Assembly: GCA_029851415.1 (NCBI GenBank)
Contig: CM056741.1
Location: forward strand, 88,137,282-88,201,281
Source: Eretmocerus hayati
Taxonomy: Eukaryota; Arthropoda; Insecta; Hymenoptera; Aphelinidae
Reading direction: 5' to 3'
Length of the DNA: 64,000 nt
Shown here: in pieces, positions 1-64,000 of the stretch
How positions within the stretch are numbered: position 1 is the first letter of the stretch
How the letters are laid out: every line of letters begins with the position of its first letter
Notes under the pieces: model-generated
Told to the model about the DNA's origin: nothing
What the model saw: the letters and a program-made list of their open reading frames with translations, nothing else
Databases searched by the model: none
Made by a program: the position numbers and the translations under genes

Positions 1-3000
1 ATGACAGGGCATATGCTCGAACGGAGCAGAAGAAAAGGAAGAGATATCGTCCGAAGGACAAAAAAGATAATGGTGTTTTCATTTCTCGTACTCACCTGAT
101 GATTCGTTGATCATTATGTATCTGAAAATTTAGGGAAAGACATTTCATCATTTAATATCTCTCTCGCCTGTGATACTGGAATTCTGATGCTCTTGTATTT
201 TGAATATTCTCTTACCACCAATTTTACCATCTAATGGTTGAGTAACGGTCAACGTGAATCAACGATTGCTGTGTGGTTTCATCATTTTTCTCCGCAATGT
301 CCGGATGGATGACTTGCTGTCCATCTGAAATCCTTCGCGAACTTTCATCGTAATAGAAAATTGATCAATAACTAATCGATGACACGGGTCTAGTAATTAT
401 TCGAGATTGACATTCAATGATATTCTTGAAAGCAAACATTCGATAGAGGCACTTAGCTTCCGTTGCCACAGAACCTCTGTGGTAACTCATAATTATGTTG
501 TCCATAGTAGCATCCCAGCCAGTACCCACGCGGTCGATTGGGGGAACTTTGGGTGTTACAAAAATGGTCCCGTGGTGAATTCTTTCAACTCTACTGGTAC
601 CAACCACGTTCGAGATGGAGATGAGAAAGTGAGAGTGCATGAAAAGAACTCTCAAATATGTGTAATGTCGTCATTTTTTCACGATTCTTCTACAGTATTT
701 TATCTGTACAGTACTTAATCTGCCTTTAAACCTCAGAATACTTCGGTATAGCCTTCCACTCCATGAGTGTCCAATCACACGATTGTACATATCATTCCCA
801 CATGTGAGACATTACACATTTCAGTGTTCTTGTTGGCCGCCATACATTTATTTTATATTCTTTTGTTCTTCTACCAAAAACTCAAAACATTGACTCGTGA
901 GTACCCAGTCGCAGGTGAGGAGGAAAGCAGAGTTCGCGAACCACGTGGTCAGCAAGTGCTCGCGCCTCGCTAAATATGTGGTCATTTCTCGTTACAAGAG
1001 CACTTGCAAGTATCAAATCATTTGTTGCAATATTCATACCTCAAGTACCCGGTTGCACGTGTGGGTATAGCTACGTTTGCAAATAACAGGGTGTACTAAA
1101 TCTCATTCGCTTGTCGAATGGAGAACACTGCTTTTTGAGGAGAGCGTTTCCCTGTACCAAATCATTCCTCGGTAGTCATTCCTCAAGTACCCAGTCGCAG
1201 ACGTGGGAAAATTGAATTATGTGACCATTTACCAATATACCTCCTCTTTCTGATTCTTCTGAATACAGTATTCCATTGATCAGTGTTCGTTTTATGAAAA
1301 TGATTGGGTTTTGTGAATTGTAATGGAAGTAAATATATCCTTGAAACGTGGTGGAAGTGATAGTTCATTATGAAATGTTATGGAGGTGATACAGGCGTCT
1401 CTAGGATAACATGGTTTTGGTTATACGCGATCTTCAAAATGCCACCACTCTCAACTTACGCGGTTCTGGACTCCGAGTACGCGGATTTTTATTCAAACAT
1501 TCGAATTCATAACATATCTGAGCCATAATTCACAGAGTAAATGCATTTTTCAAACTGTCCGCTGAACAAATATGATGATTCAATTGTATATATTCATTGA
1601 AAAACGCTTCGACGTTGATAAGATACTCTGACCTCTAATTTCAGTCCGTGAACGCGAGAACATTTTTTCAATGGAGCATAATCGTTTTTGAAGCTTACAT
1701 TTCAGTCTAGACTTGTATACACGTTCGATCTTTCGAATGCTGAACTGATTCGGTAATGTAAATTGACTTAAACTGGAGTATGAGAATATGGGAATCTGTA
1801 GAGATTCTGTAAGACGCACAATACGGTCTGAGAGTAACGGATTATCTCCGAGAAAAGAGAAAATTTATGCAAGTTCAATACATACTCACAAGGATTCAGA
1901 TGGATTGACAGTGGTTGGTAGATATTTACAATAAAGACTTTTGATTCAAAATATCACATGGAATGTCATATTGACAAGAATGTTCATTCTTGGTCGGTAA
2001 TATTGGAGCCTCGGAGCGCGTTCCCTCTTTCCTCGTAATGCGGTTTTGGATAGCGCAGTGATGACGCAGAACGCAAACTCCGCGTTACTCGAGAGACGCC
2101 TGTACACCCCTAAACCATCAAGTGGAAGTGATAATTGCCTGTGGCAAGTGTTGAAATTCATACATTCTTGTGATATTGCCGGTAGTCGTGAACTCTCGGA
2201 GATCGGTTGATTCAGTTGATCTGGAAACCTGCTGAGTGAATCAATCATTTGTGAATAGTCTACTGACCGTTTGGGAATTCTGGGTTCACGTGTATAACGT
2301 TCATGGGGTGGAATAGTAAATGTTCGCTTCTTAGTCCACTAATTTTGACTTTTCGTTTCAAGTTCCATATCTATTTCCTGATTATACCGGATATTGCAGA
2401 TGTCGAATATTTCATTGCCAATATTACATTCAATTCAATGCGACATAACTTATTACCTTGATTCAGTTATTGCCTCCTTCCAAGAACACCCTTTCTGAGA
2501 CGGCTCATGCAAAATGTTACGCGAATTCACGAATCATCACTTGTGAGTACTACCTTTTTCTTAAAGCTTTCAGGTATCAAAATTCGATGTCGGCCCAAGT
2601 GAAGATAGGCAGAGGGGGAGGTGCTGCCTATTGGCCAAGGAACTGATTATTCTCTATATGTTTCATATCACGTGTGATATCAAATCATATGGTATGTAGG
2701 AGAGGAAGTTTCGAATAGATGTGCCTCCCGCGGACGAATTCGCCAGATCCGCGTCCATACGAACAAGTTATCCCAGAGCAGCATCGATCTGGTGTCATGT
2801 CCGCAACTTGACCAAATCCGACGTTAGGTTGTATCTTATCATTACTCACTCTATTGGTTGGTGCACGCGATGACATCACAAGCGATTATGTGTTACGCCT
2901 CATAAGAGGCATCGATGTACACTCACCAAAGATATTGCGGAACTAGGCTATTCTGAATCAAGTTAATGAGAGATTATACAGAATACAATCTTTTTTCGTT

Positions 3001-3320
3001 ATCGTTTTGGATTTGGGACGACTTATGTTCAAGTTCAATTGCCATCGTTTAACTCTGACTGTTGTTTTGTTACTCAAATATGTGATATGCGACCGATATT
3101 CCTACTTCTTCGAGCAGACTAACTTCCCTGCAATTCATGAGTTAGACTATGTACCTGATGAGAGATATTGATGTCAGAGAAATCGTTTGAAGTATACTGA
3201 CTGGTGTGAATGTGAGTCTAATCGTGCATCTGTCATCATTATGATTAGGTTGTTCCAGCTTTTCCTTATCCCTATTGTTACATCGATTCATCACAGTTTG
3301 ATTGCTCTACCAAGTATTCG
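1..3320. other. No gene recognised
   Basis: Open frames here are all about 100 codons or shorter, and none shows a recognisable domain or splice-linked continuation. A short phrase resembling agtacccagtcgcag recurs near 905, 1045 and 1187, which hints at an old degraded repeat. I can support nothing else. Confidence 0.6.
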
Positions 3321-3433
3321 GGAGCAGTCTGAACTGTCCACACTGCAGCCAACTTGAAGGTCACTCTCTCATGCTATCAGCATAGGAGAGAGACCTTTCA
3401 GTTGGTTGCATTGGTGGACAGTTCAGACTCCTC
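3321..3433. ncRNA. Long near-perfect hairpin (pre-miRNA-like or tiny MITE)
   Basis: The sequence AGTCTGAACTGTCCAC at 3326 is matched by its reverse complement ending at 3429. Pairing continues inward with a few mismatches to a tiny loop at ATGCT-ATC-AGCAT. This gives a stem of nearly 50 bp in about 110 nt. Length and mismatch pattern would suit a microRNA precursor. A short palindromic MITE remnant is equally possible, since the 3-nt loop is tighter than usual for a miRNA. Which strand is transcribed cannot be told. Confidence 0.5.
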
Positions 3434-4731
3434 TTGGGTGTACACGATTTAGGAAAATACACGGGTGTTGTATTCCATGTATATAAACAGTATCCGAGTC
3501 CGACATTTCTATAGACGCGGGACAAGCCATCTTATTTGTATATAAGTGGTATTCCCAACAGGGAGATGCTGGATCTGTGATGAAATATTTCTTAGATAAA
3601 AGAACTACACGATGTTGGAGAATGTTCATGGTCCATGTTGAATATGGGCGAATGTTAAGTGACTGAACTCCATAAATTCTAGTATTTCCTGATTTTTCGA
3701 ATGATTTTTCGTTAATTAATCTAAGCTTTTGTAGTTCACGATGTCCCATGGATATCAAATTGGATTCAGATTGTTTCCATCTGTGATATTGATAATACCG
3801 ATGGCGAATAGTGCTTGTGCTGTTCACGATTTATGTTGCAATTGACAATATACGAAATGGTTGAATTAAAAAAAAACTGACTACTACAATCCGAGGTGTA
3901 TTCAATTCGCCCCATTCCCTATAGCACGTTTCATACAACGATTTTCTCCCAATGATAGAAGCGAATCGCACCAACTACCGCGCCAAAGAAAATTCCAACT
4001 CGCGTGCCGAATGTGATGAACAATTTAGTTACCACAACAACTTTTATTTCTGATGGCTAGAAAACCGACGGTGTCATTCCTCCCCCCCTTCATAATTCAT
4101 CTATACTACTGTGTTCCTAACGCCTTCTCCTCTTCCAAAAGTTTCGTCACTAGATTAACATTCAAGATTCCACCGTATGAATACCTTGATGAAAGTGTCC
4201 TAAATTCTTCGGAGCTTAGGATCATTCCATCGAGCCAAATATTGTCCTGGGTCGCGAGGGTCAATCACAGGCAGAAAATTCACTCATGTTGGTAAAACAT
4301 AAACGAGCACCCGAAACTCTTATCTTTCGATAACGTTCACCGTTCTACTGTTCATTACTCACAATCCATCGCATTCGTTCTCAAATTGGAATCCTGACAA
4401 TTCTCAAACTTTGAATAGCTGAAGGATTCCTCCCAAGCGATACAGAGGGCACGAGGAACATACTTTAGATGACTAGTTGAGTTATGATATTTTGGCTACG
4501 ATGGATCCGCGGAGAGCGAGAATTTCGATTTCATGGGCATGTGAGAGTTTCATTGGATCACCGTGGCTAGGTTGCCAAGAGTGGCCACATCTCCCTTCTT
4601 TTCATATGCATGCCCAGATCAAAACGCATTCGAATCCGACCAATCACCCGCAGTTTTGCCACATCACATCAACACTCGAGATCCCCGAGGGATGTTGTCG
4701 ACGATTTTTCTCCAGTTCTCCGAAAGTATTT
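3434..4731. other. No gene recognised
   Basis: Short overlapping open frames only, with no domain signature and no coherent splice model. I see nothing supportable here. Confidence 0.5.
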
Positions 4732-4915
4732 CTGGGAAAATAATTTTTGGAAAATATATTTTTGGGAGACCATTTTGGCGATTGTCGTTTTGGGAAAAAG
4801 TTTTGGGATGAATTTTTGGGAAAAATTCAATTTGGGACAATTTAATCTGGGAAAAATACTTTGGGAAAAATATTCTCGGGAAGTTGCATTTTGGGATATT
4901 TCCTATTTGGGATAA
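4732..4915. repeat. TTTTGGGA-type minisatellite
   Basis: A degenerate word of the form TTTTGGGAAAAA or ATTTGGGA recurs about every 10 to 20 bases, for example near 4742, 4762, 4791, 4815 and 4839. Open frames across it are by-products of the repeat. It abuts the satellite block that follows. Confidence 0.7.
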
Positions 4916-5094
4916 TCGAACTACGCTCCCGGTTATTCGCATCCGCCTCGTGTATATCCGGGTGGAAAATTGAGCCAGACCCGTCCGTGTGAAAACCCCC
5001 TTCTTCCGTAAGCGTCCGTGTCTCTCCGTGTAATAAAGGGAGTAGTGTCACGTGGTATGCCCGTGGGCTGCCGTGTGCTTGCAAGCTCTCTTGT

Positions 5095-5690
5095 CCGTGT
5101 TTACCCGTGCACCTGTGATACCGTATGCGTGCCTATCCGTTGGGCATCCGCGTCTACCCGTTTTGAGGGACTATCGTCATCATAACCGAGCACATCCGTG
5201 TACCCGTATTCACCCGTAGCCGATGTCATTGCGCTCATCCGTGTGAATTCATATCCATACCTATCCGTTGGACATCCGTGTCTATCCATCTTATCTTGTA
5301 ATGGTCACTCCATCCGTGACGCCTCGTATCCGTGCCTGTCCGTTGGGCATCCGTGTCTATCCGTTTTGAGGGACTGTCATCCTTCACCCTTGCCTATCCG
5401 TGTACCCGTGTCTATCCGTGGCCGATGTCATCGCCGCCCATCCGTGTGAATCCGTATCCGTGCTTATCCGTTGAGCATCCGGGTATGTCCGTTTTATCTC
5501 GTTATCGCCACTTCATCCGGGTGGCCTCGTATCCGTGCCTGTCCATTGGGCATCCGTGTTTTTCCATTTTGAGAGACTGTCGTCGTATTACCCGTGCCCA
5601 TCCGTGTACCCGTCTCTACCCGTGGCCGATTTGATTGCCGCTGAATCCGTGTGACTCTGTATCTGTGCAACATCGTGCATTTTGGACTAT
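5095..5690 (-). repeat. ACGGAT/ACGGGT-word satellite, inverted block
   Basis: The plus strand is dominated by ATCCGT, CATCCGTG and ACCCGTG words, the reverse complement of the satellite seen from 6190 onward. Larger phrases such as GCCGATGTCATTGC recur. Scattered related words begin near 4975. Open frames with Ser-Val-Pro-Tyr-rich products are artefacts of the repeat. The block faces the next satellite block head to head across about 0.5 kb of unrelated sequence. Confidence 0.85.
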
Positions 5691-6189
5691 CCATCGCCCG
5701 AGAAAAACAGCTTCTAATGAAACTCAGTTATCATCATTGAGATTCGCGATGCCCCTATCGTTCTCTAGAAATTTATTCTCTATCATTTGGATAAAGTCTC
5801 AGTCGGAATTCAGATTATGAATGTGCGTGAAATACAACATGTTTCATCCTGAATTCATAATGTTCGTAAGAATCGGATGATATAGTGGATATTTAAAATT
5901 GGTATATTCCTTGGCCTCCGAGATGATAACTTAGGGTGTTGGTCACCTATGTACAATTTTTCAACTTCAACATGGAAGAATCAGAATAGCCGAGTGGCGT
6001 TAGTCCAAGGTCCTGGGCTCGAGACCCACTGGTGTACAGGATCTTTTTCCCCGAATGATTTGTTGATTCTCCGTACTCTTTGAGAATAGTAATTCAGAAA
6101 GGAAAATTTCTGGGCGTAGGCATTTTTTGGGAAAAAATCAACGGGATCCTCCTCGAGCTTACAAGCACTGATTGAGTCACGACAGCCAC
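5691..6189. other. Unique spacer between inverted satellite blocks
   Basis: This is AT-richer sequence with no gene. It separates two satellite blocks of opposite orientation and contains one tRNA-like fragment, described separately. It may be the remnant of an insertion, or the hinge of an inversion that flipped part of the satellite. Confidence 0.5.
5981..6040 (+). other. Degraded tRNA-like / SINE-head fragment
   Basis: The sequence TAGCCGAGTGGCG resembles a class-II tRNA D arm (pol III box A). About 30 bases later, TGGGCTCGAGACCCA folds as a T arm with a box-B-like core. No proper anticodon arm lies between them, and the acceptor stem cannot be closed. It is most likely a tRNA-derived SINE fragment or a tRNA pseudogene. 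Confidence 0.3.
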
Positions 6190-6780
6190 TACAGTCCTCG
6201 AAACGGGTAGACACGGATGCCCAACGGATACGGATTCACACGGATGAGTGGCAACGACATCGGCTAAGGGTGGATACGTGTACACGGATGGCTGAGGGTA
6301 AAACGACGACAGTTACTCAAAATAGATAGGCACGGGTGCACGGGTCAACACGGATATGACGTCACCCAGATGCAGAAATCAGACAGACACGGATACCCAC
6401 GGATCAGCACGGATACGAATTCACACGTATAACTGGCAATGACATCGGCTACGGGTGGATATGGGTACAGGGACAGCCACGGGTATAACGATGACAGTCT
6501 CTCAAAACAGGTAGACAGGGATGCCCAACGGATAGGCACGGATACGGATTCACACGGATGAGTGGCAATGACATCGGCTACGGGTGGATACGGATACACG
6601 GATAGCCATAGGTAGAATGATGACAGTCCCTCAAAACGGATAGGCACGCGTGCACGGGTCGACACGGATACGAAGTCACCCGGAAGCATAAAACGGACAG
6701 ACACGGATACCCACGGATCGGCACGGATACGGATTCACACGTATAACTGGCAATGACATCGACTACGGGTGGATACGGGT
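6190..6780 (+). repeat. ACGGAT/ACGGGT-word satellite, forward block
   Basis: Forward-orientation satellite built from ACGGAT and ACGGGT words, with the recurring longer phrase GGCAATGACATCGGCTACGG. It is continuous with the block at 13591: element E1 interrupts the array between the two GT dinucleotides at 6779-6780 and 13591-13592. Confidence 0.88.
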
Positions 6781-6990
6781 CCCCACTGAAAATGGATGGC
6801 CGCCCGGACGGTAGCACGAAATCGGCGATAGAGTCGCCCGCCCGAGCGGCCGCCGCGAAAATTTTTTTATGCCCAAAAATTCAATTTTTATATTTTTGTT
6901 TTCCCGAAAACCCGAAATCATTCTATTAAATTTTGTTCCCTCCAATCCATGGAAAATTACCGGAGAGAACTCTGAGAGAGCCACTCCAGG

Positions 6991-8832
6991 AGATGATCAT
7001 CACTGAGAAAATGTTTCCGTAGTCGCAAAGTTTTTGCTCCAAATTCTATACATGACTTGCTCCGAATTCTATATGTAATGTATGTATAGTACTTTATCTC
7101 ACCTTGGGGTAGGACCCCGTCTGGTGTTTCTGAAATATTACAAGGAAGGAGTAGTATAATAATAATGATTATTATAATATAAAAATATAGTAATAATAGT
7201 ACTTATGACTATGAGCTTAGACAATGATGTTGCTCTTGTACATAGTAATATAATTTGAATATGTATATGTGGGATGGAGATAATGAGATTGAAGGGAATA
7301 ATATCAATTTGGAATGGAAGGGATAATATTGAATGAATGATAATAACATGATTATGATGAATGATTGGATGTATATTATTATGAGATAATTGAAAATCAC
7401 CATGTTAAGTTTATATTGAGATTATTGTATATTTTTCTTCTTGTTCATTGAGTTTGAAATGATTGAAGATGATGCTAAGATGATGAATGGTGGATATGAA
7501 TATCTGATGATGGATGTATTTAATAATTATAATAGATATCAAGTTACAGGAAGATACTTACATATTTGCTTTTCTTCTTTCTGTGTTGATTTCCGGTTGT
7601 TTGCAATGATCGTCTATGGAAGATTCACTCCGTGTTTGACTTGAATATATTATTCTTATTATGGAATGTTGTCTTGATATCCTCTTCAGTTCTACTGTAT
7701 CAGCGACGCTACGCTAAGTTTGGAGCAAGCTTCGAATTGGTAAGCGCTTGCCTGAGACTAGCTGTGTTGACTCTTCGCGGCTTTCTTCATTTTCCCGAAG
7801 ACCACTTTTTTTCCTCCTCTTGGTTGTCGTGGTATCATTGGTAATATGAGTGCATGCGGAGGATGCACGGAGTTGATGATAGAGTGAGTGGCAGAATGAT
7901 GAATGGAATGTGTGGTAGGTGATATGGAGTATGGAATGGTAAGAATGATGAGGGACTATGAATTAGCGTGTTGATGATTATGATTATACTAATGATGTTG
8001 ATGAGATGTCAAAGTAGCGAAGTGTTGTAGTATGGTGGATGAATGTGATGAATGGATGCAATGGAGTAATGTATGAGTATAATAGGTGTGTAAATGATGT
8101 GAATTGTGACGATGTGATAGAAGTATTATACGTATCTATGAGTTAATTATATATTAGAAACTCGAAGAAACGTCCGGAGTCACTAGATTTTCTCCCACCT
8201 CTATACCTTTCGATAATCTGTGAGAGCGTCGTGCGCGTGTGTGTGAGTGCGTGTGTTTTTCGTGTTTGTGTTTGTTACCTCGATTTTCATTATGAGAGGC
8301 AGCCCAGGACACTTTTACAGCGCTCGAATGACATTGTCATTGCGATCTAACCACGTGGAGTCACCGGCTCTTAATGAAAACGTCATAGGTGATTTGTGAG
8401 TTGTGTAAGTATATATATGTATTGTGATGTTGAGTATGTGTCCGTTTGTATTATTGAATGACGGTTCTATGTATTGTGTCGATGAGTATAATTGTTGCGA
8501 TTTTGGGTGTATGTGTTATGTGGTGATTTTTATGTGTTTGTGCGATGTTTTCCGGTTTTTTGATATGATTATATGTTTTGTGTGTTTTCTTCCACTGTTC
8601 ATTGTCATATATATATGTATGGATGGTGAGATTCGGGATTCATGGATAGTGTTATCAAATAACCATTTGATATATATCAAATAACAAATTGATCCGAAGC
8701 AAATCTTACAGTTATTCTACCTCTATAAGTCAAGCTTGATGAACCTCGAATGGTAATAAGATGTTTTTACGAATGCGTCGATGAGTGGGTATTTTGATTT
8801 TTCGAGTACATATGTATATTTGAGGATGTATA
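6991..8832. other. Interior of E1, low-complexity, no gene
   Basis: Dominated by ATGATGAATG-like and GT-rich words, with short frames rich in Met, Tyr and Ile. Nothing resembles a transposase. The region 8160-8400 is less repetitive but also lacks a recognisable gene. Confidence 0.55.
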
Positions 8833-11800
8833 TTAGGGTGGTCCTTATTTCCCAAGTTTCATAGATCCTTTCTCCCCCCCCCCCTCTGGATACCTTCTTT
8901 GAGCCGAAAAAACATGGGGGACATTTTCCCCGAGCCCCTAGAGAGTGATTTAGTAGTGCCTCAAAGAGCATCTTGCTTTGAAACTCAAGTAAAAAATAAC
9001 GCTTTTTGTGATTTTTCTGTCCCTATGTTCGAGCTCTTGAAACTTAGTGTTTCTTCGCGAATGTAGAAGTGGGGATACATGTTCCGTTGTAAAATTTGAT
9101 GCTGAATTGAATCTCATCGTGACATTTGAACTAGGATGCCACCCAATACTCGTAAATTGCGTTTCCCGACGCGGAAAACATTTTTAGCGCGACTTTCTGA
9201 TCTCATTTGAGTGTCTCAGGCGTCACTTACTCCCTCAGGATTAATGTCAACCACCTATTTTTATGTAAAAAAAGACGCTAAATTGCAATCCATCCTTATT
9301 TCTTAGGTATAATGTCGCCCAACATGAGAAAAATGCGTTTTTCCACCGAGGAAGCACCTTAAGCGAGTCTTTTACGCCCGAATCGAGTGTCTCAGGCGTC
9401 ACTCACTCTCTCGAGATCAATACGAACGACCTAATTTCATGTAAAAGAACACGTTGAATTAGAATTCATCCTTATTTCCTAGGTATAACGTCGCCTAACG
9501 TGAGAGAAATGCGCTTTTCCACCAAGAAAGTACCTTAAGCGAGTCTTTCACGCCCGAATCGAGTGTCTCAGGCATCACTCACTCTCTCAAGATTAATCTA
9601 AACAACCTAATTTTATGTAAAAAAACCCGCTGGATTGGAATCCATTGTTATTTACCAGGTATAATGTCGCGTAACGTGAGAAAACTGTGTTTTTCTACCA
9701 AGAAAGCTACCTAAGCTCATCTTTAACGCGGGAATCGAGTGTCTCAGGCGTCACTCACTTCCTCGAGATTGATCTTAATGACCTGATTTCATGTAAAAAA
9801 CCACGCTGAATCAAAATTCATCGTTATTCCTCAGGTACAACGACGCTCAACGTGAGAAAAATCCATTTTTCTACTGAGAAAGCACCCTAAGCGCGTCCAT
9901 CACGCGGGAATCGAGTGTCTCAGGCTTCACTCACTTCCTCGAGATTGATCTTAATGACCTGATCCCATGTAAAAAACCACGTTGAATCGAAATTCATCAT
10001 CATTTCTCAGTAACAACGATGCCTAACGTGAAACCCAGAAGTTTTTCCACCCAGAAAGCATCCTAAGCGCATCTTCCACCCCCGAATTGAGTGTCTCAGG
10101 CGTCACCCACTCTCTCAAGACTAATGTGAATTGACCAAAATGTCTCTTCCGTTCGATTCGAGGGTCTCAGCAGTCACTGACTCGCGTAGGAATGGTCAGA
10201 ACGTTCCAAATCCATGCCGAATCAGAGTTCACCATCATTTCTGCCGTGAAATTGGTCCCTGTAAAGAGACCTAAGGGAGAGTTCCTGCCAAAATCGAAAA
10301 ACTGTCTCACTTGGCCTCATATGGGATTTTCGGGATCCGTGACAAACTCTCTTCACAACCATTCCTAAAGGCGCTCATTATCATATGAAGATCTAGGCTG
10401 AATCGAATTCGTCAATGGCGTCTTGTTGAAATCACCTCCAATCAGCGCGAGATGAAAGTATCTCGTACAAAAACGTCTATGCACTCCGGCCGCCTAATCC
10501 AGAAAGAGATCAATCGGGCTTACTCTAACCCAACCCTCACGGGTAAGGTCCCTATCTCACCCGAAGATTGTAGTGCCCCTTGCTCGTGCGTTGCGGCCGG
10601 TCATCGAACCAAACCTTACACGCTTCGCAATCCTAGCATTTTATGTGAAAATGGGATCCTATGGCCACTCCAGTAGTCCAGGCCCTGCTCCCAGCCTTTT
10701 GTCAGCGTCGATTCACGTCGGTCGTTTTGGCAGTTAACGACGAGCAACGTCAAGCTGTCATGAAATTTTAGTGAGTTGCGGAAAAGTAGGTCCCTGGGGA
10801 ACCGATCGAGGTTCTGGAATCACAATGCTTCCCTAAATTACTCTCTGGTATACTTTCAAGTCTGAATCCATGTCGAATCTGATTATACAAAAGAGTCTTC
10901 TGCTGTGACCATGATTTCCAGAGCCAAAATATACCAGAATAGTATATTATGATACAAGGGCGCAAACGATGGTTTTCGCAGTTCGAGTGACTTTTTTAGG
11001 CCCGAGCCGCAGGTGAGGGTCTGAATAGTCATGAGAAGAAGAAAATCATTGCGCCCGAGTATCATACTATGTTTTTTGATCTTCTATGAGCGAATGGAAA
11101 GCGAAAAACAGTGTGCAAATTACTCATTTGCGCACAGACGATCAAAAACCCAGTTACATGCTATACAGCTAAGTTTAACAAGGGATAAAAGACAGTATCC
11201 AGATGCAAGTAAGATGACCGTTCTGAAAAAGATGAGGATCGAAGAGGGAAGATCTTCATAATTTTTTGAGTCGAGGACTCGTGTTATGTTGTTAACTGGA
11301 GTCACTCGATATCTCCACTCTTGTTTATAAATGCATCTCCCTAGTCAAAGCGTGATAAAAAGTATCGACTATCCCATCCGAATCAGATATCGTAAATTTT
11401 TCTTTCCAATAGATGCCTGAGGTGTGAATCCTTTTGACTCATGATATCCCTATTTGTGTCGAGTGTCAAAATGTTCTGATGGAGAATGATGACTGAGGTC
11501 TTTAAGAATCACAATGGTTTGTAAGGACTTTGAGCTGTCTCTCAAATTGACTTGGTTGATTCCAGACTTTTTATGAATTTTACCCAGGAATTCGTCATCT
11601 TTCGTGGAATTCGGTGCATTCTGGAGGAAAAACGGATTTTTTCACGTTAAGCGTCGTTGTACCCGAAAAATAACGATGAATTTTGATTCAGCGTGGTTTT
11701 TTACATGAAATCAGGTCGTTTAGATCAATCTCGAGAGAGTAAGTGACGCCTGAGACACTCGATTCCCGCGTGAAAGATGAGCTTAGGTAGCTTCCTTGGT

Positions 11801-12660
11801 AGAAAAACACAGTTTTCTCACGTTACGCGACATTATACCTGGTAAATAACAATGGATTCCAATCCAGCGGGTTCTTTTACATAAAATTAGGTTGTTTAGA
11901 TTAATCTTGAGAGAGTGAGTGATGCCTGAGACACTCGATTCGGGCTTGAAAGACTCGCTTAAGGTACTTTCTCGGTGGAAAAGCGCATTTCTCTCACGTT
12001 AAGCGACATCATACCCAGGAAAAAAGGATGAATCCTAATTCAGCGTGTTCATTTACATGAAATTAGGTCGTTCGTATTGATCTCGAGAGAGTGAGTGACG
12101 CCTGAGACACTCGATTCGGGCGTGAAAGACTCGCTTAAGGTGCTTCCTCGGTAGAAAAACGCATTTTCCTCATGTTGGGCGACATTATACCTAAGAAATA
12201 ACGATGGATTGCAATTCAGCGTCTTCGTTTACATAGAAATAGGTGGTTCACATTAATCTTGAGGGAGTAAGGAACGCCTGAGACACTCGAATGAGATTAG
12301 AAAGTCGCGCTAAAAATGTTTTCCGCGTCGGAAAACGCAATTTACGAGTATTGGGTGGCATCCTAGTTCAAATGTCACGAAGAGATTCGATTCAGCATCA
12401 AATTTTACGTCGGAACATGTATCCCCACTTTTACATTCGCGGAGAAACACTAAGTTTCAAGAGCTCGAACATAGGGACAGAAAAATCACAAAAAGCGTTA
12501 TTTTTTACTTGAGTTTCGAAGCAAGATGCTCTTTGAGGCACTATTAAATCACTCTCTGGGGGCTCGGGGAAAATGTTCCCCATGTTTTTTCGGCTCAAAG
12601 AAGGTATCCAGAGGGGGGGAGAAAGGATCTGTGAAACTTGGGAAATAAGGACCACCCTAA
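8833..12660. mobile_element. E3: long-TIR element nested in E1
   Basis: The ends are TTAGGGTGGTCC at 8833 and its reverse complement ending at 12660. Inverted similarity continues for about a kilobase on each side (8833 to about 10130, and about 11630 to 12660), leaving a unique centre of about 1.5 kb. The flanks read TGTATA on both sides (8827-8832 and 12661-12666), which fits a 6-bp target duplication. An alternative reading is TA duplication with termini starting GGGTGG. No transposase is visible. The arms contain a 176-bp tandem repeat. Confidence 0.8.
9205..10115. repeat. 176-bp tandem repeat in the left arm of E3
   Basis: The phrase GTGTCTCAGGCGTCAC recurs at 9211, 9387, 9563, 9739, 9915 and 10091, exactly 176 bp apart each time. 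The inverted phrase in the right arm has its CCTGAG start at 11749, 11925, 12101 and 12277, also 176 bp apart. The arms are therefore built from a fixed-length unit, with six copies on the left and four on the right. Confidence 0.85.
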
Positions 12661-13590
12661 TGTATATGTGTTCATGTGAGTGGGTGATGATCTTAATGTC
12701 ACTTTTTATCATATATTATTCTGAATGAAATTTTACTGATTTTCATTTTATTGTTGAATATTCTAACTATTATGATAGTGCGGATATGTGCATATGGTTG
12801 CTTGAGTTATGTGCTCAAGGAATATGTAGATTTCTCAATACCATGTTTATGAGTGTGTTTGTTGTGATATCGAGTATGTTCGTTTGATGATTTGTTGTTT
12901 ATATTCTTTTTCGTCATAAATTGTTCATATTCATTGATCTCGTGTTTCTCGTTCATTCTAACCCCCGATTCTCCCGCGTTGATGAATCGAGTAGTCGCAA
13001 AAATCATCTCATTATAGTACTCACCGTTGATGAACGTCTCATCGGTATATGTTAGCTATCTTCGGATCAGGGAATACATCTAATTTGAATAAACAAATGT
13101 AGGTTCAATAACCATGTCCTGTACGCTCCGGATGGGGAATGGTGATAGAGATACTAGAGACAGTACGTCAGATCATTTTTCTTGCTCTAAATATCGAGAA
13201 CATATTGAGGAAAAACTGATTCATGAAACTTCGATTTGGAGAATTGGTGTTTCAGACTCGCACGAAGTGGAGATTTGTCATTGGAAACTTCTTCTAAGTA
13301 TTTTCGTTCACACAACTCGCAATGATCCTTGATATCCTCTAGTTTTCTCGAAAGAATTTCCATCAATTGGAAGGAGAAGGTAGTGAGTGGGATGAATATA
13401 AAATTTTTCCAAATATTATTTCGGGTTTTTGGGAAAACAAAAATATAAAAATTGAATTTGTGGAAGAGAAACATTTTGGCGGCGGCCGCCCGGGCGGGCG
13501 GATTTGTCGTCAGTTTCGTGCTATCGTCCGGGCGCCCACTCCGGCGCCCGCCTCGGCGCCCGCTCGGGCGGCCACCCATCTTCAGTGGGG

Positions 13591-16500
13591 GTACACGGAT
13601 GGCCACGGGAATAACGATGACAGTCTCTCAAAACGGGTAGACAGGGATGCCCACCGAATAGGCACGGATACGGATTCACACGAATGAGTGACAATGACAT
13701 CGGCTACGGTTGGATACGTGTACACGGATAGCAACGGGTGGAAAGACGACAGTCCCCCAAAATGGATAGGCACGGGTGCACGGGTCAACACGGATACGGA
13801 GTCATCCGTACGCATACAACGGACAGACACGGATGCCCAACGGATCGGCACGGATACGGAGTCACACGGATGAAGGTGCCATAACAACATAAAACGGATA
13901 GACACGGATGCCCAACCGATAGGTACAGATACGCATCAACAAGGAAGAGGAATTTGGCAATGACATCGGCTACGGGTGGATACAGGTACACAGATAGCCA
14001 CGTTGATTACGACGACAGTCCCACAAAACGGGTAGACACGAATGCCCAACGGATGGGCACGGATACGGATTAACAAGGAAGCGTGGTGATGACATCGGCT
14101 ACGGGTGGATACGGGTACACAGATAGCCACAGGTAGAACGACGTCAGTCCCTCGAAACGGGTAGACAGGAATGTCCAACGGGAAGGCACGGACACGGATT
14201 CACACGGATGAGTGGCAATGACATCGGCTACGGTCGGATACGAGTACACGGATAGCAACGGGTGGAGAGACGACAGTCCCCCAGAATGGATAGGCGCGGG
14301 AGCACGGGTCTTTGCGGATACGGAGTCAGCCGGATGCATACAACGGACAGACATGGATGCCCAACGGATCGGCACGGTGACGGAGTCACACAGATGTAGT
14401 GGCCAGAACAACATAAGACAGATAGACACGGATGCCCAACGGATAGGCACGGGTACACGGGTCAACACGGATACGGAGTCACCCGGATGCATACAACGGA
14501 CATACACGAATACCCAACAGATCGGCACGGATACGGAGTCACACCGATGAAGTGGCAATGACATCGGCTACGGGTGGATACGGGTACAGGGATAGCCATG
14601 GGTGACACGACGACAGTCCCTCAAAACGGATGGGCACGGGTCGACAAGGTGACGGAGTCACCCGGATGCATACAACGGACAGACACGGATGCCCAACGGA
14701 TCGGTACGGATACGGTGTCACATAGATGAAGTGGCAATGACATCGGCTACGGGTGGACACGGGTACACGGATAGGAACGGGTAAAAAGACGATAGTCCCC
14801 TAGAATGGATAGGCGCGGGAGCACGGGTCAACACGGATACGGAGTCAGCCGGATGCATACATTGGACAGACACGGATGCCCAACGGATCGGCAAGGATAC
14901 GGAGTCACACAGATCTAATGGCCAGAACAACATAAATTGGATAGACACGGATGCCCAACGGATAGGCACGGGTGCACGGTTCAACATGGATACGGAGTCA
15001 CCCGGATGCATACAACGGACATACGCGGATACCCAACAGATCGGCACGGATACGGAGTCACGCCGATGAAGTGGCAATGACATCGGCTACGGGTGGATAC
15101 GGGTACAGGGATAGCCACGGGTTACACGACGACAGTCCCTCAAAACGGATAGGCACGGGTCGACACGGATACAGAGTCACCCGGATGCATACAACGGGCA
15201 GACACGGATGCCCAACGGATCGGCACGGATACGGAGTCACACGGATGAAGGTGCTATAACAACATAGAACGGATAAACAGGGCTGCCCACCGAATATGCA
15301 CGGATACGGATTCACACGAATGAGTGACAATGACATCGGCCACGGTTGGATACGGGTACACGGATAGCGACGGGTAGGAAGACGACAGTCCCCCAAAATG
15401 GACAGGTACGGGTGCACGGGTCAACACGGATACGGAGTCACCCGTACGCATACAACGGACAGACACGGATCCCCAACGGATAGGTACAGATACGCATCTA
15501 CAATGGAGAGTGGCAATGACATCGGCTACGGGTGGATACGGGTACACAGATAGCCACGAGGATTACGACGACAGTCCCACAAAACGGGTAGACACGAATG
15601 CCCAACGGATGGGCACGGATACGGATTAACAAGGAAGCGTGGCAATGACATCGGCTACGGGTGGATACGGGTACTCAGATAGCCACAGGTGAAACGACGT
15701 CAGTCCCTCGAAACGGGTAGACAGGAACGCCCAACGGGAAGGCACGGACACGGATTAACAACGAAGCGTGGCAATGACATCAGCTACGGGTGGATACGGG
15801 TACTCAGATAGCCACAGGTACAACGACGTCAGTCCGTCGAAACGGGTAGACAGGAACGCCCAACGGGAAGGCACGGACACGGATTCACACGGATGAGTGG
15901 CAATGACATCGGCTACGGGTGGATACGGGTACAGGGATAGCCACGGGTGACACGACGACAGTCCCTCAAAACGGATAGGCACGGGTCGACACGGATACAG
16001 AGTCACCCGGATGCATACAACGGGCAGACACGGATGCCCAACGGATCGGCACGGATACGGAGTCACACCGATGAAGTGGCAATGACATCGGCTACGGGTG
16101 GATACGGGTACTCAGATAGCCACACGTAAAACGACGTCAGTCCCTCGAAACGGGTAGACAGGAACGCCCAACGGGAAGGCACGGACACGGATTCACACGG
16201 ATGAGTGGCAATGACATCGGCTACGGTCGGATACGGGTACACGGATAGCAACGGGTGAAGAGACGACAGTCCCCCAAAATGGATAGGCGCGGGAGCACGG
16301 GTCTTCGCGGATACGGAGTCAGCCGGATGCATACAACGGACAGACATGGATGCCCAACGGATCGGCATGGTGACGGAGTCACACAGATGTAGTGGCCAGA
16401 ACTACATAAAACAGATAGACAAGGATGCCCAACGGATAGGCATGGGTACACGGGTCAACACGGATACGTAGTCAACCGGATGCATACAACGGACAGACAC

Positions 16501-17291
16501 GGATGCCCAACAGATAGGCACGGATGCGAAGTCACACAGATGAAGTGGCAATGACATCGGCTATGGATGGATACGGGTACAGGGATAGCCACGGTTGGAA
16601 CGACGACAGTCCCTCAAAACGGATAGGCACGGGTCGACACGGATACGGAGTCACCCGGATGCACACAACGGACAGACACGGATGTCCAACGGATCGGCAC
16701 GGATACGGAGTCACATAGATGAAGTGGCAATGACATCGGATACGGGTGGATACGGGTACACGGATAGCAACGGGTAAAAAGACGATAGTCCCCTAAAATG
16801 GATAGGCGCGGGAGCACGGGTCAACACGGATACGGAGTCAGCCGGATGCATACAACGGACATACACGGATACTCAACAGATCGGCACGGATACGGAGTCA
16901 CACCGATGAAGTGGCAATGACATCGGCTACGGGTGGATACGGGTACAGGGATAGCCACGGGTGACACGACGACAGTCCCTCAAAACGGATAGGCACGGGT
17001 CGACACGGATACGGAGTCACCCGGATGGATACAACGGACAGACACGGATGCCCAACGGATCGGCACGGATATGGAGTCACACGGATGAAGGTGCCATAAC
17101 AACATAGAACGGATAGACAGGGCTGCCCAACGGATAGGTACAGATACGTATCAACAAGGAAGAGTGGCAATGACATGGCCTACGGGTGGATACGGGTACA
17201 CGGATCGCCACGGGTAAAACGACGACCAACGAATAGGCACGGATACGGATGTTATGGATCCGTGCCTATCCGTGATGATACGGATACGGAT
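13591..17291 (+). repeat. ACGGAT/ACGGGT satellite array with higher-order units
   Basis: This is a long array of hexamer-like words organised into longer units. The anchor phrase GACATCGGCTACGG recurs at spacings near 126-130, 181-184, 251-254 and 339-342 bp, which indicates a few unit lengths combined into higher-order repeats. Open frames on both strands give similar low-complexity peptides and are not genes. The array ends at 17291, where the BEL2 LTR starts after a CGGAT target sequence, and resumes at 56781. Confidence 0.9.
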
Positions 17292-17672
17292 ATGTTGGGG
17301 CGAGTTGTTCTGACGGAACCTCGGAGCCCATTCTAGTGTGGAGAAATTGTGGGAAGAAGAAAAGGGTTCACAAATATCACTCACGAGGAATAAAAGAAAA
17401 AGTATCACCATATTCTGAAAAATAAGTGTGAGAACAGAGGGTAAAAAGATGAGAATCGCGGGGAATCGCTCGAGCGGCGCGGGGAAAGTTCAGAGAGAAA
17501 GTATTGCAAGTTAGAGAAAAACTACTTGTCGCGGGCGGGCACCGATGCGAGATAGATACTCGGACGCGACGACGCTAGATCTGCACATCTTGCAAGCTCC
17601 ACAGACCGATGGCTAACTAACGTGAACTGAGTAATGAGCACAGCTCGACGTGAGAATCCTCGGTCGTCGCTC
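17292..17672 (-). repeat. BEL2 3' LTR, outer part (split LTR)
   Basis: The sequence from ATGTTGGGGCGAG onward matches the 5' LTR at 55616-55700 and, once the SINE there is skipped, 56347-56635. It stops at exactly the point where the other LTR piece (48438-48585) begins. The outer flank is CGGAT, identical to the first five bases after the opposite end of BEL2 at 56781. This is the terminal portion of the 3' LTR of the minus-strand BEL2, cut off by the 30.8-kb insertion. Confidence 0.85.
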
Positions 17673-18370
17673 CCCTACTGAAAATTTTGACATACGATCG
17701 TGCGCACGATCGTACATACGAACGCGTGTGAGATCGTGCTCTTTAGTTTCGGTAATGAGCGTGCCACGATCGTGGTAACGGTCTACCATGATCGTGATAA
17801 CGATCGAGCATGCGATCGTGATAACGATCGTGACACGACGTCTCGTGGCGACGAGGTCGGATCGACACTAGGCCTGCCGCGCGAGATCGTGCGTACGATT
17901 GTGCATACGATCGACCACACGATCGTGTATACGATCGGGTACACGACAGTGATAGCGATCGTGCGTACGAGCGTGACACGACGTCTCGTGGCGACAAGGT
18001 CGGATAGACACTCGGCCTGCCGCGCGAGATCGTGCGTACGATCGTGCATACGGTCGGCCACACGATCGTGACTCGACGTCTCATGGCGACGAGGTCGGAC
18101 CGACACTCGGCCTGCCGCGCGAGATCGTGCGTACGATCGTGCATACGATCGGCCACACGATCGTGCATACGATCGTAACAACGATCGAGCATGCGATCGG
18201 GTACACGACCGTGATAGCGATCGGGTACACGACCGTGATAGCGATCGTGCGTACGATCGTGTACGCGATCGTGACACGACGTCTCGTGGTGACGAGGCCG
18301 GATCGACACTCGGCCTGCCGCGCGAAATCGTGCGTACGATCGTGCATACGATCGGCCACACGATCGTGAT
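17673..18370 (+). repeat. E2A left arm, CGATCG palindrome array
   Basis: The arm starts at the CCCTACTG terminus and is packed with CGATCG-centred palindromes such as GTACGATCGTGC. A recurring core of about 75 bp contains GACACGACGTCTCGTGGCG and GACACTCGGCCTGCCGCGC, with about four copies. The right arm (22808-24612) carries the same core in inverse orientation. Open frames rich in Arg, Asp and His across the arm are repeat artefacts. Confidence 0.88.
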
Positions 18371-20352
18371 ATCGTATACTTGCTGTATAGTAGTATACTT
18401 GCTCGTATACTTGCTGTATAGTAGTATACTCGCTTTTCTCTAAATTTGGAAGAAGAACCATCGCTTTACGATCTTGTTAACCGGAGATACCGATTTTTCC
18501 TTAAGTTTGATGGATGACCAATCGGGAACTAGGAGTTTCACTTCGAGAGGATGGTGGAAGAAGGTTTGAAGTTCACCACAAAAATTATTTGGTACACATA
18601 CCTTATCTCACTTCTTCTAGGCGAGTAATAGTTCATGTCCAACTTTGGTCTTGTGAAAAGTGCTAGAGGGAGGCGTAGTGGGGGTACTCCTGCGACGCGT
18701 GGGCCGCGGCTCCGCAGAAGCCGAGACGCGAACTTGAAAGTCGAGTGCGACGATTTTTAGACCATATTTCGGGTTCTGGGAAACGGGTTTTCAGCATTTT
18801 TTCAAGAATAAGGTAGCTCTTCAGGAAAAAACACAATGGTGAACAGTCTAGGATTCGGTCATGCATTTTATGTGTACGAGGGATATAGATGATATAGTCT
18901 TGAATGATTTCACTATGCATTAAGCTCCGCTTCTCCATTGCAAGACTATTCATAGTATCACGAGTGAAAAGTGTTGGACAAGATTTTGAATTGAGAATCT
19001 GGAAAGTTTGGGAATTTTTCAACTTGTCTGAAAAGAACATTCCGAAAATCCCATAGATCAATCTTAAAATGTACAAGCAAAACAATAACAGTATACCACT
19101 CAAGGCTCGTGACAATGAGCCTAGTAATCACATCAATCGGTTCGATTTCATGAGAGACCGCGAGCCTCCGAAACAACTCCCATTTGACAGCACGACGATG
19201 CAAGTAGCTATTGACTATCTTGATTGTCAGGAGAATTTCCGACTGGCCAGGAAAACATGGCGCGCTATAGTTGTTGTATTGACCATCACATCTAATCCTA
19301 ACTTCCAATTATTTTCCATGCTAAAATATTTGAATCATTCGAACACATTCTGAGATTTCCTCGTTGCCAGCCTGTAATGGATTATCAATTGAAATATCAT
19401 TCTTAATGAATGATATGCTAAATGCAATTCCTTTCTCTGATGATTATGTGGAAAAACTGACGTTTTCAAATTCATGAACTTTTTCGGAAAACTCCAAAAT
19501 TTTTCACATTGTCCACATTTTAATTTCAATATCTTACCCCTGATACCATGAATAGTCTTGCCATGACGAAGTGCAACTGAATTGATAGAAGAATCATCCT
19601 AGAAACATTTTTGTGTCTTTACCCCACGTCGACATGGAATGGATGACCCAATTATTCTAGACTGTTCACCATTGCGTTTTCTCTCGAAAAGCTACCTTAA
19701 TTTCCGAAAATCGGCGCAAATAGGTTTCGCAGAACCCAGAATATGGTCAAAAATCCGCGCTCTCGAGTTTAAAGCTCGCCGAGATGAGGTATGTGGATCA
19801 AATTTCTCTTTCTGTAAACTCTAAACCTCCCTTCACCATCTTCCACAAGTAGAGGTCTTAATTTTCGATTGTTCATTGGATATCGATTCAAAAAAATCAG
19901 TATCTCCGGTTCAGAAGGCCGTAGAGCGATGGTTTTCCATTCAAAATTTGGAGATGAATAAGTACTATACGATGCAGAAGTATATATATCAATATTCAGC
20001 GTATTCGCGGCTACAGATGCAGAATGGAAATGAAAATTCTTGATTGTTACAAACAAATGGATCCGAACGAGAGTGTTATAGGGGAAACCAGTTTTATCAT
20101 AGCATATGATAGAATAAGATTCAAGAAAGCTTTCTGATTCTTGGGAAAAACTTTGATTCGATCAAAAATTTTCGACAGCTATTTCAAAAATGAAAAGCGT
20201 GTTGTATTCACCCAAGAATTAGCGTAGGATTGATGTGCGGGTTGATCTTATTCATCGAATTAAGACTGCGACATGATTGAATTATTTTGAATCTTGCAAG
20301 TTATTTTTCTTCGGCATATAGATGAATTGGGAGGCGAATGGTTCTTATTTAA
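18371..20352. other. E2A interior, left part; no gene recognised
   Basis: After a short TATACTTGCTGTATAGTAG duplication at 18372-18432 the sequence is mostly unique. A few open frames near 100 codons (for example 18663-19308, minus strand) show no domain. Upstream exons of the BEN-like gene could lie here, but I cannot place them. Confidence 0.5.
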
Positions 20353-21606
20353 ACTCAACTCTTCAAACGTCTCTGCCAGAGTGAAAAACAAACAAGTGCG
20401 CAATCAAAATCAGGGAAGACCAGAACTCAGAAGAGGGCTCAAGATGGAGAACCAAAAAGTTTACGCAAAAATCATCAGACATACTTGGTTTCGAAAAATA
20501 ATCAGTTTATCGATTCTGATCAAGAAAGTGACGATTCGTCAGTCCCAGTTAAAAGTTCTTTCTTGAATAGCGCCTCTCATGACCATTCCAAAAACCATCT
20601 TCCCGAAGAGATCGCTGTTGGGGATACAAAAGTTACCCAACCTAGGCTAAAAAAGAGGAAATCGCAAGAATCGTTGGATAATCTGCCGGATAGGAAGAAT
20701 AGGAAAAAATCAAAATCAGGTAATGATTTTTCATTATCTTGCATTCGATGGAACTTGTAGAATGGATGGATGTAGTCGTGCACATATGAATGATAAACTC
20801 AACGAAATATGAACTCAGTTGGAAAGTTTCTCATCTATTAAAGTCACTTGCCTGTCACGCATTTCTTGGCGTGTTAATTTTTTTATTGAATTTTACGGAT
20901 ACTACGGATGCGTGTCATCATATTTATCTACAAAGAGTTTGTAAATTTCATGGTATTCCGAATCTTAGCCGATAGACAGCGCGATCCGAAGCATTTTATT
21001 AGCAGTGTGCATCATTGTAAATCCCTCCAGTATATTATGAAATAAACACAAATATCTGACGTTATTTTATAGATTGGGTCTGTTTAGAGGACTCATCAGA
21101 CTTGGGGTTCTTACAAACCTTTATTGGAACAGATGGAGAAACAGTGCGTATCCATCGGGGGCTAGGTATCAAAATTGATTACGAGACCTGGATAAAAGCT
21201 GTAAACACCTTAGACGACACCAAGCTCTTGCGGAAGCTAATTTATTTTGTATGGAAGCCGGAAAAGATCATCAATAGATTTGTTCAGGAAACCGACAATC
21301 TCAATGATTGGGAAGGACATGAGCCTCGAAAGAAGGTTGAAAAAGACCGGGTTAAACTCGTAAAAGGTAAACGCCACAGATCATACTAGAATTGAAGTCA
21401 CTGAGAAAAAAATCTAGATTATCTTCATTGCAGATTTATTTAAGTGGATTCTCAAGAATCGTGATGTGAGCATGCTCGATACCTACACTAGGTTAAGGGT
21501 TGTGAACAGTATGCTTTCAAGGGTCATTCAGGATGTCCGAAGAATGGCGCAGTTCAAAGATTGGGTCCCTGTTTTACGGAGGAAGAAGGTCACGCTTGAA
21601 TCATAA
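20353..21606 (+). CDS. BEN-domain-like protein, spliced (5' end not found)
   Basis: Three exons can be joined by consensus GT-AG sites, all in phase 1: an exon ending at 20719, then 21073-21366, then 21434-21606 (stop TAA). The first exon is open back to a stop at 20350-20352; its acceptor may be the CAG at 20377-20379, and no start codon is evident, so a 5' exon is missing. The product begins polar and Lys/Ser-rich (KKRKSQESLDNLPDRKNRK). A compact domain follows in exons 2-3 with IHRGLGIKIDYETWIK, a Leu-rich helix region and a final helix SMLSRVIQDVRRM. This pattern resembles BEN domains, DNA- or chromatin-binding modules found in animal regulators and some insect viruses. It lies inside foldback element E2A, so it may be captured host sequence or cargo. 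The family call is by pattern only. Confidence 0.5.
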
Positions 21607-22807
21607 AAAGGTGAGATTAGAGTTTGAATTTGAGTCTGCTGTTGATTTATCGGATAGATCACACTATTATTTTCTGCATTTTCATCCGTTACGGAAACAT
21701 TTGCTCTGTGATCGAATTTGATGTTTTGGAGTTAACTCATACGTATGAGAATACTCTCATAACCAACAATTGCATTTCGTGTTGATAATTTCATGGTTTA
21801 TAGGTTTGGAGGCGCAGACTTTGGACTGACTTCGTTGAATGTTGACAAGAGATTCATCGTTGAGTACAGAAAGATACTCCATTCATTTCTCCAACTCTCC
21901 TTCAATTTTCTAGAAGAAGATTTTCGAGATGAGTTTGTACAAATGAGTATATTTTTTTACGCTAAGATATAAATCTTGTATATGATGAGCGTGGGAATAT
22001 TATTCACTTCAACACTATGATTTATGAGTAAGGAACTTGGAATTTTGGATATCGTTTTATGATTACTGTGTTACTATTCTGATTATGACAACTAGTTATT
22101 TATTGGATTTCCAACAGAGTCATTTGACTGTGAATTATGTTTGAGAAGTCATGCGAATAGAGTTCCTGCTAGAGGTAATTCGGAAGGTACTTCTGTTATG
22201 TTCGATCAAACTGTCTAGATGACAAGAAAATGAATCTGTCTTCCAGATTCATCCTTAGATTGATGAAAATCGTGTGAGGAGCTGATCTCTTACGAAAAGA
22301 CTATATAAAAATTCTCCGAAGATCTCTATATGATGCATCTATATGCAGAGGTAATATTTTGTATCATTAGAAATATTGATGTTTTTGTAAGTTGAGCGAC
22401 AGGAAGAGTTTCAAGTTTCGTATCCTGGAGGCAACTTATTCTATCTGGATGGAGATCGATTGCCATATATACTAATAAAGGTCACAGTGACGTACATCAT
22501 TCATACAATCTCATCAGTTCATCGACTTGCTGGGGCCGGACTACGGACAAGCAGACGAGCAACCAAGCGCACACGGACGCACGACGCGAGCCAAAGCGCA
22601 AAGACGAGCGACCGAACCCCCAGTCCAGCTCCCCCATGTAAAAAGTATAGGGGCCGGTAAGTGGGGGTACTCATGATTCGTGCATTCCATCGTGTCACTC
22701 ATTTCTGGCGCTTGGGCTCGTGTCGTGAGCTTGTTCGTAATCCGGCCCGTGGACGATACCTTGAAATGGTCATCTTATGCATGTGGTCATATTATCATTA
22801 TCAAAAC
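21607..22807. other. E2A interior, right part; possible isolated exon
   Basis: No domain-bearing frame. Around 22500-22655 there is a GC-richer, Arg/Ser/Thr-rich open stretch followed at 22656 by a consensus donor (CCG|GTAAGT). It could be a leader exon of an unlocated gene, but no partner acceptor can be assigned. The rest is AT-rich without signal. Confidence 0.35.
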
Positions 22808-24612
22808 GCGACAGGCCGAGTGTCGATCCGATCTCGTCGCCACGAGACGTCGTGTCACGATCGCTATCACGGTCGTGTACCTGATCGTATACGCATGCTC
22901 GATCGTATGCACGATCGTACGCACGATCTCGCGCGGCAGGCCGAGTGTCGATCCGATCTCGTCGCCACGAGACGTCGTGTCACGATCGTGTACACGATCG
23001 TACGCACGATCGTACGCACGATCTCGCGCGGCAGGCCGATTGTCGATCCGACCTCGTCGCCACGAGACGTCGTGTCACGATCGCTATCACGGTCGTGTAC
23101 CCGATCGTATACACGATCGCATGCCCGATCGTTATCACGATCGTGTGGCCGATCGTGTGGCCGATCGTATGCACGATCGCACGCACGATCTCGCGCGGCA
23201 GGCCGAGTGTTGATCCGACCTCGTCGCCACGAGACGTCGTGTCACGATCGCTATTACGGTCGTGTACCCGATCGTATACACGATCGCATGCCCGATCGTG
23301 TGGCCGATCGTATGCACGATTGTACGCACGATCTCGCGCGGCAGGCCGAGTGTCGATCCGACCTCGTCGCCACGAGACGTCGTGTCGTGTACCCGATCGT
23401 ATACACGATCGTGTACACGATCGTATGCTCGATCGTTATCACGATCCTGTGGCCGATCGTATGCACGATCTCGCGCGGCAGGCCGAGTGTCGATCCGACC
23501 TCGTCGCCACGAGACGTCGTGTCACGATCGTGTACACGGTCGTAAGCACGATCGCTATTACGGTCGTGTACCCGATCGTATACACGATCGCATGCACGAT
23601 CGTACGCACGATCTCGCGCGGCAGGCCGATTGTCGATCCGACCTCGTCGCCACGAGACGTCGTGTCACGATCGCGTACACGATCGCACGCACGATGGCTA
23701 TCACGGTCGTGTACCCGATCGTATACACGATCGCATGCCCGATCGTTATCACGATCGTGTGGCCGATCGTATGCACGATCGCACGCACGATCTCACGCGG
23801 CAGGCCGAGTGTCGATCCGACCTCGTCGCCACGAGACGTCGTGTCACGATCGTGTACACGATCGTACGCACGATCGCTATTACGGTCGTGTATCCGTTCG
23901 TATACACGATCGCAAGCCCGATCGTTATCACGATCGTACGCACGATCTCGGACGGCAGGCTGAGTGTCGATCCGACCTCATCGCCACGGGACGTCGTGTC
24001 GTGTACCCGATCGTATACACGATCGTATACACGATCGCATGCTCGATCGTTATCACGATCCTGTGGCCGATCGTATGCACGATCGTATGCACGATCTCGC
24101 GCGGCAGGCCGAGTGTCGATCCGACCTCGTCGCCAAGAGACGTTGTGTCACGATCGTACGCACGATCGCTATTACGGTCGTGTATCCGTTCGTATACACG
24201 ATCTCGCGCGGCAGGCCGAGTGTCGATCCGACCTCGTCGCCACGAGACGTCGTGTCGTGTAATCCGATCGTATATACGATCGCTTGCTCGATCATTATCA
24301 CGATCCTGTGGCCGATCGTATGCACGATCGTACGCACGATCTCGCGCGGCAGGCCTAGTGACGATCCGACCTCGTCGCCACGAGACGTCGTGTCACGATC
24401 GTGTGGCCGATCGTATGCACGATCGCACGCACGATCTCCCGCGGCAGGCCGAGTGTCGATCCGACCTCGTCGCCACGAGACGTCGTGTCACGATCGCGTA
24501 CACGATCGTACGCACGATCGCATGCTCGATCGTTATCACGATCGTGGTACGATCGTGGCACGCTCGTCACCGAAACTAAGGACCACGATCGTATTATAAA
24601 TTTCCAGTAGGG
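22808..24612 (-). repeat. E2A right arm, CGATCG palindrome array
   Basis: Inverse of the left arm and much longer: about 13 copies of the core, reading here CGCGGCAGGCCGAGTGTCGA then CACGAGACGTCGTGTCACG. They are separated by variable runs of CGATCG words such as CCGATCGTATACACGATCG. It ends with CAGTAGGG at 24605-24612, directly against the virus-like ATPase gene. Long frames here (one of 544 codons at 22945-24579) consist of Arg/Asp/His and Ile/Val repeats and are not genes. Confidence 0.88.
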
Positions 24613-25079
24613 ATGAGATGCTTCGGTATCCCAGCGTAGGATTGCGTGAGATACACCGCATCGACCTCTCTGTGCCTCCCCATAGCATAGTAGCTTTCGA
24701 TTGTTCTTTGTTCATCCATGGCTACATCTTCAAAAACAAAGATGCTGTTTCTCAAAGCTCCATCGGGGGTCATCACATCGCAGTTTTCCCGAAATGTGAA
24801 ATACTGAATCCCAGTGTCGGCGAGATTCTCCACGACTTTATTAAGAAAAATATACTTCGGCTGTTGCAGTGATTTTGAATAATTATAAAGGTTATCGAAC
24901 ACAAGACCATCCTCTGAAAACAATAGAGATAGTAATGCGTTCGTTTTCCCACTGTTTGACGGGCCCGAGATCACGCAACGGATGGAATCGGGCAAAAGCG
25001 ATCCATGGCGACTTGGGGGTGGAGGCCCATGATCCATGTTAATTATGGGAATCTTGTTTGGTTGTGGTACGAATCTCAT
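24613..25079 (-). pseudogene. Packaging ATPase (FtsK/HerA, A32-like), 3'-truncated
   Basis: The protein starts at 25079 and runs about 155 residues. Walker A is GPSNSGKT near residue 40 and a Walker-B-like strand IFVFEDVAMDEQ lies near residue 115. This matches the DNA-packaging ATPases of Polinton-type elements and poxvirus A32-like enzymes, which pump the genome into the capsid. The C-terminal part is missing: reading runs into the terminus of foldback element E2A, which supplies five foreign residues and a stop codon. It is divergent from the PLA2/core gene, which starts about 100 bp away on the other strand, so the two probably shared a promoter region. No continuation of the ATPase is recognisable at the other AT-flanked junction (42937). 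Confidence 0.8.
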
Positions 25080-25194
25080 GTTGGCGATTAGTTTTTGTTC
25101 ACTGACCTCAAATTATGGATGTACCGATTATGAATACACATTCAATAAAAGTGAGACTTCAGTTGTTTTCTCACAACGTAAATGGGAGGATGTC

Positions 25195-25288
25195 ATGCAT
25201 AGACTTGCAGGTACAGGATTGATCAATTCGACGATCAACAATCTTCCGTTCGAACTACACATACCAGGTAACTATTGAGATATACGCG

Positions 25289-25319
<31 letters not shown>

Positions 25320-25985
25320 ATTTGATTTGATTAACTGATATAAATAGCCCAATTTTTTTTCTTGAAGGGTATCGATATTGCGGTCCAGGAACCCATCTAA
25401 AGAAGAGGTTATCTCGTGGTGACCCATTCGAAGAACCCATTGGACAAGCTTTGCCAACAACACGATATATTATATTCCAAACACAGGGATTTGGAGCATC
25501 GACACGCAGCGGATCTTGTACTACAAAGAGGTGCTGAAAAACGTGCAAAACAAGCCCCATTCGTGGAATCATTGGCAGCCAGGAGCGTGGCTGCTGCTAT
25601 GCGTGTGAAGCGCAAGTTTAGGATGGGTCTCAGAAAAAGACCCCGGAAAAGTCCCAAAAAGAAGAAGAATCAGAAGTTGGATCTGCGCACCCTCGCCCTT
25701 GCCGAAAGGGGTGGTTTCATCCCTGCAATCTTGCCCACATTGGCGGCACTTGGTGCGTTGGGAACCCTGGCTGGAGGTGTTGCCAACGTGGCAAAATCTG
25801 TGAGTACGATCCGGGCCAACAAAAAGACACTGGCCGAACTGAAGAGACATAATCTGGCATTGGAGGGTAAGAGGGGGTCCCGGTCTGGACTTTGGCTGTA
25901 TCCACCCTGTTTGCGCGGGAGTGGGCTGAAAAGATATGAAAAAAAAATTTGGGCGAAAAAGGAGATGAGGAGGAGGAGGTCAAGG
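25195..25985 (+). pseudogene. Virion core protein with parvovirus-type phospholipase A2 domain
   Basis: A first exon (likely ATG at 25195) ends at 25267. A 100-bp GT-AG intron (25268-25367) containing a TA microsatellite follows. The next exon carries the calcium-loop motif YCGPGT, and further on the catalytic His-Asp motif LDKLCQQHDILY. These are hallmarks of the PLA2 domain in parvovirus VP1, which helps incoming virions breach endosomal membranes. A one-base frame change between 25412 and 25430 separates the two motifs, so the copy is broken. The downstream part is basic (KRKFRMGLRKRPRKSPKKKK), then a hydrophobic Ala/Gly/Leu stretch, then a coiled, Lys-rich tail, resembling minor core proteins of adeno-like viruses. 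The frame runs on without a stop into the protease; in related elements I would expect two genes. The PLA2 call is strong, the core role inferred. Confidence 0.72.
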
Positions 25986-26009
25986 TTGAAAGGAACAGGG
26001 GCGCAATTG

Positions 26010-26339
26010 CAGACTGCTGCCAGGAATATTCCGTATTTCCGAGGGGTGTACTCGTTGCAAAGTCTTCCATCACTCCCTAGCTGGCCGATAGAGGGAGCTA
26101 TCGTCAATATTGGTAACGCCCATTGGACCTGTTATCTAAAAATTGGTGGAAGGATCAAATTTTTCATTTCCATGGGCAACATCCCACTTCCAGTTGAACT
26201 CGTGTCTTATTGGAGGAGAGGTTGTCCAAACTGTGTTATAACATACAACAGATCATCCCAGCAAAATTACCGTCAGACCAATTGCGGGCCTTTGTGTGTC
26301 GAATTCCTTAAAGACCATATAAAAGGAGTGTCATCATAG
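26010..26339 (+). pseudogene. Adenain-like cysteine protease (C5-type), probably inactive
   Basis: About 105 residues follow the core protein in the same open frame, ending at the TAG at 26337-26339. The pattern fits maturation proteases of adenoviruses and Polinton-type elements: a His in GNAHWTC, then a Gly-rich turn ISMGNIPLP, then Gln and Cys in QTNCGPLCVEFL. The enzyme family uses a Cys-His pair with an acidic residue, which should lie in the turn. Here that position (codon near 26167) is Ile. Loss of the acidic residue plus fusion to the upstream core protein suggest relaxed selection, although Cys and His remain. It would normally cleave capsid and core precursors during virion maturation. 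Confidence 0.7.
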
Positions 26340-26354
26340 AAACAGAAAATAGTG

Positions 26355-27164
26355 ATGTCTGAAGTCTTTGTAGTGAGTGGGAGTGGGTCCTTCTTGACCA
26401 AGACATCTATTCAAGGGACCAACTAGCTCCCGACAAGTTTTACGAGCTAGCCTTGCTAGATATCACTACGTTTCAAGCGATACCCAATATATTTGAAGGA
26501 GAAGATCAATTTTTTGGGGGGGGGGGGGGGTGAATCGATTAAAATACCAACAGGGTCGTACGAGATTGCAGGTATTGAAAAGTACCTGCAGAGACATATT
26601 CCAGTGAAACTCCCTGTAGAAATTGAGAGAGAGAAGGACAAATTATTGGCAGAAGAATTGCATATCGGATCACCCATGCGAGTCCCCGAAGAACTACGAG
26701 GAGAAGGTATTCATATTCGCATCAATAAGAATAGGCTACATTCCGAGATCTTTTGTCATCACGACATCGATTCCTTTACAGAAGGGAATATAGGCAAACT
26801 TTTGGGTTTTGGTGAATGAAAATTGGGGGCCTACAAGTGCCACACTTCTGACTCAATCGTTCGCATATCTCGTGTCAACGTAATCAGAGTGGAAATAAAG
26901 ATTATAAAGGGAACATACCTGAACGGGTACAACTGTTTTTCAATCTACGAATTTTGCCCATTGGCTAGACCAGGTGAACATTTTTGAATAGAACCAAATA
27001 AGCCTGTATATATTGAGACGCGCACAAACGACATCAAGAACATTCAAATCAGGCTCCTGGATCAGGACGGGAATTTGATAAACAACCGAGGTGAAGTAGT
27101 AACAATCAGATTCCATCTGAGAGAGCGCGAAGGTCAGGAAAGGAAGGGGTATGTTGGTATATAA
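26355..27164 (+). pseudogene. Penton-like / minor capsid protein, multiply broken
   Basis: Starts with ATG at 26355, which begins MSEVFVVSGSGS. Recognisable segments then appear in different frames: DKFYELALLDITTFQ, IKIPTGSYEIAGIEKYLQ, DSFTEGNIGKLLGF, and near the end IQIRLLDQDGNL plus a basic tail, stopping at 27162-27164. The order fits the jelly-roll minor capsid protein that sits between protease and major capsid genes in Polinton-like elements. At least three frame changes occur, one near a G homopolymer at about 26515-26530, and one in-frame stop lies near 26990. Assignment rests on position and family resemblance, so penton-like is an inference. Confidence 0.55.
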
Positions 27165-27337
27165 TAGAGTCGTTCACAGGCCCTCTGGTCATTCGAGTGA
27201 GTTTCAAGTCACGCGAGTGCCTATCAAGAGTGCAAGACCCGCATCTAACAAGACTTCAAGCCGAGCCCCCCCCCCCCCCCCCCCGATTCAACGAAGCATC
27301 CGTTTCCTACGATCACTTGGATTTCAAGTCAAAAAAT

Positions 27338-28529
27338 ATGGCAGACCATGATATTTTGGATATCTTGAGCCCGATAGAGAAGGACGAGAGCATCATCAAG
27401 AAAATTGTACGTAAAAACGTCCCTTTTAATTTCTCAAGTGTGGAGAGGAATGATGAAATTGGGATCACGGTTTCTCCAAACGATATCTTTCTAAATGTGA
27501 GTGAAAGTTATTTATACGTGGAGGGCAAAGTGACGTTCAACAAAGACACAACAATTATACTTACAAACAATTTTGTGCCCTTCATGTTTGACGAAATACG
27601 TTTGGAAATAAATGGAGTGATTGTAGATCAAATCAAAAATCCAGGAATCACATCAACTCTGGAAAATTACGTCTCTCTTTCCGATGCTCAAGGAAAATCG
27701 ATGAGTGGAAGCAACTTCCATATAGGGGATTGTAATCTCACTAATTCGGAAACATTCAATATTGCAATCCCTTTGTGTAAACTCTTGGGATTTTGCGAAT
27801 ATTACAAAGAAGTCAAGTTTATTACGGGCAAAATCGGATACAAACTGTGTGATTGTGACTAGCGACGAGTGTAACCCAGTGATTACCATAACGGGAATGA
27901 GTTGGCATGTGCCCCATATGTTCCCTCCAGACTTGATTCGCTTGAAAGTGTTAAAGATTTTGGAATCGGGCAAGACAATAATGATGCCCTTTTGCAGTTT
28001 GGATCTGGTGGAATATCCCACCCTTCCAAGTAATACCTCTCAACTTACATGGCCAATCAAGAGTACAAGCGAACTTGAAAAACCACGATTCATAATTTTG
28101 GCATTCCAGACAAACAGAAGAAATAACAAGAAAATCTCGAGTGTGAAGTTTGATCACTGCAAGTTTAATGACGTGAGATTATTTCTAAATTCCGGAGCAT
28201 ATCCCTATGAAAATTTAAACATTGATTTTGATCACTCGAAAAATACATCTGTGTTGTATCACATGTTTGGAAATTTCAGAAAAAGTTATTACAATTCAAA
28301 CGAAGCTAACTCAATCATAAGTAAAGTTGATTTCGAGACATTTTATCCGATGGTGGTTTTGGATGTGTCGCATCAAGACGAAGCTGTGAAATCGTCCGTT
28401 GTTGACATACGCCTCGAACTGCAGTTCAAGCAAAATATCCCCCCCAATACTTCAGCATACGTGATTGTCATACATGACAAGATAATTGCCTATTCCCTAT
28501 TAACCAATACGTTTACGAAATTGATATGA
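27338..28529 (+). pseudogene. Major-capsid-like protein (one frameshift)
   Basis: ATG at 27338 follows a C homopolymer at about 27268-27284. The product is about 390 residues over two frames, with the shift between roughly 27810 and 27862. Segments such as MFDEIRLEINGVIVDQIKNP, LTWPIKSTSELEKPRFIILA and SSVVDIRLELQFKQNIP are clearly homologous to the V2 protein at 62990-64000. Beta-rich character, length and position between penton-like protein and integrase suit a double-jelly-roll capsid protein, but the fold is inferred. About eight residues near the frameshift are also missing relative to V2. An AATAAA-type signal is not obvious immediately downstream; the next gene begins 48 bp later. Confidence 0.68.
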
Positions 28530-28576
28530 GTCAATAACAGGATGGAGAGCGGACAAAATCGGAGAAAGAGGCCAGG

Positions 28577-29130
28577 ATGCCAATGGGCCCGAACTACATC
28601 TTTGTGGATCTGCAGGGTTTCTTGATTGGTGTTGGGACCACTTTCATCCCGAAAGAAATTGCTCTGATCAATATGGAGATGAAGGACGTTAATGAGGAGT
28701 ACGAGATGTTGCACTATCTCGTCAGACCTCCATTCCCTGCAAAAAACTTGGATAAAGTGGAACGTGAAAGTGTGGATTACGGCCTCAATATATCATGGGA
28801 AAATGAATCAATTCCCTTTGAAAATAAGATGGATCCTTTGGAACAAGAGCTCGAAAATGCGAGGAGTATTTTTAGAATGAATATCGTATACGTGATTACT
28901 CATAAAAAAAATTGTACTTGGAAAGTTTATTGCCTAAGATATTTAAGGAAGATAGAATCTTTTGGGTCAAAAACATTTACGATGATTAGAATAGTAGCAA
29001 TACCCTTGAGTATCTATACGGAGATTATCCGTATACTTTCTGTAAGTTCCACAATAACCTTATGTTTAGATGTGCTCGTCATAACACCGAGTATATGTAT
29101 GGTCTTGTGAAAAATGAGATGAGAAAATAA
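28577..29130 (+). pseudogene. Conserved unknown virus-element protein (VDLQG protein)
   Basis: Starts at ATG 28577 and opens with YIFVDLQGF, which matches FYLDIQGY in V2. Later segments in a shifted frame match V2 as well, notably the end region CKFHNN...RCARHNTEYMY, where V2 has CEFHDN...RCAKRTVQYMY. The frame shifts around 28915-28925, and further changes follow before the TAA at 29128-29130. The conserved N-terminal Asp next to a strand, and the C-terminal Cys-x-x-His plus Cys, hint at a nucleic-acid enzyme or zinc-binding protein, but no function is established. An AATAAA signal overlaps the stop region (29125-29130). Confidence 0.6.
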
Positions 29131-29231
29131 AGTTAATGATCAATATCTCTTGTGTATTCATTTTTTTTCCTCGATCCCATCACGATATACCTAAGGAATA
29201 ATGCATAGTCAACGTCAGTTGTGAGTCGGAA

Positions 29232-30205
29232 ATGTCGAGATACAGATAAGTTTTCAGTAAACAAAAGGAACGCATAGTGCGTGAATTACATGCTCAAGCG
29301 AGAAGAAATTATCCTAGGAGACGAACAATAGTGAGAGACATAGACGATCTCTGGCAAGCGGATCTCATGGTAGGAATCTCGCATGCAAAAGTGAATGGAA
29401 ACCATAAATATATCCTAACAGTTATAGACGTATTTTTGAAATATGCATGGGGCGTTCCTCCAAAATCCAAAAGCGGAGCTGATGTAACAAATGGACTTCG
29501 TTCAATCTCGGAAAAAGAAGGCCGAGCCCCAAAAAACTTGCAGACAGACAATGGAAAGGAATTCTACAACTCCCAGTTTGCTCGTTCAATGAAGGAAAAG
29601 AGCATAAACCACTATTCAACATTTAGTCACATGAAGGCGGCTGTGGTGGAGAGGCTGAATAGAACAATCAAGGGTATGCTCCACTCTCCTTTTTTTCATT
29701 GAGTGGTAGCTACAAATGGGTCGACATTATTGATGACACGATGAAATCGTACAATCTCAAGAAACATCACACGATAGGAATGGCTCTAGCAAAAGTATGG
29801 CTCAAGTCCAAGCAGCAGCCTGTGATTGAATCGGGTCTCCTGTCTACGGTATATGCACCTCGAGAACCTAGGAAAACCAGGCCAAAATTCAAAACTGGAG
29901 ATCATGTGCGTATTTCACGATACAAAACAGTATTTTCGAGAGGTTACACGGCAAACTGGGGTACCGAAATGTTTAGAATTACAAGGGTTAACCATCACGA
30001 ATGGCTAGTGACATATCATATCAAGGACTCGGATGACAAACCCATTTCTGGGTGTTTCTATGAACAAGAGATGTCAAAGGTACGGGATCCTGGAGTCTAT
30101 CTGGTCGAACGAGTTCTGAAGAAGCGTCAAAATAGGATGTATATTAAGTGGTTGGGGCTCCCAGCGTCTATGAATAGCTGGATTGAAAATAAGGATGTAC
30201 TATGA
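29232..30205 (+). pseudogene. Retrovirus-like DDE integrase with chromodomain (broken)
   Basis: From ATG 29232 a stop occurs at codon 6; the frame then runs to a T7 run at 29690-29696, where it shifts, and continues to 30205. The catalytic triad is visible: Asp in LWQADLM, Asp in LQTDNGKEF and Glu in AAVVERLNRT. The end carries a chromodomain, with VYLVERVLKKR and IKWLGLPASMNSW as its core. Polinton-type integrases insert the element into host DNA, and the chromodomain may direct it to histone marks. V2 has the same architecture. A polyadenylation signal AATAAA follows near 30218. It converges on the ribonucleotide reductase gene. Confidence 0.78.
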
Positions 30206-30444
30206 TGATGGATGAACAATAAAGCATTTGATATTCGTCACAACAATGGTTTTCATTGCGTACACCTGAGATATTTAATGATACATAGCGGTAAGATTGA
30301 GATATCGGTGATTTATGGAAAACTCCAAGGTTGATCTCATCTGTAAGAGAAAGAGGATGTGCAATCATGAGAGAAGAAAGAATGTGAAATCGAGATTGCG
30401 AAAGATTGGTTGAGGCTTACCTTGTGGAGATTATCGCGTGGAGG

Positions 30445-31435
30445 TACTCAGAAATTCTCATCGACGGAAAATTTTCCACCACTTTCCATCACCCCAAATT
30501 TCTGGTACTCGCTGACTTTCTTCCCGAAAAAATTAGTTTTTCCACTCATATCAATGAGTGACATGAAGTCAAAGGGGTTGTCTGAATTATAGACGTTAGG
30601 ACAGCCGAGCTCACGGCTCACGTAGTAATCGATCGGCAACGAATTCAATGTACTGGCACATTAAATCAGTGTTCATTCCAATCATGCGGACTGGTAGAGA
30701 GCCACGCAAAAACGATTTTTCAATGGACACTGCATCGGTAATAATTTCTCGTACACGATCTTGCGGTGGTTTGTTGATCATGTAAGAGAACAAGAGGCAG
30801 GCAAAATCAACGTGAAGCCCTTCATCACGCGAAATAAGTTCGTTGGAAAAAGTAAGGCCGGGCATCAAACCTCGTTTTTTCAACCAAAATATTGCGGCAA
30901 AGCTACCGCTGAAAAGTATGCCCTCTACCGCTGCAAAGGCAACGAGTCTTTCGGCAAACGACACACTTTTGTGGCCAATCCATCGTATTGCCCAGTCAGC
31001 TTTTTGTTTGACGCATGGCAGAGTCTGAATCGCGTGGAATAGCTGATTTTTCCTGTGGGGGTCTTGGATATACGTGTCGATGAGTAGGGAATACATCTCG
31101 GAGTGTATGTTCTCGATTGCAATCTGGAATCCGTAAAAACATCTGGCTTCAGCAACCTGTACTTCTTGACTAAAGTTCTGGACGAGGTTCTCATCAGCTA
31201 TTCTATCAGATGAAGCAGAAAATGCCAATATATGACAAATAAACTCCTTCTCATCGTCGTTAAGTTTGGCTCAATCACTCGCGTCTTTGGATAAGTCTAC
31301 TTCCTCGGTAGTCCAAAAAGATGCCTCGGCTTTCTTGTAAAATTCCCAAATTTTGGGCCATTCTATGGGAAAGAGAACGAATCTTGGTTGTGCAAGTCAT
31401 AATTTTCATAGATTTTCTTAATTTCAAGAGTCATA
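30445..31435 (-). pseudogene. Ribonucleotide reductase small subunit (R2), intronless, broken
   Basis: Reading on the minus strand from a possible ATG at 31435, R2 homology starts with RFVLFPIEW and ends with FSVDENF, the R1-docking tail type. All diiron ligands and the radical Tyr are present: [24 protein letters not shown] and RDEGLH contain the equivalents of mouse D139, E170, H173, Y177, E233, E267 and H270. Lesions are a TGG-to-TGA-like stop at 31271-31273, a frame change near 31395 and a 7-bp tandem duplication GCTCACG at 30609-30622. R2 makes deoxynucleotides for DNA synthesis together with R1. It is convergent with the integrase, as in V2, so it is probably a virus cargo gene rather than a host retrocopy. 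Confidence 0.85.
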
Positions 31436-31439
31436 TATT

Positions 31440-32861
31440 TTCTTTTTGAACGGTTTTTAGTTTGGACTTTCAGTAGCCGTTGAGCAGTTCAATGCCCGTA
31501 AATTTACATGTGTACATCTATGTGACATCGCGTGATCTCCCTACCTCTAGCAATACCCACACTTGCTCGTGTTCGCGGCTTTTCGGCTGGCCCGCGAGCC
31601 GATGATTTTCAGTTCAGCGCACGATAGCGCAGTAGAAAGACCGCAAGTCTAGCTTGTTTTTGTGCGATCTTCCCGCCTTCTGCGGCATCGCAAATATTTC
31701 TCGCGGCTCGGACGGACCCCAATTTTTGAGTCATTTTATTTAGTAATGAAATTAGTTAGTTGAGTTTAGCCTAGGTTACTCTAAATAAAGAGAACCTTAT
31801 TTTTTGCTAAACTCGCGAGTGTTTATTCCAAAGTTTTCACCCCGACTTTCCTCTATTCAAGCTAATTTGCTTTTATGCACTTTTTTTATAATGCGCATCA
31901 CCATTTTTTCTGGTCCTTCGAGCCGGATGATCTGTGCCTAGGATCATCCGGTCGAAGAAGTCGAGGTTGAATTCGCTCGTGAATTCCATGCGCGCCAAAA
32001 GCTTTTGGCGCCATTTCGGGTCCGTCTCGCGATCGGGATCGAGCCTATGATCCATATCGCGAGTGCACCATATAGTGTATAGTGAGTGGCTCTTCTTCGT
32101 CGCCTTCCTGCGATCGAGCCCTCGGAATTTCATCGAGGACTCCGCCATCATCACCTGGTGCACAGTGCTGCGAGAGCTTGTGCTCAGTATTATCATCGGG
32201 GCTGCAATTGAATCCTGGTGGTGGAATTTCCAGCCATCCGGGCATTCGACGTTGCACCCAGGAAGTAGTGGATCCTCGGACATCGTCACCGAGGCATCCC
32301 CACTATCGATCTCCCGATCAGCAGTTGCAAGTTGGAGCGAGCGCCCCGCACGGAGCTTGCAGAGGGGAGTGGGGAGAGAGGAGAGAGCAGCAGTGGGAGG
32401 CATATCGTTCGTCCGTCTTCGCCTGTTCATCCGCCGAGCTTTCAATCTTCGAGAGCCTTATGATCGGTGACGTATATGAGTACCATATATTACTATCTCT
32501 CTCTCTCTCTCTCATATACACGATCTATGTGTATTCCTTCCTCGCAAGTTCCCCCTCGCGCTCCGTAATGCATGTATGCGTTAGCTCACTCACTCGCACT
32601 GTACTGCATCACAACAGCTGACGCTCAGCTGTAACGCTACAGACACAGGTACATTTCGTTTCTGTCGAGTCCCTCGCGGAATCAATTCGGCATTTCCGAG
32701 CGCGTATAGCAACTTCTTCGCGTGCGCCTCGTCTTTAGCCTAGATTTCTCGCGCTTAGCAGACGTGTACTTGTAAATTCGCAAGTGATGTGGATCTAAAT
32801 CATTTCAAGTAGGATTCATCTCGCGTTTTCGGTAGCCACTTGGTAATTTATTGCTATTATC
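31440..32861 (+). mobile_element. BEL1 5' LTR remnant and leader
   Basis: The stretch before the BEL1 gag shows LTR-like features: AATAAA at 31784-31789 followed by a T-rich stretch, then a probable LTR end near 31900 and a CTGGTCCTTCGAGCCGG sequence at 31910 that looks like the primer-binding region used by some insect BEL elements. The left LTR boundary cannot be fixed. The leader contains short CT repeats (about 32493-32512). Open frames on both strands show no domain. Confidence 0.5.
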
Positions 32862-34574
32862 ATGGCAATGTCAGAAGAGTGGAAGGCCGAGCTGACTAAC
32901 GAATTTGTACGTCAATGCCGGGAGTTGAAGCTGATAAGTAACTTCCGAATCAATACGTCCAAACAAAAGGCTGCTGAGGCTTTCACGTTAGTACATTATG
33001 AAATCCGAGATCGTCTTTTAGAGTCTTATTGGACAAAATTTCAGGATCGGGATTATAAATTACGACCTTATGAGGTTGAGTTCAAAGATTCAGAATATTT
33101 TGAATCCGATCTGTATGATGAATGCATGTCTGCGTATCTTAATACCAAATCGTGGTTACAAGAACGCATTTCTGAGAAACGGGAAGTGTTAGATGCGGCG
33201 CGCCCACCCGTTCATAACATTACATCCACCCCTTCGAATTTCTATTTGGAAAAAGTGGAATTTCCAAAATTCAACGGTAATCAGAGAGACTGGCAAAGTT
33301 TCAAAAGTAAATTTTCGGCACTAGTTCTGAAAGATGTTAACATGAAGGACGTGGTGAAATTTCAACATTTGTCCAACTGTTTGGAGGGGGCTGCGGCTAG
33401 CAAGTTGAAGGGTTTCGAGTCGGTGGAAGGCAGTTTTGCATCAGCTTGGAAAGCGTTGTGTAATCGCTATGATAATCGGTATTTGAGGTTCTCAATTCAT
33501 TTCAACACGATCCTGCGTCTTCCCGGCGCATCCAGTGAATCGGGTGAACATTTATGTGAACTCTTGAATACTGTCAATGAGAGTCGTGATGTATTCACTT
33601 CACTTGAGATTCGTGTTGCTCACTGGGATATGGTTTTCATTCAATGCATGGAATCCAAATTGGCCCCTGCAACTCGTTTGGATTGGGCGAAAGAGTTGGA
33701 GAAAATTGAGGATGGCGAGTTTTCAACATTTGCGGCTTCCGAAAAATTCTTGGAAGACAGAATCAGGACTTTGGACGTGGTAGAGGTCGAATTTGCTGCA
33801 GGAATATCGCCTGATTGCACGGAAAAATCCTCAGGGAAACATTCGAGGAAATCAAATTCCCAATCAAAATCGAAACAAGTTTCAATGCATGCTACGTCTC
33901 AAAAACCAGAAAAGGAAACTGATCCTTGTGTCATTTGTCAGGGAGCTCATTACATTAGTAAATGCGACGATTTTTCTGCTCCTCCTCAGGTCAAGCGTGA
34001 GCAGGTGGCTGTGTCAAAGGGCTTGTGCCTCAATTGCTTGAGTACTCGTCACAAGGTTGATGCATGCAAGTCCAAGTTTCGGTGCTTTGTTTGTGGTGAA
34101 AAGCACCATACAAAAATCCATCAAGAAAATCAGGGCTCAAAGTCTGGAGGGCAGTCTTCCTCAACTGCTTCTGGGAGAGCGAGCACGCATCTGACTTCGA
34201 CGGAGACAACTGACAATTTTTCGACGTTTTGCAGCGACAGGCAACTTCTTGCTACTGCCATTGTGATTCTTCGGCCGGAAGATGGCTTGTCTATAACGGC
34301 GCGTGCATTGCTAGATTCTTGTGCAGAGCAATGTGTGGTATCTGAATACGTCGCTCAATCATTATCATTGAAGCGTGACTCCATCCGTGTCGTCATTAAT
34401 GGCACTGGAGGCACAACAAATGCTGTATCTCAGAGCAAGGTATCGCTCTGTCTGAATTCATCGCGGGATTCTAATTTCAATCAGCACTGGTTCTCAAGAA
34501 GGTTTCCAGTCTGTTGCCTCGCAAACCAGTCAAGTCCAATGGGGATTGGAGTCATCTGGAGGGCCTTGATCTAG
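32862..34574 (+). pseudogene. BEL1 Gag with zinc knuckles, leading into aspartic protease
   Basis: A 570-codon frame starts at ATG 32862. The N-terminal 350 residues are the alpha-helical Gag, including FPKFNGNQRDWQSF, typical of BEL/Pao capsid regions. Cys/His knuckles follow between about residues 352 and 425 (CVICQGAHYISKC, CLNCLSTRHKVDACK, CFVCGEKHHTKIH). A retroviral-type protease motif LLDSCAEQ lies near residue 480; the usual Gly or Ala after Asp-Ser is Cys here. The frame is lost about 60 residues later, where a deletion joins it to downstream polyprotein sequence out of frame. Gag would coat the RNA in cytoplasmic particles. Confidence 0.8.
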
Positions 34575-37500
34575 CTGACCCGCAATATGGCGTTCCAAGC
34601 AGAGTCGACGTCATACTGGATTCTGCTGTCTTCGGAGCAGCCGTCCTACCTGGTGTGCGCAAAGCCAAGGATCCCCTCACGGCTCCAATTGCTCAGAAGA
34701 CGGTCTTCGAATGGGTTTTGATCGGCAACACGGAGCCTGATGACCTCACAGATGGTGTTGTGGCCATGCACCACATTTCTGTGGACAATGCACTGTCAGA
34801 TGCTGTGGCAAGATCCTGGGAAACTGAAGAAATTCCCAAAATTCCTCAGTTGCCTCCATAAGATCAAGAATGTCTCGATCATTTCAATCGAACATGCTAT
34901 CGCAACGCTCAGGGACGATACGTCGTGGAACTACTCTCCTCCGAGCCACCTGCATTCCGGGGAACGGAGGAAATTGCCGCGGCTTGTATGACCCGACTGG
35001 AACGAAGGTTCGCTCGTCAGCCGGAACTTGCAGTGGCTTACTCCAACTTCATGCAAGAGTATCTCGACTTGGGGCACATGGAGGTAGTTCCTGATCATGA
35101 GGTAACCTCCAACCAAACTTATTATTTCACTCATCATCCAGTGTTCAAAAAAGAGAGTAATAAAATCAGAGTTGTGTTCAATGGTTCACGGAATGATGCT
35201 GATGGTAATTCGCTTAATTTTGTGCTACACGCAGGTCCCAAACTTCCTGAAGAACGCTTGCAGGCCTACCGACTTCTCGCCATAACGTATAGAACAGCGT
35301 CAGCGCCATTCGATGCCAATGCTACGCTACTTGACCTAACAAAGAAGGGACAAGAGGTATTCCCGATTAGGTCCGAAGTCGTTGAAAAAATCGATATGTG
35401 GATGATTTCCTGGCGGAGGGAGACACCATTGAGGAAGCTGAGGAGGCGAAGAAACAGACTGTTGGTATTCTAAAATCAGCAGGTATGTCTGTGGATAAAT
35501 GGGCAGCAAATCATTCTTTGTTGACAGGGACCACCGATTCAGTTCAGACTAGGGAGCTGAATGACAAGGAGACGGTTTCCACTTTAGGCCTGAAATGGTT
35601 GCCTAACGAAGATATGTTTTGTTCCAAGGTCCAGTTGCCTCCCTCTCCTCCGAATATCACAAAAAAGATCTATACTTTCACAGGTGGTGACACTTTTTGA
35701 CCCAGTGTGTTGGCTGGCACCTGTGGTGATCCGGGCAAAAATGTTGTGGCAGTGCTTGTGGTTACAGGGCTTCGATTGGGATGCAAGGATTTCGGGTCAC
35801 TTCAAAGAGTCCTGGTTACAGTACAGGTCTCAACTCATGGAATTTGAAGAATTGAAGATCAATCGATGGCTGGGCACTACAAAGGCAACATCGTGGCATC
35901 TCCATGGCTTCTGTGACGCATCTGAGCAAGTCTATGCAGCTGCTCTGTACGTCGTCATTCCAGGAGAGAGTGGATCATCGCAGATTCTCATCGCCAAGTC
36001 CAAGGTCGCTCCCTTGAAGGTTGTAAGCTTGCCAAAATTAGAGCTGAGTGGTGCTGTTTTGCTAGCACGTTTGATCGTAGGTATTCTCCCCCAATTAGAG
36101 TCACAGCCAGAAGAAATTCACTGTTGGAGCGATTCTAAAGTTATCCTCGCTTGGCTAAGGGCTCATCCTTCTAAATGGAAGCCTTACGTAGCAAAAACGT
36201 GTCAGTGAAATAACTTGCAATCTTCCTCAGGCAAGCTGGCATCACGTTCGATCACAGGACAATTCATCTGATCTTGCAACCAGAGGCTGCACAGTCCAGC
36301 AGCTGAAAGATTCCGAGTTGTGGTGGAGGGGTCCCAAATGGCTGACTTCACTGAAAAACGATTGGCCCACTAACCCAGAAGACTTAGAGACGCAGTTGGA
36401 ATCGCGTCAACGGGTAAACATCTGGCTAATTCAATCAGATCCAACTGTTTCAGATTGGCTGCGGAAGTTCTCTTCTGTTGATAAGATGTCAGCGATTCTA
36501 GCATACATTCACAGATGGAGACTCAATCCCAAGTTTTTCCTCGAGGATCGTCGTCATGGATCAATTTCTGCCTCAGAGCTCAATTTGGGATCTGACACAT
36601 TATATCAACTGGTGTAGAAGGACGCATTCCCAGAGGACTATCGAGATCTGTGTTCGAAGGGTAACGTTTCTTCTCAGAGTTCTCTTCAGAAACTACTGCC
36701 ATTTATCGATACGGATGGTCTCATTCGTGTTGGTGGTAGACTTCAGAACTCTTTTCTGACTGAATCTGAAAAACATCCTATTATTCTACCAAAGAATCAT
36801 CATGTAACAGTTTTGCTCATTAGAAAAGCTCATGCGTGTACTTTGCATGGGGGATATCGTATTGTTCATAGTTATCTGTTTCAGGAATTTTGGATTATTC
36901 AGGCGAGCAGTACCATCAGACGGATCGTGAGAAAATGCACTATCTGCACTCGGCATAATGCAATCACCATGGAAAAAAAATGGGTCCACTTCTAGCGATT
37001 CGTACTCGACCTGCTAGGCCTTTTGCTCACTGTGGTGTGGATTTTGCAGGACATTTCTGGATCAAGGCTTCTCAAGGAAGAGGAATCAAGTCCTTTAAGG
37101 GTTATGTGGCTGGATTCGTATGTTTGGTAGTCAAAACGATCCATTTGGAACTTGTTTCAGATTTGACGACCGCCGCTTTCTTGGCTGCACTTCGACGGTT
37201 TGCTGCAAGGCGAGGCATGTGTGAAGTCATGCACTCCGACAATGCCACGACATACAAGGGTGGTGAAGCAGAACTACATCGTCTGTTCAATGAAACGTCT
37301 GCCTTGGGCCAGGAAGTTGCTGCCTCAGTTGCTCGCGATGGAGTCGAATGGCATTCCATTCCACCAAGAGCACCCAACTTTGAAGGACTGTGGGAGTCAA
37401 ATGTGAAATCCATGAAGGGGCATCTGTACAGAGTCATCGGAGAATCCAAGTTGACCTACGAGCAATTTTCTACGGTTTTGTATCAGATCGAATCTTGTTT

Positions 37501-37785
37501 AAATTCAAGGCCTATTAGTGCTTCAAGTTCCGAACCCAATGATATTTCCGCTCTAACACCTGGCCATTTTCTCATTGGGGCTCCTCTAGTAACTCCTCCT
37601 GAGCCATTCACTGAGATTAACAAGGAGAACTCTATATGTACAGGTTGGCGTATACTGCAGCTGGTGCGGAATCACTTCTGGCAGAGGTGGAGGCGCGAGT
37701 ACCTCTCGCAATTACAGGAACGGGCCAAGTGGTTGAAGCCAAATTATCAACAGTAGATCTTGTGATGAGAATCAAGACAATATAT
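34514..37785 (+). pseudogene. BEL1 Pol remnant (RT, RNase H, integrase), 3'-truncated
   Basis: Homology is scattered over several frames: a linker (34514-34861), then RT. The RT core has lost about 130 residues before TASAPF near 35300; the YVDD motif survives at about 35393. RNase H follows at 35684-36208 (LHGFCDASEQ, CWSDSK), then a zinc-binding region and integrase at 36980-37756 with HCGVDFAG, MHSDNA and FEGLWES carrying the DDE residues. Sequence similarity stops near 37785 inside the integrase C-terminal region and no 3' LTR follows, so this copy is truncated and dead. It lies directly after V1. Confidence 0.8.
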
Positions 37786-37922
37786 CATAGTTTTCTTCTT
37801 ATTTCACTATTTCTTGATGAAAAAATGTTTGGGCGATGGACATGCAGTGAACGAAGAAAGTAGAAACGATAAATATCGGTCTATGATTCCTGGTTCAATG
37901 TGAAATAATTCTTCCATCTTCT

Positions 37923-39226
37923 CACGGCGAGCCGGAAACCTGGTTAGGTGAAAGTTGCGTGAACCTGGAAAATGCGGTGTGGGATATGTTTTGAAATATT
38001 TTGAACATCATTTTCCAATAATAACCAAAAATATCCGCCGAGGGATTTCAAAATAAAGTTGATGTATGCAGTCTCCCACTTTTTTCGGGGGAATAAAAAA
38101 TTTCCTTTCCTTTTATCTCACAGCTATGCATCGGTTCTGAAAGATTATCGCAACTCGCTGACTTGATGTGAGAAAGTTTGGTTCTTCGAAATTTTGAATG
38201 AAAATCCAGACCAGATAATGTTTTCGGGGTTTTTCCCATCGGACCTGAGTCTATTGTTTTTATTGGGGATAGAAACATACAAAAATGAGAAATCCGGTCC
38301 CATCATCGACAAGTCAGGCTTACAAAACCTTCATGGCTCACAAGATCATCAATTTTGCCATGCAATAGACTATTCGTCACGCATGAAAAAAAAGATTGGT
38401 GATATTCGCAATGACGAGGATTTAACCCCCTTGCGCAGAGTTTAGATGGGGATCCCGTGTTATTACGACGAGTTATCTCGGCTTTGTGCGTAGGAGGATT
38501 AAGTCGAGGTAGCTCAAAAAGTGCGAGGCAGGTCCTCTGTATCGGTCGGCCATCGTAACTTTCCCAGTGCATCACTAAAAGTTAGTACCTTCCTTGCCCA
38601 AAGAAGATTATGCAAATAAATACAGATCCAACAAAAAAGAATTGAATGATCTAACCAACTCGATAGGCGTTAAATATCCCAATGAATATTGATTGATTAG
38701 GACAACCAATCTCTTTTTCGTGTGATTCCTGCGATACTGGCTATCATCTGTCCATCGCATGAATCGTAACCAATAGTCCATAGCATGGCGAAACTGATAG
38801 TTTTGTGAGCAATGAAGATGAAAGTCTATCTTGTCGATGATAGGACGAAATCTTCCATTTTTGTATGTTTCTATCGCCAATCAAGACAATATACTCGGAT
38901 CAAATGGAAAAAAATACCGAAAACTGTATCTGGGTTGGATTTCCATTCAAGATTTCTAAGGACCAAACTTCCTCACATCAAGTCAGCGAGTTGCGATGAT
39001 CTTTCAGAGCCAATGCAGAGCTGTGAGACAAGAGAAAAAATGGAAAAAATTCATTTCCCCCAAAAATTGGGTGGAAAAACGCAAAAATCAACTTCATTCC
39101 AAAATTCCCCGGTGGATTTTTTTGGTTGTTGTTGGAGAATGATGTTCAAAATATCCCGAAAGATATCCCCCAAGCATTTCCCAGGTTCACGCAACTTTCA
39201 CCTATTCGGGTTTCCGACTCGCCGTG
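37923..39226. mobile_element. E4: 1.3-kb foldback element, TTCT duplication
   Basis: The ends CACGGCGAGCCGGAAACC and its inverted copy bound about 480-bp inverted arms (37923 to about 38400, and about 38750 to 39226). The flanks read TTCT on both sides (37919-37922 and 39227-39230), a 4-bp target duplication. There is no coding capacity. A 4-bp duplication with CAC-type termini is reminiscent of Chapaev-like elements, but I would not assign it. Confidence 0.8.
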
Positions 39227-39236
39227 TTCTGTGATC

Positions 39237-40250
39237 GTTCAACTGCTCTCGGTGATGATGTCTTCTCCGTAAAGGCGCGCGGCTGGATGAGAGCGTCCAA
39301 AGCGGCGTCTGCGTGTTTGGCATCGCTCCGCTCCCGTCTGATGTACGCGGAAGACTGATGGCGAGCAGCGGGTGTGCGTCTATCTCTTTGCTATAGAAGC
39401 TCGTGGCTGAGTGTGCGCAGACAAGTTGGCGTCTGCAGTTTTGCCTCGCTCCGCTTCCGTCCGATGCCCGGAGGAGACTGATGGCGAACAGCAAGCACGC
39501 GCAGATGTCTTCTTTGTAGAAGCGCTCGGCTCGATGTTCGTGACCATGTTGCCGTTTGCACGTCTGCTATTGGACCGGTAAGACTGATGGCGAGCACCAA
39601 GCACTCGTTTAAATCTTCAAAGTAGGAGCTCGTGGTGAAGTGAGCCAGTCCTGGTGGCCACCTGTTCTTTGGCTTGATTCCACTCCCGTACGATGCCCAA
39701 GAAAAACTGACGGCACTCAGCAAACTTCGTGTATGTCTGCTTCGCAGAGGCGCGCGGCTGACTGAATGCGTGCGAAGTGGCGTCTGTATGTCTGGCATCG
39801 CTCCGCTCCCGTCTGATGTATAGGGCAGATTGGTGATGAGCAGCGGGTACGCGTCTATCTCTTTGCCATAGAAGCTTGTGGCTGAGTGTGCGCAGACAAG
39901 TTGGCGTCTACAAGTAAGCCTCGTTCCGCTCCCGTCTGATGTACGGGGAAAACTGATGGCTCGCAGCAGACACGCGTTCATTCCTTCACTATAGAGGCAC
40001 GCAGATGAGTGAGCGCAGTCAGGTTGGCGTCTGTATGTCTGCCTCGTTCCGCTCCCATCCGATGCACGGGAAAAATTGATGGCGCCTATCAAGCCCTTGT
40101 CTTTGTCTTCTTCGTAGAGGAGCGCGGCTGGATGAGCGTGACCGAAGTGGCGTCTGCATGTCTGACATTGGCTGCGTCTCCATTAACGTATGTACCGCGT
40201 CTGCGTGGCGCAGCGGATGCGCAGCGTGCGAGCTTTCTGCTTTCGTCTCC
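39237..40250. repeat. 123-bp minisatellite (41-codon periodicity)
   Basis: The phrase CTGATGGCGAGCAGC and variants recur at 39355, 39478, 39582, 39706, 39829, 39952 and 40075; one interval is about 104 bp and the others are 123-124 bp. Because 123 is 41 codons, a minus-strand frame stays open for 233 codons (39391-40092) with a 41-residue repeat containing TSDGSG. No start context, splice signals or domain support a gene. Confidence 0.75.
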
Positions 40251-40303
40251 ATGTTTATTTTTTGGAGATCTAGATTTTTCAGTGCGAATTAATTTATTTC
40301 AAG

Positions 40304-41112
40304 ACTAGCGTAATGTCTCGCGTTGCTAGGCTTGTAAATGCTCCTGAGGAGCGTATTGAATTCTGGAAATTTTTCCGTGAATCGAGTCAAGACTGAATAT
40401 TCATCAGAATTTAGTTGTTGATCATGGATGTCCTACAAACTTTTCCTATTCGCACAATGTGATCTCTCGAATCTAATAATCAGTCTGCCAAATTCTGTTG
40501 TGATGTAATTGACTGTCCAACTTCGATGAGATCCAAGTACAATTATTCGTGTAACATTATTCGAAGATTGTTCATAGAGACAGGCGTTCTGATCCTTCAA
40601 TATTGTTTGACGGTGTAATTGATTGTACGTCATCTCACTTCACGATTTTATCTGTGTTCTAAATTTTCCCATAAGTTTCAACTCATCTAATTCGTCGAAA
40701 TATTGTGTGATCGAAATGAAACGAATGGGTCATTTCTTATCCGAATGAATTTCAAACAATACGCAAATGCTCGAAAGTAAGGTTTAATTGTCCAACTTCA
40801 AAATAACATTCAAGAATTTCTCGTCAGCAACAAATCTGGAACCATTACAGAGATGAGCAACAGTCCCAAATAATAACTGAACTCAAATCTCATCGAATTT
40901 GAACATTTTTCTCAAACAAAACTGGAAAGTCTGGTTGTTAGATTTGAAAGATCACATTGTGCAAACCAGGAGAAGTTTCAAAACATAGATTATTCAACCA
41001 TTGAATTCGAATGGAAATCAAGTCTCTTTTTCGATTCATAAGAACATCTTCAGAGTTCAATATGCCTCCCTGGAGCATTCACAAGCCGAGCAACGCGAGG
41101 CATTACGCTAGT
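40304..41112. repeat. Inverted-repeat (MITE-like) element
   Basis: ACTAGCGTAATGTCTCGCG at 40304 pairs with an inverted copy ending at 41112. A second inner pair (GATCTCTCGAATCTAATAA near 40461 and its diverged complement near 40945) shows that the arms extend about 200 bp. There is no open frame of interest and no clear target duplication. Confidence 0.6.
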
Positions 41113-42937
41113 TGAATATAAATCGATATACTTACTTCGGCAGATAAGGGGTTATCTGCGATATGGTACCCTCGTAGGAATTGGGAGCATTTTTTGGCCA
41201 GAAACCGGTCAAGTCTAATTCAATCACATTATCACTACATCTATATATTCCATGGGTGGCCAAAAAAATTGGTCACATCTCTACTAAGATAGAGATACAG
41301 TCCTTTCCGCTGAATGTGGTCACATCAGAACAAGAAACTTTGATTCTAATGAGCGGATGATTCTAATACCCGGACAAGGTATAGTATCATCAATTCACGT
41401 CAATTATGAAAGTATAGCTAAGATGTGCAATATTGGCATTCTGTACAATCGTCAACAAAACACGAAAAATCATCTACGCTATCTTATTTAGAAAAAAAAT
41501 CGTGTATTTTTCATTGCTCTTGATTTTGAGAGAGCATATTATCAATAAAATTTTCATATTGATCATAGAGCTCAAATATCCAAAGCATCACTCTCGATTT
41601 CTTTTCTCGACTTCAATAGCTTACTGAGCGAAAATTGGGGAATCGCAAGCTGTAACGCAGCATCCCGCTGACTCGTGGCTTTTGGTAAAATAACATATCT
41701 TGCGAACAGTTGCAATCTTTCTTTGACACTGAGATCGGCTCGCTTGCTCGTTTTGGCAAATGTTTAGAACAGAGTCGCGATCGGACAAAGACTGAGACGG
41801 AAAGACACTACATGATGTATACTAGTGTAGATGGTGTGAATATATCGTCAATAGAACGCCTTCCTTGCTTTATAAATATTCAGACTAACTCGCGAAGTGG
41901 ACTTGGCGTGATCCCATCAACCGAAATTCTGAGCACAAAATCCGATGAATTTTACGTTGGTCAATATACAAGCGGGTCGGGACCAGCAGTTCTAATCACA
42001 ATAAACGAATGATTCTATTATCCGTGACACATTAAGCGGAAAATACTGTAGTGGAATTATCTAGGGATTTTTCAGAAGTGGACATGTTTATATCAAAATG
42101 AGTGCCTCTTCAGGAACGAATTCGGTTGGAATGAATTGATTGGAGAGTGAAGGTTGAGCCAGCAAAATATTCAAGGCGTTGAGAAGGTTAACTCATTATG
42201 GAAAAGACGCAAGTATGTAAATTTCGCTGTGGTTAACGGTTCCGGATCGAACGAACGAATGTTTGTGTGTGTGAGTGTGTGTATTATTGTCAGTAAGTGA
42301 GGGACGGTGAGTGTACATACATATGTAGTACAATGACAGAAAAATTCAAATTGGTGGAGGAACGGAGATCTACTGCTATGCAACACTAGGTGGCTACGAC
42401 ATTTTTACTTTTAATGAAGATTTTAGATCTAATGAGTATTATATCGAAGTTTTTTCATTATGGATCTTGATTAGATTCTGGTATTCATCAGTGTCAATTA
42501 ACTCCTGCATACCAGAATTTTATTGATATAGGTGGAGTTGGTGCCTGGGAAAATCTGTTGTCGCGAAATAAATTCTATGATTTTTCGTCCACGATTTCTC
42601 CTCATCCTTCCGGCCGATCTCTCTGAAATTCATGTGAGAGTGGAGGACCATGCAAAAACGTGCTGGAAAGATTCATAGCTCAATCTATGGAAATAGTCTC
42701 GATTACCGAGTCTTCGAAAAAAATGTCGACAATTCCTAAAAATTATGCGGAATTTTTAGAATTAGCTTCTGAAAAGACTGTATAAGGGAAGTTGAGGTGA
42801 CCTCATGAAGTGTCCATTCCGCCATTCTTGATCGATTGGTTCATAGGGAATTACGATGGAGTGTATGGAAAGAGAACTGTACATGATTTTTTTTTCATTG
42901 ATAAAAGATTCATGAATTAATTGGTATAGATAGATAT
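41113..42937. other. No gene recognised; ends at the AT-flanked E2B junction
   Basis: Moderately AT-rich, with frames up to 100 codons (41710-42012) and no recognised domain. It ends with AT at 42936-42937 directly before the CCCTACTG terminus of E2B. If the exchange model for the composite is right, this end was once continuous with 24613. Confidence 0.45.
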
Positions 42938-44580
42938 CCCTACTGAAAATTTAAACATACGATCGTGCGCACGATCGTACAGCCGAACGTGTGTGAGATT
43001 GTACATACCATCGTACACACGATCGTGTGCACGACCGTGCTCTTTAGTTCCGGTGACGATCGTGCCACGATCGTGGTAACGATCGTGCCACGATCCTGAT
43101 AACGATCGAGCATGCCATCGGGTATACGATCGGGCATACGATCGTGTACACGATCGTGACACGACGGCTCATGGCGACGAGGTTGGATCGACACTCGGCC
43201 TGCCACGCGAGATCGTGCGTACGATTGTGCATACGATCGGCCACACGATTGTGCTTACCACCGTAACAACGATCGAGCATGCGATCGTGTGTACGATCGG
43301 GTACACGACCGTGATAGCGATCGTGCGTACGATCGTGTACGCGATCGTGACACGACGACTCGTGGCGACGATGTCAGAGTGACGCTCGGCCTGTCACGCG
43401 AGATAGTGCGTACGATTACGCACACGATCGGCCACACGATCGTGCTTACCATCGTAACAACGATCGTGACACGACGTCTCGTGGCGACGAGGTCGGATCG
43501 ACACTCTGCCTGCCACGGGAGATCGTGCGTACGATCGTGATAACGATCGAGCATGCGATCATGTATAGGATCGGGTACACGACCGTGATAGCGATCGTGC
43601 GTACGATCGTGTACGCGATCGTGACACGACGACTCGTGCCGGCGAGGTCGGAGAGACACTCGGCCTGTCACGCGAGATAGTGCGTACGATTACGCACACG
43701 ATCGGCCACACGATCGTGCCTACCATCGTAACAACGATCGTGACACGACGTCTCGTGGCGACGAGGTCGGATCGACACTCGGCCTGCCGCGGGGGATCGT
43801 GCGTACGATCGTGATAACGATCGAGCATGCGATCGTGTATACGATCGGGTACACGACCATGATAGCGATCGTGCGTACGATCGTGTACGCGATCGTGACA
43901 CGACGATTCGTGGCGACGAGGTCGGAGTGCCACTCGGCCTGTCACGCGAATTCAAGCGTACGATCATGCATACGATCGTGATAACGATCGTGAAACGACG
44001 TCTCGTGCAACAAGGTCGGAATGATACTCGGCATGTCGCGCGAGTTCAAGCGTACGATCATGCATACGATCGGACACGAGATCGTGCATACGATCGTGAT
44101 AACGATCGAGCATGCGATCGTATATACGATCGGGTACACGATATTGAGAGCGATCGTGCGTACGATCTTTCGTACGATCGTGACATGACGCCTCGTAGCG
44201 ATGAGGTTGACTAGACACTTGGCCTGTCGCGTGAGATCATGCGTACGATCACGCATACGATCGGCCACACGATCGTGCACACGATCGTGATGAGGATCGA
44301 GAGTGCGATCGTGAGATGACGTCTCGTAGCGACAAGGTCAGATCGACACTCGGCCTGTCGCGTGACATCGTGCGTACGATCATGCATGCGATTGTGCTCT
44401 CGATCGAGCATACGATCGTGCATACGATCCAACTCACGATCGCGGATACGATCGTGCATAGTGTCGATACATGGTCCGCCACATGGTAGCACTCTCCTCG
44501 TGACGTTGGGGGACCGAAGTTGTACCTGTGCTATACGATCGGGTACACGATAGGGGATGCGAACGGGCACACGATCGAAC
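42938..44580 (+). repeat. E2B left arm, CGATCG palindrome array
   Basis: Starts with CCCTACTGAAAATTTAAACATACGATCG and continues with CGATCG words and about eight or nine copies of the CACGACGTCTCGTGGCG core. Its first 150 bp pair closely with the inverted end at 48290-48437 (CTCTTTAGTT, CGTGCCACGATCGTGG). Arg/Asp-rich open frames are artefacts. Confidence 0.88.
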
Positions 44581-44589
44581 TATATTTCT

Positions 44590-46706
44590 ATATTAATATC
44601 ACTTCATCATCATAAGCTATGGTTGTTCAGCTTCAAATTAACACAGTTCATAGAAAATGCTGAGCATACTCAAATGTGCATATCATAGCCACATGAATAT
44701 GCCTCTTGATACTAACTCATGCATGAAGAAGGCAGGTAACTGATGATGTACTATTTATTTTATCACGCCTGGATTCTATTTCCTTGATAATGTTTCGCTC
44801 TCATAAATATATTCAAGGATATAGAGAGCTGGAACACATGGATTGAGGTTGGCCATTGACGCACAGAGTTCCCATCAAGTGTTGATGAGCATTCATTACC
44901 TACAATGCGAATTCTTCAAGCTTGTATGTACAAGTGCTGATCAGCACTGGATGAAAGCTTCTTGCACCAATAGCAAACCACAGTGGATGCGTTTAAGATT
45001 CCTATGACATTGTTTATATGAATCAGAGTAGCGCATTAGCAAGAGAATGAGATCCATAAATTACAAAGATAAATAGTACATCATGAGCGACCTGCCTCTT
45101 ATATGCATATGTTAGTATCAAGAGGCATATCCATGTGGCTGTGACATGCACATCCATGTATGCTCAGCATGTTCTATCCACTGTTATAATCTCAAGCTGA
45201 ATTACTAAAACTCATGATAATGGAGTGATTCAGCTCAAGATCCGAACAGTCCATATGAAATGCTGAGCATACTTGAATGTGAATATTATAGCCACATAAA
45301 TATGCCTCTCGATGTTAACATATGCATAGGAAAGGCAGGTCACCTATTATGTACTTTTTTCCATCCTGTATGGATATTATCTCCTTGCTAACGATCTGCT
45401 TCCATATGAATATCCCAAGATATAGGGAATTTCGATGCAAGGATTGTGGTTTGTCATTGGTGCATGAAGTTTTCATCAAGTGTTGATGAGCATACATCAC
45501 TGGCAACCCTAATTCTCCAAGCTTGCATGTGCAAGTGCTAATCAGCACTCGATGGAAACTTTGTGCACCAATAGCAAACTACAGTGGATGCGTTCAAGAT
45601 GCCTAGTCTTGGTTATATGGATCAGAACAGCGCATTAGCAAGAGGATTAGATCCACGAATGACGGCGATGAATAGTACATCATGAATGACGTGCCTTCTC
45701 CATGCATATGTTAGCATCAAGAGGCATATTCATGTGGCTATGACAGGCGCATTTATGTATGCTTAGCATGTTCCATGACTTATCCTCATCTTAAGCCGAT
45801 TTACTATAGCATATGACGATGAACTGTCTCAGCTCAGAATTAGGACACTCCATAGAAAATGCTGAGGATACATCAACGTGCATATTATAGCCACATAAAT
45901 ATGCCTCTTGATACTAACTCATTGGTGCACAAAGCTTCCGTCAAGTGCAGATTAGCACTTGCACATGCAAGCTTGGAGAATTAGGGTTGCCAGTGATGTA
46001 TGCTCATCAACACTTGATGGAAACTTCATGCACCAATAGAAAGCGACAGTCCTTGCATCAAAATTCCCTATGTCTTGGGATATACATATGGAAACAGAGC
46101 ATTAGCAAGGAGATGGAATCCATACATGATGGAAATGAATAGAACATCATGAGAGTAAACTGCCTTCTCTATGCATATGTGACATAAAGAGCCATATTCA
46201 TGCGGCTATGATATTCACATTCAAGTATGCTCAGCATTTCCTATAAACTGCTTTGATCTTGAGCTGAATGACTTGATCATCATGAGTTATGGTAATTCAG
46301 CTTAAGATTAGAACAGTTCATAGAACATGCTGAGCATACATGGATGTACATGTCATAGCCACACGTATATGCCTCTTGATACTAATATATGCAAAGAAGA
46401 GGCAGGTCGCTCATGATGTACTATTTATCTTTGTCATTCATGGATATCATTCGCTTGCTAATACGCTTTGATTCATATAATGAAGGGCATACGAATCCTG
46501 AACGCATTCACTGTGGTTTCCTATTGGTGCACAAGGATTTCATCCAGTGCTGATCAGCACTTGTACATACAAGCTTGGGGGATTAGAGTTGTAGGTGATG
46601 TATGCTCATCAACTTTTGATGGAAACTTTGTGCACCAACGGCAAACCTCAATCCATGTTCATTTCAATTCTCTATATCCTTAAATATTCACACACACACA
46701 CACACA

Positions 46707-46742
<36 letters not shown>

Positions 46743-46967
46743 CAAAGCATCAGCAAGAGAATAGGATCCATAGGTGATAAAATAGATAGTACATCATATG
46801 TGACCTGCCTTTCTTATGCATGAGGTAGTATCAAGAGGCATATTCATGTGGCTATGATATGCACAATTATGTATGCTCAGCATTTTCTTCGAACTGTATT
46901 AACATGAAGCTGAACAACCATAGCTTATGATTATATAGTGATATTGATATAGTAATACAGCTTGATC
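44590..46967. repeat. E2B centre: four consecutive large palindromic modules
   Basis: The phrase AAAATGCTGAGCATA appears forward near 44655, 45262, 45860 and 46322 and inverted near 45160, 45762, 46232 and 46877, strictly alternating. Within each module GGCATATTCATGTGGCTATGA, ATAGTACATCATGA and AGTGCTGATCAGCACT words are also mirrored. Each module could fold into a hairpin several hundred bases long. An AC repeat followed by a TA repeat lies at 46688-46739. No gene is present. Confidence 0.82.
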
Positions 46968-48437
46968 GTATGCCCGTTCGCGTCCCTGATTGTGTACCCG
47001 ATCGCATTACAGGTACAACGTCGTTCTCCCCTCGCTACTAGGTGACACCATGCCACGGTGGCGGACTATGTATCGACTCTACGCACGATCGTATCTGCGA
47101 TCGTAAAATTGATCGTATGCACGATCGTAAGCACGATCTTATGCATGTTCGTACGCACGAAGTCACGCGACTGGCCGAGTGTCGATCCAACCTCGTTGCT
47201 GCGAGATGTTATGTCACGATCGTACGCACGATCAATATCACGATTGTGTACCCAATCGTATACACGATCGCATGCTCGATCTTGATCTCGATCGTGTTGC
47301 CAATCGTATGCATGATCGTACGCACGATCTCGCGCGGCGGGCCGAGTGTCGATCCGACCTCGTCGCCACGAGACGTCGTGTCACGATCGTTGTTACGATG
47401 GTAAGCACGATCGTGTGGCCGATCGTGTGCGTAATCGTACGCACTATCTCGCGTGACAGGCCGAGTGTCACTCTGACATCGTCGCCACGAGTCGTCGTGT
47501 CACGATTGCGTACACGATCGTACGCACGATCGCTATTACGGTCGTGTACCCGATAGCATGCTCGATCGTCATCACGATCGTGTGGCCGATCGTTTGCACG
47601 ATCTCGCGCGGCAGGCCGAACGTCGATCCGACCTCGTCGCCACGAGACGTCGTGTCACGAGCGCGTACACGTCCGTACGCACGATCGCTATCACGGTCGT
47701 GTACCCGATCGTGTACACGATCGTGCGCACGATCTCGCGCGGCAGGCCGAGTGTCGATCCGACCTCGTCGCCACGAGACGTCGTGTCGTGTACCCGATCG
47801 TATACACGATCGCATGCTCGATCGTTATCACGATCCTGTGGCCGATCGTATGCACGATCGTATACACGATCGCATGCTCGATCGTTATCACGATCCTGTG
47901 GCCGATCGTATGCACGATCGTATGCACGATCTCGCGCGGCAGGCCGAGTGTCGATCCGACCTCGTCGCCACGAGACGTCGTGTCACGATCGTACGCACGA
48001 TCGCTATTACGGTCGTGTATCCGTTCGTATACACGATCGCAAGCCCGATCGTTATCACGATCGTACGCACGATCTCGCGCGGCAGGCCGAGTGTCGATCC
48101 GACCTCGTCGCCACGAGACGTCGTGTCGTGTACCCGATCGTATACACGATCGTATACACGATCGCATGCTCGATCGTTATCACGATCCTGTGGCCGATCG
48201 TATGCACGATCGTACGCACGATCTCGCGCGGCAGGCCTAGTGACGATCCGACCTCGTCGCCACGAGACGTCGTGTCACGATCGTGTACACGATCGTACGC
48301 ACGATCGTGGCACGCTCGTCACCGAAACTAAAGAGCACGATCATGCACACGATCGTGTGCACGATCGTATGTACGATCTCACACACGTTCGCATGTACGA
48401 TCGTGCGCACGTTCGTATGTTAAAATTTCCAGTAGGG
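46968..48437 (-). repeat. E2B right arm, CGATCG palindrome array
   Basis: Inverse-oriented arm with about eight copies of the GAGACGTCGTGTCACG core separated by CGATCG words. A 69-bp segment (GATCGTATACACGATCGCATG and following) is duplicated in tandem at about 47795-47930. The arm ends in AAAATTTCCAGTAGGG at 48437 followed by TC and the second part of the BEL2 LTR. Confidence 0.88.
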
Positions 48438-48585
48438 TCTGGTCAGCCGATGCGATTCTGGCCAATGAGGTGACAACAATCAATCATGTGAGAGTAAGGA
48501 GAGTCAAGGCAACGACCGAGCATTTCACATCGAGCAGGCTCTAATATATAGGCATGAAGTTCAAATGCTCGCGCGCACACGAACA
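48438..48585 (-). repeat. BEL2 3' LTR, inner part (split LTR)
   Basis: Matches the end of the 5' LTR (56636-56780): TCTGGTCAGCCGATGC, then CTATATATTGG on the minus strand as a likely TATA box, and terminal CGAACA. A polypurine tract, GCAAAAGGGGCG on the minus strand (48589-48600), lies three bases from the LTR start, which confirms that this is a 3' LTR. The remainder is at 17292-17672. Confidence 0.87.
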
Positions 48586-49181
48586 TACCGCCCCTTTTGC
48601 TTGCTCTGGGCAAGTAAGACAACGAAAAAGTCTGGAAAAGCAGCATTCAAGTGACTAATAAATAGACGGAAGACAAGCGATATATTCGAGTGAACTTGAG
48701 GTATGAAGATGAAGTTACTTTGATCAAAATCTGAACAGACTGAAAAACTCAAACCAAACGAGTTGGTAAATTTCAACAAAATATGACAAATATGTAAAGG
48801 CACACAGCCGATTTCAATACAAATATTCGAAGTTGCTCAACAGAATCACTAATTGATTGAACTTCAAGTTTAAACAAAAAGAATAAAAATTAACAAGCAA
48901 ACAAAACAAAGAAAACTCGGTGCGCTCACAAAGTCCCTACAGTTTCGGACCAAACGTAACGCCATACAATCAAAAGTGACACTAGTCACATTCAAGGTTC
49001 AATTATGCGGGTAAGACAATATCAATAGAATGCTACTGAATGATCCATAATAAACGTGAATCTACTTGGAGGTACGATGAAAAAGGCAATAAGAAAACGC
49101 AGATTGGCGGACGAGGTATTCTCGCGGGTGTTACGCGAGGCGAGGAGATTGTGTAGTGCGTTGTCGAATGATTCGCGGATG

Positions 49182-50285
49182 TTACTCAGAATCATTTTCT
49201 TCAGCTGGATCTTGTACGCCGTCAACGTCCTCACGTTCTTCGGGCTCGGTGAGCAATTTGATGGGCTTGCAAAGAGCTCGAGTGCAGGTGGAATTGGCTG
49301 TCTGTAGGTCGACTACTCGAACTAGTCCATCACTCCCAGGATGCAGTGCAGTGACCTGAGCCAAAGGCCATTTGGTTGGTGGTGTTAGTTCATCCTTGAT
49401 GAGCACGACGTCGTCCACTCTCAACGGCTCGGTAGTGTTGTGCCATTTTGCTCGTTTTTGGTAATGGTGGAGTACCTCTTCCTTCCATCCGTCCCAGAAG
49501 TTGTTCCTCATCATTTGGATTTGGTTCCATCTAGAGACAACAGAACGTGTACGATCAGTGTTGTCAAATGGCTCTGGGATAGCAGACATTGAACGACCAG
49601 TAATTAAATGTACCGGAGTAAGCGCAACGAGGTCAGCGCTATCCGTACTGAGAAGACAGACGGGTCTAGAGTTCAAACAAGCTTCTATCTGAGACGTGAG
49701 GGTGGAAAATTTTCCATAAGTCAAAATTGAGTCTCCCGCAACTCGCTCCAAGTGATATTTGAAGCTTTTCACTGCAGCTTCCCAGATTCTGCCAAAATGA
49801 GGCGCGCGAGGGGGAGAAAAATGCCAAGTTACTTCTCCTTTCGCTAACAATGCAGCTATTTCATTCGAGAAACATGACGTTTTCCGGAAAAGTTGTTTGA
49901 GTTCTCTACTAGCACCAGTAAAATTTGTAGCATTGTCACAGTGCACATCCGAGCACCGACCTCGTCTTGAGATGAACCGTCGAAATGCAGCGAGAAAGGC
50001 TAAGGCAGTAAGGTCTGTGATCACTTCAGTGTGGATAGCTCTAGTGTACATACAAATAAATATGGCAAAATAGCCTTTAATGGATCTTGCACCCCGAGCA
50101 CGCGAGAATAGCACTGAAATAGGTCCGGCAAAATCAATTTCAACAGCCTCGAATGTCATTCTAGGTTCAAGTCTGACAGCTGGAAGAGGTGCCATTTGTT
50201 GAACTAATGGTCTGTCCGCGAAACGTGCACAGTCCACACACTTGCGTGTGACACCCTGAACTAGCCGAACAACTGCGGAATCCAC
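49182..50285 (-). pseudogene. BEL2 integrase
   Basis: A 367-codon frame gives an intact integrase core: D51 in VEIDFAGP, D117 in HCDNATNFTG and E169 in FGRIWEAA. It is preceded by CVDC of the zinc-binding region and followed by the basic C-terminal region (KRAKWHNTTEP, DDVVLIKDE). It overlaps the preceding RNase H-side frame by 25 bp out of frame, so it has lost its connection to the polyprotein. It would insert the cDNA into host DNA. Confidence 0.85.
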
Positions 50286-52102
50286 GCCCAGCGAAGAAGG
50301 TGACTCAACATGAGCTGATTGTTACCATGAAGTAAGTTTCTGTGAAGTTCTTGGACAAGTCTACGTACGATGACTGAATTGTTTTGTAAGATGATCGGAT
50401 GAATCTCATTGTATGATAACGATGAATTTTGCAACCGGCCTCCCACCCGAAGAAGTCCTTGTGGGCAGAAAAATGTGACGAGACGTCGAAAATAACTGGA
50501 TGAAGGCAGTTTACCTTGAGTTTCCATGAATCGGATTCCTTTTGCAAAATGATACCTTTGAATAGCCTTGAAGATTGCATTCTTTGCCGCAAGTAACTCT
50601 GGTCACGTGAGATAACCGTTTGTGCGTTTGTGACGGGCAAGTGAAGCGTTGATTTTCCATCTGAAAATATATGCAACAATTCGGTTGATTTTTGAAAAAG
50701 ACGAGAATTTCTCAAGTGTCTCAAGTACAAACGAGTTTTTCTGATCTTCAAACACAGCGTGAACGCGGACCTCCAAGACTCGATCTGGGTCGATGTTGTT
50801 TTGCGATGGCCATAGGGACTCTTCCGCCGTAATCCATTGGGGGCCGTGCCACCAAAGACTCGAATTTTTCAAATCCTCGACCGTCTGTCCCCGAGTTGCG
50901 AGGTCAGCTGGATTTTCATTCGTAAGACCATATTGCTGGAGGTAGAGACGTTTGAATCTCGCTAACCCTATTGGCTACAAAAGTTACCCAGCGTATCGGT
51001 TCACCCGCCAGCCAATCGAGAGTTGTTTTTGAATCTGACCAACAAAAAATCCTTGTTGCTTGATTTTGGAGCTGTCGATGTACATGATTAACCAAGCGCA
51101 CTGATAAAATGGCTGCATATAGCTCCAATCGTGGTACGCATAATGTCTTCGTGGGAGCAACGCGATTTTTTGATATCAATAAAACTGACGAGTGACCTGG
51201 AATGACGAGGTAAACCGCAGCGGCGTAAGCTGCGCTTGACGCATCGGCAAACCCGTGTAACACCCGATTTGTGTCCGAACTTGTTTGTAGCCATCGAGGT
51301 ATTCTAATCGAATTCAAGCTTGGAATCTGCTCACGAAGTGCAAGCCATTCCTCGAGCAATTTACCGTCAAGTGGTTTATCCCAGTCGATTTTAGCTAACC
51401 AAAATTTCTGAAGGAGAATTTCACACTGGACTAAGAAAGGCGTGAGCCAGCCAAGCAGATCAAATAACCGTGAAACTCCAGAGAGAACAATTCGCTTCGT
51501 TGCGCATGTTGATTCAGCAGGCATGTCTACTTTGAAAAAGAACTCATCCGAGATTGTGGACCATTTTAATCCTAAAGTTGACACGACATCTTCAATGTTT
51601 ACCGAAACCTCAGACTCAGCTTCCGTGTTCAGTCCTTGTAATAACTCAGCACTATTCGCAGCCCATTTTCTAAGTGGAATGAGTGCACGTTGTAATGTAG
51701 CAATCAGTTCATCACGAGAATCGATGGCAATTTTCAGGGTATCTCCCCCTCCAAAAATATCGTCGACGTAGCTCAACAAAAGCAGATTTTTGCGGAAAAT
51801 GGAAATTCTTCGCCATACTTCTCGGCTAGATAAATCAAAACTCTGAGTGCGAGAAATGGCGCACAAGCAGTTCCATATGTTATGGTGAGCAAGTTGAAAT
51901 CGAGAATTCTTGAGGAACGATTATCTCTCCACACGATCCGTTGCCAGTCACAATCGTCCGGATGAATCAATACTTGCCGAAACATTTTAACGATATCGGT
52001 GACGAATACGAACTTGAAAAATCTCCAGCGCATAATGATGTGGGTGATATCCTTTTGGGCCAGGGAGCAAAAAATCATTGATACAATATCCATCACCTCC
52101 AT
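50261..52102 (-). pseudogene. BEL2 reverse transcriptase and RNase H
   Basis: Three frames cover this part. 52102-51773 has DIVKMFRQVLIHP and ITYGTACAPF of the RT palm. 51866-50916 has YVDDIFGGGDT, the catalytic motif, then VLHGFADASSAAYAAAVYL and FCWSDSKTTLDWLAG of RNase H. 50872-50261 has the region before the integrase zinc finger. Frame changes lie near 51800 and 50900. The enzyme would copy the element RNA to DNA in the cytoplasmic particle. Confidence 0.84.
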
Positions 52103-52106
52103 GTTG

Positions 52107-53304
52107 TCATGCGTTGAATATCACTCTTATCATGTTCGTTTTACGCCGAAAAACAGGATGGTGTGGCAAGTAGATCTTCGGTCGATTAGTCTCCTCAGCA
52201 AGCTGCATATGTCCGAGTTCCTCGTACTCCTTCATGAAGCCCGTGTATGCAGCGTCGAGATGTTGATCGCGCTGGCGTTTGCGTTCCGATTGTAGCAAGC
52301 AGGCAGCGTCAATGTCCCTCGAATCGGAAGAATCAGGAATCTTAAGATCTTGTTCAAATGGCAAGCGAACAATTATACGCCCTTCTGGTGTGGAGGACAC
52401 CGTGGACTTGAAATACTTCTCACAATTTTGATCATCGGGGGACACCGGTTTTGGAGAATGAGGAAGTTCCTCTACAACCCAGAATTTTTGGAGTTTTTCT
52501 GATAAGGGATCAACGAAGGCAACATGAAAGGCACTGCAAGATGACGTTGAACTCGCGTCAGACGAGTTAGTGTTCCCAGTGATAAACCAACCAAACACTG
52601 AATTTTGCGCCACAGGGTCATTAATCTTGCCTTTCCTCAAATCTGGTAGAATAATTGATGCATAAACATCAGCAGCTGATACACAATCGACTTTTTGTGG
52701 TGAAGTAAAATTAGGATCGGCCAGTTGAAGGTGTCTCAAATGGAAGCAAGGACTAACATCGACTTTGGTGTCTGGTAGAACACGAGTGAGCTCATTCAAA
52801 ATAAGAGCTGAGAATTCAAGTTGGAAATCAGAGCGTATAAGTGAGCGCAGCTGCATCGAAGCTTCTGAATGTACAGTGAGCCCAGCCTCCCCCCAAGGAA
52901 AGTTACATCTTGTGATATTCTTGTGAATGACAAGCATAAGGCATGAGCTACTCGCTCTGTCAAGAATGATCGTTCTGCCCCGGATCAATAAGTGCTCTAA
53001 CTTCAAGTGATTCCCCCGATGGAGATTCCAAGATCACGCGGGCAGTTGCGAGCAAACAAGTTCTCCCAACTATCGCTGTATTAGCGACAATCTTTGGAGA
53101 CGAGGTGGACGCTTTATCCGATTCATCCGTCTTATTCTCGGGTTTCTTCGTATAAGGACCAGTGTGCAACTTCGTATGATGAGCACCTTTGCAAATTGAA
53201 CAACGGTTTTTAGACTTACAGTCTTTGAGATAACGATTTGAACGTAAGCAGTTGATACACATGCGCTTTTGTTTCACGAGATTATGACGTTGCTTGACTT
53301 CCAA
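52107..53304 (-). pseudogene. BEL2 zinc knuckle, protease and start of Pol
   Basis: 53304-52960 carries CINCLRSNRYLKDCKSK and CSICKGAHHTKLH knuckles and reaches the protease motif ALIDPG before losing frame. 53006-52107 continues with the protease-RT linker, including FGWFITGNTN and PHHPVFRRKTNMIRVIFNA, the opening of the RT domain. A frame change lies near 52970. The protease would cut the Gag-Pol precursor. Confidence 0.82.
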
Positions 53305-54500
53305 TTTGCAAAATTCTCACACATATGAATGTCGTGCTTGTCTTTACAGCAAGGGCGAGTAGGTAAATTTTCCGTGGACGGGGCTGCTGTTGAACCCGAT
53401 TTGTTGTTTGATCCTACATTGGCAACATTCACAGCTAGGGGATTTTTTGGACTAGTGTTTTGAGTGGAAGAACGAGGCTTGGACGAGCTTTGATTTTGAT
53501 TTGATGCCGAGTTGAGTGCAGCATAAACAGCTGCTGATTCGAGCGCGCAAATGCGGTTTTCAATGAATTTCAATAAGTCACTATAACTCTAGAAACCTGG
53601 CACTGACATTTGATTAAGTTTCCAAGCCTCACGAGTGCTAGGGTCTAATTTGCTGACGACGCAGTACACGATAAAACAATCCCAAGTATCTACAGGACAT
53701 GCGAGGTCTTTGAAACCTTGCACCACTCGTTCGGCCTTGTTCAAAAGCTCATTGAGTTTGGCAGGTGACTTTTCTGTCAATGGTTTCAACGACTGAAGCG
53801 CGTGGATATGTGTGGTCGTTCGACGCCGAGGATGGTCATAACGACGACAAAGTTTGTCCCAAGATGGTCTAAAATTTGTGCCTTCAGGTGGAGTACCTCT
53901 CAGCATCTCAGCTGCCGACCCTTGTACCGCGTCAAGAAGATATTAAATTTTGATTCCATTACTATAAGCTTTATTCATCACAGTTGCTTAAAACCGAGGT
54001 TGAAAAACTTCCCAATCCTCTTGCTCACCTGAGAAAGTCGGCATAGCAATTGGAGGGACTGACTGAATTTCCGAAGCTGACTTGAGAAATCTTTCGAACT
54101 GATATGATTGCTGAGCTAGAATTTGTGAAAAAGTGACTGGATCGGTACAAGTATTCTGCATTGAAGCATTTTGTTCAGTTTGAGCAAGGGGAAGCAGCCA
54201 AGACTGCACTGTACCATGGTGTCGTGCTACTGCATCCTCAATTTCAGGGAAAAAATCCTCCTCAAAAAATTTATCATCTGGCAAAATGGCTTCATGTGCA
54301 TAAGCAAACTCATGATGAGCTTTGAATTCTATCCAGTAATCTGTCAGGTCACTGAGTTTTTTCGACACGTACGCAGCTTGTTTGCGCTCTTGCTCCGTTT
54401 TTGATTTCTTAGCATTTTCAATGAAATTAGTGATGTGTCTCCTAAGACGTTCTAATCTTTTGATTTTCAAACTCAAGTCTGCTGCTGACGTATCAGCCAT
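53274..54500 (-). pseudogene. BEL2 Gag, fragmented
   Basis: The likely start is at 54500 (MADTSAADLSLKIKRLERL). The helical N-terminal region runs to 53988, with MPTFSGEQEDWEVF, typical of BEL Gag. Homology continues in other frames at 53906-53589 (capsid helices, LLRGTPPEGTNFRPSWDKL-like region) and 53573-53274 up to the first Cys/His knuckle. At least two frame disruptions occur, around 53950 and 53580. Confidence 0.8.
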
Positions 54501-55615
54501 GATTTTGAGTTTGGAAATGAAAACAAGCCAAAAACAACTCCACAATTGAACACAATAAAACTTAGAATCACGTACCCAAGGTGCACGTAAAATTCCAAAA
54601 AATTGACTAGATTGAATAGGATTGTGATAGGACAAGGACAAGGCACAAGGCACAAGCAAGGGTATTCCAGGAAACAAGGACAGATAGCACAAGTGATCAC
54701 ATGTACATATAGTTAGCCACGTACACGAGGGAGCACTAGATCAGCTGAGCGTGACTCGCTGATTGAATATTACTGCTTGCAAGTATAATGCTCGACCATA
54801 CGAGCATACCGCAGCAGCCGAGTCTGTCCACGCGACGCAACAAGAGCGAGAAAGACAGCGCTAAAAACAGCTGATCAAGTATCGCGAGTATTGGAGTTAA
54901 TAGACTCGGTGAGCGAGCCACGCAGCGAGGGACGGTAGCACACACATAGCGTGCATGAATGTGTAGTATGCAACAACTATAGTTGCCTCTAGTGGGCAGC
55001 GGATGGGGCGGGTGGGAGGGGAACAACGCGAGAGCGCGCAATTTCGCGCCTCGCACAAGATTTGACTTCAAATGGTGTGAGTGTATGTACTATATATAAG
55101 GAACGATACAGCACTCACCCACCGCGGCTGGATTGCTGCAGCTTCCCCTCTCCTCCTTTGCCCTCCTCGCTGCTTCCAAGGATTCCGGAAGGTGCTCGAC
55201 GTCGCTGAGGCAGGACGCCGAGACGACAGCAACGTTGACCCGAAGCGCTGATGATGATGCACTCGGGTACGGGTCACTGCACGCTGCGACCGATGACTGT
55301 CGCAGGGCTGCTGCCTCCTTCCTGTCAAGCCTCGCCTCCTGGCGAGGTGGTCCGCTGCGTCGACGATCGCCTCTGCGCCGGTGCCTGGGCCACCTCAGAG
55401 AGGCCCCGGTGCTGGTGCACGGGTGTTGAATAAGCACGAGTGTGCGGTGCGATTATTGTTGCGACCACACTAGCATACAGCACTGCACTATAAAATGAGC
55501 CCGCGACACTCTCGAGTTTTTCCGCGCGCGCGCAACAGTTTGCGATTCTCGCACGCGACTCGATTTTCGCGAGAACTAAAAAATGGCACGATTTCAACCA
55601 CGCTCTGCTACCAAA
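54501..55615 (-). other. BEL2 leader and primer-binding region
   Basis: Directly after the 5' LTR the minus strand reads TTTTGGTAGCAGAGCGTGG, the type of primer-binding site found next to insect BEL LTRs. The rest of the 1.1-kb leader has no Gag homology. A GC-rich stretch at about 55120-55440 with overlapping frames may be an older insertion. Confidence 0.7.
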
Positions 55616-56780
55616 ATGTTGGGGCGAGGTGTTCTGACGGAACCTCGGAGCCCATTCGAGTGTGGAGAAATCGTGGGAAAAAGAAGAGGGTTCACAAATA
55701 ACACTCACGAGATATAGAGCAGTGTTGGCTCAGTCGGTAGCGTGCTAGCTTCGGAATCAACACTGCTCGAGGGGTCGTGGGTTCGATTCTCGGCGAAATC
55801 ACTCGGAAATTTTTTCTGAGGTTTTTTCGACGGGAAAAGGAGTCATCACACCCCGCCTGCTTTGGAATGGCGTTTTCCCCGGGATTAACCTTCAGAGGAA
55901 TCCTGGGTTCTCCCATTTCACGAGGTCCGACTAGCGGGCCTTGGGCGAATGCGAAGCAGGGGGAGGGTGGGTAACGTACGTGGGTAACGACGTGCCTTCC
56001 TAAGTGCACGGGGAGGTGCGGAGAATGTCGGCCTTACCGGCATTGGAGTTTGAGTCTCACCAAATCATGGCCTTGCAAACCATGAAGAGGCTCTCTCCGG
56101 GAACGCTAAGGGTACAGCGGATCCGATGGCTCACTTTGTAAGACAGGGAATGTCGGCCTTACCGGCATTGGAGAGAGGCATCCCATGGCTGCAAACCATG
56201 GCGTAGGTCACTTCGGGGAAGCTGGAATCCACAAGTGGAGGAAAAATTCGGGCATAACCCTTCACACCGAGGTGGTAAAGGGGCCCCCCGTGCTAGGCCC
56301 AGGGGGCTGCACGGTGATCTCGGAAAAAAAACACTCTCTAGATATAATGAGAGAAAAGTATCACTATATTCTAAAAAATAGGTGTAAGAACAGAGGGTAA
56401 AAAAGATGAGAATCGCGGAGAATCGCTTGCGCGGCGCGGGGGAAAAGGAAGAGAGAGAGAAAGTATCGCAAATTAGAGAAAAACTACTTGTCGCGGGCGG
56501 GCACCGATGCGAGATAGGTACTCGGGCGCGACGAAGCTAGAGCTGCACACCTTGCAAGCTCCACGGACCGATGGCTAACTAACGCGAACCGAGCAATGAG
56601 CAAAGCTTGACGTGAGAATCCTCGGTCGTTGTTCTGGTCAGCCGATGCAATTTTGGCCAATGAGGTGACAACCATCAATCATGCGAGAGTAGGGAGAGTG
56701 AAGACAACGACCGAGCATTTGACATCGAGCAGGCTCCAATATATAGGCATGAAGTTTAGATGCTCGCGCGCACCCGAACA
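55616..56780 (-). repeat. BEL2 5' LTR, interrupted by a SINE
   Basis: Runs from ATGTTGGGGCGAG (inner edge, next to the primer-binding region) to CGAACA (outer edge), where the satellite resumes with CGGAT. A minus-strand CTATATATTGG near 56740 is a plausible promoter TATA box. The LTR sequence is interrupted between 55717 and 56330 by a tRNA-derived SINE. Both LTR parts match the split 3' LTR closely. Confidence 0.87.
55717..56330 (+). mobile_element. tRNA-derived SINE inserted in the BEL2 5' LTR
   Basis: The head has pol III boxes TTGGCTCAGTCGGTAG (A) and GGGTTCGATTCTC (B) and a tRNA-like layout. The body is about 500 bp, contains GAATGTCGGCCTTACCGGC twice and CATGGxxxGCAAACCATG-like inverted words, and ends in a run of A. 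Flanks ACACTCACGAGATATA and ACACTCTCTAGATATA (55701-55716 and 56331-56346) are a 16-bp target duplication with two changes. The matching LTR copy at about 17385 lacks the insert. Transposition would need LINE-encoded enzymes. Confidence 0.82.
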
Positions 56781-57785
56781 CGGATCCACCCGGATGAGTG
56801 GCAATGACATCGGCTACGGTCAGATACGAATACACGGATGGGCACGGGTGCACGGGTCAACACGAATACGAAGTCACCCGGATGCATAGAACGGACATAC
56901 ACGGATACCAACAGATCGGCACGGATGCGGATTCACACGTATGACTGGTAATGTCATCGTCTACGGGTGGATACGGGTACACGGACGGCCACGGGTAGGA
57001 AGACGACAGTCCCCCAAAACGGATAGGCACGGATGCACGGGTCGACACGGATACGGAGTCACCCGGATGCCTACAACGGACAGACACGGATACCCAAGGA
57101 TCGGTACGGATACGATTTCACACGTATAACCCTCGATGACATCAGCTACGGGTGGATACGGGTACACGGATCGCCACGGATAAAACGACGACCAACGGAT
57201 CGGCACGGATGAGAGAGTCACACGGATGATGTGACCATAACAACATAAAACGGATCGGCACGGATGAGAGAGTCACACGGATGATGTGACCATAACAACA
57301 TAAAACGGATAGACACGGATTCCCAACGCATAGGCACGGGTGCACGGGTCAACAAGGATCTGGAGTCACCCGGATGCATGATACGGACAGACACCGTACC
57401 CACGGATCGGCATGGATACGGATTCATACGTATGACTGGCAATGATGTCGGCTACGGGTGGATGAGGGGTACACGGACGGCCACGAGTATAACGATGACG
57501 GTCTCTCAAAACGGGTAGACGGGGATGCGCAACGGATAGGTACGGATACGGATTCACACGGATGAGTGGCAATGACATGGCTACGGTCCGGATACGGGTA
57601 CACGGATAGCCACGGTTAAGACCACGACAGTCCCTCAAATCGGATAGGCGCGCGTGCACGGGTCAACACGGAGCCGGAGTCACCCGGATGCATAAAACGG
57701 ACCGACACGGATACCCACGGATCGGCGGGGATACGGAGTCACACGGATGGGTGTGCCATAGCAACATGGAACGGATAGACACGGA
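56781..57785 (+). repeat. ACGGAT/ACGGGT satellite, right continuation
   Basis: Same word families and same orientation as 13591-17291, starting immediately at the BEL2 boundary with CGGATCCACCCGG. It holds a perfect local duplication of an ATCGGCACGGATGAGAGAG-containing unit near 57200 and 57256. It ends near 57785 in unrelated sequence. Confidence 0.88.
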
Positions 57786-58286
57786 AGTAGAGGTGCTACA
57801 CGAAGATCCAACAATTTTAAATTTAATTGGACACTTTGTCCATTTAAAATACATGGGGAAGCCGTCTGAGCGAAAAGCATCGGAGGTATATGAAAATCGC
57901 ACGTTGAAAATGCTCTGTCTCCCACAGCCCCCTTTTACAGTATGCTCAGCAGGTCATGGTGCAACACCATGCTCTGCAGACCACGGTGCATCCAGCACAT
58001 GTATGCTCTGCATACCACGGTGCTACCTGTATCCAGCGCATAAGGCTATGTCAATATATGTCGGGCAGACCGAGGCTTGAATATCCGTGGCTATACAGCC
58101 GTTTGAGGATTCTACAATTCATTGCCGTCATTGTCCCCCACAACGAGTTTGCTGCCGCCCTCCTCCTCCTCATCGCAGCAAGTCATCGTTCTTACGTGTA
58201 TCCGCCGCCACCGTTGCCCTCGTCCTCGCAACAAGTTCTCGCTCCCACATATAGCCACCGTTGCCCGCATCACCAAACCCTCTCTC

Positions 58287-58341
<55 letters not shown>

Positions 58342-58652
58342 CTCTCTCTTTCAATATTCACTCTATCACCAAGATGAGTTCTCTTCACCTCTTTCGCTCA
58401 CTCTTGCTCTACCCGAGACTGCTAACATTCATTCCGTTAGAATGGAACTTTAAATGTATAGGAAGTATTATACTTTAAACTACACCAATACCTCTCTCGC
58501 TCACTCTTTCTGTGCCGAGACAGTTAACATTCATGCTGTTAGAATGGAACTTTGAATGTATAGGACGTATCATACTTTAAACTACACCATCCCTATGATA
58601 TCTTATATGGAAGACGAATGCAACTCCTTCTCCTCTACAGGGGGAAAACCAT
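57786..58652. other. Low-complexity spacer before V2
   Basis: Contains short repeats of ATGCTCTGCA and CCACGGTGC (57940-58030), a CT microsatellite at 58279-58345, and a tandem duplication of about 100 bp holding GTTAGAATGGAACTTT (near 58436 and 58538) and ACTTTAAACTACACCA. A frame at 57688-58080 starts in satellite and shows no domain. The left end of V2 is probably here but no terminal repeat is visible. Confidence 0.5.
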
Positions 58653-59969
58653 ATGTTGAAAATTCCTTTGTGGAGTATTCAGTCGTCTAACAGATCTCTG
58701 TTCATTCGCTGTGCTCTCTCTCTCTATCTCTCCTTGTGTATCATGTCTGCAATCAAAATGATTCGTGTGTGTTCTATCACGGTGTTGACCATGTACTATT
58801 GTTACTTATATCATGGTCAGTCAATAATTCAACTGTTTGCCAAGAAAGAAGAACCTGTGGAAGTGAAAGTTAATTCCACTTGGTTCTATCTACAGTGTAC
58901 ATGCACACTGATTGTGGTTCTAAGTTTTACAATGTGTTTGAAGAATATAGTTGAAAAACGGAAGAAACTCGAGATAAAGAAGGGACTCATGCTTCTTCAA
59001 GAAAAAATGATTAAGTATGATGCAGCATTAGAGAGTGATGCATCGCTCAAGGACTTGGAACATGAGGAACCTCTGTTGGTAGCAAATCATGATAGATTTG
59101 TGCTGTTCCCAATTAAATGGTCTTTCATCTGGCGACTCTACAAAAAAGCAGAGGGATCCTTCTGGGCTGCTGAGGCGGTGGATGTTTCCAAGGATCTATC
59201 TGATTGGAATCAATTGAATGAGAGTGAAAGAAACATCATTTCTCATGTTCTCGCGTTTTTTACCGCCTCAAATACTACATTGAACAAAGATTTAATTCTG
59301 AACTTATGTAAGAAAGTTCGGATCCCAGAAGCGAGGTCCTTCTACGGCTTTCAAATAGCCATGGAGAATATCCATCATGAGATGTACGCACGGCTTCTGG
59401 ATACATATGTCACTGATGACATATACAGAGAATTCCTCCTCAACACGTCACGTATACAGAAGTGTATATCGATGAAGATGGAATGGAGTTTAAAGTGGAT
59501 TAACAACTGTTCAACGTCGTTTGCTGAGAGGTTGGTAGCATTAATAGCTCTCAAAGAACTCTTCTTCAGCAGCAGTTTTGCAGTAATTTCCTGGTTCGAG
59601 CATAGAAATCTCCTACCAGGTCTTTCATATGCAAATAGACTCATTTACAGAGATCATGACTTACATAGTCATTTTTCATGCGTACTTCTCAAGAGTCTTG
59701 AAAGGAAACCATCGGAAGCGAAAGTTAAAGAAATTATCATGAGTGCTGTGGATGTGGAGAAGAAATTCATCCATGAGTTTCTTTCGCTAACATCAGTTGG
59801 AATGGATAGAACTCTAATGAATCAACATGTTGAATATGTTGCTGACTGGTTACTAATAAATTTGGGGAATATGCCAGCCTTCGGTGGTGGAAACCGTCTT
59901 CCATTCGTCAAAAAGGTTTCCTTCAAAGGAAAAAGGCCATACATTCAACATAACGGTATCAGAGAATAA
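58653..59969 (+). CDS. R2-like ribonucleotide reductase homologue, metal ligands lost, N-terminal membrane segments
   Basis: An unbroken 438-codon frame; Met31 (58743) is an alternative start. Residues 38-53 and 77-96 are hydrophobic and look like two membrane segments, followed by a Lys-rich linker. R2 homology runs from about residue 147 to 405. D177, E238, H241, Y245 and H338 match ligand or radical positions, but the equivalents of mouse E233 and E267 are K301 and H335, so a diiron site should not form. The C-terminal R1-docking tail is replaced by a short basic end (KGKRPYIQHNGIRE). Known precedent for a ligand-poor R2 partner is yeast Rnr4. A structural, regulatory or decoy role, membrane-bound, is inferred. 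The open frame despite lost ligands suggests selection. It has the same place and orientation as the V1 R2. Confidence 0.85.
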   Translation: MLKIPLWSIQSSNRSLFIRCALSLYLSLCIMSAIKMIRVCSITVLTMYYCYLYHGQSIIQLFAKKEEPVEVKVNSTWFYLQCTCTLIVVLSFTMCLKNIVEKRKKLEIKKGLMLLQEKMIKYDAALESDASLKDLEHEEPLLVANHDRFVLFPIKWSFIWRLYKKAEGSFWAAEAVDVSKDLSDWNQLNESERNIISHVLAFFTASNTTLNKDLILNLCKKVRIPEARSFYGFQIAMENIHHEMYARLLDTYVTDDIYREFLLNTSRIQKCISMKMEWSLKWINNCSTSFAERLVALIALKELFFSSSFAVISWFEHRNLLPGLSYANRLIYRDHDLHSHFSCVLLKSLERKPSEAKVKEIIMSAVDVEKKFIHEFLSLTSVGMDRTLMNQHVEYVADWLLINLGNMPAFGGGNRLPFVKKVSFKGKRPYIQHNGIRE

Positions 59970-60097
59970 GGGGTGGAAATCCAGTGGAGGGTCCACAAAG
60001 TTTACCATCGACTCGGACTTTAAAAAAAAAAAAAACTTAAAACAAAAGAAAAAAAATTACTGCTCATGCTTTAAGTATAAGAAGAGAGGGGGAACAG

Positions 60098-60105
60098 TAT
60101 ATAAG
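60098..60105 (+). promoter_or_regulatory. TATA box for the short V2 gene
   Basis: TATATAAG lies 42 bp before the ATG at 60140, a normal spacing for a short leader of roughly 10 to 15 bases. The preceding sequence is purine-rich (60060-60092). Confidence 0.55.
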
Positions 60106-60139
60106 TTAGCATCGACACATATAAAGCGTTAGTTCAACA

Positions 60140-60570
60140 ATGTTCTCAATAGGAAGAGACGGTGAGTGTTACTTAAAAAAGATTTAATCTCTCTCTTTCT
60201 CTCTCTTTAATAAAATTTCCTCTTCTTTCTAGGGCAACTAGAAGTAATCAACGCGCTCATAAATTATGAGCGAGATTACGTTTACGGTGATTCATTTATC
60301 CACTACTGTATAGCATATCAACATTTAAACGTCTCACACAGATTTTCAATTGTGTTTGAGCTAACTGGCGGACATTCAATTCTATCAGTCTTCACTTACC
60401 ACAGACTTGACGATGGAATTTTTGAGATTGATGAGAACACAAATGGCTATAATAGATGCTTACCAAAAACGTACTACAAAATTGGGAACATTAAAGAAAT
60501 TGCTGGTTTTATCTGGCATTGCAGACACCACCTCTCAAACATTCAAGTGGTTGATTTGAAAAGGAGGTAA
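60140..60570 (+). CDS. Short spliced V2 accessory protein, unknown
   Basis: Exon 1 is 60140-60161, encoding seven codons plus one base. A 71-bp intron (60162-60232) starts GTGAGT and ends in a strong pyrimidine tract and TAG. Exon 2 runs from 60233 to the TAA at 60568-60570. The product is about 119 residues, with EVINALINYERDYVYGDSF near the start and FELTGGHSILSVFTYHRL in the middle. I recognise no family. The last codons (AAAAGGAG|GTAAGT) could also be a donor site leading to a further exon. A TATA box precedes it. It lies between the R2-like gene and the integrase of V2; V1 has no counterpart in its shorter gap. Confidence 0.55.
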
Positions 60571-60671
60571 GTTGAATAAATGATGTTTTCATTCCTCAAT
60601 GGTGAGTGCGGCGAATGATATTAAATATTTCCATTCAGTCATTCTAGGTTACAGATTCAACCAGGAAGATA

Positions 60672-60743
60672 GTTGGAATAGCTCAGTGGGAGAGTGTATG
60701 ACTGAAGATCGCAATGTTCTCGCTTCGATCCAGAGTTCCAACA
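60672..60743 (+). tRNA. tRNA-Phe(GAA)-like sequence, degenerate
   Basis: A 72-nt cloverleaf-like sequence with a 7-bp acceptor stem (GTTGGAA with TTCCAAC), D arm TAGCTCAGTGGGAGAG and anticodon loop CTGAAGA with GAA at 60704-60706. The anticodon stem has one A-C mismatch and the T stem (CTCGC with CAGAG) pairs badly. It is probably a pseudogene or SINE head derived from tRNA-Phe rather than a working tRNA. Confidence 0.5.
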
Positions 60744-60786
60744 ATCGTCGAATCAGTTCCGCAAATAAGCTATGAGGTTCACCAAA

Positions 60787-60858
60787 GCCGAAATAGCTCA
60801 GTTGGTAGAGCTTATGACTATAATGATGCGGTCCTCAGTTCGAGTCCGAGTTTCGGCG
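60787..60858 (+). tRNA. tRNA-Phe-derived sequence with altered anticodon arm
   Basis: The acceptor stem (GCCGAAA with TTTCGGC) and D arm (TAGCTCAGTTGGTAGAGC) are of tRNA-Phe type and the T arm pairs with one mismatch. The anticodon position reads ATA and its stem does not close properly. It is followed by T-rich sequence that could end pol III transcription. It is the second tRNA-like copy within 120 bp, both in V2. Confidence 0.45.
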
Positions 60859-61057
60859 AAAATTTTTTCTTTCTTTAAAAAATTTTTTGATTTTTTTCTT
60901 CAATTTTTCTATTTCTTTCATTTTTTTGAAAAATTTTTCCCCTTCCCTCCTTAATATCTGTTACGAGTGAAAATATGTGAGGTACGTTTGAATGAATAAA
61001 AAATGCTGTCATTCATTTTTTAAAAAAAGTGTAATTTTCTTTTATTTCTCAAACAAT

Positions 61058-62019
61058 TCATAAAAATGATTTCTGATCTATCCAACTATTCATGGATGAA
61101 GGTAGCCCCCACCATTTAACCAAGGATTTTCCAGCTTTCCTCCTTAATATTTTTCCACTAAATAGACATTGGGATCATGCACCTTGGATAATTCTTGTGA
61201 GTAAAATTGACCTGATATTGGATCATCTTTATCATCCACCAGATGATATGTAATGGGCCATGCATTATGATTTACTCGAGCAATTCTGAAAATCTCAGCT
61301 GTCCAGTTGGCTGTATATCCCTTTGAGAAGATGGTTTTATATTTTGATACTCGCACATAATCACCCACTTTGAATTTAGATTCTTTCGAGAGATGTGGTT
61401 CACTAGCATATACAGTTTTCAATAATCTCGATTCAATTTTCGACTGGTTGGTGGATCGTTTCCACACCTGTATAGGTTTCATACCAATAGTTCTATGAAC
61501 ATCATCGTAATTATACTGGTGCACCAAGTCCTGTATAATATCAATCCAACGATAACTCCCTCTGAGTGAAAAGGAACGATATATCTTTCCCTTGATTGTT
61601 CTTATGAAACGTTCAACAATTGATGCCTTACAAACTGAGTACGAGGAATAATGATTGATATTCCGATCTTTCATCAGCTGTGAAAATTTAGAGTTGTAAA
61701 ATTCAGTGCCTTGATCACTCTGTAAGTTTTTTGGCTTCCTATGCTCCCTATCCAAGATCGATTTAAACGCTTCAGTGACGTGTGAGGCTTGTTTTATCTT
61801 GATTGCAATGCACCATGCATACTTGGAAAATACGTCTACCACAGCGAGTATATACTTATAATTTTTGTTAACTTTTGCATAATTGATCATAACTACAATA
61901 TCAATCTGCCAAGTGTCATCAATCCCTCGCACATCTACTCTCCGACGAAGGGAATTCTTCCTCGCTGGAGCATGAAGCTCCTTAACCAACTGTCTTTTTT
62001 GTAAACTGTATTGATCCAT
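61058..62019 (-). pseudogene. V2 integrase with chromodomain (single frameshift)
   Basis: A 291-codon frame starts MDQYSLQKRQLVKELH. The triad is D40 in DTWQIDIV, D102 in LQSDQGTEF and E136 in KASIVERFIR. The C-terminal SH3-like part includes VSKYKTIFSKGYTANW. The frame stops at 61144 right after VYLVEK, where a run of five A (61150-61154 on the minus strand) is one base short. The other frame then continues with chromodomain sequence (VKWWGLPSSMNSW) to a stop at 61058-61060. The single homopolymer lesion could be a real mutation, a sequencing error or frameshifting. Enzymatic core residues are complete. AATAAA follows at about 61045 on the minus strand. Confidence 0.8.
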
Positions 62020-62194
62020 ATTTGTATAGAGGTATGTATACTACCATCTCACTCATTTAACTGAGCTCAACGTCCAACAAGATAGTTACTTATACCATAT
62101 TGTAGTGAGAAATAGGGATGTAGAGGAGGGGGAGGGGGTAGGGTTTAATTAAAAGAATAAAAGTCAGATTTTCATTGTATACAATTTTTTTCAT

Positions 62195-62908
62195 TTATAT
62201 ATAATCGAATTGTGATTCAGGTATATTGATAATGCTTCTGTAATGTTTCAAATATGATTCTTTTTCGAGATGATACATGTATTGCACTGTTCGCTTAGCA
62301 CATCTATATTTTGAATTATCGTGGAATTCACATGGTGTATAGTTAAATTTCTCAGTAAAGTATCCATCCTGGTTAACGCGACAAGTTTGAAAGATGTTTT
62401 TCATCCAATATCTCGAATGTTTCCGGGAAAGATGAGGTAGTTGTCTGCTCAACCATCTTTTTTTTACATCACTCCCAAAATAAATAATATCCATGCGAAA
62501 ATGTGAACGCGAATATTCAAGCTCATACAGTAGAGGTGCTAGCATCTCACTCCACGGTACAGAGCCTGCAGATCATGGAATGTTGTGAACATAAGTTCGA
62601 TGATGAATCATTTGTCCCACTCCACTAGCTGATGGTGTTCCAATCTCTGGTAGTGGGCCTACTGTATAATGAAGAATCTTGTATGATGTTGGACAACATT
62701 CATACATTTCTCGATTGAGAAGAGCTTTTTCTTTTGGAAAAAAGTCTCGACCAATGGTATAGCCTTGTATATCAAGATAAAATTTATTAGCAGCCATAGG
62801 ACTTGCTGCCTCCATCCGATGTTTGAAATCATCTACGTTTGCAACATTGGACCACCACATCTTTCCAACAGTTGCTATTGTCTCCTGCTCCTCCTTCAAC
62901 AATTGCAT
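62195..62908 (-). pseudogene. V2 copy of the conserved unknown protein, one in-frame TGA
   Basis: One continuous frame of about 237 codons on the minus strand, interrupted only by TGA at 62573-62575, where V1 has Trp. The start at 62908 precedes a helical segment; FYLDIQGY, FPKEKALLN and YKILHYTVGP follow. After the stop come ELEYSRSHFRMDIIYFG and the C-terminal CEFHDNSKYRCAKRTVQYMY. Retention of both halves in frame means the lesion is recent, or the stop is suppressed, or it is an error. Function is unknown. The conserved Asp in the N-terminal strand and the Cys/His set are the residues to test. Confidence 0.6.
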
Positions 62909-62989
62909 TCTCCTTCTCTCAAAGCAATTGTTCCTATCAAATTCCCTCTCAAATTGCTCCCACTCCTCCCGTGAAGGCTTGATCAGAAA

Positions 62990-64000
62990 TCAAATCATCT
63001 TCTGAACAATATTTGTCAGTGGGTTGTACTTGACGAGTTTATCATGAATTATGAGACAGTAGGCTGTTGTATCTTTTGGAATATTTTCTTTGAACTCGAG
63101 TTCAACTCGAACATCCACTACTGATGATTTCACCGAATCAGCTGACTCACTAACATCAAACACGAGAATCGGGAATGAATCCTCAAAATTTTGTTTACTA
63201 ATTGAAACATTGCCTTTATCAGCGTGATAATAACTCTTCCTAAAAGCCTTAAACATTTCAAATAAGACAGAAGTATTCTGAGCCATGGCAAAGTCGATGT
63301 GAAGATGTTCATAAGGATATGCTTCAGAATTGAGGAAGATTTTTGCATTAACAATCTTGCAGTGATCAAATTTTGACATGTCCTTCTCCTTGCTGTTATT
63401 CCTAGCGGTCTGGAAGGCAATAATGATGTACCGAGGTTTCTCCAGCTGAGTTGTGCTCTTAATAGGCCATATTAATTGAGAGGTTTCGGGCATTGTTGGA
63501 AGTTCACAGAGATCCCAGCTTCGGTATGATAGGAACAAAGGAGTGTTTCTTTCAAGAATTTTGAGTAGGCGAAGACGTATCAAATCGTTTGGATATATAT
63601 GAGTCATGTGTAAAGTTACAGCAGTCAGATTGATTTGTGGAGCGCACTCTTCACTCGTTGTTATCACACAATTGTTTTCATTTCTTGATCTGAGCAATAC
63701 TATATCATGTTTTGCAAATGCTATAACCCGTCTAAAGTCTCCACAAAAACCAAATATTTTACTGAGTGGAATAGCAAAGTTGAATCCGTGACCTGAGCTT
63801 ATAGTGTAGTTTCCTATATGATGTCCTGCATTAGTCATAGACTTATCTTCATCCGCAGGAAGTGGAACAAGATTTTTCAGACCAACAGTGATACCAGGAT
63901 TTTTTGTTTCATCAATAATCACGTTGTTGATCTCATAGCGAATCATGTCAAAGAGGAAAAGTAGGAAATCACTTATCAACAGAATACTTTGCTCCTTATC
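62990..64000 (-). CDS. V2 major-capsid-like protein (5' end beyond window)
   Basis: Open from the window edge to the stop at 62990-62992 without interruption, at least 336 codons. Matching segments with V1 include NPGIT, LIWPIKSTTQLEKPRYIIIA, AYPYEHLHIDF, SSVVDVRVELEFKENIP and the end YNPLTNIVQKMI. Reading continues upstream of the internal Met at 63979 with residues that match V1, so the true start lies outside. Intact here while V1 is broken, so V2 is the younger or better conserved copy. The capsid role is inferred from length, beta-rich pattern and gene order. Confidence 0.7.
   Translation of the reverse strand, partial: DKEQSILLISDFLLFLFDMIRYEINNVIIDETKNPGITVGLKNLVPLPADEDKSMTNAGHHIGNYTISSGHGFNFAIPLSKIFGFCGDFRRVIAFAKHDIVLLRSRNENNCVITTSEECAPQINLTAVTLHMTHIYPNDLIRLRLLKILERNTPLFLSYRSWDLCELPTMPETSQLIWPIKSTTQLEKPRYIIIAFQTARNNSKEKDMSKFDHCKIVNAKIFLNSEAYPYEHLHIDFAMAQNTSVLFEMFKAFRKSYYHADKGNVSISKQNFEDSFPILVFDVSESADSVKSSVVDVRVELEFKENIPKDTTAYCLIIHDKLVKYNPLTNIVQKMI

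What the first reader, a model, noticed from the sequence alone, without database searches (positions are those of the whole stretch)
58653..59969. Full-length R2-like protein without two metal ligands, without docking tail, with two N-terminal hydrophobic segments
The frame has no lesions over 438 codons although the equivalents of E233 and E267 are Lys and His and the R1-binding tail is gone. D177, E238, H241, Y245 and H338 remain. A dead enzyme kept open argues for a new role, and the predicted membrane anchor is unusual for an otherwise soluble enzyme family. It parallels yeast Rnr4 in losing ligands but goes further in architecture.
Basis: partly seen in the sequence, partly recalled or inferred. 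Interest (0 to 1): 0.9.

Follow-up and report, generated by a model that had tools for sequence, protein, structure and literature searches.

The report
Dead R2 gene of endogenous Polinton-like virus
The odd ribonucleotide-reductase-like gene is most likely cargo of a virus-like mobile element sitting in an animal genome, not a host gene with a new job; it has lost half of its metal-binding residues, and its docking tail is still there but out of frame.

Summary
The 438-codon frame at 58653-59969 is real and encodes an R2 fold, but three parts of the reading change. (1) Metal site: the equivalent of mouse ligand D139 is N207, not D177, so three of six ligands are lost (N207, K301, H335); all 96 relatives aligned keep all six. 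(2) The R1-docking tail is not gone: "...KFTIDSDF" lies directly downstream in the +1 frame. (3) It is probably no host duplicate: the window holds a second R2 with all six ligands, itself broken, at 30451-31434 (-), and both R2s sit convergently beside the integrase of a Polinton-like element, in the order DJR capsid, gene X, integrase, R2. The element copy beside this gene has few lesions, so the open frame needs no host function; by the same logic the ligand loss probably predates insertion, and the changes are milder than neutral. Best reading: an endogenous virus-like element's R2 pseudoenzyme, perhaps Rnr4-like, since broken at its tail. The membrane anchor is unproven. R2 in a virophage-like element has a precedent (EMALE07). 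The own-genome search did not complete.

The parts
58653..59969 (+). R2-like pseudoenzyme frame (P0001, 438 aa); R2 core from about residue 139
58653..58943 (+). N-terminal stretch with hydrophobic segments (residues 1-97); no relative found; start codon uncertain (M1, M31, M94)
59271..59273 (+). N207, equivalent of metal ligand D139 of mouse R2 (lost)
59553..59555 (+). K301, equivalent of ligand E233 (lost)
59655..59657 (+). H335, equivalent of ligand E267 (lost)
59941..60021 (+). R2 C-terminal tail in the +1 frame, ending FTIDSDF (R1-docking motif), out of frame with the body; mouse Y370 place reads Asn
60214..60567 (+). small frame without Pfam match (possibly a second exon, by eye); no counterpart beside copy A
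60672..60743 (+). tRNA-like gene
60787..60858 (+). tRNA-like gene
61147..62040 (-). integrase (rve) of copy B of the Polinton-like element; the stretch aligning to copy A's chromo-like end lies in another frame
62198..62989 (-). gene X of copy B, one in-frame stop at 62573-62575
62993..64000 (-). double jelly-roll capsid-like gene (PF21738) of copy B, running off the window
30451..31434 (-). second R2 of the window (copy A): all six ligands, Y177 and Y370 equivalents and tail KFSVDENF; broken by an in-frame stop, a frame change before the tail and changes near its N-terminus
29250..30202 (+). integrase of copy A (frame change near 29.69 kb) with a chromo-domain match below cut-off
28538..29112 (+). 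gene X of copy A (frame change)
27539..28526 (+). DJR capsid-like gene of copy A (frame change near 27.8 kb)
25401..26336 (+). open frame upstream of copy A's DJR, with a phospholipase-A2-like match below cut-off

Best explanation
The gene is the R2 cargo gene of an endogenous Polinton-/adintovirus-like element (copy B). Shown: the same gene order and relative orientation (DJR, X, integrase, convergent R2) occurs twice in the window, the second time with an R2 that keeps all six ligands but is broken. Inferred: the element's ancestor carried an active host-type R2 to raise dNTP supply. In the lineage that gave copy B, R2 lost three of six metal ligands and the C-terminal tyrosine while the protein was still selected, keeping W103, D266 and Y177 equivalents and an R1-docking tail. 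Such a subunit should not form the di-iron/tyrosyl radical itself; most likely it acted as a partner subunit (like yeast Rnr4 for Rnr2) or a docking decoy on host R1. After insertion the copy began to decay: frame offset before the R2 tail, stop in X, frame change at the integrase end. Confidence by step: element cargo 0.85; catalytically dead 0.9; ligand loss before insertion 0.65; Rnr4-like partner or R1 docking as mechanism 0.35.
For: Synteny of two copies. Traits shared by both R2s and absent from fetched R2s, noticed after comparing the two: Trp after FPI(K/E), 0 of 231 with a readable motif; LEIKK near the N-terminus, 0 of 237; SGG then KF before the tail, 0 of 237. Copy A R2 keeps all six ligands and its longest piece groups with animal R2s (bootstrap/SH-aLRT 93/86, end branch long). 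Ligand loss: N207, K301, H335 against 67 of 67 and 36 of 36 conserved. Selection: 34 of 104 invariant columns changed, but milder than neutral changes (8 and 1 of 2000 simulations as mild, two null settings). Neutral drift of the core to the same retention (67%) leaves no stop in 6 of 1000 runs; that load predicts about 15 stops in 834 codons of integrase, X and DJR of copy B, and one is seen (P about 6e-6; earlier run at 64%). Codon positions differ as in coding sequence: R2 A against B 0.466/0.297/0.653. Fold: human R2 3olj TM 0.93, Rnr4 1sms TM 0.83, normalised by target.
Against: P0001 is no closer to copy A (95 of 219, 43%) than to animal R2s in general (mean 43%), and its tree position is unresolved (end branch 10; clades with insects, fungi or the Bacteroidia-like group not rejected, p 0.39, 0.43, 0.34), so common descent rests on synteny and three small traits picked after the fact. 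No terminal repeats were recognised (one search showed the 25 longest of 116 inverted pairs; copy B runs off the window). No polymerase gene was seen among the frames scanned. R1 docking and partner function are untested. The R2-to-integrase gap in copy B holds a small frame and two tRNA-like genes that copy A lacks. The simulations assume one transition bias and equal stop risk per codon.
Confidence: 0.65

Rival explanations
1. A host (arthropod-like) R2 duplicate that became a membrane-anchored pseudoenzyme with a new cellular role; the element lies beside it by chance.
For: Open body frame, hydrophobic N-terminus open beyond chance (11 of 5000), changes milder than neutral; an insect clade is not rejected by the tree test (p 0.39).
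Against: A second R2 lies in the same convergent place beside a second copy of the element and shares three rare traits with this one. Mean identity to animal R2s (43%, 37 rows) is not above that to fungal (45%, 14 rows) or Bacteroidia-like R2s (47%, 12 rows, two of them named). No relative above 50% identity among the 120 listed of 4674 hits.
Confidence: 0.12
2. Plain decay: R2 of a dying element drifting neutrally; the ligand changes and open frame are accidents of a young pseudogene.
For: Frame offset before the tail, stop in X, frame change at the integrase end; in copy A the DJR, X, integrase and R2 frames are broken.
Against: The amount of change at invariant sites would bring about 5 stops in the R2 core and about 15 in the neighbours; 0 and 1 are seen. 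Changes are milder than neutral.
Confidence: 0.2
3. The frame offset before the tail is a sequencing or assembly error, and the gene today encodes a ligand-less R2 with a docking tail. (Compatible with the element origin.)
For: The tail is well preserved out of frame although the core is only about half identical to its relatives; the core has no stop.
Against: The tail's frame has no stop at the expected place (next at 60132), and copy B carries two other lesions in neighbouring genes. No reads were available.
Confidence: 0.3

Closest known systems
Class Ia eukaryotic R2 (RRM2/p53R2/Rnr2, PF00268)
   Same: Fold, core, radical tyrosine, W103 and D266 equivalents, three ligands; tail motif present out of frame
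   Different: Three of six ligands lost, C-terminal tyrosine place reads Asn, tail out of frame, extra N-terminus
Yeast Rnr4 (partner subunit of Rnr2)
   Same: Also has three iron-coordinating residues changed; fast-evolving (PMC2704937, passages); fold match 1sms and 1jk0_B
   Different: Host gene paired with Rnr2; which three residues differ was not compared here
Apicomplexan R2_e2 clade (PMC3824934, section 17)
   Same: Diverged second eukaryotic R2 without the C-terminal tyrosine
   Different: Keeps the metal ligands with few exceptions and an in-frame conserved tail; protist gene
EMALE07 virophage-like element of Cafeteria (PMC8547959, one passage)
   Same: R2 gene carried by a virophage-like integrating element
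   Different: Protist host; no sequence compared; the passage says nothing on ligands
Betaherpesvirus RNR homologues (PMC11772975, start of abstract in the listing)
   Same: Viral RNR homologue that lost enzyme activity and has another role
   Different: Herpesviruses; for M45 an R1 homologue (recalled)

Membership tests
Class Ia R2 (PF00268) | R2 domain by profile and fold | tested here: met
   PF00268 E 3.4e-83; 3olj TM 0.93 normalised by target
Class Ia R2 (PF00268) | Six metal ligands D,E,H,E,E,H | tested here: not met
   N207, E238, H241, K301, H335, H338; 67 of 67 and 36 of 36 aligned relatives keep all six
Class Ia R2 (PF00268) | Radical tyrosine, W103 and D266 equivalents | tested here: met
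   Y245, W171, D334
Class Ia R2 (PF00268) | C-terminal tyrosine (mouse Y370) and in-frame docking tail | tested here: not met
   Tail in +1 frame, Asn at the tyrosine place
Rnr4-like partner subunit | Loss of the diiron centre together with pairing to an active R2 | not testable with these tools
   Ligand loss seen; pairing untested
Polinton/Maverick or adintovirus-like element | Retrovirus-type integrase | tested here: met
   rve E 7.3e-14; second copy 55-58% identical
Polinton/Maverick or adintovirus-like element | Double jelly-roll capsid protein | tested here: met
   PF21738 E 5.2e-96 (copy B) and 7.3e-22 (copy A piece)
Polinton/Maverick or adintovirus-like element | Protein-primed polymerase B, packaging ATPase, adenovirus-type protease | tested here: inconclusive
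   No such Pfam match among the frames scanned; not all frames were scanned and copy B runs off the window
Polinton/Maverick or adintovirus-like element | Terminal inverted repeats and target-site duplication | tested here: inconclusive
   None recognised in 18400-33000 or 54700-64000 (the first a short list, the second its 25 longest of 116); other end of copy B outside the window

The most novel reading that the evidence does not exclude
A family of Polinton-like viruses of an arthropod carries R2, and one lineage turned it into a metal-less viral partner subunit that docks host R1 (a viral counterpart of Rnr4), possibly membrane-anchored, evolved while the virus was active.
Probability: 0.3. 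Interest if true: 0.75.

Novelty: new variant of a known kind. Interest (0 to 1): 0.55.

Why it matters
If right, it links nucleotide-supply genes to animal Polinton-like elements and shows a viral R2 that gave up its own chemistry, which would make it testable whether viruses can steer host ribonucleotide reductase with a dead subunit. It also warns that intact-looking 'pseudoenzymes' beside integrase and capsid genes may be viral cargo. Searches of the held library gave no title or listed abstract on R2 in animal Polinton-like elements; of the 20 papers only two (PMC8547959, PMC5704228) were opened, for passages, so a mention inside another cannot be excluded.

Tried and rejected
Host duplication: examined by trees and identity; not excluded by the trees, disfavoured by synteny. 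Origin from fungal or Bacteroidia-like R2s: identity slightly higher (45% and 47% against 43%) but no clade rejected; in that grouping 14 fungal rows include unnamed ones, only two of the 12 Bacteroidia-like rows bear that name, and the animal rows include one unnamed protein. Splicing to explain the N-terminus: candidate donors and acceptors exist, none compelling. Relatives in viral contigs: P0001, DJR and integrase of copy B gave none; the copy A R2 piece gave 9 loci of 13 stretches, of which L005-L008 were looked at through 10 chosen frames: no Pfam match to an integrase or DJR capsid, but R1, DnaB-type helicase and exonuclease; L001-L004 and L009 were not examined. Viral structure library: best match a baculovirus R2. 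A wasp-virus lead (PMC7728225, passages) mentions only a large subunit. The first codon-position comparison of R2 was out of frame by my mistake and is replaced. The neutral run at 64% counted five columns behind the frame offset; one search repeats it at 67% with a like result.

Full report
OBSERVATION. The frame 58653-59969 (+) is open for 438 codons, matches PF00268 (E 3.4e-83, residues 148-412) and aligns without gaps to mouse R2 over residues 119-432. The fold model (mean pLDDT 80) matches human R2 3olj with TM 0.93 and yeast Rnr4 1sms with TM 0.83, both normalised by the target.

METAL SITE. With the gapless offset of 68, mouse D139, E170, H173, E233, E267, H270 are N207, E238, H241, K301, H335, H338 (the mouse ligand numbers are recalled). 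PMC3824934 (section 17 read) lists the iron-coordinating positions in Rnr2 numbering as 145, 176, 179, 239, 273, 276, whose spacing confirms that the Asp ligand is the one in the motif ASD, not D177. So three of six ligands are lost. All six are kept in 67 of 67 relatives aligned from the 120 listed and in 36 of 36 of a second set, 96 different proteins together. Y245, W171 and D334 (mouse Y177, W103, D266) remain.

TAIL. The +1 frame across the end of the ORF reads TFNITVSENKGWKSSGGSTKFTIDSDF (59941-60021) at the position of the R2 tail. Of 237 fetched R2 proteins, 212 end in this type of motif. A six-frame scan of the window finds four matches to a loose tail pattern, two of them the R2 tails (60001-60021 + and 30451-30471 -), two unrelated; plain shuffles give 0.12 per window, so they understate chance here, but position and flanks fit the R2 tail. 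The tail is therefore present but out of frame with the body, and its frame has no stop until 60132. The C-terminal tyrosine place reads Asn. In frame, the protein ends in eleven unrelated residues.

N-TERMINUS. Hydropathy windows above 1.4 cover about residues 15-48 and 76-101 (peaks 1.98 and 1.86); a window in the R2 core reaches 1.93, so hydropathy alone is weak. The upstream frame is open beyond chance (11 of 5000 shuffles for 97 codons, 2 of those 11 also with two hydrophobic stretches; 1 of 5000 for 117 codons). The segment has no detectable relative and low model confidence. By eye, copy A's R2 aligns to it only from the stretch KN..KR..LEIKK on, and has a stop 19 codons before its ATG. 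A start at M94 would give an ordinary soluble R2 architecture. The anchor is possible but unproven.

SURROUNDINGS. To the right lie, on the minus strand, a retrovirus-type integrase (61147-62040, rve E 7.3e-14), a gene X with one in-frame stop, and a double jelly-roll capsid-like gene (PF21738 E 5.2e-96). A second set lies at 25.4-30.2 kb on the plus strand: a frame with a phospholipase-A2-like match below cut-off (E 0.0033), then DJR, X and integrase, the last three with frame changes. Directly after that integrase, on the opposite strand, is a second R2 (30451-31434), 48% identical over 254 residues, E 6e-79. It keeps all six ligands, the radical tyrosine and the tail tyrosine but has an in-frame stop and frame changes. 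Both R2s are thus convergent with the integrase, about 0.25 and 1.1 kb from its end. Left of the finding are minisatellites and BEL/Pao genes (49185-51920 by Pfam). A polymerase and terminal repeats were not found, so the element is called Polinton-like, not Polinton.

COMMON ORIGIN. Traits shared by both window R2s and absent from fetched R2s, chosen after comparing the two: Trp after FPI(K/E), 0 of 231 with a readable motif; LEIKK near the N-terminus, 0 of 237; SGG then KF at the tail, 0 of 237. Third codon positions differ to the same degree in R2 (0.653), integrase (0.623, 0.625) and DJR (0.655), as expected if they diverged together, although this is near saturation. Copy A's R2 piece is 70% identical on average to the 67 relatives, best 73%. 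P0001 is 43% identical to that piece, no more than to animal R2s in general, and sits on an unresolvable branch.

WHEN WERE THE LIGANDS LOST? 34 of 104 columns invariant in relatives, counted up to the frame offset, are changed in P0001; over the part copy A's piece covers, 27 of 77 against 6 of 77. Neutral drift of the core to the same retention (67%) leaves no stop in 6 of 1000 runs (mean 5.1 stops); at 64%, 2 of 500, at 80%, 23 of 500. If copy B as a whole had drifted so far, integrase, X and DJR (834 codons, X taken as 200) should hold about 15 stops; one is seen. The changes are milder than neutral expectation (mean BLOSUM62 0.35 against -0.28 and -0.53; 8 and 1 of 2000). So the ligands were probably lost while the protein was still selected, in the element's lineage, before this insertion. 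The simulations start from P0001's own codons with one transition bias, so the numbers are rough.

MECHANISM (inferred). With half the ligands and the C-terminal tyrosine gone, the protein should not make or pass on a radical by itself. Fold, radical-pocket tyrosine and a docking motif were retained until recently. The simplest use is that of Rnr4, in which three iron-coordinating residues are changed and which stabilises the diiron centre of Rnr2 in a heterodimer (PMC2704937, passages), or a decoy on R1. A viral RNR homologue without activity but with another role is reported for betaherpesviruses (PMC11772975, start of abstract in the listing). Pairing and docking were not tested.

NOVELTY. 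R2 in a virophage-like integrating element has one precedent seen here, EMALE07 (PMC8547959, one passage). No listing on R2 in animal Polinton-like elements appeared in the held library (two papers opened for passages). The host was not identified; BEL/Pao genes suggest an animal. The own-genome search did not complete (18 tries), which is the main gap.

Noticed in passing
30451-31434 (-): Second R2 gene with all six metal ligands, broken by a stop and frame changes, beside a second copy of the element.
   Followed up: yes
60672-60743 and 60787-60858 (+): Two tRNA-like genes (Rfam tRNA 39.6 and 44.4 bits) between the R2 and the integrase of copy B; Rfam found none beside copy A.
   Followed up: partly
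60141-60567 (+): Small frame without Pfam match, possibly two exons (by eye), directly downstream of the R2; no match beside copy A.
   Followed up: partly
25401-26336 (+): Open frame with a weak phospholipase-A2-like start (E 0.0033); its end looks by eye like an adenovirus-type protease, but no Pfam match supports that.
   Followed up: partly
58387-58589 (+): A 102-base direct repeat, two copies at 88%, just upstream of the finding.
   Followed up: no
49185-51920 (-) and 32862-37753 (+): BEL/Pao-type retrotransposon genes (Peptidase_A17, DUF5641, DUF1759).
   Followed up: partly
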